Positions 1 through 64,000 of a stretch of 64,000 bases of DNA are shown here, piece after piece (position 1 is the stretch's first letter; the number at the start of each line of letters is the position of its first letter). The notes under the pieces were generated by a model. The model saw nothing but the letters and a program-made list of their open reading frames with translations. It ran no database searches and was not told where the DNA came from. The stretch comes from Styela clava (taxonomy: Eukaryota; Chordata; Ascidiacea; Stolidobranchia; Styelidae), in contig NC_135259.1 in assembly GCF_964204865.1 (NCBI RefSeq), forward strand, positions 3,100,001 to 3,164,000, read 5' to 3'. A program made the translations under genes and the position numbers.

Positions 1-976
1 TGTTCAAATGGGCCACAGAAAACAACCGGAGGTTTAGGTAAATCCAAAACAGAAATGAGTTTATGTACAGCACCGGTTACGCCACTTCCAGCAAATATCA
101 CAACGTCATCGTCGTCTGCCCCAAGAGCGTCGCGGATAATTTCCCTGAGAAAATGAGGATTTGTGATTTCAATTATAATGAAATTAACTGGTTATTAAGA
201 GAATATCGTGAAACAAAAACGTGTTCATAGTATAATCCTGTAAACGTAAATGTAATCCACAAAAAATTACAATATTTTTCTGTCTGTTGCAAGAAATCTG
301 CCAAAGAAAATAAATTTAAGATTTGATGTCATTTCCCAATATTTATGCTTCGAAAATATTTGGTCAAATTACGAAGAAATTCTTTTTCGACGTGAATGAA
401 GAATAAAGCTGAGTCCTAAAATGACTTATAGTAATTTTCCTGATAGTATAGATTTATGTAAAATTTGAACTGAATTTTTCACATCGGCTTTTTAACGAAC
501 ATATAAGACTGGAATTTTCAACATAAAAATGGACATTTCCAGTGGGTGGTCCAAAACTGAACTATAACTAGATTCCCATGAAGAGAGAAATGTTCACATA
601 ATAATAAATTTTTTGCGCTTATCCTTTATTGCTTATAATATAAAATGATTTGTTACTTGGCTTCTTTTCTGAATAAAGTTGTTTGTGATGACGTCACTGT
701 TGTAGTGGTATGAGTATTTGCGTACATTGGTAAAACTTGCTTCATTATGAAATTTTCAATTGAGTGTAAAGCTTTGCCAGAGGCGACGTAGTCGCAATAA
801 AGAACTTTTCGAGGTCCAAAAGGTCCATCAAAAATTGCATCACGTCCGATTATATCTTTTTCAATAAATTTTAATAAGTTTTCTTTGTCTTTTTCTGTTA
901 ATTCTTCACCGGGATCATCTTCGTCTGATTTGATTCCAGAAATTCTATTTTTCCATTCAAATCCTTCCCATGCCAT
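1..976 (-). CDS. Aminotransferase class V-like protein, 5' part (exons 1-2, gene leaves window)
   Basis: Reverse-strand gene. Exon 1 is 976-657 from an ATG; the donor lies at 656-655 (AA|gtaac), and exon 2 begins at 144 after a ctcag acceptor. Joining them keeps frame (AA+G = Lys). Exon 1 has the class V/cysteine-desulfurase-like segment YCDYVASGKALHSIENFI followed by MYANTHTTTTVTSSQTT, then Phe-Arg. Exon 2 continues with EIIRDALGADDDDVVIF and the glycine turn AGSGVTGAVHKL, which in this fold holds the PLP phosphate. Family knowledge: PLP-dependent lyases/transaminases of fold type I. The catalytic lysine would lie beyond the left edge, so activity cannot be judged. The protein resembles the animal 'aminotransferase class V domain' proteins more than mitochondrial NFS1, since no transit peptide is evident. 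The exact substrate is unknown. Confidence 0.85.
145..656 (-). other. Intron 1 of the aminotransferase-like gene
   Basis: A 512-bp AT-rich stretch between donor gtaac (minus strand, 656) and acceptor ctcag (145). No open frame or repeat was seen in it. Confidence 0.8.
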
Positions 977-3735
977 TTTGTCTTTTATTTGAATTGAAGT
1001 TCAATATTAACTGCAACTTTTCAACCGTAAGTTTATTCTGTAGATTTATTCAACTTTATAAAATGTATATTGTTTAGTCTATTTACTAAAATAAAAAAGC
1101 TCAAAAAACAAAAGTTAATTGTGTTAAGCTCTTTCATATTTGATTTAACAATGTTGAACTATTATCATTTTACATGATGTACCAATGGAAAATTACGCTC
1201 ACTAGGTAAAAATTGATAGTATTGCCATTTGTTACATGGTCTAACGCAGTTTATGCCGAGACTACGTAGTATCGAATATGTCAGTTATTACAGTAGCCAA
1301 TTCTTCAGCCTCAACTTTCTTATGGTTCTTACTGCCTTCTTCTTAAGAGTTGTTTCCGTATTCTTCCATACATACTTCAAATGCAAATTCCATGAAAGAG
1401 TATTACAAGTTTAGAAATTTCTATCATATCTTACCGTTACACCATTTTTCCGACGACGTTCAATTTAAACTAATAGTTAAAGTAAGCTAAAGGCAGAACA
1501 AATTCGTCGTAAACTAACAACTATGCTATTACGAGAAATGTGTATAATATACAATTCTTTCGATAAAATGGTTTAAGAAAACATGAAATTTCTGTACATT
1601 AGATGAAATATTGCTGTTTTACATGTATATTTAAATTCTCACAGTGATTCAGCTTTCACAAATAGAAAACTAAGACGCAAACTTGCAAACATTATGAATG
1701 TATAATTTGCTATGTTACTTTCTTTATATAGAATGAAGGATAAGTTATTTGAATTTTCCGTATAAATCACAGTAACGCCGTAAGATCAATGTCAACTATG
1801 CTATTTTAAAAGACCTATGTTAATTGCATGCAGTTAGAAGCGATAAGGTCACGAAAATACCTCTAGCACAACTATTTCTATTACAAGCAAAAATTGTTTG
1901 TTTTAAATGATCGCAATAAAACAATTAAAATAACTATTTAAAAAATATTGTAAAAAGGCCACATTACATAACGTAATATAATAAAAATTAACAAATTGGG
2001 TCAAAATAATAACCAACTCAAAAAGATTTAACCGTTCAACTATTGAGCTTTTGTGAAGTATCTGGAATATTTCTAGCCATAGCATCGTGATAAGTACAAA
2101 AAATGAAGAAAAAAATTTTTAATGTCAACTAGACAAACGATTCAAATTATTCGTAATCGATGAATCTGCAAAGAAAGGTAACGTCAAGAGTAGTGTCTGA
2201 TCAACTGAGGAATCATATATATATATATATATATATTACAGTTGAGTTAAGTAGTTCTTTGTATCAACTTTTTATCCTGAAGAGCTTCTCACACAACCTC
2301 TTTTCAAATAGCTTTTCTAAAGGAGGCTATAGGGCCTGCCATTTGGAAGTAAATTTAATGATTCGACCCGTGCACAATATAGGCACCGCCAATAAAGAAT
2401 ATGTAGGTTTGTGTTATTAATAATATTGAAGTGTTTATAGCCTGAATGAAAATTGACAATGTGTTGCAATCTAAGTGAATTTCAATAAACACAGAATAGA
2501 GTCATCAGTTTAAGTCTGCATTACTTTTGCAACTCACATCCCATATTTATCTGTCATTTCCAATTATACCAAACTTTACTCAACATCATAAATATATGAT
2601 TTGAAACAATTTGAAGACTAAGGCACCAGATAAATTTACAATTATAAATTACAAGATAAGTTTTTGGTTGAATCAGTTTCAGATTGTGTTGAGTCCCAAA
2701 ATTTAGGTCTTTCATCAAACCCAATAATGTTTAACGGTGTCGTCTTGATCTAATATAGACTATTTTTAGTTCTCAAGTATCTGTGATAGTCGATAACAGG
2801 TCATTTGTGGATCATATTATGTAAAATCTGTATACATTTAACTGGCCGACCCCATATGTTTCTACTATGGAAAAGTATGCGTAGCTTTTCGAGGTTAACA
2901 ATCTGATTTTCGATGTACAAAGGAAACACGACATCACACAATACAAGCATACATGTTGTTAGAATTTCAAATATTTAATCCTATGCTAAAGTCCGGAAGG
3001 TTTATCTGTGGAGAATTTCATTATGTAATCAGATCAGTGTTCTTAGTAAACGTACTCGACTATTGTTTAGTTTACTAGTTACATAGTTTACTAGTTACTC
3101 AGAATTGGTCCAAAGTCTAGACACATGGTGGAATCTTGGTGTTGACAAACTCTTTTAGAGTGTTGATATGACGTGTATTCACATGGGGGAACTCGTACTC
3201 ATAAAAAGTATTCATTATCTTCATCAATAATAAAAACTATTGTCGATTCTCGAGTTCTTTTAAAAATAGATTCACTGGTTTCATTCACGTCAAAAGTTAA
3301 AAAAATGGAATGATTTTAACGCAGTCGGAGTCGAAATTTAAAATTAAATCCAAAGTAATTTGCGTAATTTCGTCTCACTATTTACTTACAAAAAACTATT
3401 GATTTTTTCACATATATATATATATATATATCTAACTTTTTATGAATCTTTTTATACAAAAATGGTGTTTAATTTTATATTAGAGTTCAGAATCTCACAT
3501 TTTACTGCAGAAGTACGCTCGCCAAAATTTCTTCGCCAAAGACCTTGTTTTAAACTACCTCGCAGCAGCGCTTCAGCTTCTTATATCGAAGAATTCGACA
3601 ATTATTCAGTAAAATGCTATTTACGCTTCATTGCTCTATGAGAAACACTTTACATATCATTGGCAATCGTGAATGTAAAAAAAGAGTTTAAATAAATAAC
3701 GAATTGTTAACAAACATAATGAATAAACGAACACC
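977..3735. other. Intergenic AT-rich DNA with two (AT)n tracts
   Basis: Presumed promoter side of the aminotransferase-like gene, followed by about 2.7 kb without a convincing gene. Simple (AT)n tracts lie at 2215-2236 and 3412-3431. Short open frames here have no recognisable domain, and several run through the AT tracts. Confidence 0.6.
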
Positions 3736-3759
3736 CACGCGTGCCAATTGGCACGCGTG
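3736..3759. repeat. Perfect 24-bp GC-rich palindrome
   Basis: The half-site CACGCGTGCCAA is followed directly by its exact reverse complement. It sits in AT-rich surroundings and carries GCGTG/CACGC cores at both ends. It could be a protein-binding dyad or the remains of a transposon end. No gene starts next to it. Confidence 0.8.
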
Positions 3760-4032
3760 ACAGGAGTTGCCCACCTGATCTAACCTAACTTGCTCTATCT
3801 AAACACGCGCAATTTAAATAACGCTACTCTTAAATTTCTTAAAACTTGTACGGCGATGTGTATGACGATTACTAAACACTACATTTCATTTAGTTGGGGA
3901 CGTCACAATCCACAATCCCTGTGCTTGTGCGCAACAATACGACTGCAGAAACTACCATAATTTGTTCAAATAAAAAAGTGTTGCGGCGAAACATTACTAG
4001 ATTGCAAAGCAATTTACGGTGCAATCGATTTA

Positions 4033-4753
4033 AGTGCAACCGACACATTCCGTGCGACCCGCAGAACAATGTTAGCGTACACTACTAAACCATTTGCAGA
4101 TATCTGTATTTATTAGCAGAACAATTTTGATTTATTTTTAAACGATTCCAACTGGAAATATAGTCCTTTTCCTAATCCCGATGTCAGGATTGATGTTTGT
4201 AGCTATATGTATATATATGGGAATGACGTACTGTGATCGGTAAAAAGAGAATGAATTGTCTTGTCAAGCAGGACCTAGCCGATGAGATGAGCTCACGTCA
4301 AATAACTCCTCATTTGGAGAGACGATTTGTGCCTTCATAGTAGTCAAAACACTCCTCTATAGTTTCAAGCGTTGGCCATATGACAGCAATGACGAACCGC
4401 GGAGCTGACTTAGAGCCGCGCGATCCAGTTTTATTTTTAACCTGCTCTGAGGTCTCAACTTAGACGGACTTGGTTGTTTTTTGACGGCCAGCTCCCGCTA
4501 CAAGTAATACATTCATCATGCAATAAGTGTGTAGAGAAAAGATGCCGAAAATATCACGATATTTCGCGGAAAGCAATTTTAAAATAACTAAAGTCGTTAT
4601 ATAGTTGAAAAACTGATTAGAACGATAAACTCTCCTTTTAAGTGTGTGAACTCGCAAGATTTTGATCACTATTGGGTTTACTCCAACTGCGGCCCGAGAG
4701 ACATCCTCAAAATTTTTTGCGGCCTTCCAACCTCGCAACCTTGGACCACCCTG
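4033..4753 (-). mobile_element. hAT-like non-autonomous element, one end lost
   Basis: Read on the minus strand it starts CAGGGTGGTCCAAGGTTGC (from 4753) and follows, base for base over long stretches, the element at 24065-24806. Shared marks are the 'gggccgca' block, the 'caaccaagtccgtctaa' block and 'cacggaatgt' near the far end. The far inverted repeat present at 24806 is missing here. No transposase frame is seen. Open frames inside it are part of the element. Confidence 0.7.
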
Positions 4754-4904
4754 ATTTAAGTAGTTTAAACCAAGGGTATGCAACCTTTAATACAGAAGGG
4801 CCAGATAAAGATAACTGAGTTAAACCGCGTGTCGCACTTTCATTCAACATAGGCTTCCTTGCAGTAGCAAGCAGAAAATTTTTGGTTATTGATGTTATGA
4901 CATG

Positions 4905-5185
4905 CGGATATCAGTACCGGAATACCGGGTGGTTCACGTAACCGCTGGTCGGTTACGGCTTCCTCCACCATCAAGTCAATGCGTCGAAAAAACAAATAAC
5001 TGGCTAACTAATCCCATACCCGACCTGGACTGGTAACCGGACGAGAGGCAGTGGTTCGCCATATGATTAAGCCGTCGTATCGGCTTTCCTCTCCCCGGGA
5101 TAAATATGTAAATCCTATCCTATGTAGCCGTGTCGATTACGGATCGGAACCGATACCGGTGATAAAAGCGGTATCAGTATATCTC
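4905..5185. repeat. GC-rich interspersed-repeat-like block
   Basis: This block is markedly more GC-rich than its surroundings, with clustered 'ccgg', 'accgataccggtg' and 'cctctccccgggataaat' motifs and no open frame. It looks like a SINE or LINE tail. Family assignment is not possible from one copy. Confidence 0.35.
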
Positions 5186-5498
5186 TGTATGTATTTCAAT
5201 TAAAAAAATTGAATTAAGAAACATTTTTTATAATTATTTAATGGGACACGTGTTACAAGTGGGACACGACATTTTGAAGACACCCGAACTTTTGTGTTTT
5301 GGGACATGTTTTTTTTTCTTCAAAATGCTTACACGTGGGGCATGATTTCCTGTTGCATTCACTAAATCTTGATTTTACTTCTCTCCGTGTTTCTGGTTTC
5401 AGTTTATCTCCAGTCTGTATTGTAATGATGGGTATTTTCTATAAACATTTCGAGAGGTGCGAGAAAAATATGTTTCAGTCTTCAATTGTTGTGTAGTA

Positions 5499-6102
5499 CA
5501 GTGGTTCTCAACCTTTTTCAGTTGGCGGACCGGTAAAATTTCAAAACAAATTTTGCAGACCGGCAGACCTGCAAAATTAACCAAAAATGTCATGAACACA
5601 AAGCATAATCGAAAGAATGCAATTACGACAAAAGTAGACAATCCGATTCAATGAGAAATTTACTGCTGTCTTTTTGATATCACACGTGTTAAACGCCGTT
5701 ATATTTAAGTTTCTGCAAGGCGAAGTAGACTTGTTTGCCACCATTTTATTTTCAAACATCGATAAATTATATGGCTACTGTCAAATTTCGAACCACGAAG
5801 TTCTCAATCAGATACCGCACTATGTGCTATGAAACTCCTACGCGTTATGACGTTGATTGCCGTTATGAGGTCATAGACTTAACGAACCTCCAGCCGTTAA
5901 GGGCTTGAAATGGGCAGAGGACCTTTCACCAAGTTTGGTTATTAGACCAATACGGTAGGCTTTACGAATCAATAGGAGATTAAAAATCACGATATTAATT
6001 AAATACTTTGTATTTTGCAATTTGCTTATAATATATTAATATTGGAATATATTTGGCGGACCGACAGCAAGGTTGCCGCGGACCGGCGGTTGAGAACCAC
6101 TG
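5499..6102. mobile_element. hAT-type MITE, 604 bp
   Basis: Bounded by inverted ends CAGTGGTTCTCAACC (5499) and GGTTGAGAACCACTG (ending 6102), the classic hAT terminus. Subterminal 'ggcggaccgg' / 'gaccggcgg' also mirror each other. There is no transposase. The flanks do not show a clean 8-bp duplication, so it is either old or rearranged. Short open frames inside are artefacts of the element. Confidence 0.85.
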
Positions 6103-7469
6103 GACTGTAGTATATATATATACATATTATTCGTCAAAAAAAATCTTTCTTAAGTTTAGTTGGTTTGGATGGTAATTGGTAACGAATGGCAATTGTTGTT
6201 GATGTCTCGATTTGTTTTTGATGTTAGAAGCGAATCTCTAGTCATTTCCTTTCATCAGATAGTTTTTCTTTTGTGTTGACAAATTCGTATTCGTTCATCT
6301 CATTCGTATAAATAGATCTTTTAGTCTAGAATGTTTGCAGTACCATGCTTGGGGTGGCACGAGACGGGGGGAAGATATTGGCGTGAGTCCGTTCCGTTGG
6401 GGAAAATTTCAGTTTCCAATTTGTTGTGTATGATATAAACTTTTATGTCTAATAACGCGATGTTGTCCGGTGATATAATCGAATATAAACTAAATGGTGT
6501 AGGATTATTGAATTTGCAAGTGTTATGAGATCTCCGATATCGTTTAGCCGTGTGTCTGAATCAGAAGGCAGTTATCAAGTTATCTGAAGTAGTACTGACG
6601 TTTTACCTTGGCTATTTGTAGCATTACTGTATTTAAGGTTTCCATGAATTTGTTAGCTTATTTAGATCCCATTATGGTCCACATTGCTGTTCCGTTGATT
6701 TGAAGGTAAAGTTTATTATTAAATACAAAATTGTTGTCGCTGAAAACCACATTAACTGCTTCTTTGATCCAAAGGATTCGCTTTCCTAGTTGTTGTGTTT
6801 GTTGAGATACTTCAGGATGCATTCTTTATGCGGGATATTTGAATATATATATATATATATAAGGACGTCACGTCCATGGTTACTATAATCCATATAAGGG
6901 ATCCTGGTGGAATAGTACCGATTTTTTCCAAGATCCAAGTCCATACTGTCTCTAGCATAAGACGGTATTACTTCTTTGCACATAAGGTCTGTTAATTTGT
7001 GATCTATATTTATTCAGAAAGTTTTTCATTTGCTGTCCCCACTGCTGATATGATTGGACAATTGGGGTAATTCTTCTCATGGACTTTTGGGCTGTGATGG
7101 ATGTTTCGAAATCATTTCTTTGAACAGTTCGTCATTAACAATGCCGGTTTTTTCTCAAATTGTTGCATGATTTGGTCATTTTGTAGATATTATATTAGAT
7201 ATGTTTAATTGCAATTCCTACGATATATACAGAACACAATCTTATAACTTTTATCAAGACTAGCTTAACATAGAAAGGTATCGAGTTGTATTTATACGTT
7301 GATAATACATACTAATCAAATACTGGATACGGGAGCTCGCGATTCACGTTATAAACAGAAACTCCTATGATCCTAATACGGGTAATTAAGTACGTCGTAC
7401 GGGTGGGAACTTACAAATATTTATTTCAATCAGTGCTTAAATAATTGAGAACATAAATTTTAATTCGAT
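6103..7469. other. Intergenic, nothing recognised
   Basis: AT-rich DNA with an (AT)n tract at 6843-6861. No exon-like frame with domain similarity was found on either strand. Confidence 0.5.
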
Positions 7470-7659
7470 GGATGAACTGAAGAATCTCCTCCCCAGGCGG
7501 GTCCGCGTGTCAGTTGGTCTTAGTTGGGGTGGAGATTCTTCAGTTGATCCTGTTTCCTAACTGAAGAATATCCCCTTCCCCTAGCCTAGCCCACCTAAGC
7601 CGATAATACCAGTTGATCTTCAGTTGGGTACCTTATAGGAGAGATTCTTTAGTTGATCC
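7470..7659. repeat. Two adjacent fold-back hairpins
   Basis: 7470-7494 and 7526-7550 are 25-bp inverted arms with two mismatches, sharing 'agattcttcagtt'. Directly after, 7556-7580 and 7638-7659 form a second, less perfect pair built from the same 'aactgaagaat' / 'attctttagttgatcc' ends. This looks like two overlapping copies of one small inverted-repeat element. Confidence 0.65.
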
Positions 7660-9522
7660 AATTTGATAATGACCGAACGAAACATGTTCCTAAAAGCTGA
7701 AGTTCTGTAATTTAATTCCTATACGAAAGTCTCTGTTAGAATTGTAAGAAAATTAACTTTGTTTTTATAATTTCAACTGAAATTGTGGTAAATCCATGCT
7801 TAACTTTTTTGCCTATTTTTCGAAAGATGTCGTCGTGAGTGTATTTCTAAACCAAACTTCCTGCAATATGCCGCATGCCTTCAGTGATATGATCGTGTCG
7901 AGAGAGAATGCACGGGTCCTATCCTTTGTCTGCAAGGTTATGATAATGTCATTTGCTACTTTTTGTTCGAATTCTAAAGCAAGGGCTCCATCTTTAGTGA
8001 TGTTGGAACACCATTATTTATGTGCATAAGAGCTTAGAAATTACAGATGTGGCATTTTGTTGTCATTGCACAGTTTCACCTCATGTCATCGTCTGTACAA
8101 CATTCGCTCCGACATATCAGAGTTATAGCGTTCCATACTTCTCAATTTGCTTGGCCATTATTACTTGTAGGTACATTCAATAAAGTGCCGCTTCATACCT
8201 TCTATAGGGCTGTCGCTACGCTAGAGTCGCGTGCCTCCAGGTTAAGACCTGCTTAATAAACTTCACAGTATACATTCTAACGAGACGCAATGTTTTTCAA
8301 GATAAGGTATTCAAGCAAATGATTTCTCAAGATGGCAGAAAGCATTATAATATGTTGAAATTTTTATATTTCTTTATTTGTGGGATTTATCTCCCTATCT
8401 AAGTTAGTCAACATAACACATTTCAAATATATATGGAAGTATGAAAAGTGTATTTTTGGAATGAAAACGTGTTCTCAATAAGGTGCACACTGCGTGTAGA
8501 TGAATTCAATTGCTACTTTTATTGCTTTCTACAAGATTGCTGTACACATACGCATGTAGTTCAAGTAAAATATTCTATTTTGACAAGCTTACCTGACTTT
8601 ATCTTTCTGAGGAACTGTTTTATGAAAATTCCTAGCGCATATTGGCTATTTCATTCTATTCGTGAAGTATGATTAATTTAATATTGACTAGAATTTTTTG
8701 CGTGGATTGAAATCATTGACTACATGTACAAGTGCAACATGTTTACGATATACAACACAACTACAGTTTCGCACCGTGTTGATGATTAATAATACACCAT
8801 CGAGAGTTTTAAAAAGGTAAATACAGCGAATCGGGATATTGAAATTCCTCTAATTAACCAATCGGTCAATCAATTATTGTAAACGAGATTTAACGGTAAA
8901 TGTTAATATGTAAACAATGCAACGACGTACCTATCGTCGTAAGTCGGCGATGTTTGTCTTTGAAGAGATGAACACTCCAATGCAGATTTAGACAAGGAAT
9001 CGACATAGATTAGATATGAAAGAGATAACCTGTGATGCGTGGTCATACATGATGCAGTTAAAATCGGGAGTTTTGCTTGGAAAAAAATGACCAGTTTAGT
9101 GTCAGCCTAAGAAATCAAAAAATGATTAGAAGAACACTTGCAAAGCGAATAAATGTATCAATTGTGTTGTTTTCGTGAATTTTTCAACCAATCCAGATTT
9201 ACGTTTTTGCTTACGTTGTCTGAAAACTCAATAATAACAAGCGCCACAAATTTAGTAATTTTTTACATATTTGCTTATGGGGGCTTGATATAGAGAGTGT
9301 CTGGGTAAGACTGTATTGAAAGTGCAACATCACAACATTCATATATAACCATCATCATATGTTAAAATGTCCACTTGTCCACAAATATTCCACTTCATGT
9401 AACTGAGTGATTATACCGTGTTCGGGAAGTAAATACCTTAGAGCCAAAAATAGGACAATGAACACCATCGCTTATCCAAACGCCGCATGGTGCAGTGTTT
9501 TTGAAGCATGCATCAGCTAAAG
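7660..9522. other. Intergenic, no secure gene
   Basis: Apart from the exon-like frame near 7.9 kb this stretch shows no recognisable gene. A short GC-richer block at 8210-8250 (gtcgctacgctagagtcgcg) hints at a SINE fragment. Confidence 0.4.
7813..8013 (-). other. Exon-like open frame of unknown identity
   Basis: A reverse-strand frame of about 65 codons ending in TAG at 7813-7815, bounded upstream by a stop at 8014-8016 and lacking any Met. It contains ALEFEQKVANDII and ISLKACGILQEVWFRN. Base composition here is more balanced than in the flanks. No family is recognised and no strong splice acceptor is seen. A forward-strand frame (7796-8029) overlaps it, so either or neither may be real. It may be a transposon-protein relic. 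Confidence 0.25.
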
Positions 9523-11414
9523 CATGGGTGTGCAAACTGTGACCCGCACAGAAAAATTGTGCGGCCAGCGGAGAAGTGTTAATATTTAATAGTGTGCCCG
9601 CGAAACGAGTTTTCAGTTTTTAGATAATCTGGTACGAGCAATTCCAATATCTTTGCGTCGCAAAGCCCATACCAATATATATACCTGTGTACCACTGTGA
9701 TATTAGCAAAACTAGCTAGCAAAATCCTGTCGGTCAACAGATCTGCAAGGACGTCTAACAATGTCGTAAGATCAATAACAAACAAAAATAACAACTTTTT
9801 GTGCTTTCATCTATAGTGAGAACTCTACCTGCAAAAATAATTCGTTTCGGAAGCCCCTTCGTAGGTAGAAAATTTCATAAGTAGGAACACATTTTACCTG
9901 TTTATAAATGTACTATTCAGTTATAAACCCCCACAACACTGGGACATAATATTGTTTTTATAAATTATACTATTGCTCAAAACCAGTAAGAAATACGTGT
10001 CAGAATTGAATTAATGCATAGTAAATAGAAAAGTTACACATTGAAAGAAGAAAGAGCAAAAAAATACCGAACAAAAACTACGAACGGTATGTTTATCACT
10101 GGCGTTGGCCGACTGTGCCAGGCTAAACGATGACCGCGAAGAGTGGGAGGACGGTGGTGGGAATTAGCGTCAAAAGTTGACCACTGAGAGAGAACGTAGT
10201 GAACAAAAATGAGCACACAAAAATAAAAATTCCATATCGTCACGCTGATAACCGAATTGCGTAAGTCATTTTTGGCGATTTTGAGTTTTTCATAAAATAG
10301 GTATTTATGTAATGCTGCGCACCTGTCTGTTAACTCAGTTTTTTTTTTATGAATTCCGAAACCCATAAAAATGGAGATTTAGTATGACATGCACATTTGT
10401 GCAATTGTTTCGTCATATTGAATTATCATTATTACGCTGGACTATTGTGACGTTACAAAGGAAAAATAACCTCGGCGAGTTTTGCATCTCGGATTCTCGC
10501 TTAGCGCGTATTATTTTGAACTTATACTACAGTATAGGAAGGCGTGCACTTGTGATATTAACTGCCCGAGTCCAATTCACCTTGGTTGGCTTCTATATTG
10601 GATGCATTGCTGTTTTATTCTTTATATTTAATCTTAATCTTATTTCGGTGGGTGTGCAGAACGTGTTATATTGATGAAATATATATTTTTAAACATAAAA
10701 AATAATGTAATTGAAACTGATTAGCTATTTTGGGGATTGGAAATTGTAGATACTGAGAATTACATTCGTTTTTTTGGATGTTTAGTTTTCAGGACTGGTG
10801 CATATAGGAAAGTTGCAAAATTGCGTATGTCCCCAAGTCATAACCACATTTCTGCCTAAGTCACAGTGCGCCATTATGACGTCACTTAACGGCGTCATAC
10901 AAAATAACTTGAATCCGGCTACGATCAAAAAATTGAACCATGACAAATTATTACCTCTCAATGGCATAACAATATCATTAGGAAGTTTTTTACGTTTTTC
11001 TCAAAACTGCTAAAAATGACTTACGCAATTCGGTTATTAGCGTGACGATATTGTTTATTTATTTTTTCATCGTATCATTGTCTTAACACTGAATTTAGCT
11101 AGCAACACATTTAACGTACCTGCGGGAAACAATCAAGCCAATGGGATGGCAGATAATTTATTGCCGCGCCCCACACGGCTGCCTTCCTTTATGACAAAAA
11201 ATGAAATACCGTAAAATAAAAAGTACGGTAACTGTAAAATATTTTAAATCAAAACTTTATTCAAGCACTGAACTGAATCTACCTAAAATGAACAAAGATC
11301 ACTACACCGGTTTTTAAGTTTTCGTTTCTCGGCTTTTCGTATGTAGAAAATCCTACTCTAGCCGGGGCTATATTTTTACAATAAAAATTTTTGTATGAAG
11401 GTTGCACACCCTCG
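9523..11414. mobile_element. hAT-like element, ~1.9 kb, with 7/8 target duplication
   Basis: The left end reads CATGGGTGTGCAAAC, and the right end read inward is CGAGGGTGTGCAACC. The 8 bp just outside are agctaaag (9515-9522) and agctcaag (11415-11422), a 7/8 match of the length hAT transposases make. No intact transposase is seen. The interior holds the fold-back at 10234-11051 and open frames that resemble nothing. Confidence 0.6.
10234..11051. repeat. Long inverted repeat (fold-back) inside the hAT-like element
   Basis: About 65-bp arms at 10234-10298 and 10986-11051 face each other; both contain ATGACTTACGCAATTCGG or its complement, with only a handful of mismatches. The ~690-bp loop has no recognised gene. 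It may be a separate MITE nested in the larger element or part of its own structure. Confidence 0.75.
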
Positions 11415-13440
11415 AGCTCAAGCACTGTAATGTAAAGCATTATGTGGGTTACTAGCAGATTTTAGAAGATGGAGTTACTCATTTGCGGATTCACTCTGAA
11501 AATTTCGAAGATTGCATTTGCTTTTTTGTGTATTCACTCAAACGTTTTTTCAAATGAGGATAACAGTTTATTCACTCGTTTTGTTAAATGAAGCTAACAG
11601 TTTATGAATTGATTGTTTTTCCTGTTATTTCAACACAGTTACTTTGAGAAAGTGACGACATCACAAAGCATGCGCAACATCCCGCAGTTACTGTCTAATG
11701 TGGATTGTCAGAGAATTTTATTTTAAGTGTTGAAAACATTGAGTTAATAGGTTCATTACGGCTATTTCATCGTATTGCATTTGTACTCATAATACACTAC
11801 GTATTGGTAAGAATTTTCAACTTGATGCTAATAATTCAAAACACTAGCAATCGAGTTGATGGTATTTCAGGTGCAAGGTACTTCTTGGCGAATAACCTAG
11901 ATTGAAAAACTTGCGTATAGATACCATAAATTTAGAAAGTGGCGAATCTAGAATTTGAATAACAGCATCATTAGTGCTGTCATTTTCTAATCGGGTTTGG
12001 GGTTCAACATTACCTATTCAATGCAGTTGCTAATTGTATAAATAACTTATTCGCCATTTTACGTGTTTGAAGGTTTTGTTGCACACATTTTGTAAGTATT
12101 TGTTTTAGAAACGACATTGTAATAAGTAGTCACCGTAAAAGAGGAGCAATTTCACTCTACCTTGGCAAACCGCGTGGCATAAATATGAATTTTTAAAAAT
12201 CGAGGACGATGTCAATCACCAATAAATGTTTGAGTCTTTATGAAATGCCAAGTTTCTATATTTATTTAATTGGAAATGTAGATACAATAAAATGCCAGTA
12301 ACAGTAACTGACTAACTTCAGCCTACTGAAACAGGTAGCAAATTCATATCACAACAAATGACTACTCTCCCTTAGAAAGAAGATACACTAATTTTCATAA
12401 ATCCTATCACTGCTTAACATGAAAAAATATCAAGTGTTCAATATTATCATGTTATGATGTATCTTATGTTTCGATTCGATGTTATTAAAAGTTGCTGACG
12501 ACTTTCATTTTGGTTTATGCTTTAAACATTTCAATTGTGGGCGAGTTATTTGTACATTTTTCAAGCATTGAATTCTTGCAAATTGCTGTAAACTGAGACC
12601 GTTGTAGACTGTAAACTAATCTCAGCTAAGTTTGATTAGAATACTTTGTAACATTGTGTCATCTAGCATTGAGCCCAATTTCTTGACAGAAATTAAATGA
12701 AAGCCAGATTTATCTACGAGGCCATGTATGCATGTAGAACGAAACTGCCTTTAGAGTCAACGGCCATGAACCGTTTGTTACTTATCGATTTTAATCGATT
12801 AGTTCGATATGTTCGCAAAAATCTTCGATGTGTGACAATATTTCAATCGTCTTGAAGATTTTCACCGCCGAAATCAAAATCCAGTGTGAATAGAATAAGG
12901 AATGTTATATGTGTAAACATTTGAAACAACGAATAATTGATTTCAAACAGCGCATAAATCTTTGGGTCAAAATAATGACACGTATTATGGGTTCGCGGTA
13001 CATATAGTAGTGGGATTCAAATATTTAAATTAAGGTTTTGTATCTAACTCACAAACAACAGGTTCCCTCATTTCATAAAATATATGCATGGCACTACGTA
13101 GGCTACATTAACATGACATGCTTTACATAAATAGGACATAACTCTCGGAATACGATAAATATAACGCAAGTGTTCATAGCGCAACTTACATAGAAGGATG
13201 CTTAAATTGGTATAGTCAGAATTGATGAAGGAGGGGGTAAAAATGACAAATACTAGATATAGAATCCCAGTCTTTAAAATGCGTTGACTCGAATCCAACT
13301 GCTCATCCAAATCGCGGCCATCTCTAGGTCATAGCCACAAAAAATGACGGATATGTACGAAATATCACAACTCAAATCGATTGTGCGACATCACCAGCTG
13401 CTGTTCAAAGACGGCTTTAAAAAACTCTCTCGTTTATATC
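11415..13440. other. Intergenic, nothing recognised
   Basis: AT-rich, with no domain-bearing frame and no clear repeat boundary. It lies upstream of the duplicated GST segment. Confidence 0.5.
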
Positions 13441-14423
13441 ATGTGAGAGAATTTAGTCAGCCAACTGATCCTAATGCGTGAATTTAAGTACAGACTACAG
13501 TGAGTTTACTTGAAGGAACAAGATCTTGGCATCTACGAAATTGAACGTCAACCTTAATAATTTGGTTTATATTTTACTGTATATAAGCGTCTTATCCAAC
13601 TTAAATTCAACTTCAGCTCATTCTGGTGTTTCATCGATACCTGTCTTCTCAAACTCTCTGGAAATTTTTTAAAACTTTTTCCACTGGGCTGTTGTACATC
13701 AATGTGTACAAATAATATTTTATTATACGGTAGTACGTTATAATCATAATTGAGCAAAATATTCGCCATAGCAAACTTGTTCCATTTGCACACGCTGTTA
13801 ACATAAGATATTCTTTCCACAAGCATCTGTACTGATATATATTTTTTCTATACGTTCATACATATAGTTATAGCAGGACATAACTTTTACGGTTATAAGA
13901 TGGCTCAAAGTGTATAACCTAGTTTTCTTCGTAAATATCATGTATTCAAAATAGCGTTACATAGCTATTAGAAATCCGCATATTGCCTTTGAATTTGAAT
14001 AGGACTCTCCCGTTTTATATTATGTGAAAATCAAACATTGGCTACCGATTCAATATTTGCACCGTCATGCCGTTACCTAATCGTCTACATTTGAAGTGGG
14101 ACTTCAGTAAGTTATCTATGTCTCGTTATCGTGAGTTGAAGCTTCAGATTCTGCTATTACTAGGCTTTGTAGTAGTCTGCTGGTCTGATTTTCAGTATTT
14201 CGATCAAATGAAAGCAAATACATATAGGCAGCCTAAACTAAAAAGAAGCAACGTCGATTTCTATCTACAGACGATCATAAGATTGTATCGTGTGTATTAA
14301 GGCAGCTCCAAAAGGCTAATAGTACATTGTGTAATGACTTGTTTTCCCGATGCGCTCATGTCTACACATTTTATGTACATATGCTATCTAACTTAGCCGG
14401 GAGGCTGACTGATCGTTAGTGCG

Positions 14424-14431
14424 TATAAAAG
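14424..14431 (+). promoter_or_regulatory. TATA box of GST 1
   Basis: TATAAAAG lies about 215 bp before the ATG and is conserved in the duplicate at 20799-20806 with the same following 'taac'. Between it and the ATG, 'cttttcag' (about 20 bp before ATG) resembles a 3' splice site. An equivalent 'gcttcag' occurs before GST 2, so a 5'-UTR intron is likely. Confidence 0.6.
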
Positions 14432-14639
14432 TAACTGAGAATTATATAAATAACTGTAGAGATGTTAGCTGTGATTTCAATCGGTTTGGAAATAAGCTTG
14501 ATTTTATAAGGGAATGGTCGTTTTTGATTTTAGGCAGTGAGACAGAACAATTTTGCAATAAACTGTGAGTTTCAAAATGTTAAATTTGATATGTTGATAT
14601 TTTTATATCACTTTTCAGTCTGTAAATTAACTATAGACA

Positions 14640-15567
14640 ATGGGTAAATTTGTCATCACGTACTGGGATCTACGGGGGTTTGCTGAGCCCGCAAGAATGC
14701 TTTTAGAGTATGGTGGAATAGAATATGAAAATAGACTTGTGACCGATGGACAAAAATGGTTTGCCGAAAAGTTCAGTTTGGGAATGGATTTCCCGAATCT
14801 TCCCTACATAATTGATGGTGACGTCAAACTCACCGAGAGTTGGGCTATTTACAGGTAATTGAATTTGACATGAGCTCCGGTACTATTTTTAGATTCATTT
14901 ACATAAAATGTTTATTTTAATGAAAATACTAAACACGTCTGGACCACAGACCTTAAATATTTTTCAATGATATTCCAATTAGAAACATTATCGTCCGATT
15001 AGCTAGTTTTCCGCTATTCCGATTTAATATATTAAATTGGTCTTACTTTTTGTCAATTCTGTCAAATCATATTTTGTCTTGTCAAATCGTAGTCGATGTT
15101 ATCATCGTGGGCAATTTTTTTTTAGATATCTTGGGAAAAAATTTAATCTGTTTCCAACATCGGAAGAAGACCAACGACAGGCAGATATGCTTCAAGGAGT
15201 GATAAACGACATCAGAGTCGGATTTGTCAGATATATATATGGCGCCGATCTTTATGAGAAAATCGATGAGCTCCGTAAGAACCAATCTGGAAAAGTAGAT
15301 TTGATGGAAAAATATTTGAAAGATCGGAAATTTCTGATAGGAAACGACTTGTCTTTCCTTGATTTTGCTTTGTTTGAAACCTTCGACCATCATCGTCTAT
15401 TTTTCACCGATATTTTTGACCAGTCACCCAATATTCAAAATTACATGAAAAGATTTGAATCACTACCGAGAATTGCTAACTATCTGAGTTCTGCCAGATA
15501 CAAGAAGTTCCCAATAAATGGTTCAATGGCTTCATGGGGTGGGCAAAAGGAAAACGACAGAAAATAG
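14640..15567 (+). CDS. Mu-class glutathione S-transferase, GST 1 (two exons)
   Basis: Exons 14640-14854 and 15126-15567, 218 aa; the intron splits an Arg codon (AG|gtaatt ... tttag|A, phase 2). The N-terminal thioredoxin-fold domain has the Mu signature: Tyr8-Trp9 (YWDLRG, catalytic Tyr), Trp40, Lys44, the cis-Pro loop FPNLPYIIDG (52-61) and Glu66-Ser67. The helical C-terminal domain has DLSFLDFALFETFDHHRLFF, and it ends ASWGGQKENDRK, like the WGNK end of vertebrate Mu enzymes (~218 aa). Family role: cytosolic dimer conjugating glutathione to electrophiles. The usual Gln of the Gln-Ser pair is Glu here, as in all three forward-strand copies. An AATAAA follows at 15659. A TATA box lies upstream, and the closest relative is GST 2. 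Confidence 0.95.
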
Positions 15568-17411
15568 ACGTCGTCTGTCCAAACAAACATAGAACCCAGT
15601 CGAAAATTCCTATTTTAATTCCGAATATCAATATTTATATTAATTATTCTCAAAAAAAAATAAAAATATTTCCTGAAATACATGTCTCATAACTGATATT
15701 CGGATTAGCTGATAGATTTAATTTTAAGAATTTGTTTGGAATAAAAATCAAAAAGTGCAAAACCAGAGAGTATTTGATATTATGTCTGAAGTATAGAGTG
15801 GAAATCTTTTGCGACAATGTGTATTATTTTTATTGTGCTAATAAACGCTTCGATTTATCTGTTATTTATGATGATAGTACTTTTATAGAAGACTAACAAG
15901 TGGGGAAGACTAACAAAAGTTGTAAAAATGGACAGTATTTACCACTTACTTTTAGTGATAGGCAGAAGATATGAAAAAGGTGTATTGCTATGAAAGAGGT
16001 ATAGTTGAAAATCGTTCAATAAATTATTTCGCCGCTTGAATTTCTTCTCAGGAGCTTCGTGACAGTAAGCCAAATCTTCATCAGTAGCTGCCCACGTATG
16101 TCTTCTTTTAAATGTTGCTGCGAAAAAATTCCAAAAATATTTATTAGTTTAAAACAAAATGTCTGCATTCCCCGCATTGGATGAATAACGTTTGTGGTTT
16201 AGGAAACATCTACCTTGTAAAACGTAATTGATATCTGAACAGCAAACGTTTTCAAGAAGAGTGCAATCTTGATGAGGTTGAAATTAGTCAAAAAAGGATA
16301 ATGAAATGAAAAAAATATATAGTCATCCATTATAAATTGAAAGTAACCCTAATATAAAAACGCAGCTAATGTTGCTCGAAATATTTCTCAGAATGTCTGA
16401 TTGTCACTCTGATCTGACCGTTTTCGGGTGAGGACGTGATACTGGATTATGGAATAAGCATGTTTCGGACTAAAACATTAAAAATTCGTCCAAACGTAGA
16501 TCCTCCGGTGGAACATTTTAATTTAAAACTTGGAAAGAAGATGAGAGTAAACTTAGCTGCTCAGGTATTTAGTCATACTGTAAGCTGAGAACTGAAAACG
16601 CCTTTTTACCTCAGGTGACGCTGTGAACATTCTTTGCAAAAATTGAGTAAATCTAATGTACAAAAGTAGTAATTAACTAACTGTCATCTGATGGATCGAA
16701 ACCGATGTCAAATGTCAGGACAAATGTGAATAAAAACATTGATGCTATGCTGAAATTTTAGTTCCCATAAAAATAACCTTCAATTATTTTTATGCATATA
16801 TCTTTCCATACCAAAGGTTTGTTCCTTACGTGCATTGTGGCCCCCGTAAGTATGCGAGTTTGACACATCGGTTCTACGTCACCATATTCCAGAGACAATC
16901 TTGCTCTCACACTACAATCTATCAGGACCGGTAAACGAGTACGAATTTATCAATATAGTTATATGCGGTTATAAAATATGAGATATGATAACAAATTGTA
17001 TAAAAAAAAACAGTAAAATCAGTTTTCTAAAAAAAATTCTAAGTAAAAGAGGATATCTCAAATTATTTTTTAAGAAATATAAACTAGTATTGAAAGTAGT
17101 AGCAATATCCGAGCGGAAATTTCTCATTTTTAAATGGCTCCGCGGAAAAATCTGACGTATGTGAGAAGAATTCAATATCGAGGTTGTATAAACCAAAGAA
17201 CACCATAGGCTAATTTCTATTTTGGAGACACTAATATTAAGGTCAACACAAGATGTTAAGAGAACTAAGGCGATAGTGAAAGTGAATGGTAAGTAAATGG
17301 GCGTTTTATATGAGTATTCCATATACAATAATCCTAGAATAGGCATGTCGGATGTAACAGATTGGTGAAAATAAACGGTATATGAAGATATTGTATACTA
17401 TGAATGCTAAA
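15568..17411. other. GST 1 3' flank and intergenic DNA
   Basis: Up to about 16400 it is part of the duplicated segment, with AATAAA at 15659-15664. The remainder is AT-rich. An open frame on the minus strand (16969-17346) is hydrophobic and low in complexity, with no family match I can recognise. Confidence 0.5.
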
Positions 17412-17419
17412 GAAAATTG

Positions 17420-17656
17420 GGGGCTCCCGAAGTATGCGAACCAAGATGGCGGACATCGGAATGTAATATGTGTACTAGGTTAGGGTTAGGCCATAATTTT
17501 AGGTGTAAATACTACGGGAGGCTCTTGGCTAGTCTTCGAACTGATAATAGGACTAAAATAAGGAAAATTGGAAAAAAAATTATCGCCTAACCCTAACCCG
17601 TTACCGGTGTTACGTTCCGATGTCCGCCATCTTGGTTCGCATACTTCGGGAGCACC
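17420..17656. mobile_element. 237-bp MITE with long inverted ends and 8-bp duplication
   Basis: The ends GGGGCTCCCGAAGTATGCG and CGCATACTTCGGGAGCACC belong to ~46-bp inverted repeats that also contain CCAAGATGGCGGAC. Subterminal 'ggttagggttagg' and 'cctaaccctaacc' mirror each other further in. The direct repeat gaaaattg flanks it exactly (17412-17419, 17657-17664). There is no coding capacity. A partial relative seems to lie around 28370-28451 (gcactcccgtag, aggttagggttag). Confidence 0.9.
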
Positions 17657-18055
17657 GAAAATTGTATTTTCTTGTCTAGTTTACATGTGTGACGTACACT
17701 TATTCTTGTGTACAGATTCATTGTTTTTGTATTTAGAAGCGCTATTTTTTTTTAATTTTCGCTCATGATTATTTTGTTAATCATTTATTGCCTTAATGAA
17801 TCTTGCTTGTAGAGGCATTTATCTCAGACAAAGGATGTTGAAAACCGCGCGTTTTCCTAGTGGCAAACAACCGGTCGCTCTTAGATATTATTATTTATGA
17901 TGCACATGCAATGTCATGTATAATTTAACTGAACTGCAGCAAGTGTCGTTATAGAAAACCACAATTGCTTAGTAAATGACGAACCAAATTTCGCATTACT
18001 GCCTGCGTTAATTGGCAGTCATCTATTAATCGCATACAGGCAAATGGTTCTAAAT

Positions 18056-19349
18056 CAGTGGTCGGCAACCTTTTTCAAGTGACGAACCGGTAATGCCTGA
18101 CCAAAATCTTGGCGGACCATCTCTATACAAACGAACTAAGCCTATGCAATAAATTGAACGCACAATGAAATTTATGTTGACAATATGCTAAAAACGACGG
18201 TGATGCTATTTAACGCGATATCTGTATTTGTTTGATGGCTATTAACTGTTCCCATATTGGAGAACAATTGACCCAGCATTATTGCAACATACTGACTTGA
18301 CAATTGTTTATGAAGTCAGACATGCTGCTCAATAGTGTTGTGCAGTGGTCGGCAAACTTCATGTACTTGCTGGCCAAGTATACACATTTTCGGTAGCGCG
18401 CGGGCCGCAATATTTCTATTTCCGCCTTCGAACAATCGCTACATTAATTGAACTTCAATGGCGCATTCGCATTGATGCCCTTCTATTGCTGTGTTTAAAG
18501 CCTGGCCCAATGGGATGTGTATGTGGCGTTTTTTAATATATTATCCAACAATACATTGTTTTTATTTACTTATTATCAATGTGAAAAATGATGTTTTCAT
18601 GGCAACTGGTCGACCAAATGATGATCTGACAGGCGAGTACGGAATTTATTCTAAGTGTAATGCATTTTAGATAAAGCTGCTTAAGGCCATATACTCTTCC
18701 GTCCGTGCACATTACACCTTTTGCACTAACGAACAGATGAGCTGTGGCGCAGTCTCGGGATCGAATTTTCGGCGACTAGTTCCATAACGAGTTTAACATT
18801 AAAACCCTTACCAACAGCGATGCTGACTGGGTATATCGAGCAAAACGTAAATATATACTGAGCAAACCGGTTTTGGAATGCGCAAGAAAGAAAAATATTT
18901 TTCCGTTCAAGAACTTGGGAATGCTCGACCCTCGTCGCTCCGTTTCCCAGGCATTTTTAATTTTTCAAAATCAAAGTTAGCTCGAACGATATACAACCAA
19001 CGCTACTTATTACAAAACAAGCACTGTACATTAGCACTTATTACCACATAAATCCGTGTAGAGACAATAATAAATTTAGAATCAATTTTGGTTTTATGTA
19101 TTAAATGTCGGGTTGTTCGAAGGCCGCAACAAATTAGCTCACGGTCCACATTTGGTCCGCAGTTTTGCCGACCCCTGGCGTTGTGTTGGTCTGGTTTACT
19201 GTTGTGTTGGGTGCTGTTTTTTAGTCGTAGGGTTTGTGGTTAGATTGTAGAGGTTATATTACGGCCTTGTCCGTTTTTGCGTCACCTCTCTGCGGACCGG
19301 CAATAACCTTTCCGCGGACCAGCGATGGGCCGCGGCCCGGTGGTTGCTG
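18056..19349. mobile_element. hAT-type MITE (outer of a nested pair)
   Basis: It starts CAGTGGTCGGCAACC at 18056 and ends GGTGGTTGCTG at 19349, flanked by a perfect 8-bp duplication ttctaaat (18048-18055 and 19350-19357). Subterminal 'gaaccggtaatgcc' and 'ggaccggcaataac' mirror each other. It is interrupted by a second element at 18343-19177, so its own length was about 450 bp. Confidence 0.9.
18343..19177. mobile_element. hAT-type MITE inserted into the outer one
   Basis: Ends CAGTGGTCGGCAAAC and GTTTTGCCGACCCCTG; target duplication gtgttgtg (18335-18342) / gcgttgtg (19178-19185), 7 of 8 alike. 835 bp, no transposase. It is related to the shorter element at 29154-29483 (same ends and 'cggcccgc' interior). 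Confidence 0.9.
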
Positions 19350-20798
19350 TTCTAAATGATAATCTTAAATAAATGCTTCTACTTGAGGTGAACTTAATCA
19401 CAGAACGTGCAAGAATGTGTATTTCTGATTGTGAAGGATCTGAACTACCATGGAATGTTACCGATGCTTTTTTACAGTCTGATTTACATCGGTTCATATA
19501 AGCTCAAGATTTATAATCCAAGTCAAATTGAATATTAGTTATTATCAGCTGCTTGTCAAAATCATATATAAGAAACCATAAGCTCATTATCTCGTTTACA
19601 ACACAATCAAGGAAATTTTAAGGTGGCGCAACCAATTAAAAAAAACAGTGCCTTCTAGTAAGATGAGAAACCAAGGTCGGATGTGAGAAAATGTAGACAG
19701 TTAATTGACCTGGTGCGCGAATTTAAATTGTACAGGGATTTCACTTGAAGGCGCATTGAGCTCAGCATATACGAAATAGAATAGAAACCCTAATCATTTG
19801 GTTTATATGTTGCAATATTTATAGCGTATTTTCCAACTACCTTCATTCCTTTAAATTCTATCATTCGATACTCATTTTCTCACAAATTCTCGGAAATTTT
19901 CATAAAACTTTCTTACTATGTAAAATAGATCTGGGCTTTTTTATCAGTCACAATTCATTTTTTTTAAATCGGTAGCCTGCTATTACCCGTGCATCTGCAT
20001 TAGTATCCGCATAAGGCGAAAATTCAAGTGTTTTTAAGTTATTTCTATTTGTTCACAATATCATGGAATGCGATTATTTTAAGAGTTATTAGAAGGCTTG
20101 AAAAGTGTATAAGCTGACTTTTTTTCTGGCGTTATATCTATTTAAGATTCATTTAGATATCGGGTGTCGTCACGTTCGTTGATAAATAGGGCACTCCCGG
20201 CACTGACTGTTGACATCACGAGAAAATTAAACATTAGATATACGCGATTCAATATTTGCACGCCATGCCGTTACCTTCTCGTCTACAATTAAAGTGGAAT
20301 TTCAGAAAGTTTCCGAAGTCTCGTTATTGCGAGTTGGAGACTTGCAATCTGTACCATCGGGCTATGTTGTAATTTGCTCAACTACTTTTTCGTATTTCAA
20401 TCAAATACAAAGCAGATGGAGAGTATAGGCTTATTAATTTATCAAGAGTTATACTAAATAGTAGACACGTCGAGTAAATAAGGCAGGCAAGCGAAAGATT
20501 GTTTTGTGTGTAAATATACTTAAGAGCAAATGTCCGCGGGTGGCATGTATATAGGCGCATGCTAAAATCTGTGAGTGCAAATGTTCGTACAAAATTTTGC
20601 GGATACAAATGTCCTGGGTGCAATCTATGAGTGAAAATGTGATGTCTCTAGAAGGCAGCGATTCTAATATTACGATAGCTTCTCAAGTACAGTGTATTGT
20701 GCAACGACTTGTTCTTCTAAATGTGTTCATATGTTAATTCTTTAGTATGGATGCGCTATCAGTCAACAACTTTGGCCTCTTTGGTCGCTAGCGCTTAT

Positions 20799-20806
20799 TA
20801 TAAAAG
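20799..20806 (+). promoter_or_regulatory. TATA box of GST 2
   Basis: TATAAAAG followed by 'taac', in the same relative place as the GST 1 box, about 230 bp before the ATG. Conservation between two otherwise indel-rich flanks supports function. Confidence 0.6.
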
Positions 20807-21029
20807 TAACACAGATTTGTATCAATTACAAAAAATATATTGGTTATGAGTTTCAGATGGTTTGGAAAAAAGCTAGATTTTACACGAGGGAAAAGAGAAT
20901 GAGACATTTTGCTTGTAGTCAGTAAAAGAACTCACATTTTGCCAATTAAACTATTGGCTCCGAAACTTTAAATTATCGTGCCTGAAATATTTTTATATTT
21001 CGCTTCAGGTTGTAAAAAAGCTATAGAAA

Positions 21030-21925
21030 ATGGGTAAATTGGTCTTCACTTACTGGGACTTACGGGGAATTGCAGAACCAGCAAGAATGCTTTTAGAGTA
21101 TGGTGGAATAGAATATGAAGATAGACGTATGAGTGTGAGCGACCACCCGAAATGGCTTGTTGAAAAGTTCAGTTTGGGACTGGATTTCCCGAATCTTCCC
21201 TACATAATTGATGGTGACGTCAAACTCTCCGAGAGTTGGGCTATTTATAGGTAATTAAATTTGATATGCGTTCCGATACTATTTTTAGATTCATTGACAT
21301 AAAACCAATGATTTTTTTAATAAAAATAGTTGAAATATTCGACAGCTAACCTCAACTTTTTTAATATTTTTTAATCAAATTCCAATTAGAAATTTATCAT
21401 CCGACTAGTTTTTTGCCTGATTTAATGTGATAAATTCGAATTCTTGAAAACTTAATTTTGTTAAATTAAATATTGTTTTCCAGATATATTGGCAAAAAAA
21501 TCAGTCTGTTTCCAGCATCGGAAGAAGACCAACGACAGGCAGATATGCTTCAAGGAGTGATAAACGATATCAGAGTCGGACTTATCAGATTTATGTATGA
21601 TGCCGATCTCTATAAAAAAATCGATGAGCTCCGTAAGAACCAATCTGAAAAAGTAGATTTGATAGAAAAATATTTGAAAAGTCGAAAATTTCTGATAGGA
21701 AACGACTTGTCTTATCTCGATTTTGCTTTGTTTGAAACTTTCGACCAACACCGTCTATTTTTTACCGATATTTTTGACCAATCACCTAATATTCAAAATT
21801 ACATGGAAAGATTTGAATCACTGCCGCCAATTGCTAACTACTTGAGTTCTTCCAGATACAACAAGTTTCCAATAACGGCTCCAATGGCTACATGGGGTGG
21901 GCAAAAGGAAAACGACAGAAAATAG
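21030..21925 (+). CDS. Mu-class glutathione S-transferase, GST 2 (two exons)
   Basis: Exons 21030-21250 and 21484-21925, 220 aa; phase-2 intron at the same Arg codon as GST 1 (AG|gtaatt ... ccag|A). Key residues: Tyr8-Trp9, Trp42, Lys46, FPNLPYIIDG, then Ser-Glu-Ser where Mu enzymes usually have Thr-Gln-Ser. It is two residues longer than GST 1 in the loop before Trp42 (SVSDHPKW). The C-terminal half has DLSYLDFALFETFDQHRLFF and ends ATWGGQKENDRK. It is the closest relative of GST 1 and arose with it by segmental duplication. An AATAAA lies at 22094-22099. Expected role: cytosolic glutathione conjugation. Confidence 0.95.
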
Positions 21926-24064
21926 TTGGTAAATCACGCCGAGGGCAACGTAGAAAATTTGTATTACAACCCGAATATCAATCTTTGTTGTATTTGTAAT
22001 ATGATAGTAATTAAAATATTTCCTGAAATATTATTGGTTTTATTTTATTGATATTTTTTGGTCAATTCCGTATGAAAATTTCAATTGAGTTTGAATAAAA
22101 TCAAAAATAAATAGTGCAAAAGAAAACCGTGCATTGATGGACAAGTATAGTGGAAATCGTTCAATGAGTCGTCAAATTTTACAAATCGAAATTTTAATTC
22201 GGGAGATACGTGCCAACTAGCCCATAATTTATAACTAGCTACGTACGTCAAATTTTTTATATCCTTTTAGATCTTTCAAAGTACATTATGTAGGCATTAT
22301 GCCTACTTTATCTGCTTTTAAGTGTGGTCTGTGGTATGTATCAAAGAAATATTTCTAAAACATTCAGTGGTATTGAACATAATGCCCGTCATTCATCGCA
22401 TTGTATAAATAACGCGGTTTTGTGGTTCACGAAACAGCGAAAAAAAAGTGTGCAAACGTGGCGGAGTCAGAAACGAAATATAACATTGGTATGGCATATC
22501 TTATTAGGTTATATGATTCAACCTTGACCATGCATACATGATCGATAAGCAAAACTTTCCAATGGAGAGAATACGTGCACTGTATTATGTTATACAAGTG
22601 AAGGCGCGTCAGTATTAAATTGTTACGTCAAACGGTAGCAACCTTGCCGAGTTTGAACTGAGGTAAAATCTTTGATAGTGAAATGAAACATGTTATCCTT
22701 CATCATAATTTGTAACTATAAAATTAAAAACAACTCAAATATAAAACCTCACCTCATGTTGCTCGGAACATTCTCAAAGGTCAACCTTTATATAAGCTCT
22801 ATATTGCATAGCTTGCGATTGGCATCGTATATGACATAATCTTCTTTCATGAATAAATGATGCAACGAGATGCAAACAATCCTACAAATTATATGCTGGT
22901 AGGATTTGTTATGTCTTTGTTTATTTCAAAATGACCCGGTCCCAAAACTAAACGCATGTTTATTCTCATTACCGTTCTACCCAGGGGATATATATATTAT
23001 CGCTCGCTCGCCAACCCCTTCCTGAATACAACGTCCTAAAAAAATCTTCACTATTGTACCCAAGCATTTCCTCCTGATCATTTGTGAGTGCGTTTTGCAT
23101 TTGTGGGCATTTAGACTGATGCAAATTTCATTTACAGAGGTTCATACTACCTATTATATCATCGACGGGTTCAAATAAAATTGCATAGATAAAGGACCCA
23201 GATGTACGTTCAATATATACATCTAAAAGCCGTATTCAGGCTTTTATTTAAAAGGTATTTAATGGGTTTTCAAACAAAACATAACCTTATCTACAAAACT
23301 GCAAATTTTGCCATCCTATAACCTTTGAAAATCATTTTATTTCTATTTAAAGGGCATTTAAATAAAACATAATTTTATCTAGAAACAATTTTGCGTATGT
23401 TTATGCGTTTGAACAATCATATGTACTCATGAACTTGAACAAGAAACAAGAATAATTTTGGTAATCTGTAATTCGTAATATTTTCGTCAAATAATTTTGA
23501 GATGTATTTATGTTATATATGTCATAGCTAGGTAAATCTCAATGCAATGGCTAAGCATATCACGAGCTTTCCAAGCTACCAGTTGCCCCAAACACCAGTA
23601 CTCATCAGCAAATATTTTAGGTAAAATTTTCATTCAAAACATCGAGATTCCCCAAGGAAACAAGCTATAAGACCACATTTTCTTTTCTCAAATTTTTTCG
23701 TTGCACGATTCTTCTATATTTCTGCAGTCAATTCATTTGTTGATCAATTTCAATTGAACTTCTATTTTAAATAAATAATAAAAGCTTTTTGAATTGCTCT
23801 GGGCAATAGAACAAAAAACATCATTGTAATTAGAGATTCTGTTCGATACAAAATAATTACATCCGAGTCACCGATGGAAGCATTTTCAAAGTGTTATATA
23901 CTGTATATACAGAGTATATGTAAATACTAAATTGCCATGTATGGGAATAAAGAATTTGATAGTGTTGGGCGATGCTTGTTAAACGATTTTTCTCGCCCAA
24001 TCAGCAATGAATATTGAAATACGTAAACTATAAAACCCTTCAATATCCGACATGTTATCTAGGC
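21926..24064. other. GST 2 3' flank and intergenic DNA
   Basis: Duplicated flank to about 22800, then AT-rich DNA with no supported gene. The open frame near 22324-22527 has no recognisable feature. Confidence 0.5.
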
Positions 24065-24806
24065 CAGGGTGGTCCAAGGTTGCGAGATTGAAGGGCCGCA
24101 AAGGCATTTAAGGAGGTCTCGCGGGCCGCAGTCGGAGGAAACCCAAAGTGATCAAAACATCGCGAGTTTACTCACTTCAAATATATTTAGGAATGAGAGT
24201 ATACCGTTCTAATCACTTTTTAAGGAAGATATATAAACACTTTATTTATTTTAAAATTGATTTCCTAGAAACATCGTGGTATGTTCGGTATCTTTCCTCG
24301 TGTTTGGTTTTGTAATGTCGCTTAAAATTATATTCTTTCGTGACAGATATTACTTGAAAACACACCAGACACTGTGGTTTAACGTTGTTGTGGGTATGGA
24401 AATACATTTAATCTCGGTTTACTTTTGTCACCTTTCATCTAGACTCATTGTATGATGAATTAATCACTTGTAGCGTGAGCAGGCCTAGTGCCAGCGTCAA
24501 AAAACAACCAAGTCCGTCTAATTTGGGACCTCGGATCCAGATAAAAAAAAAACTGAATCGCGCGGCGCTAAGTAAGCTCTGCGGTTCGTCACTGCTGTCA
24601 CATGGCTAACGCTTGAAAATATAGTGCTTTGACTAAAATAAAGAGAGGCACAAAGCGTTAGAAAAGGGGTTTGAATCTGGGGATATTCCCAGTTGGAATA
24701 GCTGAAAAAAACTCAAAAACGTTCCTCCATTAGATATAAATATACGCCAAAATTGTTCTGTGAGCCGCACGGAATGTATCAGCATGACAGGGCTTGGACC
24801 ACCCTG
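24065..24806. mobile_element. hAT-like non-autonomous element (742 bp)
   Basis: Ends CAGGGTGGTCCAAGGTTGC and GCTTGGACCACCCTG. This is the most complete copy of the family also seen at 4033-4753 and, truncated, in every unit of the minus-strand GST array. A clean target duplication is not visible. No transposase. Confidence 0.8.
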
Positions 24807-25225
24807 GTTATACCTTATCATAAAACTCGCGACTTCGCTGACCACTAGATCGTTTAAATAGTTCATTAGTCTGATTGTGGAAGAAAAAAGAAATTTTTTT
24901 AAAACAAAAATGCAGCAACAAGGAGAATACTAGAAAAAAAAAAAAATTTAAGAAAACGACTCATAGGCCAATTTCGTGTCCAAAAAATGTTTCCGTGTTT
25001 ATTTTTGATAAAAAAGGTTAATATGATACTTGAAGACAAAAATAAGCGAACATTTTGAAGTTTGAGTCGTCTGGTGAACTCGTAATATTTTATTAAACAC
25101 CGATAAACTATATATATATATAAAATTATGCTCTAAAATTTCTGTGGTGCCCCTCTTTGCTTGGTGCCATAAGCACGTGCTTATATTGTTTAATGGGTAA
25201 TCCGGCGCTGATTTGAACCCACCAC
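24807..25225 (-). repeat. Repeat shared with the minus-strand GST array spacers
   Basis: Read on the minus strand from about 25213 (cagcgccggattaccc, 'taagcacgtgctta', 'gcaccaagcaaagagg') this matches 34050-34455 and its equivalents in the array, running up to the adjoining CAGGGTGGTCC end. The two pieces therefore travel as one composite. The 'cagcgccggatta' start resembles another hAT-type end. Confidence 0.75.
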
Positions 25226-25511
25226 AATTGCACCTATAGAAATTTTTAGTCGGTAATTTTAAGGTTGTTTGAACCCATACTAACACTAACCCATGGGTTT
25301 TAGAACCCGCATATAGATTGAACCCGCGGGTATACACATGAGTTCAAATGTACGGTCACCGGTTATTCAGGTACGGGATTGATTTTTAGACTCGGTTCTA
25401 TGTGTGATCAGTCCTATTTGTAGTCCAAAAGAATTTCATGCAAGACATCTTAAAATAATTATCTAAAGTCAAATGTTAAAGACGATTTTGTTGTCTTTAG
25501 TAACTCGCTCA

Positions 25512-25921
25512 TTAAAAGCGTGGAACACGCAAAAAAGCTAAGGCAACACCACATCGCCCACGCCACGGTCCATTGAGGATACGGCGGAATTCGTATTGCC
25601 GTTCGAAGCAGTCAATTATCGTATGTCTGAGAGTTAATTTCGTGTGCGCCGGAATTTTGTTTTGTCTGAAGTTTCTTGAGCCTTTGTGAACCTTGTATCA
25701 TGGACGTAGACATTATCGATTAGTAAAAATGCTGGTCTGCTGCAGGATGTCATATATCAAAAACGACATCTCTTGAAACTTCAACCTGTGTAAGTTCATG
25801 GCAGGAAGTAACCATTGAAAATCATGACAAACTGCTTATTTCGCAGACACGTAGACGAGTGATTTATACGGACAAACGGGCTGTTTGTGCGTACATATTT
25901 CGTTGTCGGGATCAAATTTAG
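25512..25921. other. Exon-like frames, possible transposase relic
   Basis: Two stretches look coding but lack Met starts. Minus strand 25697-25512 reads through FRQNKIPAHTKLTLRHTII and FERQYEFRRILNGPWRGR, reminiscent of a helix-turn-helix transposase N-terminus. Plus strand 25746-25921 follows a 'ctgctgcag' acceptor-like site and encodes SSWQEVTIENHDKLL and TRRRVIYTDKRAVCAYIF before TAG. I do not recognise either with confidence. The opposite orientations argue against one gene. Confidence 0.25.
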
Positions 25922-26456
25922 AGTAAAATGCCGAAGATAGACAAAGCAAGGACTAAGGATAGATCTAATCAAAGTATATTCAACTAAGATATCATTTTGT
26001 AATATCTTTTAGCAAGGTTCGGGATACACACCCTCAGGCGCTTCAGTTGATGTGATATTATACAAAAACGAAAAACAAGCAATTTAGATGCGTGATTTAT
26101 CGAAGCCCAGCTGCGGCTCCTAAATGCATGTGTTATGCAAGAACGCTTTGTTAAAGTGAAGCGATAATTCTGTGTTGAATGGTATTTGGACTTATGCATT
26201 CTTAAATTTAGTTTATAGACTTGTTTTTGGATTGCTATGCTGGTAAGGGTAGTGCGTGCTGTTTTTTGGGATAATGGCCCTGCTTGGGAAATTGGAGGGG
26301 TCATTCGCGTCATATATCATTACAAAATATTGTTAGTTACGTCCATTATTGAAGTGACTTTCCTGCAAACACAACTAGCATTATATAATCTTTAAGTAAA
26401 TGAGCATATTGTCGAAATTGCGATTTCCGTGGCACAGTCAAATTATATTATGAAAC

Positions 26457-26584
26457 ACTGCATAAGGTTGTAATTCTGGGGCAGGAAATGATTCAAAATT
26501 CAATCTTGTTTGAGATTGTCACTGCATAAGGTTGTAATTCTTGTGCAGGAAATGATTCAAAATTCAATCTTGTTTAAAATTGTC
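26457..26584. repeat. 64-bp tandem duplication in the GST 3 promoter region
   Basis: Two copies (26457-26520, 26521-26584) share 'actgcataaggttgtaatt' and 'caggaaatgattcaaaattc', with a few substitutions. It lies about 230 bp upstream of the GST 3 ATG, so it may alter spacing or number of regulatory sites. Confidence 0.9.
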
Positions 26585-26814
26585 ATCGAACGTTAAAAAT
26601 CTTCGCTGATGCTTCAGACCATATCATTCTTCATTTGGATGTATAAACAAACTAATAGCATAAGCTGATAACATGAAATGCCAAGTTTGCATGGACTTCT
26701 GACAATTCAGATTACTTACGCAGCTGTCCCGGCTTTCTTACACTGTTTTGGTTGTACCAAAAAAACACATCTATGTAATTTTCACAGAAACTAGAACAAC
26801 GGCAGAAAGTTGAG

Positions 26815-27966
26815 ATGGGTAAATTTACTCTAGCTTATTGGCCTTCAAGAGGATTTGCAGAACCAGCAAGAATGCTATTAGAATATGGCGACGTTGAATA
26901 CGAGAACAAACATATGACAAGCAGGGAAGAGTGGGGAGAAATCAAGCCCAAATTGGGGATGGATTTCCCAAATTTGCCGTATATCATTGACGGTGATGTC
27001 AAACTTACAGAGAGTTGGGCGATTTACAGGTTTGTAAACGTTATTTTATCCACATCTTCAGCATAATTTATCAATGACTTTTTTACTTACACTACACGAC
27101 TGACTGTGGTGTCGCAAAACGTTTCGATGCTTAAAACTGATTTCTCGTATAGTGTTATACTTTCCGAAAATTTCGATTGCGTTCCACTTTAGCGTGCTCG
27201 ACAACTCTTATTATTTGAGGCTATTGGCAACCTCGATGATTAAGAGCATATTAATTTTCCTTGAGGTGGTATTCAATTGACTTTGTCCCATTCGTATTGT
27301 CAAAATTCTTTGACGTGTCCAATGTATTCACGTATTTGAAAATGTAAATCATGAATAAAACATAACTTATGGGGGTATTAACGGGTGACTCGGTATGGAG
27401 AATTATATAAAAATATTTGAGGTCTTGTATGAGTTTTTTATGGTGTGGTTAGGGCATGTCACCGGTAGCGATCTATCATTGCATCTTCAACTTACACTGA
27501 TATGCAATATTTTATTCGTAGATATATTGGGAAAAAATTGAATTTGTTTCCCGCAACGGATAAAGAAGCTCGGGATGCAGACATGCTACAAGGTGTAATC
27601 CAAGACACGAGAATTGGTTTTGCAAGATATGCTTATTCCCCTGACCTATACCAAAAACTAGAAGAACTTCGCAAAAATCAAGTGGCAAAAATTTCTGTGA
27701 TGGAAAAATATCTGAAAGGAAAGAAATATTTGCTTGGTGAAAAGTTGTCTTTTCTCGATTTTGCATTGTACGAAGCATACGATCATCATCGCCTTTTTTT
27801 TACTGATATTTTCGATCAATGTCCCAATATTCAACAATACATGAAAAGATTTGAATCCTTGGAACGAATCGCCGCTTACTTCAACTCCGACAGATACAGC
27901 AAGTTTCCAGTTAATGGCCAAATTGCTTCATGGGGTGGACAAAAGGAAAACGACAGAAAATTTTAA
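26815..27966 (+). CDS. Mu-class glutathione S-transferase, GST 3 (two exons)
   Basis: Exons 26815-27029 and 27522-27966, 219 aa, with the same phase-2 intron position (AG|gtttgt ... gtag|A). The domain layout matches GST 1: Tyr8-Trp9 (AYWPSRG), Trp40, Lys44, FPNLPYIIDG, Thr-Glu-Ser, then KLSFLDFALYEAYDHHRLFF and the end ASWGGQKENDRKF, with one extra Phe. It is more diverged than GST 1 and 2 and lacks their duplicated flank. Its last exon and start of 3' UTR (aaatctggcattt) resemble the decayed forward-strand GST fragments in the array at 34.8-45.9 kb. A 'ttttcacag' just upstream suggests a 5'-UTR intron. Expected role: cytosolic glutathione conjugation. Confidence 0.95.
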
Positions 27967-28451
27967 ATCTGGCATTTACTTTTAGTCGTTTATCATCTCA
28001 AGTTATTACACGGACACTCTCATTTTTACCTTAGTTGACTTCATAGTTCATCTTGCTTATGTGCATGTCAGTTCCAAATTCGGAATATTATATATATATA
28101 TATACATACATACACAGTGTTTTCGTGTTACTCCGTAGGCTTGAATCAGACTAATATTCGTCATATGGAGCAGAGTTTTTCTTTTTAGGAAATCTGCAGT
28201 AATCAGTGGGCTTGTTAGTGTGGTAATCAGTGGATACCACGTCACTGTACTGGTGGTAGACTAAGACTGCGTTCAAATTTCAGCGTATGTAGAAACCTGC
28301 TCGTAGCATCACTTTTACAAGATGGAGGAAAGCTTTTCTACAGTCGGATTCACGCAATATGAAACTGGACTAACGGCACTCCCGTAGTAGATGTACCAGG
28401 TTAGGGTTAGTTCATACTTTTATTCCGATTTTTCCTATTTTAGTTTACGAG
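27967..28451. other. GST 3 3' flank with MITE remnant
   Basis: An (AT)n tract lies near 28087-28104. From about 28370 the motifs 'gcactcccgtag' and 'aggttagggttag' resemble the MITE at 17420-17656, interrupted by the hAT insertion that follows. No gene seen. Confidence 0.4.
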
Positions 28452-28860
28452 TAGGGCTGGGCATTTCGAATCGAATAGTAAATTATTCGAATCGGTTCAA
28501 AGCTAAATTTCGAATCGCCGCCATCTTGTTTTTTTGTTTCCGCCAATTGTCGAGATGAATTCCCCAATTTTTTTTTCATTGAAGTCATATTTTTTCTAAT
28601 TTTTTCAACGCAATTCTAATATACGACTATTTTCTGTAGTGAGTTATAGTTAAAACGTGTTTGTTATTGTGTGTGAACGCTCACAATATATCTGAGTGAT
28701 GTATTCTATGTATTCAGTGATTTATTTGTTAAGAGGACCATTTACTATAAAAAAGTCGCTTACAATTATATATTTCCAAGTATTCGAGATTCGATTCGAT
28801 TCGAAAAAATTATTCGATTCGATTCTGAAATCACAAGATGTTCGAAAATGCCCAGCCCTA
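28452..28860. mobile_element. hAT-type MITE, 409 bp, perfect target duplication
   Basis: Ends TAGGGCTGGGCATTTCGAA and TTCGAAAATGCCCAGCCCTA, a common hAT terminus. The 8-bp direct repeat tttacgag flanks it exactly (28444-28451, 28861-28868). Subterminal 'attcgaatcg' and 'attcgattcgattc' tracts face each other. Non-coding. Confidence 0.95.
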
Positions 28861-29153
28861 TTTACGAGTTCATGGATTGTCTCTGTTAGCCAAGTGAATA
28901 TACCTTGTCGGTAGGTTTCAGTCCTTTCATACAACTTGATGTAAAGCAGGCGAACAAAATTAGTTACCTCCATATTGGAAAATACACTGGAGCGCCGGAC
29001 TAACATAGCACCGTAGCAAATTAAGCCAGACTGGTCGTACATTCATATTTGTGAGGTCGAATAATATGTTCATCATATTCAATTTCCTCATCTTGCCTTT
29101 TGCTAGTTGATAGAAATTAAAGTTCGAAAAGCTCTTCACTGGAGCAACTAGAG

Positions 29154-29483
29154 TAGGGGTCGGCAAACTGCGGCCCGCGGGCCAAATGCTGGCCGCGAAC
29201 TAATTTTTTGCGGCCCTTGGACGACTTTCAATGCATTAAACAAAAACTGATTCTAAAAGTATTGTCTCCACAGGGATTTATGTGGTAACACATGCAGCTG
29301 TACGTCGCTTGTTTTGTAGCAAGTTGCGCCAGTTTCATGTCGTTTATTTGATGAACGCCGCATGGTTGGTTTAAGTTATAAGTTACTTCACAGTTAAAGT
29401 TCATAGGCGGAAATCAATGCGGCCCGCACGCTACCGGAAAGTGGATATTTGGCCCACAAGTACATAAAGTTTGCCGACCACTG
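29154..29483. mobile_element. hAT-type MITE, ~330 bp
   Basis: Starts TAGGGGTCGGCAAACTGCGG and ends AAAGTTTGCCGACCACTG, matching the ends of the 18343-19177 element. The interior has 'gcggcccgcgggcc' and 'gcggcccgcacgctac'. No clean target duplication, so it is probably older. Confidence 0.8.
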
Positions 29484-30054
29484 GTTCGGAAGTCTATTGG
29501 GCGGTGGAAAGAGGTTTTGCGCAACTGATACATAAAGCCTTTTGTGATTCACGGTTCGTTTTGATTCGACAGAAAATAAATCTCTCACAATTTGATTAGC
29601 TCATGCCTACTTATTACTTGTAAAAAAAAAAATTTTTTCATTTAAAAGCTATGAATCCAAAGTTAAAACTTGCATGTGCTCTCATTACACCATGAAAACG
29701 AGTCGTCGAGCTGAAATTCACATTGTAGAGTTCATGTGTGAATATACAAAACACTGACATACTTACCTGAATCCATACGTCCCTACTTTCCAACTCTTAT
29801 CAAATGTTTTATTTATAACCATCGAAAAATCAAAAAAGGGGTCAGTATTGACTCAAAACGCCCGTTTATTCATTCAATGTGAGTTCGTTGCGAAAGAGCT
29901 AATCTTGTCAAAATTCACATATATATGCTTTTTTGTGAATTGACATGCGAATCAATTCTGATAATTTTTTTTTCTTGCAATCGTTTCAAATCAAGTTTGT
30001 TTTACCTGTTTTGTTTAGAAAGGTGGTATTATTAAAATATTCAGAAAATACTGT

Positions 30055-30350
30055 ATGTCCATACTGTCTTTGAATATGAAATATGGTATAACTTCTTTCC
30101 TGAATATCTTGAAAAAAATTGGCAATATTCCGCCAGGATCTTATTTAGTAACCATGGAAGTGACTGCCTTATATACAAATATTCCACATCAAGATGGCAT
30201 CTCAGCAGTGGAAATATATAATTTATTTGAGATTTTAATTCAAATAAATTTATTTATCGCTATGTTCAAACTGCGTGATTGGTCATTTCTTGCCATTGTT
30301 GTAAACTGCTCGTCTGAGGAAGTCTGACTTTGGTCGGACAAAACGTTACA
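30055..30350 (+). mobile_element. Penelope-like retroelement fragment
   Basis: The frame from 30055 encodes PPGSYLVTMEVTALYTNIPH followed by QDGISAVE. This is the reverse-transcriptase block typical of Penelope-like elements (family form: L-V-T-x-D-V-x-x-L-Y-T-N-I-P-H). The frame soon degenerates. At 30314-30345 a ctgagga core, a 7-bp stem (gtctgac / gtcggac) and 'aaaacgtt' resemble the conserved hairpin at Penelope-like 3' ends. Most of the element is missing between the two parts. Not functional. Confidence 0.65.
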
Positions 30351-30424
30351 GAAATACATTTGTGTTACGGTGCAGCAAGACTCTTTAATTGGATAGCATT
30401 TTCCAGTTTTTACATACTGGATTC

Positions 30425-32068
30425 TAGGCTTGCACGTAATTTACGGATTTACGGAATTACGGAATTATTTCGAGTTACGGAAGCGAAGTTACGAATTACG
30501 TAAATTCGTAATTATTGGTCGAGCGCTTTCGCGATTGAAACGAGCTCTCTTCAGAGCAGTCAGTTCCGTCGATTGTAAAAAATTAAAGTTTAATAAGTAG
30601 AAGAAGTTAGAGTTCCGGTATTCGCAGCCGTTTTTCTCTCTCTTGTTACGCAGATGGAGAAGGCATAACGCGTTGCCATTTACTAATCTATTATCAACTT
30701 ATCTAGCATGGCAAATGTACATATTAAGCGTAGATATGGGATAGAATTGTGTTGAGACCGATGGACGCCAACACGCCTGGTTTCAACTTCTTCGGGTGAA
30801 ATGACTGAAGAATGTAAGAGATCAACTTACCAAACATGGTCTATTTGTAAATGCCGTGATAATTAATGTCGCGCTTGCGCTTATCAAACAGCAATATGAC
30901 GACGGAAGAGAAATTGCGTAATGAACCAAAGCAACTTAGTCTTTTCGGCATCGGTAAAGCGACTCAGACGGCAGAGAAAAAACTAAAAGACGGGTTTCCC
31001 CATGTTTATTCTGCGCGAGATCCATTTTCTATTACAAAATCTTGATTTTCTGTTACCGGTTTTATCGTTATATTTCTGTCCGGACTTGACCTTGTTTTCA
31101 CAATGCCTCGCACTATTTTGGCCAAATATGTCTTTACAAAATCTTTAAGTCTTTACCAAATGCGGCAACTTATTTTGATTTATCGTCGACTCAAATACCA
31201 CCGGCACTCGACCACACTTGTGTCAATCTTAGCCGATAGGATTGTCGACTTGAGTTAGAAAAGTAAATTAATATTTTCGTGAGTGCAAAATAAATGTCAC
31301 AAAATGCATTGTTTTGCGATATAACTTTGTATTTTCGGAGGAGGCATGTCATATAAGTACGGTATTTAAATTATGCGCAAATAATTAATATTTGATCTAA
31401 ATTTATCGCAAATAATGTTATAACATTTAGGCCGCGAAATGATTTAATGTAAAATGAAGCATGGTAATCGGAATATCGTCAATAAGTCGGCATCAATAAT
31501 TATTATAAAATGATAACTAGGTAGTAAAGTCGGATAATGTAAAAAAAAAACGGTACAATAACAAGTCATCGTCGCGAGGCAAGCGCAAGTATAATCAAAC
31601 GAGAGAATACGCTCGTCGTTGATTTATAAATTAGAAACCCGGAATTTTTATTTAATACGAAACTCGTATTAATACGTTAATACGATTTAAAAAAAAGTCA
31701 ACTATCGTTTCATAAATATATTACCACTTACCAGTGTTGGTAATGATAAAATTGATCGCATAAAATTGGGTGATAAAGTTGATAAAGGAAAATCAAAGCT
31801 AACACAAAAGATAAAAATCAGATTAAATTAATTTGAATTAACTCCTTGATATTTGTCTTTAACATCTGTCGCCGGCGTGTAGTACTGGCGGAAATATGAA
31901 AACCAAACTGCCCCAACTGTCGATGTCCCATTCGGAATAGAAGTGGATTAAATTGGTTGTTATGATAGGTTTAAAAGTGTGAAAAAAAACATCGCAATTA
32001 CGGGGTCATTACGTAATCGATTTGGCCGTAATTACGGAATTGATTTTTGCCAATTACGTGCAAGCCTA
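30425..32068. mobile_element. hAT-type element, 1644 bp, perfect target duplication
   Basis: Ends TAGGCTTGCACGTAATTTAC and CCAATTACGTGCAAGCCTA. The 8-bp repeat ctggattc flanks it exactly (30417-30424, 32069-32076). Subterminal regions at both ends are rich in 'ttacg' / 'cgtaa' repeats. It has no full transposase, but a 49-codon frame (30896-31045) remains inside. Confidence 0.95.
30896..31045 (+). pseudogene. Possible first-exon relic of a hAT transposase
   Basis: A 49-codon ATG-to-TGA frame with MTTEEKLRNEPKQLSLFGIG then KATQTAEKKL. It lies inside a transposon whose ends are intact, in a place where a transposase N-terminus is plausible. No BED finger or DDE residues are present, so the assignment is inferred from position only. 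Confidence 0.3.
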
Positions 32069-32431
32069 CTGGATTCCATAGTTGAGCGCTTATAAATTTG
32101 AAACTACACTATCATAAAAAAGGGGTCACTTGACTTGCGCATAGTACTGGCTAACGATTCATTAAAGAATGAATAAATGAAGTAGTTTTTATGAATAGTG
32201 AAGGAAGAATAAAGAGCAAGTGCAGTTTCAAGTATTTTGTGGCGTCTAGAGCTGCCGCAAAACCATGGCGGGATTTACAAACCATGGCCACTATGACCAA
32301 ACCCACGGCGACTGACTTTTTAGCTTCCACAAACCAATAGCGAGCTGCCGTGATTACGGCAGCAAATGGAATATCACCAATTTTGCTGCCGTAACCACGG
32401 CATGTGGGCTGTAATAGCAGGGCTGCCCGTG
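32069..32431. other. Intergenic next to the GST array
   Basis: Contains a perfect 8-bp-stem hairpin (gctgccgt-gatt-acggcagc, 32344-32363) and a second 'gctgccgtaaccacggca' copy close by. Otherwise nothing is recognised. The left edge of the array is near 32432, where similarity to 40525 onward begins. Confidence 0.4.
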
Positions 32432-33191
32432 ATGGTGATAAATATTGGGTAAGTTGGAATACTTTTCTTATGAATACAATTTTGATGTATTTGGGGTTAG
32501 GTTTAGGTTTAAGTAGATATAATTCCGCATGATAAACTAAAATATTGTACATGACTTTGTAAATATACCGGGCCATAAAACCATGGCAAGAGACGCCGCG
32601 GTACGTTCGTGGCAGGAACTGCCATGAAGTGGTAAGAACTGCGCCTCATAAAAAGTTCCAATATAAGCGAAGGGAAGAATTTAACGAAAATGTTTCAAAA
32701 CACTGGTTAAAACAAAAACATGACACCTCTCAACCTGTAGCATAACGTGTCAACAAAGGTGGTAGGCTATGGGAGTCGCAACTGACAAGCAATTACGCAA
32801 ACTACCCAGTAACAGCGAGGAGTCGTTGCCATCGCTCTCAGTACATTCTTCATATATCGTATTAACACCCTAGTGTTATCAAATGTTGGCAATATGCGGG
32901 CTCCTGTCAACCTGCTTTGGGTTGTGTTTAGCAGTCCCGCGAGGTATGTTTCTTAACTTGCCTTTTCTTCAATATAAGCTTTCCCGTGATTTCTCCAATA
33001 AACACTGCTGTCAAAATCTTATGACTTTGGTGTAGGTACTATCTTTGAGAGAGAGCTAGGCGAAGAGAGTAGAGAGTTTGAGCGAATTTGTTTTTACATT
33101 CAAAAATTATTTTTAAAATTGATAAAAACAAAGCCCCTGTCTAAAGTCGACTGGGCATAGCTTCCATGCCCACAATGTCACGACGATTCCT

Positions 33192-33873
33192 CTATTTCCT
33201 GTCATCATAATCCTTTCCTCCCCAGATGGCCATGGGTCCACTAATTGGAAATTTTTTGTACTTTTCGGAATTGAAGTATTTTGCCAGTTTTTCCAATGAT
33301 TCGAATCGTTTCATGTAAGCTTGAATATTAGGTGATTTATCAAAAATGTCAGCAAAGAATAGTCGGTGATGATCCAGGGTCTCAAACAAAGAAAAATCTA
33401 GGTACGAGATATCATCTCCCAACACAAAAGTTCTTGCCTTGGAAATACTTTTCAAGATATTCAATCTTTGTTTCTTGCCTTTCCTTGATTTCTTTTTGTT
33501 TTTCGTAAAGATCTGGTGAGTAAAAACTGTAGTTTAAAGTCCGGAGATCTTGTATTTCGCCTTCCAATATTTCAGCTTGACATATCTTGTTGTCTGTATT
33601 TGGCATCAGTCCAAGTTTTCGACCGAGATACTTGTATATCGCCCAACTTTGTGTTATTTTAACATTTCCATCAATAATATAAGGTAGATTTGGAAAATCG
33701 AAACCTTCTGATGTCATGCTTTGTTTGTCAGCAATCCACTCAGCACACTTTGCACCGGAAGAAGGTGATCGGTATGTTATTTCTTCATAGTCAATGTTAC
33801 CGTACACTAAAAGCATTCTTATAGGGGCACCTAAACCCCGCGGAGCCCAATACCCGAAAATAAGTTTACCCAT
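33192..33873 (-). pseudogene. Mu-class GST, copy A1, frameshifted
   Basis: Single exon, 682 bp, otherwise nearly identical to the intact copy at 41287-41967. The run of A at 33426-33429 (minus-strand T) has four bases where copy A2 has three, shifting the frame after residue 149 (...QGKNF) and giving a stop at 153 aa instead of 226. Up to that point it keeps Tyr8-Trp9, Trp46, Lys50, FPNLPYIIDG and Gln75-Ser76; the downstream frame still encodes the normal C-terminal domain. A homopolymer indel could be a sequencing error, so it may be an intact gene. Besides the indel only two residues differ from A2. Confidence 0.85.
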
Positions 33874-33991
33874 TTTGTATTTAATACCCCTGTATAGAGA
33901 ATGATTTTGTCTTGATTATTAAACTACTTATAATTCGAACAGTAAATTTGTTTATTCACCCTATGATTTCTAATCAAAAGGTATACTCGAA

Positions 33992-34036
33992 TTTTTATAG
34001 AATACGATACCAAAAATTTCCGAGTGTCTCGGAAAT
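33992..34036 (-). promoter_or_regulatory. Putative promoter of copy A1: TATA box plus dyad
   Basis: On the minus strand TATAAAAA (33999-33992) lies about 120 bp before the ATG. Just upstream is a perfect dyad, ATTTCCGAG and CTCGGAAAT separated by 3 bp (34016-34036). The same pair occurs upstream of copies B1, B2, A2 and B3 but not C. Confidence 0.55.
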
Positions 34037-34046
34037 GTTGTGTCCC

Positions 34047-34760
34047 ACTCAGCGCTGGATTAACCAATAAACAATATAAGCACATGCTTAGGGCACCAAG
34101 CAAAGAGGACAAGCACAACAAAAATTTTAGAGCAGAATTTTATATAGTTTATTGGTGTTTAATAAAATATTATACGAGTTCACCAGACGGCTCAAACTTC
34201 AAAGTGTTCGCTTATTATTCGTCTTCAAGTATCATATTAACCTTCTTTATTAAAAATAAACACTGAAACTTATTTATTGGACACGATTGGGCCTATATGA
34301 GTCGTTTTCTTAAATTGTTGTTTTTTTTCTTCCTAGTATCCTCCTTGTTGCTGCATTTTTATTTTAAAAAATTTCTTATCTATTCAACATCGATCGCACG
34401 ATTGCATTTCAACGATCTAGTGGTCAGCGACGTCGGGAGTTTTTTTGATAAGGTAGACCAGGGTGGTCCAAACCCTGTCATGCTGATACATTCCGTGCGG
34501 CTCACAGAACAATTTTAGCGTATATTTGTATCTAATAGCAGAACGTTTTCGAGTTTTTTAGCTATTCCAACTGGGGTTGGGATCCCGAGATTCAAATTCT
34601 TTTTTCTAACGCTTTGTTCCTTTATTTTAGTAAAAATACTCCTCTGTTTTCAAGCGTGGGCCATGTTATAGTAGTGACAAAACGCAGAGCGGACTTGACG
34701 CCGCGCAATCCAGTTTTTTTTTTAGCTAGGTCCCGAAATACCAACAGAGACGGACGGACG
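34047..34760 (+). mobile_element. Composite repeat piece in unit A1
   Basis: 34047-34455 matches 24807-25225 reversed, and 34457 onward starts CAGGGTGGTCCAAACCCTGT and follows the hAT-like family until about 34760, where it is cut short. Equivalent pieces sit in the next four units (around 36745-37440, 39430-40125, 42140-42855, 44840-45535). Open frames across them are transposon sequence. Confidence 0.75.
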
Positions 34761-34843
34761 GGAAGAATATTATGGAAGATAACATACATTACATTAGTCA
34801 TATTCATCAACAAAATAAAACGATAAAAAGAAAATCATTATGA

Positions 34844-35077
34844 CTTGGTGAAAAGTTTTCGTTTTTCGGTTTCGCATTGTACGAAACCTATCATTGTCTG
34901 TTTTTCGCTGATATTTTTACCAATGTCGTAATATCCAGCAGTGCGTGAAACGATTTGAATCTTTAGAACGAGTCGCCGCTTACTTCAATTTCGACAGATA
35001 CAGAAAGTTTTCAGTTAGAGGCCAAAATGCTTGATGACATGAGGAAAACGATAGCAAATATTAAAATCTGGCATTTT
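34844..35077 (+). pseudogene. GST exon relic (GST 3-like), unit A1
   Basis: Forward-strand stretch aligning with the last exon and early 3' UTR of GST 3: 'cttggtgaaaag', 'tttcgcattgtacgaa', 'cgatttgaatctttagaacg', 'gccgcttacttcaattt' and finally 'aaatctggcattt'. Several frameshifts, in-frame stops and a missing His codon make it non-coding. It runs antiparallel to the array's own GSTs and to none of them is it closest. Confidence 0.85.
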
Positions 35078-35747
35078 TCCTAAACATGCTGTATGAATTT
35101 TTGATGGTGGAAGGTTTAACAGATATGTTTGACAAAGTCTCAACTAGTTTTTTTATCTCTCATAATCTTGTAAATATTTTATTATAATTATTCTAAGCTG
35201 CCTTTGACGTTTCTGCTCCTGTTGGTATTACCTATCGCGAACTTACTACAATGCTAATAATGTCGCCTGTGGTGCAATACAGTGGTAAGCATTTATTTAC
35301 GATGGATTATATGGTTAATTATTAACTGAACCATCACTGTGAATGAATGCTATATGTGTATTTTGCAACTTGCCTGACTTAGTTGGAAGGCGACAGCGTA
35401 AGACTATAGAATATTAGTTGATTGATCCATGGATCTTCAAGTATTTATGCGCGGGCACTGCGTAAAAAATTTGGATTCGGTGACATGATGAATCAGAGCT
35501 TCTCTCTGATATCTCGAATAAACATTGCTATTAAAATCTTATGTATTTGGTGTAGATACTAACTTGGCGATATAGGCGAAAAGAGTCGAAGCAAATTTTT
35601 CTTACATTTTTTAGAGCATTATTCCGGCAGCGTGCGCGGCAGCTAATAGGGCAATGTTTTGCCAGAGTTTAACGGAGATGCGAAAGATAATTCAATACCA
35701 AATATAAAAAAAAAGATACAGAAAAATTTGTTTTAAAGCAGGCTGTT

Positions 35748-35753
35748 TTTATT
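35748..35753 (-). terminator. Poly(A) signal for copy B1
   Basis: AATAAA on the minus strand (plus 'tttatt'), about 130 bp after the stop codon, inside 'cctaataaaaacagcc'. Repeated in the other B units. The A units have a different 3' flank from this region on. Confidence 0.5.
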
Positions 35754-35880
35754 AGGATTGACAAAAAAACAAAACCGTATCTAAAGGCAAAAATAGAAGC
35801 CTTCATGTTGACTAATTGTTTCATGTTGACTGGACAATTTTCCTAGATTTCATGTCCATAATGTCACGACGACGATTCCT

Positions 35881-36561
35881 CTATTTCCTGTCATTATAAT
35901 CCTTCCCTCCCCAGATGGCCATCGGTCCATTGATTGGAAATTTCTTGTACTTTTCGGGACTAAAGTATTTTGCCAGTTTTTCCAATGATTCGAATTGTTT
36001 CATGTAAGCTTGAATATTAGGTGATTTATCAAAAATGTCAGCAAAAAATAGTCGGTGATGATCCAGGGTCTCAAACAAAGGAAAATCTAGGTACGAGATT
36101 TCATCTCCCAACACAAAGTTCTTGCCTTGGAAATACTTTTCAAGATATTCAATCTTTGTTTCTTGCCTCTCCTTGATTTCGTTTTGTTTTTCGTAAAGAT
36201 CCGGTGTGAAAAAACTGTAGTTTAAAGTCCGTAGATCTTGTATTTCGCCTTCCAATATTTCAGCTTGACGTATCTTGTCGTCTGTATTTGGCATCAGTCC
36301 AAGTTTTCTACCGAGATACTTGAATATCGCCCAACTTTGCGTTACTTTAACGCTTCCATCGATAATATAAGGTAGATTTGGAAAATCAAAACCACCTGAT
36401 GCCATTCTTTGTTTGTCAGCAATCCACTCAGCACACTTTGCATCTGGAGAAGAAAATCGGTATATTGTTTCGTCGTAGTCAATATTACCGTACACTAAAA
36501 GCATTCTTGCAGGAGCAGCTAAACCCCGCACTGCCCAATACCCAAAAGTAAGTTTACTCAT
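35881..36561 (-). CDS. Mu-class glutathione S-transferase, copy B1 (intronless)
   Basis: Single 681-bp exon, 226 aa, starting MSKLTFGYWAVRGLAAPARM. Mu layout: catalytic Tyr8 with Trp9, Trp46, Lys50, FPNLPYIIDG, Gln75-Ser76 at the glutathione gamma-glutamyl site, then the helical domain with EISYLDFPLFETLDHHRLFF, ending AIWGGKDYNDRK. The residues across the forward genes' intron site (AIFKYLGRK) are continuous here. Two residues separate it from B3 (Asn for Lys in EKQNEIK, Gln for Arg in MKQFESL). About 29 of 226 residues separate B from A copies. TATA and dyad lie upstream at 36680-36724. Expected role: cytosolic glutathione conjugation. Confidence 0.95.
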   Translation of the reverse strand: MSKLTFGYWAVRGLAAPARMLLVYGNIDYDETIYRFSSPDAKCAEWIADKQRMASGGFDFPNLPYIIDGSVKVTQSWAIFKYLGRKLGLMPNTDDKIRQAEILEGEIQDLRTLNYSFFTPDLYEKQNEIKERQETKIEYLEKYFQGKNFVLGDEISYLDFPLFETLDHHRLFFADIFDKSPNIQAYMKQFESLEKLAKYFSPEKYKKFPINGPMAIWGGKDYNDRK

Positions 36562-36679
36562 TTTGTATTAAAAACTCCTGTATAGAGAATGATTTTATCT
36601 TGATTATTAAACTACTTATAATTCGAACAGTAAATTTGTTTATTCGCCCTATGATTTCTAATCAAAAGGTATACTCGAT

Positions 36680-36724
36680 TTTTTATAGAATACGATACCA
36701 ATAATTTCCGAGTGTCTCGGAAAT
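36680..36724 (-). promoter_or_regulatory. Putative promoter of copy B1: TATA box plus dyad
   Basis: TATAAAAA on the minus strand (36687-36680) with the 9+3+9 dyad ATTTCCGAG...CTCGGAAAT at 36704-36724. Same spacing as in unit A1. Confidence 0.55.
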
Positions 36725-37525
36725 GTTATGTCCCACTCAGCGCTGGATTAACCATTAAAAGCACGTGCTCCGGGCACCAAGCAAAGAGGACAAGCACAAC
36801 ATAAATTTTATAGCAGAATTTTATATAGTTTATCGGTGTTCATTAAAATATTACGAGTTCACCAGACGACTCAAACTTCAAAATGTTCGCCTATTTTTCG
36901 TCTTCAAGTATCATATTAACCTTCTTTATTAAAAATAAACACTGAAACTTATATATTGGACACGAAGTGGGCCTATGAGTCGTTTTCCTAAATTGTTGTT
37001 GTTTTTCTTCCTAGTATTCTCCTTGTTGCTGCATTTTTATTTTAAATTTTTTTTTTTTAATTCAACATCGATCGCATTTCAACGATCGCATTTCTGACGA
37101 TAGGGGTCAGCGACGTCGGGAGTTTTTTGATAAAGCAGACTAGGGTGTTCCAAACCCTGTCATGCTGCTACATTCCGTGCGGCCCACAGAGCAATTTTAG
37201 CATATATTTGTATCTAATAGCAGAACGTTTTTTCAGCTATTCCAACTGGGGTTGGGATCCCGAGATTCAAATCCTTTTTTCTAACGATTCGTTTCTTTAT
37301 TTTAGTAAAAACACTCCTCTGTTTTCAAGCGAGGGCCATGTGATAGTAGTGACGAAACGCAGAGCGGACTTAAGTTTAACGCCGCGCAATCCAGTTTTTT
37401 ATTTTAGCTAGGTCCCGAAATACCAACAGAGACGGACGGACGGGAAGAATATTATGGAAGATAACATACATTACATTAGTCATATTCATCAACAAAATAA
37501 AACGATAAAAAGAAAATCATTATGA

Positions 37526-37759
37526 CTTGGTGAAAAGTTTTCGTTTTTCGGTTTCGCATTGTACGAAACCTATCATTGTCTGTTTTTCGCTGATATTTTT
37601 ACCAATGTCGTAATATCCAGCAGTGCGTGAAACGATTTGAATCTTTAGAACGAGTCGCCGCTTACTTCAATTTCGACAGATACAGAAAGTTTTCAGTTAG
37701 AGGCCAAAATGCTTGATGACATGAGGAAAACGATAGCAAATATTAAAATCTGGCATTTT
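37526..37759 (+). pseudogene. GST exon relic, unit B1
   Basis: Virtually the same decayed forward-strand GST 3-like exon as at 34844-35077, sharing all its disabling changes. It was therefore already dead before the array amplified. Confidence 0.85.
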
Positions 37760-38564
37760 TCCTAAACATGCTGTATGAATTTTTGATGGTGGAAGGTTTA
37801 ACAGATATGTTTGACAAAGTCTCAACTAGTTTTTTTATCTCTCATAATCTTGTAAATATTTTATTATAATTATTCTAAGCTGCCTTTGACGTTTCTGCTC
37901 CTGTAGGTTTTAACTATCGCGAACTTATACTACAATGATAATATTGTCGCCTGCGGTGCAATACCGTGGTAAGCATTTATTTATGATGGATTATATGATT
38001 AAATATTAACTGAACCATTATTGTGAATGAATGATATATGTGTATTTTGCAACTTGCCTGACTTAGTTGGAAGGCGACAGCGTAAGACTATAGAATATTA
38101 GTTGATTGATCCATGGATCTTCAAGTATTTATGCGCGGGCACTGCGTAAAAAATTTGGATTCGGTGACATGATGAATCAGAGCTTCTCTCTGATATCTCG
38201 AATAAACATTGCTATTAAAATCTTATGTATTTGGTGTAGATACTAACTTGGCGATATAGGCGAAAAGAGTCGAAGAAAATTTTTCTTACATTTTTTAGAG
38301 CATTATTCCGGCAGCGTGCGCGGCAGCTAATAGGGCAATGTTTTGCCAGAGTTTAACGAAGATGCGAAAGATAATTCAATACCAAATATAGAAAAAAAGA
38401 TACAGAAAAATTTGTTTTAAAGCAGGCTGTTTTTATTAGGATTGACAAAAAAACAAAACCGTATCTAAAGGCAAAAATAGAAGCCTTCATGTTGACTAAT
38501 TGTTTCATGTTGACTGGACAATTTTCCTAGATTTCATGTCCATAATGTCACGACGACGATTCCT

Positions 38565-39245
38565 CTATTTCCTGTCATTATAATCCTTCCCTCCCCAGAT
38601 GGCCATCGGTCCATTGATTGGAAATTTCTTGTACTTTTCGGGACTAAAGTATTTTGCCAGTTTTTCCAATGATTTGAATCGTTTCATGTAAGCTTGAATA
38701 TTAGGTGATTTATCAAAAATGTCAGCAAAAAAAAGTCGGTGATGATCCAGGGTCTCAAACAAAGGAAAATCTAGGTACGAGATTTCATCTCCCAACACAA
38801 AGTTCTTGCCTTGGAAATACTTTTCAAGATATTCAATCTTTGTTTCTTGCCTCTCCTTGATTTCTTTTTGTTTTTCGTAAAGATCCGGTGTGAAAAAACT
38901 GTAGTTTAAAGTCCGGAGATCTTGTATTTCGCCTTCCAATATTTCAGCTTGACGTATCTTGTCGTCTGTATTTGGCATCAGTCCAAGTTTTCTACCGAGA
39001 TACTTGAATATCGCCCAACTTTGCGTTACTTTAACGCTTCCATCGATAATATAAGGTAGATTTGGAAAATCAAAACCATCTGATGCCAATCTTTGTTTGT
39101 CAGCAATCCACTCAGCACACTTTGCATCTGGAGAAGAAAATTGGTATATTGTTTCGTCGTAGTCAATATTACCGTACACTAAAAGCATTCTTGCAGGAGC
39201 AGCTAAACCCCGCACTGCCCAATACCCAAAAGTAAGTTTACTCAT
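38565..39245 (-). CDS. Mu-class glutathione S-transferase, copy B2 (intronless)
   Basis: 226-aa single-exon copy with all glutathione-site residues of B1 kept (Tyr8, Trp9, Trp46, Lys50, Asn62-Leu63, Gln75-Ser76). Against B3 it differs at four residues: Gln for Arg in TIYQFSS, Leu for Met and Asp for Gly in RLASDGFDF, and Lys for Glu in RFKSLE. These lie mostly in the loop before the cis-Pro strand, where Mu enzymes vary. TATA and dyad (39388-39408) are present upstream. The unit's 3' flank is B type. Its right-hand spacer joins A-type flank near 40495, a duplication breakpoint. Confidence 0.95.
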   Translation of the reverse strand: MSKLTFGYWAVRGLAAPARMLLVYGNIDYDETIYQFSSPDAKCAEWIADKQRLASDGFDFPNLPYIIDGSVKVTQSWAIFKYLGRKLGLMPNTDDKIRQAEILEGEIQDLRTLNYSFFTPDLYEKQKEIKERQETKIEYLEKYFQGKNFVLGDEISYLDFPLFETLDHHRLFFADIFDKSPNIQAYMKRFKSLEKLAKYFSPEKYKKFPINGPMAIWGGKDYNDRK

Positions 39246-39387
39246 TTTGTATTAAAAACTCCTGTATAGAGAATGATTTTATCTTGATTATTAAACTACT
39301 TATAATTCGAACAGTAAATTTGTTTATTCGCCCTATGATTTCTAATCAAAAGGTATACTCGATTTTTTATAGAATACGATACCAATA

Positions 39388-39408
39388 ATTTCCGAGTGTC
39401 TCGGAAAT
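39388..39408 (-). promoter_or_regulatory. Upstream dyad of copy B2
   Basis: Perfect ATTTCCGAG / CTCGGAAAT dyad with 3-bp spacer, with the TATA-like tract 'attttttatag' (plus strand) just below it. Same arrangement as B1. Confidence 0.5.
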
Positions 39409-40209
39409 GTTATGTCCCACTCAGCGCTGGATTAACCATTAAAAGCACGTGCTCCGGGCACCAAGCAAAGAGGACAAGCACAACATAAATTTTATAGCAG
39501 AATTTTATATAGTTTATCGGTGTTCATTAAAATATTACGAGTTCACCAGACGACTCAAACTTCAAAATGTTCGCCTATTTTTCGTCTTCAAGTATCATAT
39601 TAACCTTCTTTATTAAAAATAAACACTGAAACTTATATATTGGACACGAAGTGGGCCTATGAGTCGTTTTCCTAAATTGTTGTTGTTTTTCTTCCTAGTA
39701 TTCTCCTTGTTGCTGCATTTTTATTTTAAATTTTTTTTTTTTAATTCAACATCGATCGCATTTCAACGATCGCATTTCTGACGATAGGGGTCAGCGACGT
39801 CGGGAGTTTTTTGATAAAGCAGACTAGGGTGTTCCAAACCCTGTCATGCTGCTACATTCCGTGCGGCCCACAGAGCAATTTTAGCATATATTTGTATCTA
39901 ATAGCAGAACGTTTTTTCAGCTATTCCAACTGGGGTTGGGATCCCGAGATTCAAATCCTTTTTTCTAACGATTCGTTTCTTTATTTTAGTAAAAACACTC
40001 CTCTGTTTTCAAGCGAGGGCCATGTGATAGTAGTGACGAAACGCAGAGCGGACTTAAGTTTAACGCCGCGCAATCCAGTTTTTTATTTTAGCTAGGTCCC
40101 GAAATACCAACAGAGACGGACGGACGGGAAGAATATTATGGAAGATAACATACATTACATTAGTCATATTCATCAACAAAATAAAACGATAAAAAGAAAA
40201 TCATTATGA

Positions 40210-40443
40210 CTTGGTGAAAAGTTTTCGTTTTTCGGTTTCGCATTGTACGAAACCTATCATTGTCTGTTTTTCGCTGATATTTTTACCAATGTCGTAATAT
40301 CCAGCAGTGCGTGAAACGATTTGAATCTTTAGAACGAGTCGCCGCTTACTTCAATTTCGACAGATACAGAAAGTTTTCAGTTAGAGGCCAAAATGCTTGA
40401 TGACATGAGGAAAACGATAGCAAATATTAAAATCTGGCATTTT
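40210..40443 (+). pseudogene. GST exon relic, unit B2
   Basis: Fourth-exon-end-like decayed GST 3-type fragment as in the other units. Just beyond it (40485-40530) the sequence changes to 'aataaatggtgataatga' repeats and then A-type flank, marking a recombination junction. Confidence 0.85.
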
Positions 40444-41286
40444 TCCTAAACATGCTGTATGAATTTTTGATGGTGGAAGGTTTACCAGATATGGTAATAA
40501 ATGGTGATAATGATAAATAAATGGTGATGGTGATAAATATTGAGTAAGTTGGAACACTTTTCTTATGAATACAATTTTGATGTATTTGGGGTTAGGTTTA
40601 GGTTTAAGTAGATATAATTCCGCATGATAAACTAAAATATTGTACATGACTTTGTAAATATACCGGGCCATAAAACCATGGCAAGAGACGCCGCGGTACG
40701 TTCGTGGCAGGAACTGCCATGAAGTGGTAAGAACTGCGCCTCATAAAAAGTTCCAATATAAGCGAAGGGAAGAATTTAACGAAAATGTTGCAAAACACTG
40801 GTTAAAACAAAAACATGACACCTCTCAACCTGTAGCATAACGTGTCAACAAAGGTGGTAGGCTATGGGAGTCGCAACTGACAAGCAATTACGCAAACTAC
40901 CCAGTAACAGCGAGGAGTCGTTGCCATCGCTCTCAGTACATTCTTCATATATCGTATTAACACCCTAGTGTTATCAAATGTTGGCAATATGCGGGCTCCT
41001 GTCAACCTGCTTTGGGTTGTGTTTAGCAGTCCCGCGAGGTATGTTTCTTAACTTGCCTTTTCTTCAATATAAGCTTTCCCGTGATTTCTCCAATAAACAC
41101 TGCTGTCAAAATCTTATGACTTTGGTGTAGGTACTATCTTTGAGAGAGAGCTAGGCGAAGAGAGTAGAGAGTTTGAGCGAATTTGTTTTTACATTCAAAA
41201 ATTATTTTTAAAATTGATAAAAACAAAGCCCCTGTCTAAAGTCGACTGGGCATAGCTTCCATGCCCATAATGTCACGACGATTCCT

Positions 41287-41967
41287 CTATTTCCTGTCAT
41301 CATAATCCTTTCCTCCCCAGATGGCCATGGGTCCACTAATTGGAAATTTTTTGTACTTTTCGGAATTGAAGTATTTTGCCAGTTTTTCCAATGATTCGAA
41401 TCGTTTCATGTAAGCTTGAATATTAGGTGATTTATCAAAAATGTCAGCAAAGAATAGTCGGTGATGATCCAGGGTCTCAAACAAAGAAAAATCTAGGTAC
41501 GAGATATCATCTCCCAACACAAAGTTCTTGCCTTGGAAATACTTTTCAAGATATTCAATCTTTGTTTCTTGCCTTTCCTTGATTTCTTTTTGTTTTTCGT
41601 AAAGATCTGGTGAGTAAAAACCGTAGTTTAAAGTCCGGAGATCTTGTATTTCGCCTTCCAATATTTCAGCTTGACATATCTTGTTGTCTGTATTTGGCAT
41701 CAGTCCAAGTTTTCGACCGAGATACTTGTATATCGCCCAACTTTGTGTTATTTTAACATTTCCATCAATAATATAAGGTAGATTTGGAAAATCGAAACCT
41801 TCTGATGTCATGCTTTGTTTGTCAGCAATCCACTCAGCACACTTTGCACCGGAAGAAGGTGATCGGTATGTTATTTCTTCATAGTCAATGTTACCGTACA
41901 CTAAAAGCATTCTTACAGGGGCACCTAAACCCCGCGGAGCCCAATACCCGAAAATAAGTTTACCCAT
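41287..41967 (-). CDS. Mu-class glutathione S-transferase, copy A2 (intronless)
   Basis: 226-aa single exon starting MGKLIFGYWAPRGLGAPVRM: the intact partner of frameshifted A1, differing from it at two residues (Val18, and Gly in LNYGFYSPD) plus the missing base. Glutathione-site residues are complete: Tyr8-Trp9, Trp46, Lys50, FPNLPYIIDG, Gln75-Ser76. About 29 residues differ from the B copies, many in 30-56, the loop near the active site. It ends AIWGGKDYDDRK. Upstream dyad at 42110-42130 with TATA next to it. The 3' flank is A type, as at 32432-33191. Confidence 0.95.
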   Translation of the reverse strand: MGKLIFGYWAPRGLGAPVRMLLVYGNIDYEEITYRSPSSGAKCAEWIADKQSMTSEGFDFPNLPYIIDGNVKITQSWAIYKYLGRKLGLMPNTDNKICQAEILEGEIQDLRTLNYGFYSPDLYEKQKEIKERQETKIEYLEKYFQGKNFVLGDDISYLDFSLFETLDHHRLFFADIFDKSPNIQAYMKRFESLEKLAKYFNSEKYKKFPISGPMAIWGGKDYDDRK

Positions 41968-42109
41968 TTTGTATTTAATACCCCTGTATAGAGAATGATT
42001 TTGTCTTGATTATTAAACTACTTATAATTCGAACAGTAAATTTGTTTATTCACCCTATGATTTCTAATCAAAAGGTATACTCGAATTTTTATAGAATACG
42101 ATACCAAAA

Positions 42110-42130
42110 ATTTCCGAGTGTCTCGGAAAT
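42110..42130 (-). promoter_or_regulatory. Upstream dyad of copy A2
   Basis: Perfect ATTTCCGAG / CTCGGAAAT dyad; TATAAAAA (plus 'tttttata', ~42086-42093) lies between it and the ATG. Confidence 0.5.
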
Positions 42131-42937
42131 GTTGTGTCCCACTCAGCGCTGGATTAACCAATAAACAATATAAGCACATGCTTAGGGCACCAAGCAAAGA
42201 GGACAAGCACAACAAAAATTTTAGAGCAGAATTTTATATAGTTTATTGGTGTTTATTAAAATATTATACGAGTTCACCAGACGGCTCAAACTTCAAAGTG
42301 TTCGCTTATTATTCGTCTTCAAGTATCATATTAACCTTCTTTATTAAAAATAAACACTGAAACTTATTTATTGGACACGATTGGGCCTATATGAGTCGTT
42401 TTCTTAAATTGTTGTTTTTTTCTTCCTAGTATCCTCCTTGTTGCTGCATTTTTATTTTAAAAAAATTTCTTTTCTATTCAACATCGATCGCACGATTGCA
42501 TTTCAACGATCTAGTGGTCAGCGACGTCGGGAGTTTTTTTGATAAGGTAGACCAGGGTGGTCCAAACCCTGTCATGCTGATACATTCCGTGCGGCTCACA
42601 GAACAATTTTAGCGTATATTTGTATCTAATAGCAGAACGTTTTTGAGTTTTTTAGCTATTCCAACTGGGGTTGGGATCCTGAGATTCAAATTCTTTTTTC
42701 TAACGCTTTGTTCCTTTATTTTAGTAAAAATACTCCTCTGTTTTCAAGCGTGGGCCATGTTATAGTAGTGACAAAACGCAGAGCGGACTTGACGCCGCGC
42801 AATCCAGTTTTTTTTTTAGCTAGGTCCCGAAATACCAACAGAGACGGACGGACGGGAAGAATATTATGGAAGATAACATACATTACATTAGTCATATTCA
42901 TCAACAAAATAAAACGATAAAAAGAAAATCATTATGA

Positions 42938-43171
42938 CTTGGTGAAAAGTTTTCGTTTTTCGGTTTCGCATTGTACGAAACCTATCATTGTCTGTTTTTC
43001 GCTGATATTTTTACCAATGTCGTAATATCCAGCAGTGCGTGAAACGATTTGAATCTTTAGAACGAGTCGCCGCTTACTTCAATTTCGACAGATACAGAAA
43101 GTTTTCAGTTAGAGGCCAAAATGCTTGATGACATGAGGAAAACGATAGCAAATATTAAAATCTGGCATTTT
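42938..43171 (+). pseudogene. GST exon relic, unit A2
   Basis: Same decayed forward-strand GST 3-like fragment, with the same stops and frameshifts as in unit A1. Confidence 0.85.
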
Positions 43172-43973
43172 TCCTAAACATGCTGTATGAATTTTTGATG
43201 GTGGAAGGTTTACCAGATATGTTTGACAAAGTCTCAACTAGTTTTTTTATCTCTCATAATCTTGTAAATATTTTATTATAATTATTCTAAGCTGCCTTTG
43301 ACGTTTCTGCTCCTGTTGGTATTACCTATCGCGAACTTACTACAATGCTAATAATGTCGCCTGTGGTGCAATACAGTGGTAAGCATTTATTTACGATGGA
43401 TTATATGGTTAATTATTAACTGAACCATCACTGTGAATGAATGCTATATGTGTATTTTGCAACTTGCCTGACTTAGTTGGAAGGCGACAGCGTAAGACCA
43501 TAGAATATTAGTTGATTGATCCATGGATCTTCAAGTATTTATGCGCGGGCACTGCGTAAAAAATTTGGATTCGGTGACATGATGAATCAGAGCTTCTCTC
43601 TGATATCTCGAATTAACATTGCTATTAAAATCTTATGTATTTGGTGTAGATACTAACTTGGCGATATAGGCGAAAAGAGTCGAAGCAAATTTTTCTTACA
43701 TTTTTTAAAGCATTATTCCGGCAGCGTGCGCAGCAGCTAATAGGGCAATGCTTTGCCGTAGTTTAACGGAGATGCGAAAGATAATTCAATACCAAATATA
43801 GAAAAAAAGATACAGAAAAATTTGTTTTAAAGCAGGCTGTTTTATTAGGATTGACAAAAAAACAAAACCGTATCTAAAGGCAAAAATAGAAGCCTTCAGG
43901 TTGACTAATTGTTTCATGTTGACTGGACAATTTTCCTAGATTTCATGTCCATAATGTCACGACGACGATTCCT

Positions 43974-44654
43974 CTATTTCCTGTCATTATAATCCTTCCC
44001 TCCCCAGATGGCCATCGGTCCATTGATTGGAAATTTCTTGTACTTTTCGGGACTAAAGTATTTTGCTAGTTTTTCCAATGATTCGAATCGTTTCATGTAA
44101 GCTTGAATATTAGGTGATTTATCAAAAATGTCAGCAAAAAATAGTCGGTGATGATCCAGGGTCTCAAACAAAGGAAAATCTAGGTACGAGATTTCATCTC
44201 CCAACACAAAGTTCTTGCCTTGGAAATACTTTTCAAGATATTCAATCTTTGTTTCTTGCCTCTCCTTGATTTCTTTTTGTTTTTCGTAAAGATCCGGTGT
44301 GAAAAAACTGTAGTTTAAAGTCCGGAGATCTTGTATTTCGCCTTCCAATATTTCAGCTTGACGTATCTTGTCGTCTGTATTTGGCATCAGTCCAAGTTTT
44401 CTACCGAGATACTTGAATATCGCCCAACTTTGCGTTACTTTAACGCTTCCATCGATAATATAAGGTAGATTTGGAAAATCAAAACCACCTGATGCCATTC
44501 TTTGTTTGTCAGCAATCCACTCAGCACACTTTGCATCTGGAGAAGAAAATCGGTATATTGTTTCGTCGTAGTCAATATTACCGTACACTAAAAGCATTCT
44601 TGCAGGAGCAGCTAAACCCCGCACTGCCCAATACCCAAAAGTAAGTTTACTCAT
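43974..44654 (-). CDS. Mu-class glutathione S-transferase, copy B3 (intronless)
   Basis: 226-aa single exon, closest to a B consensus: Lys in EKQKEIK, Arg in MKRFESL, Arg in TIYRFSS. Tyr8-Trp9, Trp46, Lys50, FPNLPYIIDG and Gln75-Ser76 are kept; it ends AIWGGKDYNDRK. The dyad at 44797-44817 and TATA lie upstream. It sits 8093 bp from B1, matching the A1-A2 distance of 8095 bp, so B1 and B3 are partners in the larger A+B duplication. Expected role: cytosolic glutathione conjugation. Confidence 0.95.
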   Translation of the reverse strand: MSKLTFGYWAVRGLAAPARMLLVYGNIDYDETIYRFSSPDAKCAEWIADKQRMASGGFDFPNLPYIIDGSVKVTQSWAIFKYLGRKLGLMPNTDDKIRQAEILEGEIQDLRTLNYSFFTPDLYEKQKEIKERQETKIEYLEKYFQGKNFVLGDEISYLDFPLFETLDHHRLFFADIFDKSPNIQAYMKRFESLEKLAKYFSPEKYKKFPINGPMAIWGGKDYNDRK

Positions 44655-44796
44655 TTTGTATTAAAAACTCCTGTATAGAGAATGATTTTATCTTGATTAT
44701 TAAACTACTTATAATTCGAACAGTAAATTTGTTTATTCGCCCTATGATTTCTAATCAAAAGGTATACTCGATTTTTTATAGAATACGATACCAATA

Positions 44797-44817
44797 ATTT
44801 CCGAGTGTCTCGGAAAT
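44797..44817 (-). promoter_or_regulatory. Upstream dyad of copy B3
   Basis: The same 9+3+9 dyad, with the 'attttttatag' TATA tract below it. This is the last unit with this promoter arrangement. Confidence 0.5.
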
Positions 44818-45618
44818 GTTATGTCCCACTCAGCGCTGGATTAACCATTAAAAGCACGTGCTCCGGGCACCAAGCAAAGAGGACAAGCACAACATAAATT
44901 TTATAGCAGAATTTTATATAGTTTATCGGTGTTCATTAAAATATTACGAGTTCACCAGACGACTCAAACTTCAAAATGTTCGCCTATTTTTCGTCTTCAA
45001 GTATCATATTAACCTTCTTTATTAAAAATAAACACTGAAACTTATATATTGGACACGAAGTGGGCCTATGAGTCGTTTTCCTAAATTGTTGTTGTTTTTC
45101 TTCCTAGTATTCTCCTTGTTGCTGCATTTTTTTTTTAAATTTTATTTTTTTAATTCAACATCGATCGCTTTTCAACGATCGCATTTCTGACGATAGGGGT
45201 CAGCGACGTCGGGAGTTTTTTGATAAAGCAGACTAGGGTGTTCCAAACCCTGCCATGCTGCTACATTCCGTGCGGCCCACAGAGCAATTTTAGCATATAT
45301 TTGTATCTAATAGCAGAACGTTTTTTCAGCTATTCCAACTGGGGTTGGGATCCCGAGATTCAAATCCTTTTTTCTAACGATTCGTTTCTTTATTTTAGTA
45401 AAAACACTCCTCTGTTTTCAAGCGAGGGCCATGTGATAGTAGTGACGAAACGCAGAGCGGACTTAAGTTTAACGCCGCGCAATCCAGTTTTTTATTTTAG
45501 CTAGGTCCCGAAATACCAACAGAGACGGACGGACGGGAAGAATATTATGGAAGATAACATACATTACATTAGTCATATTCATCAACAAAATAAAACGATA
45601 AAAAGAAAATCATTATGA

Positions 45619-45852
45619 CTTGGTGAAAAGTTTTCTTTTTTCGGTTTCGCATTGTACGAAACCTATCATTGTCTGTTTTTCGCTGATATTTTTACCAATG
45701 TCGTAATATCCAGCAGTGCGTGAAACGATTTGAATCTTTAGAACGAGTCGCCGCTTACTTCAATTTCGACAGATACAGAAAGTTTTCAGTTAGAGGCCAA
45801 AATGCTTGATGACATGAGGAAAACGATAGCAAATATTAAAATCTGGCATTTT
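45619..45852 (+). pseudogene. GST exon relic, unit B3
   Basis: Fifth copy of the decayed GST 3-like fragment. After it the flank runs on into unit C with rising divergence. Confidence 0.85.
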
Positions 45853-46642
45853 TCCTAAACATGCTGTATGAATTTTTGATGGTGGAAGGTTTAACAGATA
45901 TGTTTGACAAAGTCTCAACTAGTTTTTTTATCTCTCATAATCTTGTAAATATTTTATTATAATTATTCTAAGCTGCCTTTGACGTTTCTGCTCCTGTTGG
46001 TTTTAACTATCGCGAACTTATACTACAATGATAATATTGTCGCCTGCGGTGCAATACCGTGGTAAGCATTTATTTATGATGGATTATATGGTTAAATATT
46101 AACTGAACCATTATTGTGAATGAATGATATATGTGTATTTTGCAACTTGCCTGACTTAGTTGGAAGGCGACAGCGTAAGACTATAGAATATTAGTTGATT
46201 GAACCATGAATCTTCAAGTCTTTATGCGCGGGCACTACGTAAAAAATTTGGATTCGGTGACATGATGAATCAGAGCTTCTCTCTGTATCTCGAATAAACA
46301 TTGCTATTGAAATCTTATGTATTTGGTGTAGATACTAACTTGGCGATATAGGCGAAAAGAGTCGAAGCAAATTTTTCTTATATTTTTTAAAGCATTATTC
46401 CGGCAGCGTGCGCAGCAGCTAATAGGGCAATGCTTTGCCGTAGTTTAACGGAGATGCAAAAGATAATTCAGTACCAAATATATACAAAAGATGCAAAACA
46501 GTTTTAAAACAGGCCGTTTTTATTAGAATTGACAAAAAACGTATGTAAAGGCAAAAATTAGAAGTCTCGAAGTTGACCAATTGTTTCATGTTAACTGGTC
46601 AATTTTCATTGATTCCATTCTCAAGATGTCACGACGATTCCT

Positions 46643-47323
46643 CTATTTTCTGTCATCATAATCCTTTCCTCCCCAGATGGCCATCGGTCCATTGATTGGA
46701 AATTTCTTGTACTTTTCGGGACTGAAGTATTTTGCCAGCTTTTCCAATGATTCGAATCGTTTCATGTAAGCTTGAATATTAGGTGATTTATCAAAAATGT
46801 CAGCAAAAAATAGTCGGTGATGATCCAGGGTCTCAAACAAAGGAAAATCAAGGTACGAGATCTCATCTCCCAGCACAAAGTTCTTGCCTTGAAAATACTT
46901 TTCAAGATATTCAATCTTTTTTTCTTGCCTTTGCTTGATTTCTTTTTGTTTTTCGTAAAGATCCGGTGAGTAAAAACCGTAGTTTAAAGTCCGTAGATCT
47001 TGTATTTAGCCTTCCAATATTTCAGCTTGACATATCTTGTCGTCTGTATTTGGCATCAGTCCAAGTTTTCTACCGAGATACTTGAATATCGCCCAACTTT
47101 GTGTTACTTTAACGCTTCCATCGATAATATACGGTAGATTTGGAAAATCAAAACCTTCTGAGGCCATTCTTTGTTTGTCAGCAATCCACTCAGCACACTT
47201 TGCATCTGGAGAAGATAATCGGTAAGTTGTTTCTTCGTAGTCAATATTACCGTACACTAAAAGCATTCTTGCAGGAGCAGCTAAACCCCGCGGTGCCCAA
47301 TACCCGAAAGTAAGTTTACCCAT
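46643..47323 (-). pseudogene. Mu-class GST, copy C, nonsense mutation
   Basis: 681-bp single exon of normal length. One substitution turns the Glu codon of EGEIQDL into TAA (plus 47006-47008), ending the frame at 105 aa, within the helical domain. The rest of the frame is open to the usual end AIWGGKDYDDRK. Residues are a mosaic: A-like start (MGKL, YWAPRG) and B-like middle (SSPDAKCAEW, SVKVTQSWAIF). Its upstream flank leaves the array consensus about 50 bp before the ATG, so the TATA and dyad of other copies are absent. Both facts point to a dead gene. A read error is less likely than for an indel but not excluded. Confidence 0.85.
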
Positions 47324-47509
47324 TTTGTATTAAATACTCCTGTATAGAGAAATATTTTTATCTTGAATATTAAAATACATATAATGTTGAGGCAGAAGTG
47401 TTGGTCAATACTATTAAAAATATAAAACTCTTGGTTTCAAGTAATAACCGCCTCCTATTTCGCACAGAAAATTTGTTCATGCCCGTATCATTTACACTGG
47501 TATTACTAA

Positions 47510-47880
47510 TCGAGCTTTATAAAATGCGATCTTATTTTATATCTCTCATAGTCTTATATTGATTTTATAAGTATTCTAAGCTACCTTCAATGTTTCTGCT
47601 CCTGTTGGCATTACCTGTCGCAAACTTGCCATCATGCTAATAATGTCGCTTGCGCTGCAAAACAGTGTTAGGCTTTCACGACGGATCATATAGTTAATTA
47701 TTAACTAAACCATCATTGAGAATGAATGATGTATGTGTATTTTTCAACTTGCTTGAATTACTCAGTTGAATGCGAGAGCGTAAGACTATAGGTTTTAAGG
47801 TGATTTAACTGTGGGTCTACAAGTCTCCACGCGCGGGCGCTGCAAAAGAAATTTGAATTTGATAGAAAATGAATTTAAGT
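47510..47880. repeat. Gene-less remnant of a seventh unit
   Basis: Aligns, with more divergence, to the B-type 3' flank (for example 35155-35480): 'tatctctcata', 'gtttctgctcctgttgg', 'aacttgc', 'gagcgtaagactatag', 'gcgcgggc'. The GST, relic and composite piece that would normally lie between this and copy C are missing, so a deletion removed them. Confidence 0.8.
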
Positions 47881-48046
47881 CACTTACAATCCCCAATTTG
47901 TGTTGTTTGTCCAGAATGAATTCACAATATATAGCTAATATCTTAAACTTTGAGTACTTTTATTTCGGTACATCGCCAGTAATCCTGGCCTCCCCACGCA
48001 GGAGGGCCAAAACAGTATTTATACAAATGATATTTAACCTGAATAA

Positions 48047-48047
<1 letters not shown>

Positions 48048-48091
<44 letters not shown>
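48048..48091. repeat. (AC)22 microsatellite
   Basis: Uninterrupted AC dinucleotide run of 44 bp. By position it is the 3' tail of the minus-strand retrotransposon rather than an independent locus. Confidence 0.95.
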
Positions 48092-48093
<2 letters not shown>

Positions 48094-48113
48094 CTAGCCC
48101 CCAATGGGGCTAG
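48094..48113 (-). other. 3'-end hairpin of the retrotransposon
   Basis: Perfect 8-bp stem CTAGCCCC / GGGGCTAG with a 4-base loop, directly before the (TG)n tail. A 3' stem-loop is the usual recognition site for LINE reverse transcriptases; that role here is inferred. Confidence 0.5.
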
Positions 48114-48595
48114 CGGTATAAAAATAATAAGCATATATATGGTGTTCCATGCCCAGTTTGAGCGTGAATTTGTGGAGGTAAGTGGTGGGGACGGGAATAA
48201 ATTATAACCAAACAAATTTAGAGCCACTGGATCAGTGGAGTTATTTCAGCTAGTGGGAATCAACCGGGTGATTTTGACCAATCAAATTATAAAACAAACA
48301 CTCAAGCTCACAATCATCAAACCCTCCAAACGCGGGTGGGAGCCCCGGATGGAATACCTGACTCATTTGCGGGAGACCGCTGTAGCAAGACCAATGGAGC
48401 GGCATAACTCCTCATACTTTGAGTGTTTCCGACGGGCCGCGTCATCTATAGCGGCCTCGAATGGGCACAACCAACCCATCGAGTACTACGACCCAATTTG
48501 TCCCGATTTCATCGAGAATCAAATCGGGGCGCAGCATCTCAGCTGTTCTAGCAATGTGCTCTTGGCAAACTATGTTGATATTGCACCTAGAAAAC

Positions 48596-48881
48596 CTGGC
48601 TGGAGTTAAGTGAGCCAAGATATCTTCCTGCACCGAATCGTGCCGCTTCTTGATGATATTCATGACTGGGCGACAGTGATTCAGCGCATAAGGAAAAGTC
48701 TCGTTTGCGTAACCACACTTACTACAAGTCACCCGTCACTGGCTGGAATTAGGTGAGCCAAGATATCTTTCTGCACCAAATCGTGCCGCTCCTTGATGAT
48801 ATTCCTGACTGGGCGACAGTGATTCAGCACATAAGGAAAGGTCTCGTTTGCGTAACCACACTTACTACAAGTCACCCGTGA
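48596..48881. repeat. 143-bp tandem duplication within the retrotransposon
   Basis: 48596-48738 and 48739-48881 are two copies of the zinc-knuckle segment (both encode CSKCGYANETFPY on the minus strand), differing at roughly ten positions. The duplication would double the C-x2-C...H-C motif. Confidence 0.9.
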
Positions 48882-50030
48882 TTCCGCATATGCCGTAAAC
48901 CGTCTACGAACGGATCGCAGCGGCAGAAGATTCAATCGAGCTTTCAAAACCCACGAAATATGAAACTGAGCGAGAGAGACAGACGTGGAGAGAAAGTGGT
49001 TTGAGCAACCGGACCGGAGTAACTGTCTTCCCCTGGTCCCGAAGCTCGCCCCACCGTCTCAACCGAATGGTGTTGGACACGTTGTGCAACACCTAAGTTA
49101 TCTTCTTGCGCTCTCGATCAGGAGATTGTTAGTGGTCATCGTTAAACTCCCCTCCGAAGAGACAGCCCAGCAAAGACCGATACGACGACTTTTGGATGGT
49201 TTAAATTGCATTCCGGACCATCGCGTAAACTCTTCACATATTGTAAGTTGCGCCTCCAACTGTTGCGACTGTTGCAATAGGATTTGGCGGCTATGCTGGA
49301 GCTGGCGTATATCGAAGCAAAACAGAAGCACTGCCCACTGCCCTTCTCCTCTATAGTATCAAGAATGAAATAGAGCACCGCATACCACTAAGTGAATCCT
49401 CGATGATCGACCTAACCGTGCTTTTCTGATTTATCCAGAAAGCCGTCCTCAACTGAGGACTAAACCCCGGCCGATACCCACCCCGTTCGTCGTTCAATTG
49501 GTTTGATTTGGCCCGTTTCTGGGTTGAACGTAAATAATGGTTTGAATGCCGGCGTCCGGCACCCTGGAAAACAGAGTCACGCGTAGACCAATGTTCAGAC
49601 TGCCCCCCAAGATGGACGAAAGCCTCGTCTGGTGAGTACATTAAGACAGATTCATCCACCAAGCGGAACAGTTTTTGGCGCAGCTCCTCTAGGTTTAGAA
49701 CACGCAAAGGAACCGCACCCTCATGAGGAGATGAACTCTGGTGATCATCCGGCGCATAAATTGAGTTCTGATGCGTCATTGTTAGCATGGGGAGTGGCTG
49801 CATTAATAATTTTTGCAACCACAGGAGAGTTCGGAATATGAGTGACTACGAACTCAAGCTCAACCATGATAATTGGCGAGATCGGACCCGAGATCGCATA
49901 TACAACATCAGATCTTGAATGACCTAGTACGTTACAATCCCAGCCGACAGAACCACTGTTATCAATGTAATCTCTACCTAATTGTCGCCACTTAGCGTTA
50001 AAGTGTTGTAATCTCAAGCACATCGTTTGT

Positions 50031-53000
50031 GGAGAGGCGAGAAAATGCGAATTTTCCTAGCTATATTTTCTTTCAACATTGAACAGTAATTTTTGGCACT
50101 TACGTTACAGATATAACAATGTCACGCAGTAGCGTCATGCACTTCAATGGTTGCTCCAGACGCAAATGTAATGAAAACTTTCATTCGTTCGCTCTAGTTT
50201 TATCATGAGAATTCAACGCTATTTTACATAGCCACTGGGTGGCGATCGAACGTAAGTTTTTTAACAGCAAGCAAACGGCGAGTCAAAACTTCACAGGGAA
50301 TCGAAAATGAGAGATTTGGAAAGTTCTTTTTATGGTTGGCCAAATAGTACGTGGAAGTAATGAAAACTACAATTGTCCGATGCGTCAAACTTTATACGTT
50401 TTGTGAAATGTTTTTTCTCTTAATCAGGAACTAAATGGTGCGTTTGAGCATCCTTTCATTGAATGCTAGGTGTATATACATATGTTGTTTTGCTAAATTG
50501 TTGTTGTGTGGGTTGTTGTTGATGGTAAAAATTCTCTTTTCTGTGTACTTAATCAACCAATCGATTTTACTGCTCAAACTTGAAAGAAGTCGCCTTAAGG
50601 ACACTACTCCTTTTCTCCGTGGGTCCTATCACTCCTATGGGACCCAATATTTCACCCTAAATGTTGGTTCTTTTGTTAATTCAATTGAACACATTTTATA
50701 GCTTATGGAACACTTTTCTTTAACTTTTGTTTCCACATATTTGAGCATTACTCTCATGTTGTAATTGAAGAGTCAAGATACCCGTCGGACGTGTTATAAC
50801 TTGAAAGCCATTTTTATTCCCTCAGCCAACACCTGGCCTGACACCTCCTTCTCTCTTATTCCAGACTTGTGATACGTTTCATGAGTGGCCGTATATCCAA
50901 TTGATGAAAAATAATTTACTTAACTAATCGAAATGCATTCTAACAATAATAAATGAGTATTGATGTTATGCGCCGTCGCATTGATTTAAAACTCGAGTAT
51001 GATTTCAGTTCTGTTGTTAATCACATTGGCAATTGAATACTACAGATTGAACTTGGCCACACTTTTGTATATAATTATATCTGAGAATGGGACATGGGCC
51101 ACATTTAAGATCAAATCTTTTTTACGTTCATTTTTTTTTCACTCAATTAGGCGATAGAAAATTTGAAAGCAATTGTGCTCTGTTCATCTGTGTTCACGCA
51201 TGACAAAAGAAGTACTTTAGTAACTAGACAGGTATTTCTGAACCTTCGCTCATTCTCTACGTGAAAAAGATTGAAATACAATAAAGTTCGAAAAATTTTG
51301 CTTAAAATGTTTTACAGTGTAGCGAGTGGTGCACAACATAAGAACACGACAAGGCTACGCCTGGAGATAGAATTTCTTTTATTGTAAATTAATAGTGATT
51401 GGGCTGTTATGGAATATGGAAGGCGCATTGAGTTAAAATAGAGAATAATTGTTATTCTAGCACTTTATTCATAAGTACTTCACGTGAGCAATATCCGTGC
51501 GAATATACCTCTTGATTTTAATGGTGAATTGAATCTCGCGTCTACTTGAGGTGGGATTTCACTTCAGAGATGATAAATCGAGCTAAAAAATTTAAAAAAC
51601 TATATGATATCGCGTTGTGTTTAATAACAATAACAACTTAATACAATTCTCGAGAGACAAGAGTGATATTGAAGTTTTTAAGCAGTTGCGAACTTTTTGA
51701 TTTCTCGAGTATCAGGAAGTAGTTGAGTGTCTTAACTATGAAGTTATAGGTTGTTGATGTTACAGTGTCAAGAATCGAGATACGAAAGTAGATGTTAAAC
51801 TAAGCCGTGGAACATATAGCTGAAATTTCAACGAAAGATTTTGAGAGAACTGGAAATGATATTGCAGGGTATAGTGAGTGAAATATACATTGACTAGGTG
51901 ACCAAACCTATTTCTTATTAGTTTTTGAAATATGGACATGCAAGCTCATACGTTTAAGAAGGGAACATTCCGGGGTGCAGATCTTCTTACTCAATTAATT
52001 GTGTATTCTTAGAATGATATATCAAGTCATTGTGCACTAGGGATAATAATAGAGAGTTGGGATGTTTATTTCACATATTCAGTTTATTCTATATGAGTTC
52101 TCCTTGAAGCCGATTGAGGTATCTATAATATGATATCGTTATCGTGCTCTTCAAAGATAGTCGGTCAGCAAAAGGGGCGACGCCAGATAAAGTGCGATCA
52201 ATTAGAAAATAAACAATTAGTCTGGAACGGGGATTTGGGCAAAATGACGACGTTGGTCAATTACTGAGATTAATTAGTCTAATGCTTCAAAATGCAAATG
52301 TAAGTAGGAATTAGCAATTCAGAAGTGAAACTATTACAGAGGATTTATATACAATTTTTGAATAATGGCTATCTCAAGGACGCAAGCTCTGAGAATCTAT
52401 GAATACACAAGAAAATATTTTTATTAAACAATTAGAATATTAAACATTTATCAGAATTTCCTTTTATTTATGTTGATATATATAGTTTTAACAAACATGT
52501 GGAATATTATTACCCTTTTAACTCAAGTCCAAGTTGTCCAAATGTATTTGACAGAATACGAAATGAATATTGACAAACGCGTCAAGTGTCATTGATTTTC
52601 AATCTGTAAAATTCCCTTGGGTAGTTGAAAAACCAATCATCAATCGAGTTTGGCCATGTCTGATATTTTTAATCCCCCAAACTCATTTCTAAACAAGAAG
52701 TCAGTCTTATAGGAAATTGATGTTCAACACACTTCAACAGATGTCTCAGAATAATGTGTATAAGCAGTATGCATGTACTTAGAATTCATCGAATTGCACA
52801 ATCTCTGCATGGCGCCACCGTGGGAGCTCCCAGGTGTAGTATAAACAATTTGTTAAAAGTGCAATGGCGACAGGCGGGCGATACATTAGAGAAAAAAATA
52901 ATCAGTTAATTAGCTTGGCTAATTAGTCTAATGCTTCTGATTTGTAAAATGAAATGTAGCGAATTATTTCCATTCGACTTAAAAGCTTAAATCAAACACA

Positions 53001-56000
53001 ATCGTGCATGGGCGGAAGAAAAAATTTTGCGTGCGAACAAAACAAGCATTGGAATATCTAGGTAAAATAATTGATTGTCAACTCTTTTGGTTTCTCAAAC
53101 AAGCACAAGCAAAAATCGAGATTTTTATTACGAAAATAGCGTGAATTTTTGTAGCTTCTCATTTTTGCATTCTGTTTTGAATAATTGTTTTACCAATTTA
53201 AACAGGAAGTATATATATAAGTTTTATTGGTAAATTTCAAGTCGCTAATGCGAGAAGGCAATTTCAATGAGAAGTTTCATATTATTGATATACGAATTAT
53301 CACTTTGCCAAGCAAACATATCCACCATTTCAGTTGAATCGAATAATAACGCCCTGATCGCTCTACATCAATCAAATATTCCAATGTGATTTCTGGTTAA
53401 TATAATAAAGACAAGTTCAAATTCCCATTACACTTTGTTTCATAACAATAGAAAATATGTAATATTTCGAGTAAAAGACGAATTTTATGGGACTCATTTT
53501 TAAAATTTCCAAATATATTGTGTTATTTTATTATAAATACTGTTATTTTGTTCCTGTATTCAATTTCTCATCGCTTAATACAGTCACAGCTCAGTAATAA
53601 GTTTACCTACAATGAATAGCTTCGTTTTAATTATGAACTATTTCTCTTGAGAACAATTCAATTAACGACTTTTTATTGCGAATTTTTAAAGATTATTTAC
53701 AGAGGCATAATGAGTTGGTTTGGTGAGAAATGCAAATACGGTGCAAATAAAATATTTATTTGTCCTTTTCCTTGCATAACTTTTGTCGATTTGATAAAAG
53801 TTAACAAAACAACTAATCAATTCCTCCTAAGACCGGAGCAAACTTGCATTCGCATTTCACTGATATTGCAAAGTTTTTTAGCTTGCAAAACTAACTTATT
53901 TATTCCAAACAACTGAACATGTTGAGTTCATATCTCATGTCAGAAAAGGGCAATAATATATTTGGCAAATAATATTAACATTTGTCGATCATATTTCATG
54001 TGCCTATAAATAAATATTTGCAACCACTTTTGATGAAACATAAAATATTTATAGAGGTCGCACGTGGGCCGCATAAAACTTTGTATAAATAATTGAAATG
54101 TGACCTGAGAATAAGAGCGTATGTATAGAAATATAATATTTTACAAAGTTGTTTGTGAAACAATGTTACAGCAATGTTGAATTCAAATATATATTAAACC
54201 TCAATGAATCTTGAATGTAAAAATCCTTTTATCTTATAGCCTTGTTTTGGGTTCATTTATAGTGGTATATCAAATATATCATATTCCAAAGATATATATT
54301 ATGTTACCTTATCATGATTTCATCGATTTTATAAAATCGTATAAAAAAAATGCCGATTATTCGCAGTTCTCGAGTACTTAATAAGTTTATATCCTGAAAT
54401 GTGTTCAAAATCGATGTCTCTGGCCTCCCAACTTTTAAAATACCCTTTGACTTGGGGCCATGATAAAATCGAATTTAGCTGTTGTGAGGCATTTCGTCCT
54501 CTTGGAAAGTAAAGCAAGCAATATTTCTCTAAATATTATCTCTGTCATTTTGAGGAAAATTTACCCATCTTCGCATTATAGATTTTTAACAGAAATATTG
54601 GTCCAAACTAAAAGAATTGGATGATTCAGCCTTTCCTGCTCAATAATATTGGCGTGCATAGAAATTTATTTACAACGACAGTCAATGCCAAAAACGATTA
54701 AACGCGGTGAAATGATCTTTGGTGTGTACAGTAAGAGTGGAAGCGATTTCATTGAGTAGCTAAAATATCTTGAATCACGCCGTCGCGAATGTTTTTTCAC
54801 ATCGTTACAAAATAAAACATTTCAAAGTGTGTTTTTGAAACTTTATGAAAACTGACTAGTTTAGACAAAGGTGGTACAAGACTATGTCATTTTTTCATTA
54901 GAATCCGTTTAATATCATACTTATAATTATGTAAACAGTTTTCTATATATACTGTGCTGAAGCACAAGTAAACGCTGTATCGAAATCCTGCTTTTCTGGC
55001 AGCATTCAAATATCAGACTGATTTCGAACAAATACGTTTTTGAAATAATTTTAAATCATCAACATTGTGATGTGCTGAATATGTATAGCAGGAAACCTAT
55101 TTTTTACTTATTTTCGATGTCGGTTTTGATGTCCAGCAGAGATAGTGCAAACCCTACAGTCATTTACTCTAATTACCCTGGATGCAATGACCACGGTGTG
55201 TAAGTAACTTCGTTATAACTGAAAGCAACAAGCCATGTGATATGATTACGACGAGGTACGACTGCGCAAAAACCATGCGCAGAAATCGATTAATCATAAA
55301 ATGAAGCAAAATGAATTTTTTCTACGGTACCAAAAATGACATGAATTTTACTAATATTTAGAAGTTACAAAATTTCAAGTTTGAAGCATATTTGATTATT
55401 CTGAACAGCGTCGCAAAATGAAACATATATTTTCTTATCTTTTCATTCCATGGTATAACTTTCATGGTCTCTAAACCGAAAAACTACTAAATTCAAAACA
55501 ATTTTACTCATTAATAACAGCATACTGAAAGAGAGTGGAACATGACATTTGTCAGGTTACAGGTGTTTTGTGCCGCCGTAATGAGATGATAATCCCGATC
55601 GATAGTGCATACTCAAGCAAAATTTTGTTGCCTACCTGGCAGAAATTATACACTTTACCTGTATTTTGCACTTTATAGCGCCCTAAAAGCACAAAATGGC
55701 GTTTCAATATAATAAATGAGAATGCGGTATAATAATCTCGAACAGGTGCAAAGAAATTGGAAAAAGTTTCCGGAAACTAATACTTTTTCATTTTGTGGTA
55801 AGTTGCTGATAAAAATCATTGTCAGCTGGTGAAAATATTTAAAAATTTTGGTTTTGTGAACCTTTTCTATTGTCGGTTTGAATTTGAAGTGACGTGTCAT
55901 GAAATAACTGCAAAAGGGCGATATACAAGACAGTTTCGTGAAAGTTGAATAATGTAAGTAACAAGAATTGTTGTCTAATTCAGGACTGCCTGAAATCCAA

Positions 56001-59000
56001 TCGCGGATTTGTATTATGAAGGTATAACACCAATCGAGTTCGATAATATTGCTGAAACACTAAACATTATTTTTCAGTTTCATCAAATTTCGAATTAACG
56101 TATTCTTCCAGGGAAACAGAGCAGGTTTTATGGAAATAGCGGTTCATTTCTCTACGACATAAAGTTTTGTTAAGGCTTATACGCGACAGAATGTCTCTAG
56201 CGACGTGTTTTTATTCCCACGAGATAAGGTTTTTGTTATTTTCTTTTTAACTGAAATTCATTTCAGCCTACATAACGCGTATAGTTATTATTACCCACTG
56301 GTTATGACAGGCTATGCGCTGTAATCGATCGACAATTTTTTGTTGCTTTATCGGACTTATAGTAATAACCGTACGTTTATGACTCCCGAATTGTATATAC
56401 TACAAGGCTTTCGAGACGATATGATTCATGTTCCCCATTGTTGAGAAACGGGACAAGTTGTTTTAGTTAGGACTTCTATTGATGTCTGAACGCTTAACCC
56501 CAATCCCTTCTGGTGAGAACCGCCCCCTTATTTGGAAGATACAACAATTACATCAAACACGCTGACATATTTTGACCCACAGTGCGTTCAACCCGTGAAA
56601 GTTGTCATCGATATTGGCGTTTTATTATAAAACGGATTTTTTTGTGGTAATGTCAAAAAATAATTTGTACGAAATATTCTCGTGGGATCATGGTAAATTG
56701 GATAATAATTTCTGTCGCGTTGATATTATTTAATTAAAAGTATTTTTAGTTTGATCCAAGTCAATATATCTCTAACGACCAGAAAGGTATAGTTTATCCC
56801 AGGGATTATACACGTTTAGGCTCTTACCGTATGACATATATATTTGTATTTGTCACCCATTTTCGATTTTAGGTGGCAAAGTTTCAATAATATCACTTCA
56901 TTGAACCAAGCAATTTAAATGTGTGCAAAACATTTTGTAAATTCTCTGAGATAACTATTTCAATCTTAGGTTAGTTTAAATAAAATGTATGAGCATTCTC
57001 AAGTATATATTTTGTTGGATAGTTTTGTTCGTACATGACCTGAAATAATTGCTGATGCTTTTGATCTTTCCTGATTCTATCGGAAAATTTATTAAATGAC
57101 ATATTGAAGTAATATGGTGGCTCGAGAGTTGTGTTATCATAGTGGAAACGCCTTGAGCCTTGTCCGCCTTGATATGCACCGCCCGCCTCTGTGTTGTGCA
57201 AGTATCAAATCTTACAAAGGTCGTCATATGTTCTTGTTTGTTTATCTAAATCTCATGCGTAATCGCGGCTCGGACAAGATTAGCTGACTTGTCGCATTGT
57301 TTCAAGCGCCGCGCGCGCCTTCATCGGCAGAAGGCACGGCGTCGATAATGGCGAGCGACACCCCCTTTGGTGCATTGTTTATTTTTGTGCGTACGTCTTC
57401 AATATATTGGAGATGCAACGTTTTAACTTATTCACTTGTTGAGTAATTAGATAGCGAGCACCAGATTGGATAATTGGGTCAATTTGTTACTGGAATATAA
57501 GCAGAGTTATGAGATAGTAATGCAAATTTATATGCGAGATTGCGAAAAATTAGGTACTGGCATTGTACTAGCACTACGTAAAGAAACATAAATTCCTTTG
57601 CGTAATAAGTATCACGTATAAGTTTAGCTGATATGGTCAGGAGCTGAGTTCTTCATTTCAAATTTTTAATTTTATAATTAATTTTTTTTTCAAATTAGGA
57701 AGGGAATTGCTTAATCACGAGCAAATGTGTAAGCCATATTATTCATTGAATCATTTCGACCAAAAACAATTCAAAAATGATATAAGTATTGTCTATTAGA
57801 TGAAAGGATGTCTGCGGTTTGAACATTCTTCAAAAGCGTTCAACACCACCAGTGAGTGACGTACCGTATTGGTACATACATATCGATGAGTGATAATTCC
57901 GCGGCGTTTCTAATATGAAATGGAAATTCGTCCAGAATTTTGATATTTTTTAGTTATTTGAAACGGTTTTATCTTTCGAATTCAATTAAGCTAATTTATC
58001 GAGGCATGTGTTTCCCTGGCCGGTGTAGGGTGACATCGACCGTCGTGAGACTGGTACTCTGCTGTCAAATAGATTAATTGTGTTTGAAGGAGCGTATTCC
58101 ATCTCTAAGACCAGCTACTGCCAACGGTGTCAGTTGCTACCCAATTTGATTTCTGATTGTGTTTTAGTAAAAAAAAAACTGTCACTGACGTTCCTATGGA
58201 TCATTAACCTTTAGATAATTTCAACCGGTTAGATGAAATTAAACTGTCGAGAGAAAACTCGTTATGTTTGTCGAGCTAATGAGGCGTCAACGAAAATAGA
58301 TTATGTGTCGGATTCTGATGTATTTTAAGTAAAAACTCAAGACAGTTGCATTGGAAATATCTCAATAACGTAACTAAAATTGTGTATGAATATTGATATT
58401 TTGCAATAATGCTCACTCGGCGGTAGGACAAAAATGGAATATTTTAGTTATTCTGTAAGCTATTCTGAGAATGTTTCCAATGCATTTCCGATTCCACTTT
58501 CGTTATTTCTGTCACTAGATTATAATCTATATTCACGCCCAAATGAGCCTTAAATGATTACACTCTGTATATCGGTTATAAAAGGCAAACACAAGCATCG
58601 CAATCTGGATAAAGTGCATCGATGGTCCGGATTTCAAAAATCGTAAACAACGAATGAGTCCAGTATATCCTATTTACTTGAGCAATATGTCCATATATGT
58701 GTTTTTATTCGTTCATCTATAGGTCTCAATTATAATTGGAATTGGCATTAAGATTTTAAGCGTTTTCGGCGTTGATAAATATGACTAGCCTGCCTGAGAA
58801 TTTTGCGTGAAATTGAATGTTTATTAGACTTTTCTACAAACAAGACAGTAGACGAATTTCATTTCCTGAAAAGATTAGCGGTGTTCGGTCCGATTGGTAT
58901 AGCACAGGGCCATACATGATCAAGTGTTGATGAGTGTGGCATTAACGAAACATACATCGCCCATGCTCAATCTATCTTTCCACATTTTTCGTCGTCAGAT

Positions 59001-61554
59001 ATTGGTTTTTGTGATATTTAAAATAAAAGAGGAAAATTTTCCAGGTGATAATCTTCTTTCCGTGACGTCACTTGCGTGACCAGGAAACGGGAAATTTGTT
59101 CGAAAAAGACAAGTCAGGAAATTAAATCGATGAATCTTCAAACATGTCACGGGTGGTAAGGTTCCGAAACAATAATATTTACTCTGCGATGTAGGTTCGG
59201 AGAACACTAAGCTGCTAGCTTAGATATTCTATGTTATTTACAGTCAGATCTAAAATAGACAAAACCTTTACAAGTATCTCATTGTAATGGGTTGGTATTC
59301 CGTTAAAATGTCATGGGGGTATTTGGCAATTGCCCCATCGGGTTCAGAATCCGCAATTCGTTACAACTGTGTATATCAATTTTCTCTGAATTACTTTAGA
59401 TAAGCAATATCGTCGGTAGGCGCCTAGACAATCATGACTAGTGGTGGCAAAATATAGGTTTTTCTGATATTTTTTACTTATTCAGAATTGATAAATAAAC
59501 CATATTTTTTTTACACTGGTCACTGATGCCACTGGTCAGGTTTAGTTTGTGAATGTGTTTATTTCCGTAACCGTTTCCAGGCAACTTTTATCCGCCCTAG
59601 TAATTCGTGCGAAGACCCTCAACAAATCAAAATTATTGGTTACCTGCGACCAGGAAGCAATAATGTGAATACTATTGTTTAAAATATTTTTTATGCTTGG
59701 TGAAATCTTATTTATCAAAAATGGACTGAAATTTGAGATATTGTATGGGATATTGTTCAGGTGCGCGAACTGTCGTGCACGTGCTTTAATGACGGCTTTC
59801 GTGCAACATTGTTTTGTTATATGATGAGCTATTGTTGTTAAGATTTTATTACATGGCAATAAGGACACAGTTAAATAAAAGTAAAATATCTTTGTATTTA
59901 AGGGTTCATTATATAAGTATATACTACTCGTTTTGGTCATAAATGTTGTTGTTTAAAAGATAATTTATCTAGCGTTCAAGCATGTTCATGAATACCTTTT
60001 ACTTAGCAGTGCTGGAATGAATAGACTCATTTAAATCATACGTTCCTTTATTTTTTGTTTGAAACTTTATTACCCTCTTCCCGCCGCTCTGACAATATAT
60101 CGTAAAATGGTAAGAATTTCACAGTTTCTGTTACTAAAATGAGTTTTCAATTGAAATCGTCATGGGGCAAGCTCCATATGCTGCTGTTTTATGAGGTGCC
60201 GCTGAAAGTTTGCGATTTTTATACATTTCTCACGATATTTTATTATATCCAACTCTGTAGGGATGTGCCAGATTCACCGGGCGTTAATCCGGCTTAGGTG
60301 GAAAGGCGCTGAGCATCGGCGTCTGTCTGGTTCCTGACATGGGGTGCTTCTCTTTTCGACAGAGTTACGCTAATCCTGAAACGCTTATGGATTTTTAATT
60401 GCCGAAATCGCGTTACGTGATAGCCCGCTAGGCAGCAAGGCACATAAGCACATATTCTCTTTGTCTGTTTAATATTGAAATAGTCCAACTTGAGTGAAGT
60501 AAAACAGTTACCGCAGAATGGCAAAGCCGTGTATTTTAAAACAGGTCGTAAGGTGAGGTCATAGTGTCACGTGTATTTTATTAGAAAATTGTCGTTTTTG
60601 TTACGATGTGGAATGAAACAGTCGAAAGCGTATCTAAACAGTGTTTCATTTTTTTTTAAATGCAAAGTTTTTGAAAAAGATTTGAGGCATGAAGTATGCG
60701 TTTTGGAGTCGAGAAATTTATTGCTGTTTCGTCAGAGTTCATTTACTACAAAGGATAACCTGTATAGGATTACAACGAGATGTATCGACGCATGATGCTT
60801 ACAAGATCAGAAATATTACTTGTATCTTTCGGTAATTGAAAATAGTTTTTCTAACCCCCACCGTATTCACGCAGAGTGTAAGTAGATATCTGAAAATGAT
60901 TGTTAATTCTAACCGCCAAAAAATAAAACATTGTTATTGATTTTTAAAGATATGTTTTGGGGGTGATTTCCAAATCTTGTCATTCTTATCTCAAATTTGG
61001 CGCCACAGTTTGTCCCCGACCCCTTGGCCCTTTTTGAGACATAAAAACGGCAAAATGGATTGGAATCTTTGTCGCGTCGTAAAAATCGATTTCAGAATGA
61101 GGTAATTTCGGAAGATGGATTGGATCGTTTAACGCAGTGAAAGAATAGAGATATATGAGATAATTTACCATTTTTCAGAATCAGAAATCCGTGAAAATGT
61201 AAAGAAAAATAATATCTTTTTCGATTTTACATGGATGATCAGTAAACAAAAGTAGGTTCGAAGAGTCAACTGGTTATGGGTTTGAGGAATATTCTTTAGT
61301 TGTGTAGATCGTTTAAGAACGACTGGTGGTTGTGACTTGATGTGAAATTTTTTTAAATAAAAAAGTATTTTCATGATTTCAAACTAAAACTTTTAAACTA
61401 TTCAAACTACCGTAAATGAAGTTAGTCGCTGTTTTAAAATGGGGGACCGTGCTTTGTCGAACGCTGCCGTACTGCAGTTGGGTTATATTATTTTCTATTT
61501 ATTTACAAGGTCTACTTTCTATTTTTAATTCAATATTATTTGAATGTTTTGTGT
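50031..61554. other. Long non-coding interval upstream of the protocadherin gene
   Basis: About 11.5 kb of AT-rich DNA with no supported exon. Marks noted: a repeated homeodomain-site-like motif (52271, 52920), a GC-rich patch at 57300-57360, a palindromic CRE-like TGACGTCA near 59063, and a hAT-like left end TAGGGATGTGCC at 60260 without a partner. It may hold the promoter and enhancers of the cadherin gene, or introns of one not seen. Confidence 0.5.
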
Positions 61555-63895
61555 ATGGCAGAATTTAAAATGTACATATTAAATTATTCACTGTGTTATG
61601 TTGCTATAATTCCTTTACTTTTGTTGATAACTTCTGTCAAATATGGATTTACGACTTCGATATCCTCAAGTGTACACATTCGGGAGGAAAAACCAGAAGG
61701 TACGTAGCATATTGGAAATAACAAACGTGAAATATTTGACGACGTCATATTACATTTTTGTGCTTACTACACCTTTTATTTAAAAAAAAGAGTGTACTCC
61801 CTGCAATTTCATGATTTTAATTCACAAATTCTTCGATTATCCTATCTGTCCCATAGGCGGAGTTGAAAATGGCAGCCTGATGTTTTATATATTTGAACAA
61901 ATTATTATAAAAAAAAAGCCTTAAACGCAAGGTGAATTTGCTTTCAATTTATTCCAGGATCGTTTGTCGTTAACGTTGCCGAGTTATTCAAAGCGGACAA
62001 ATTAAAATTGTCTCGCCGAAAATTTCGTTTCAAAATGCTGAGTGAAAAATTGAAAACTGTGACGTCAGAGGCTCAACATAAACCTACAAGTTGGGTGAAA
62101 TTAGACTCTGAGACTGGGGTAATGACAACTTCACGTAAATTTGACAGAGATATGGAGTGTACCGGGGCAAATCAATGTGTTGTTCATATTCAGGTATTGT
62201 ATGGTAAAAAGTAGTTTTGACATATAACAACGTTAAGGGCTGATATTTATGGAATTTCGTTTTTGTGTCATGCATCATTAAAACAGGTATAAATTTCTGC
62301 CTGCCCCTTTGCCACTTATTGTCAGAATTACCACGAAAAATAGGATATTTACCGTTTTTGGGGAGGGGGAGGCGGGGTTAGCCATCCAAAATTTACTGTA
62401 GTCATAAAAATAAATTATGCAAGGTTTATGCGGAATTTCTTTTCAAACCTACGACTATTGATTGGTAATCCCAACCCATATGCCATTATGTGCAATGCAA
62501 ATATCGGGCACGCGCTTGCAAGTATGCAAAGCATGTTAATACGCCATTTATTAAATTATTCACTATTTGTGACTGGATTATTTGGAATCAGGGGACGTTC
62601 GTATCCTTTTCCGGACTTCAAATGCCAAAAACAGACAAATTATACGCTTTCGTTGTATTTATTATTAAATTGCAAAGTAGACATATGCAAATCAACCTGT
62701 CTGGCAATTGGATTGTATGAAGGAAATTTGTTTTGAGTATTATAATCATAAACCTGTTTGCCGTTCGTTCTAATATATTAGTCAGTCTGGGGAGACGAGA
62801 CGCTGGTATTGATAAAATTTTCGATACTGTGTAAAACTAGCGTTTCCCAGAAAATTTACAATTGCCGTATTTTTTTAATATTAGGTCATCATGCTTCCCC
62901 AAACTTCATTCACTTTTCTCGACCTCGATTTGGTCATCGATGACGTCAACGACAACCCACCTACTTTTGATCGTGACGTCATAAACGTAAAAATCAGTGA
63001 GAATTGGCAAACCGGAGAAACTTACAACCTTGATGCATTTGAAGCAAAAGACATTGATGCAGGTATGTATGGTCCATCTAAAAACACTTGCGACACTAAC
63101 TGATGATTTGTTAGTAGCCCAAGCATGAAAAGTCGCAAGACAAAAAGTTTTCGTTGAAACTTTAATTTACATATTTCCATTTGCGTATGTACCGTTAATT
63201 ATTTTTATTAATTATTTTAGGTATTGCAATTAATAATTCATAGTTAAATTTAATACTCATATTTTATTTTATATTTGTATTTTTTATAGGCAACAATTCG
63301 CGGATACATTACGAACTATCTTCGAATGGATATTTCAGTCTTAAACAATCAACGGCGGTCGGAGGACTCCAGCATTTACAACTTGTCTTGAATAATAAAT
63401 TAGGTAAATTTAATTTGCGTTTGTATCGATAAGACATCCCGCTCATGAATGTATTAAGGCTGTAACGTTGTTGAATCATATTTGACCGAGCATATTCTCT
63501 TTTGGTTTGGTATCAAATTTAATTAAATAATGTTTAACGTTGTCAAAATACTCTCCTGTTGGTTTATACGGCCAAGTATGAAAAGTCGATACTCATTATT
63601 GTGAAATGGTGGGAAAACGGACATAATATCCCATTTTCATGTATGGGTCATGCTTGTGACAATATACTTCTAATAAAAAATGGCGAAATTCTCACAGCTA
63701 CATTCATCTTTATTATTTCCCAATATTGAATAAAATTTGAATTTTTATTTGCTTTTCGCAGATCACGAAAAAGATTCTGAAATTAACATGATTCTTTCCG
63801 CAATTGACGGAGGTAACCCGGCCATGAGAAGCCAAGTCACTGTGAAAGTTTCAGTTGTTGATGTTAATGACAACTCTCCAAAATTTGACCAAGAG
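61555..63895 (+). CDS. Protocadherin-type cadherin, 5' part (exons 1-5, gene leaves window)
   Basis: Exons 61555-61699, 61958-62193, 62885-63062, 63290-63403 and 63762-63895, all with GT..AG borders and frame kept (phases 1,0,1,1,0). ATG at 61555 or, giving a better signal peptide, 61570 (MYILNYSLCYVAIIPLLLLI). First cadherin repeat: SSSVHIREEKPEGSF, SETGVMTTSRKFDRD (LDRE-like motif) and the calcium linker IDDVNDNPPTF. Second repeat: ISENWQTGETY, EAKDIDAG, DHEKDSEINMILSAIDGGNP and VVDVNDNSPKF. Family role: calcium-dependent cell adhesion at the plasma membrane. Transmembrane and cytoplasmic parts lie beyond the right edge. Many small exons differ from vertebrate clustered protocadherins, whose ectodomain is one exon. 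Confidence 0.92.
62194..62884 (+). other. Protocadherin intron 2
   Basis: 691-bp intron (gtattg ... ttag), the longest of the four seen. Open frames inside (62428-62736) have no cadherin features and are probably chance. Confidence 0.75.
63404..63761 (+). other. Protocadherin intron 4
   Basis: 358-bp AT-rich intron from gtaaat to cgcag, with no other feature. Confidence 0.75.
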
Positions 63896-64000
63896 GTTTG
63901 TAAATATTATGGTGTTATTATCCGTAATTTGTTGGATTGTTCGAGTAATGTTTTTCTTTTTTTTTATAAGGGATTGTATGCGCTGCTAGTTTCGAATTAG

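Follow-up and report, generated by a model that had tools for sequence, protein, structure and literature searches.

Six Mu-type glutathione S-transferase (GST) genes were found head-to-tail in the analyzed window (the whole 64-kb stretch of DNA), all of them on the minus strand and in the unit order A-B-B-A-B-C. BLAST comparisons within the window placed the six homologous units between 32429 and approximately 47859, and three predicted intron-bearing GST genes were located on the opposite strand. The genes are as follows:

14640..15567, plus strand: GST1, predicted gene, one phase-2 intron at 14855-15125
21030..21925, plus strand: GST2, predicted gene, one phase-2 intron at 21251-21483
26815..27966, plus strand: GST3, predicted gene, one phase-2 intron at 27030-27521
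33192..33873, minus strand: A1, Mu-type GST copy with a 1-base insertion near 33426 that disrupts the frame beyond codon 149
35881..36561, minus strand: B1, intact 226-aa Mu-type GST
38565..39245, minus strand: B2, intact 226-aa GST, gene and 5' flank B-type, 3' flank recombinant
41287..41967, minus strand: A2, intact 226-aa GST
43974..44654, minus strand: B3, intact 226-aa GST
46643..47323, minus strand: C, GST pseudogene in which TAA replaces codon 106, without the ~1.1-kb upstream insertion of the other units

The ATG codons (A1 33873, B1 36561, B2 39245, A2 41967, B3 44654 and C 47323) are spaced by 2688, 2684, 2722, 2687 and 2669 bp in succession, giving a shared unit of ~2.69 kb, and copies lying head-to-tail on a single strand at one unit length (2669-2722 bp) are the arrangement expected from unequal crossing over. 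The order of six ~2.69-kb units described in the initial annotation was thus borne out by ATG positions and unit homology, as was the equal spacing that it reported for A1-A2 and B1-B3 (8094 and 8093 bp from ATG to ATG).

Intact frames of 226 aa are present in four of the six copies: in A1 an additional base within a T run near 33426 shifts the frame, and in C an in-frame TAA replaces codon 106. The coding exon has no intron in any of the six, which agrees with the earlier description of the gene as intronless; however, a candidate 3' splice site (TCTCTATACAG) ends 16 bases 5' of the ATG in every copy, so that a 5' UTR intron is possible and the description stands for the coding part. Judging from domain and PDB matches, the array genes are of Mu type. 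A domain search with B1 recovered both N- and C-terminal GST domains (PF14497, 54.7 bits with a cut-off of 21.6; PF02798, 37.9 with 20.9; PF00043, 32.7 with 20.7), and the closest solved structures were of the Mu class, both B1 and A2 having been compared: 11 of the best 25 rows for B1 name this class, while no class is stated in the rest, and the top match (8uda) is named only GST. An N-terminal GYW motif, which contains the catalytic tyrosine, occurs in all six copies, and in A2 it aligns with the GYW of 8uda and 1b4p. The NCBIfam search gave only matches far below cut-off, no RNA family matched at gathering score, and the structure prediction (mean pLDDT 47.5) was set aside as a basis for any reading. 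A COX1 search gave no match and a globin search a single fragment slightly above its cut-off (28.3 against 22 bits), neither being informative about the source, although gene content points to an animal.

At least 21 protein matches were obtained across the 376.6-Mb assembly among the best candidates scored. Seven of these correspond to the six copies (A1 in two pieces), while the remaining 14 showed 43-60% identity over exon-length stretches; all close GST copies found among these candidates belong to the same cluster. In 8 of the 15 pairs of copies, coding-sequence divergence was 0.3-1.2% within A and B and 4.7-8.0% between types, so the units are not equally divergent. A2 differs from B1, B2 and B3 at 31, 32 and 29 of 226 residues, in line with the figure of about 29 given previously. 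The within-subtype range of 2-4 residues held for B1-B3 (2), B2-B3 (4) and A1-A2 (2, over the 149 codons preceding the A1 frameshift), but was exceeded by B1-B2 (6). Synonymous divergence (dS) was 0.105-0.121 for B-C, 0.153-0.157 for A2-B and 0.173 for A2-C, with dN/dS values of 0.23-0.30 for B-C and 0.39-0.43 for A2-B; the corresponding A1-B values (0.49-0.56) take in a codon past the A1 frameshift and were left aside. Among the B copies, coding differences (4 for B1-B3, 6 for B2-B3 and 8 for B1-B2) disagree with the distances over 1150 aligned upstream bases (windows 400-1599; 0 for B1-B2 and 5 each for B1-B3 and B2-B3), and which of the two main exchanges discussed below came first is therefore ambiguous.

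A 5.6-kb block is repeated at ~8.09 kb with 31 substitutions in 5603 positions (0.55%) and 4 gap columns, a match far beyond chance (BLAST E 0.0). The two copies of the block and the junction between B2 and A2 were delimited as follows:

32429..38034: left copy of the direct duplication, partner 40524..46128
40524..46128: right copy of the direct duplication, partner 32429..38034
40493..40540: seam between the 5' flank of B2 and the 3' flank of A2, with a 20-base unit present 2.2 times at 40496-40539

The B2/A2 seam is apparently non-homologous, with duplicated filler. The array is a mosaic, to which the seam and the following features belong:

37379..37904 (B1 coordinates): near-identical A/B upstream and spacer tract, delimited by fixed A/B sites and indels
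38034..38110: recombination breakpoint in the 3' flank of B2, delimited by two-against-two substitutions
38298..38349 (B2 coordinates): patch of five sites at which B1 equals B2 and B3 equals C

In the 3' flank of B2, C-type sequence reaches 38034 and B-type sequence begins at 38110. Between 37909 and 38034, every one of the 11 two-against-two substitutions places B2 with C, and none does so after 38110; from there on, C is the only copy to differ at 34 of the 44 substitution sites of this comparison. A recombinant unit with its breakpoint in shared sequence is what unequal crossing over would leave; conversion is a possible cause too, since B2 would look no different had B converted a former C over >2 kb. 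The five sites at 38298-38349 match neither pattern, so that an additional conversion is needed, and this patch is probably a short conversion tract. Elsewhere, 61 fixed A/B substitutions at 36570-37378 are followed by none in the next 431 bases (37379-37809), a gap not seen in 100000 uniform random placements, a control that ignores possible local constraint. The last A/B indel lies at 37401 and the next A/B type difference at 37909, in the 3' flank, which points to a homogenised tract of 0.4-0.5 kb shared by A and B.

Upstream of the genes, A and B units carry ~1.1 kb of DNA composed of a repeat relic and an inverted GST-exon fragment, while C has ~60 bp at the site:

34050..34755, minus strand: dispersed-repeat terminus of ~0.7 kb upstream of A1, in five of five A/B units and absent from C
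34844..35076, plus strand: inverted, decayed GST exon 2 fragment, 79% identical to 27733-27977, in five of five A/B units
47476..47535: site of ~60 bp in C without the insertion, gene-side homology weak and gappy

The segment 34050-34755 is a dispersed repeat with at least 52 matches listed, 6 of them inside the window (best 40 of 915 candidates scored), and among these it is 81-87% identical to longer dispersed copies. Thirteen of 17 aligned dispersed copies end at the same terminus, as do the A1, B1 and GST3 copies; other repeat copies match one another over at least 1.5 kb, so the array holds the terminal part only. At this level of identity, the relic upstream of the A/B genes is old. The homology between array and GST3 upstream regions was also considered as a shared promoter and rejected, because it consists of this repeat.

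Coding sequences group B and C against A, whereas upstream DNA groups A and B (3.7% divergent) against C (18-21%, with 52-54 gap columns); C is therefore chimeric, a B-like gene joined to a different upstream side. For this reason C was not accepted as an empty site proving late insertion, and either state may be the older. From the gene to the insertion site, C and A1 show only weak homology (score 33, where the highest of 200 shuffles reached 28). Gene, promoter and spacer, for which separate trees were initially proposed as a check, were compared one by one through informative sites and distances, and their histories proved discordant in the 3' flank of B2, upstream of the A/B genes and in the promoter of C.

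Taken at sequence level, these patterns indicate that a detoxification-gene cluster probably grew by recombination between misaligned repeats. A block of gene A and gene B is joined to the right of a B through the apparently non-homologous seam with filler (40493-40540). The ancestral order would have been A-B-C, and unequal recombination between duplicated and unduplicated haplotypes would have produced A-B-B|A-B-C. Compared with the split of A and B, the last steps are recent (0.55% against ~8%). Order, spacing and divergence classes support the layered amplification by single and multiple units proposed at the outset, but 'expanding now' is too strong, as two of the six copies are broken and a single assembly gives no sign of change in progress. 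Copy number may plausibly vary between individuals.

The same A1-A2 and B1-B3 spacing would also follow from a simple 8.09-kb duplication of A-B-C, after which the gene and 5' flank of the left C were converted by B to yield B2. The confinement of C-type substitutions to 37909-38034 and the identity of the B1 and B2 upstream flanks fit this course, yet it requires a tract of at least ~2.4 kb (38110 to 40493) that includes the 1.1-kb insertion and ends at the seam, and we regard it as unlikely, though to be kept in view. An assembly artefact, in which a pair of diverged haplotypes (flank-A-B-B... and A-B-C-flank) was joined in tandem and the repeat represents alleles, appears quite improbable. 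Heterozygosity on the scale of the 0.55% block difference is common in many animals, the seam coincides with a short tandem repeat, and the extra T of A1, in a T run, is the sort of mistake that long reads produce; however, the window contains no N, the filler joining B 5' DNA to A 3' DNA looks like an end-joining scar, and B1, B2 and C each represent a different type of unit, which leaves at least an A-B-B or A-B-C array regardless.

The origin of the array might instead lie in retroposition of an intron-bearing neighbour, the processed copy being amplified afterwards, which is distinctly unlikely. A coding intron is present in five of five plus-strand relatives of the cluster and in none of the six array copies. 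A retrogene is expected away from its parent, and the array lies ~5 kb from intron-bearing GST3, but the parent could equally be a C10-like gene. The C10 gene is split near residues 31, 107 and 147 and these splits are missing in all 11 cluster genes modelled, so that a wider version, in which the entire C13 cluster descends from one processed copy of a C10-like parent, fits as well. Yet the array keeps the candidate 3' splice site before the ATG, and the neighbours' intron site is uninterrupted in all three other loci (the C10 gene and both weak C1 matches): the neighbours may have gained the intron, and the intronless state of the array may be ancestral. In the GST protein tree six of nine inner branches were open, only the array group and the L017/L018 pair being starred, so intron polarity rests on the site comparison and not on the tree. 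It is likewise very doubtful that the ~1.1-kb insertion (repeat terminus with a TATA-like stretch plus inverted GST piece) replaced the promoter, preceding and driving the A/B amplification while the insertion-free C decayed, a reading modelled on the upstream insertion and duplication of Cyp6g1.

Growth by recombination between misaligned repeats has counterparts in known systems. The primate GSTM study describes clustered Mu-class genes in whose history duplication, loss and gene conversion all took part, with trees that differ by region, much as here, and ascribes a deletion polymorphic in people and chimpanzees to non-allelic homologous recombination (PMC5918908); the present array, in contrast, is known from one assembly, lacks a coding intron and has an apparently non-homologous seam. 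Yeast CUP1, also a detoxification gene in tandem copies, is said to form arrays that begin by unequal non-homologous recombination, according to a comparison of 101 natural isolates (PMC4232551), whereas the seam described here, from one assembly, sits inside a pre-existing array. At Drosophila Cyp6g1, transposable-element DNA likewise lies upstream of a tandemly duplicated detoxification gene, and the Accord insertion is reported to correlate with higher expression (PMC4978910); the upstream repeat of the array, for its part, is an old relic. For the anopheline GST epsilon cluster, with an extra copy in one species, the authors favour unequal crossing over, as proposed here, although those genes are of the Epsilon class with phase 0/1 introns and the array is of Mu type (PMC3242777). 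None of the paper titles listed concerns an intronless tandem Mu-class GST array.

Intact frames and an A-B dN/dS of ~0.4 suggest that four copies would continue to make Mu-type GSTs, while A1 and C may be decaying. The retained copies would raise or diversify glutathione-conjugation capacity, although two broken copies out of six count against a simple dosage benefit. The mechanism of growth is itself ordinary and of textbook kind; the array preserves, in compact and readable form, the probable growth of a detoxification gene cluster. One homologous exchange, one apparently non-homologous join and several patches of conversion can each be located with a precision of tens to hundreds of bases, and the locus would be well suited to copy-number typing in the species.

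Comparison of the window (C13:3100001-3164000) with itself placed six Mu-type GST units head to tail on the minus strand, from 32429 to about 47859, in the order A-B-B-A-B-C, with the following start codons:

33873, minus strand, ATG of A1
36561, minus strand, ATG of B1
39245, minus strand, ATG of B2
41967, minus strand, ATG of A2
44654, minus strand, ATG of B3
47323, minus strand, ATG of C

A protein search of the whole 376.6-Mb, 379-contig assembly, in which the best candidates were scored, listed at least 21 matches, of which seven were the six array copies (A1 being split in two pieces), ten were five relatives in the same cluster, matched exon by exon, and four lay on contigs C10 and C1. 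The cluster relatives were located as follows:

C13:3072163, plus strand, GST relative
C13:3088557, plus strand, GST relative
C13:3114640, plus strand, GST relative
C13:3121030, plus strand, GST relative
C13:3126815, plus strand, GST relative

The array is real and, in part, recent. The block 32429-38034 recurred at 40524-46128 with 31 substitutions in 5603 positions (0.55%) and four gap columns, and the initial reading of layered duplication, involving both single and multiple units, holds; its claims of growth at present and of copy number differing between individuals stay conjectures. In the eight of 15 copy pairs run, coding nucleotide differences were 0.3% (A1-A2), 0.6% (B1-B3) and 1.2% (B1-B2) within types, and 4.7% (B-C), 6.6% (A2-C) and 7.7-8.0% (A2-B) between types. 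At the residue level, the B copies differed by two (B1-B3), four (B2-B3) and six (B1-B2), and A1 and A2 by two in the first 149 codons; A2 differed from the B copies by 29-32 and from C by 21, and B from C by 13-16. Values of dN/dS between types (0.39-0.43 for A2 against the B copies, 0.23-0.30 for the B copies against C) fit constraint, while those within subtypes were uninformative because changes were too few. Full 226-residue frames were retained by B1, B2, A2 and B3, and two of the six copies were already broken: A1 carried one additional base within a T run, which could be a sequencing error, and lost the frame past codon 149, and in C a substitution replaced codon 106 by TAA.

B1 matched the GST_C_3, GST_N and GST_C profiles above cut-offs, and Mu class was named in 11 of its best 25 solved-structure rows, the others carrying no class; in A2, the GYW motif aligned with that of the PDB chains 8uda and 1b4p. 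All six copies contained the GYW motif, whose tyrosine has a catalytic role, and shared three extra residues directly N-terminal of GFDFPNLP, missing in all five cluster neighbours, the C10 gene and both PDB chains shown.

Each of the five plus-strand relatives was predicted to contain a single intron, of phase 2, which splits the arginine codon of WAIYR. Since this site is uninterrupted at three of three other loci, namely in the C10 gene and in two weaker matches on C1 (each with one internal stop), the array may have kept the ancestral state, the intron having been gained by the neighbours; alternatively, the array lost it. The C10 gene was interrupted elsewhere, its pieces breaking near residues 31, 107 and 147. 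The array genes are intronless in their coding sequence and may have an intron 5' of it, because the ATG is closely preceded by a candidate 3' splice site in all six copies, as it is in the plus-strand neighbours GST1-GST3.

Elsewhere in the cluster, outside the window, L017 and L018 (C13:3072163-3072997 and 3088557-3089714) form a near-identical Mu-type pair (210/220 residues), separate from the array, with one predicted intron each and a spacing of about 16.4 kb, and are another recent duplication. GST1 and GST2 (14424-15680 and 20799-22030) are an older intron-bearing tandem duplicate (77% DNA identity, 183/218 residues), and a 64-bp unit is present twice (93%) at 26456-26585, about 230 bp 5' of the GST3 ATG.

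Several breakpoints were observed within the array. In the B2 3' flank, 11 substitutions, all within 37909-38034, and a 2-base indel set B2 and C apart from B1 and B3, whereas from 38110 on no such site was found and C was the odd one at 34 of 44 substitution sites, confining the switch to 76 bases. Five sites at 38298-38349 paired B1 and B2 against B3 and C, and would need an additional conversion patch. In B1 coordinates, the upstream DNA of A and B showed 61 fixed substitutions between 36570 and 37378 and then none up to 37809, a gap that none of 100,000 uniform random placements reproduced. The C gene was B-like (4.7%), yet its upstream flank diverged from about 61 bases out (18-21% differences and 52-54 gap columns, where the flanks of A and B differ from each other by 3.7%). 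At the B2|A2 seam the match ended at both block edges with no further identical base, and a 20-base unit was repeated 2.2 times at 40496-40539.

From these breakpoints we infer a history that the array may have had. Starting from an ancestral A-B-C, a join would have brought B next to A, duplicating A-B. The 3' flank of C on a chromosome lacking the duplication would then have recombined unequally with the 3' flank of B on the duplicated chromosome, giving A-B-B|A-B-C. The data fit this order, and fit as well the opposite one, with B2 formed first and the join between haplotypes afterwards, because upstream flanks pair B1 with B2 (no differences in 1150 aligned bases, against five to B3) and coding sequences pair B1 with B3 (four differences, against eight to B2). 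The main alternative to unequal exchange is that B converted a former C, giving B2.

Upstream of the gene, each of the five A and B units carried an insertion of about 1.1 kb, which spans 34041-35149 in A1; the corresponding site in C measures about 60 bp. Common to both types, the insertion either predates the A-B split or spread through exchange. One part of it, an inverted fragment of 233 bases, matches exon 2 of GST3 and its 3' end at 79% identity; another consists of 0.7 kb from the terminus of a dispersed repeat with at least 52 matches among those listed (the best 40 of 915 first-look candidates were scored). The same terminus was found in 13 of 17 aligned dispersed copies, and other copies matched one another over longer stretches. 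Within the insertion, the repeat has a TATATAAA-like sequence, a candidate promoter element.

A second dispersed repeat, of about 290 bp, flanks the B genes on their 3' side (35493-35781 and equivalents), with 70-75% identity to at least 35 listed places outside the array (40 of 297 candidates scored); among the matches listed, eight near-equal ones at C19:5418886-6077480 share one orientation and follow each other at intervals of 77-100 kb, which would suit tandem repetition of a unit of nearly 100 kb. To the right of the array, a G+C-rich stretch (48208-50056; 0.478) has broken open frames that, on visual inspection, resemble the remains of a non-LTR retrotransposon; a Pfam search with three pieces of it gave no match above cut-off, and it contains a 143-bp tandem duplication (48596-48879). 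Two inverted repeat pairs of 73-81% identity (4322-4753 with 24065-24658, and 18343-19176 with 29155-29483) are possibly dispersed elements.

Primate GSTM genes have undergone duplication, loss and conversion, with deletion attributed to non-allelic recombination (PMC5918908), CUP1 arrays have been explained by unequal non-homologous recombination (PMC4232551), tandem duplication at Cyp6g1 goes together with a TE inserted upstream (PMC4978910), and growth by unequal crossing over is the authors' view for GST epsilon genes (PMC3242777). The Styela clava array is of the same kind as these cases.
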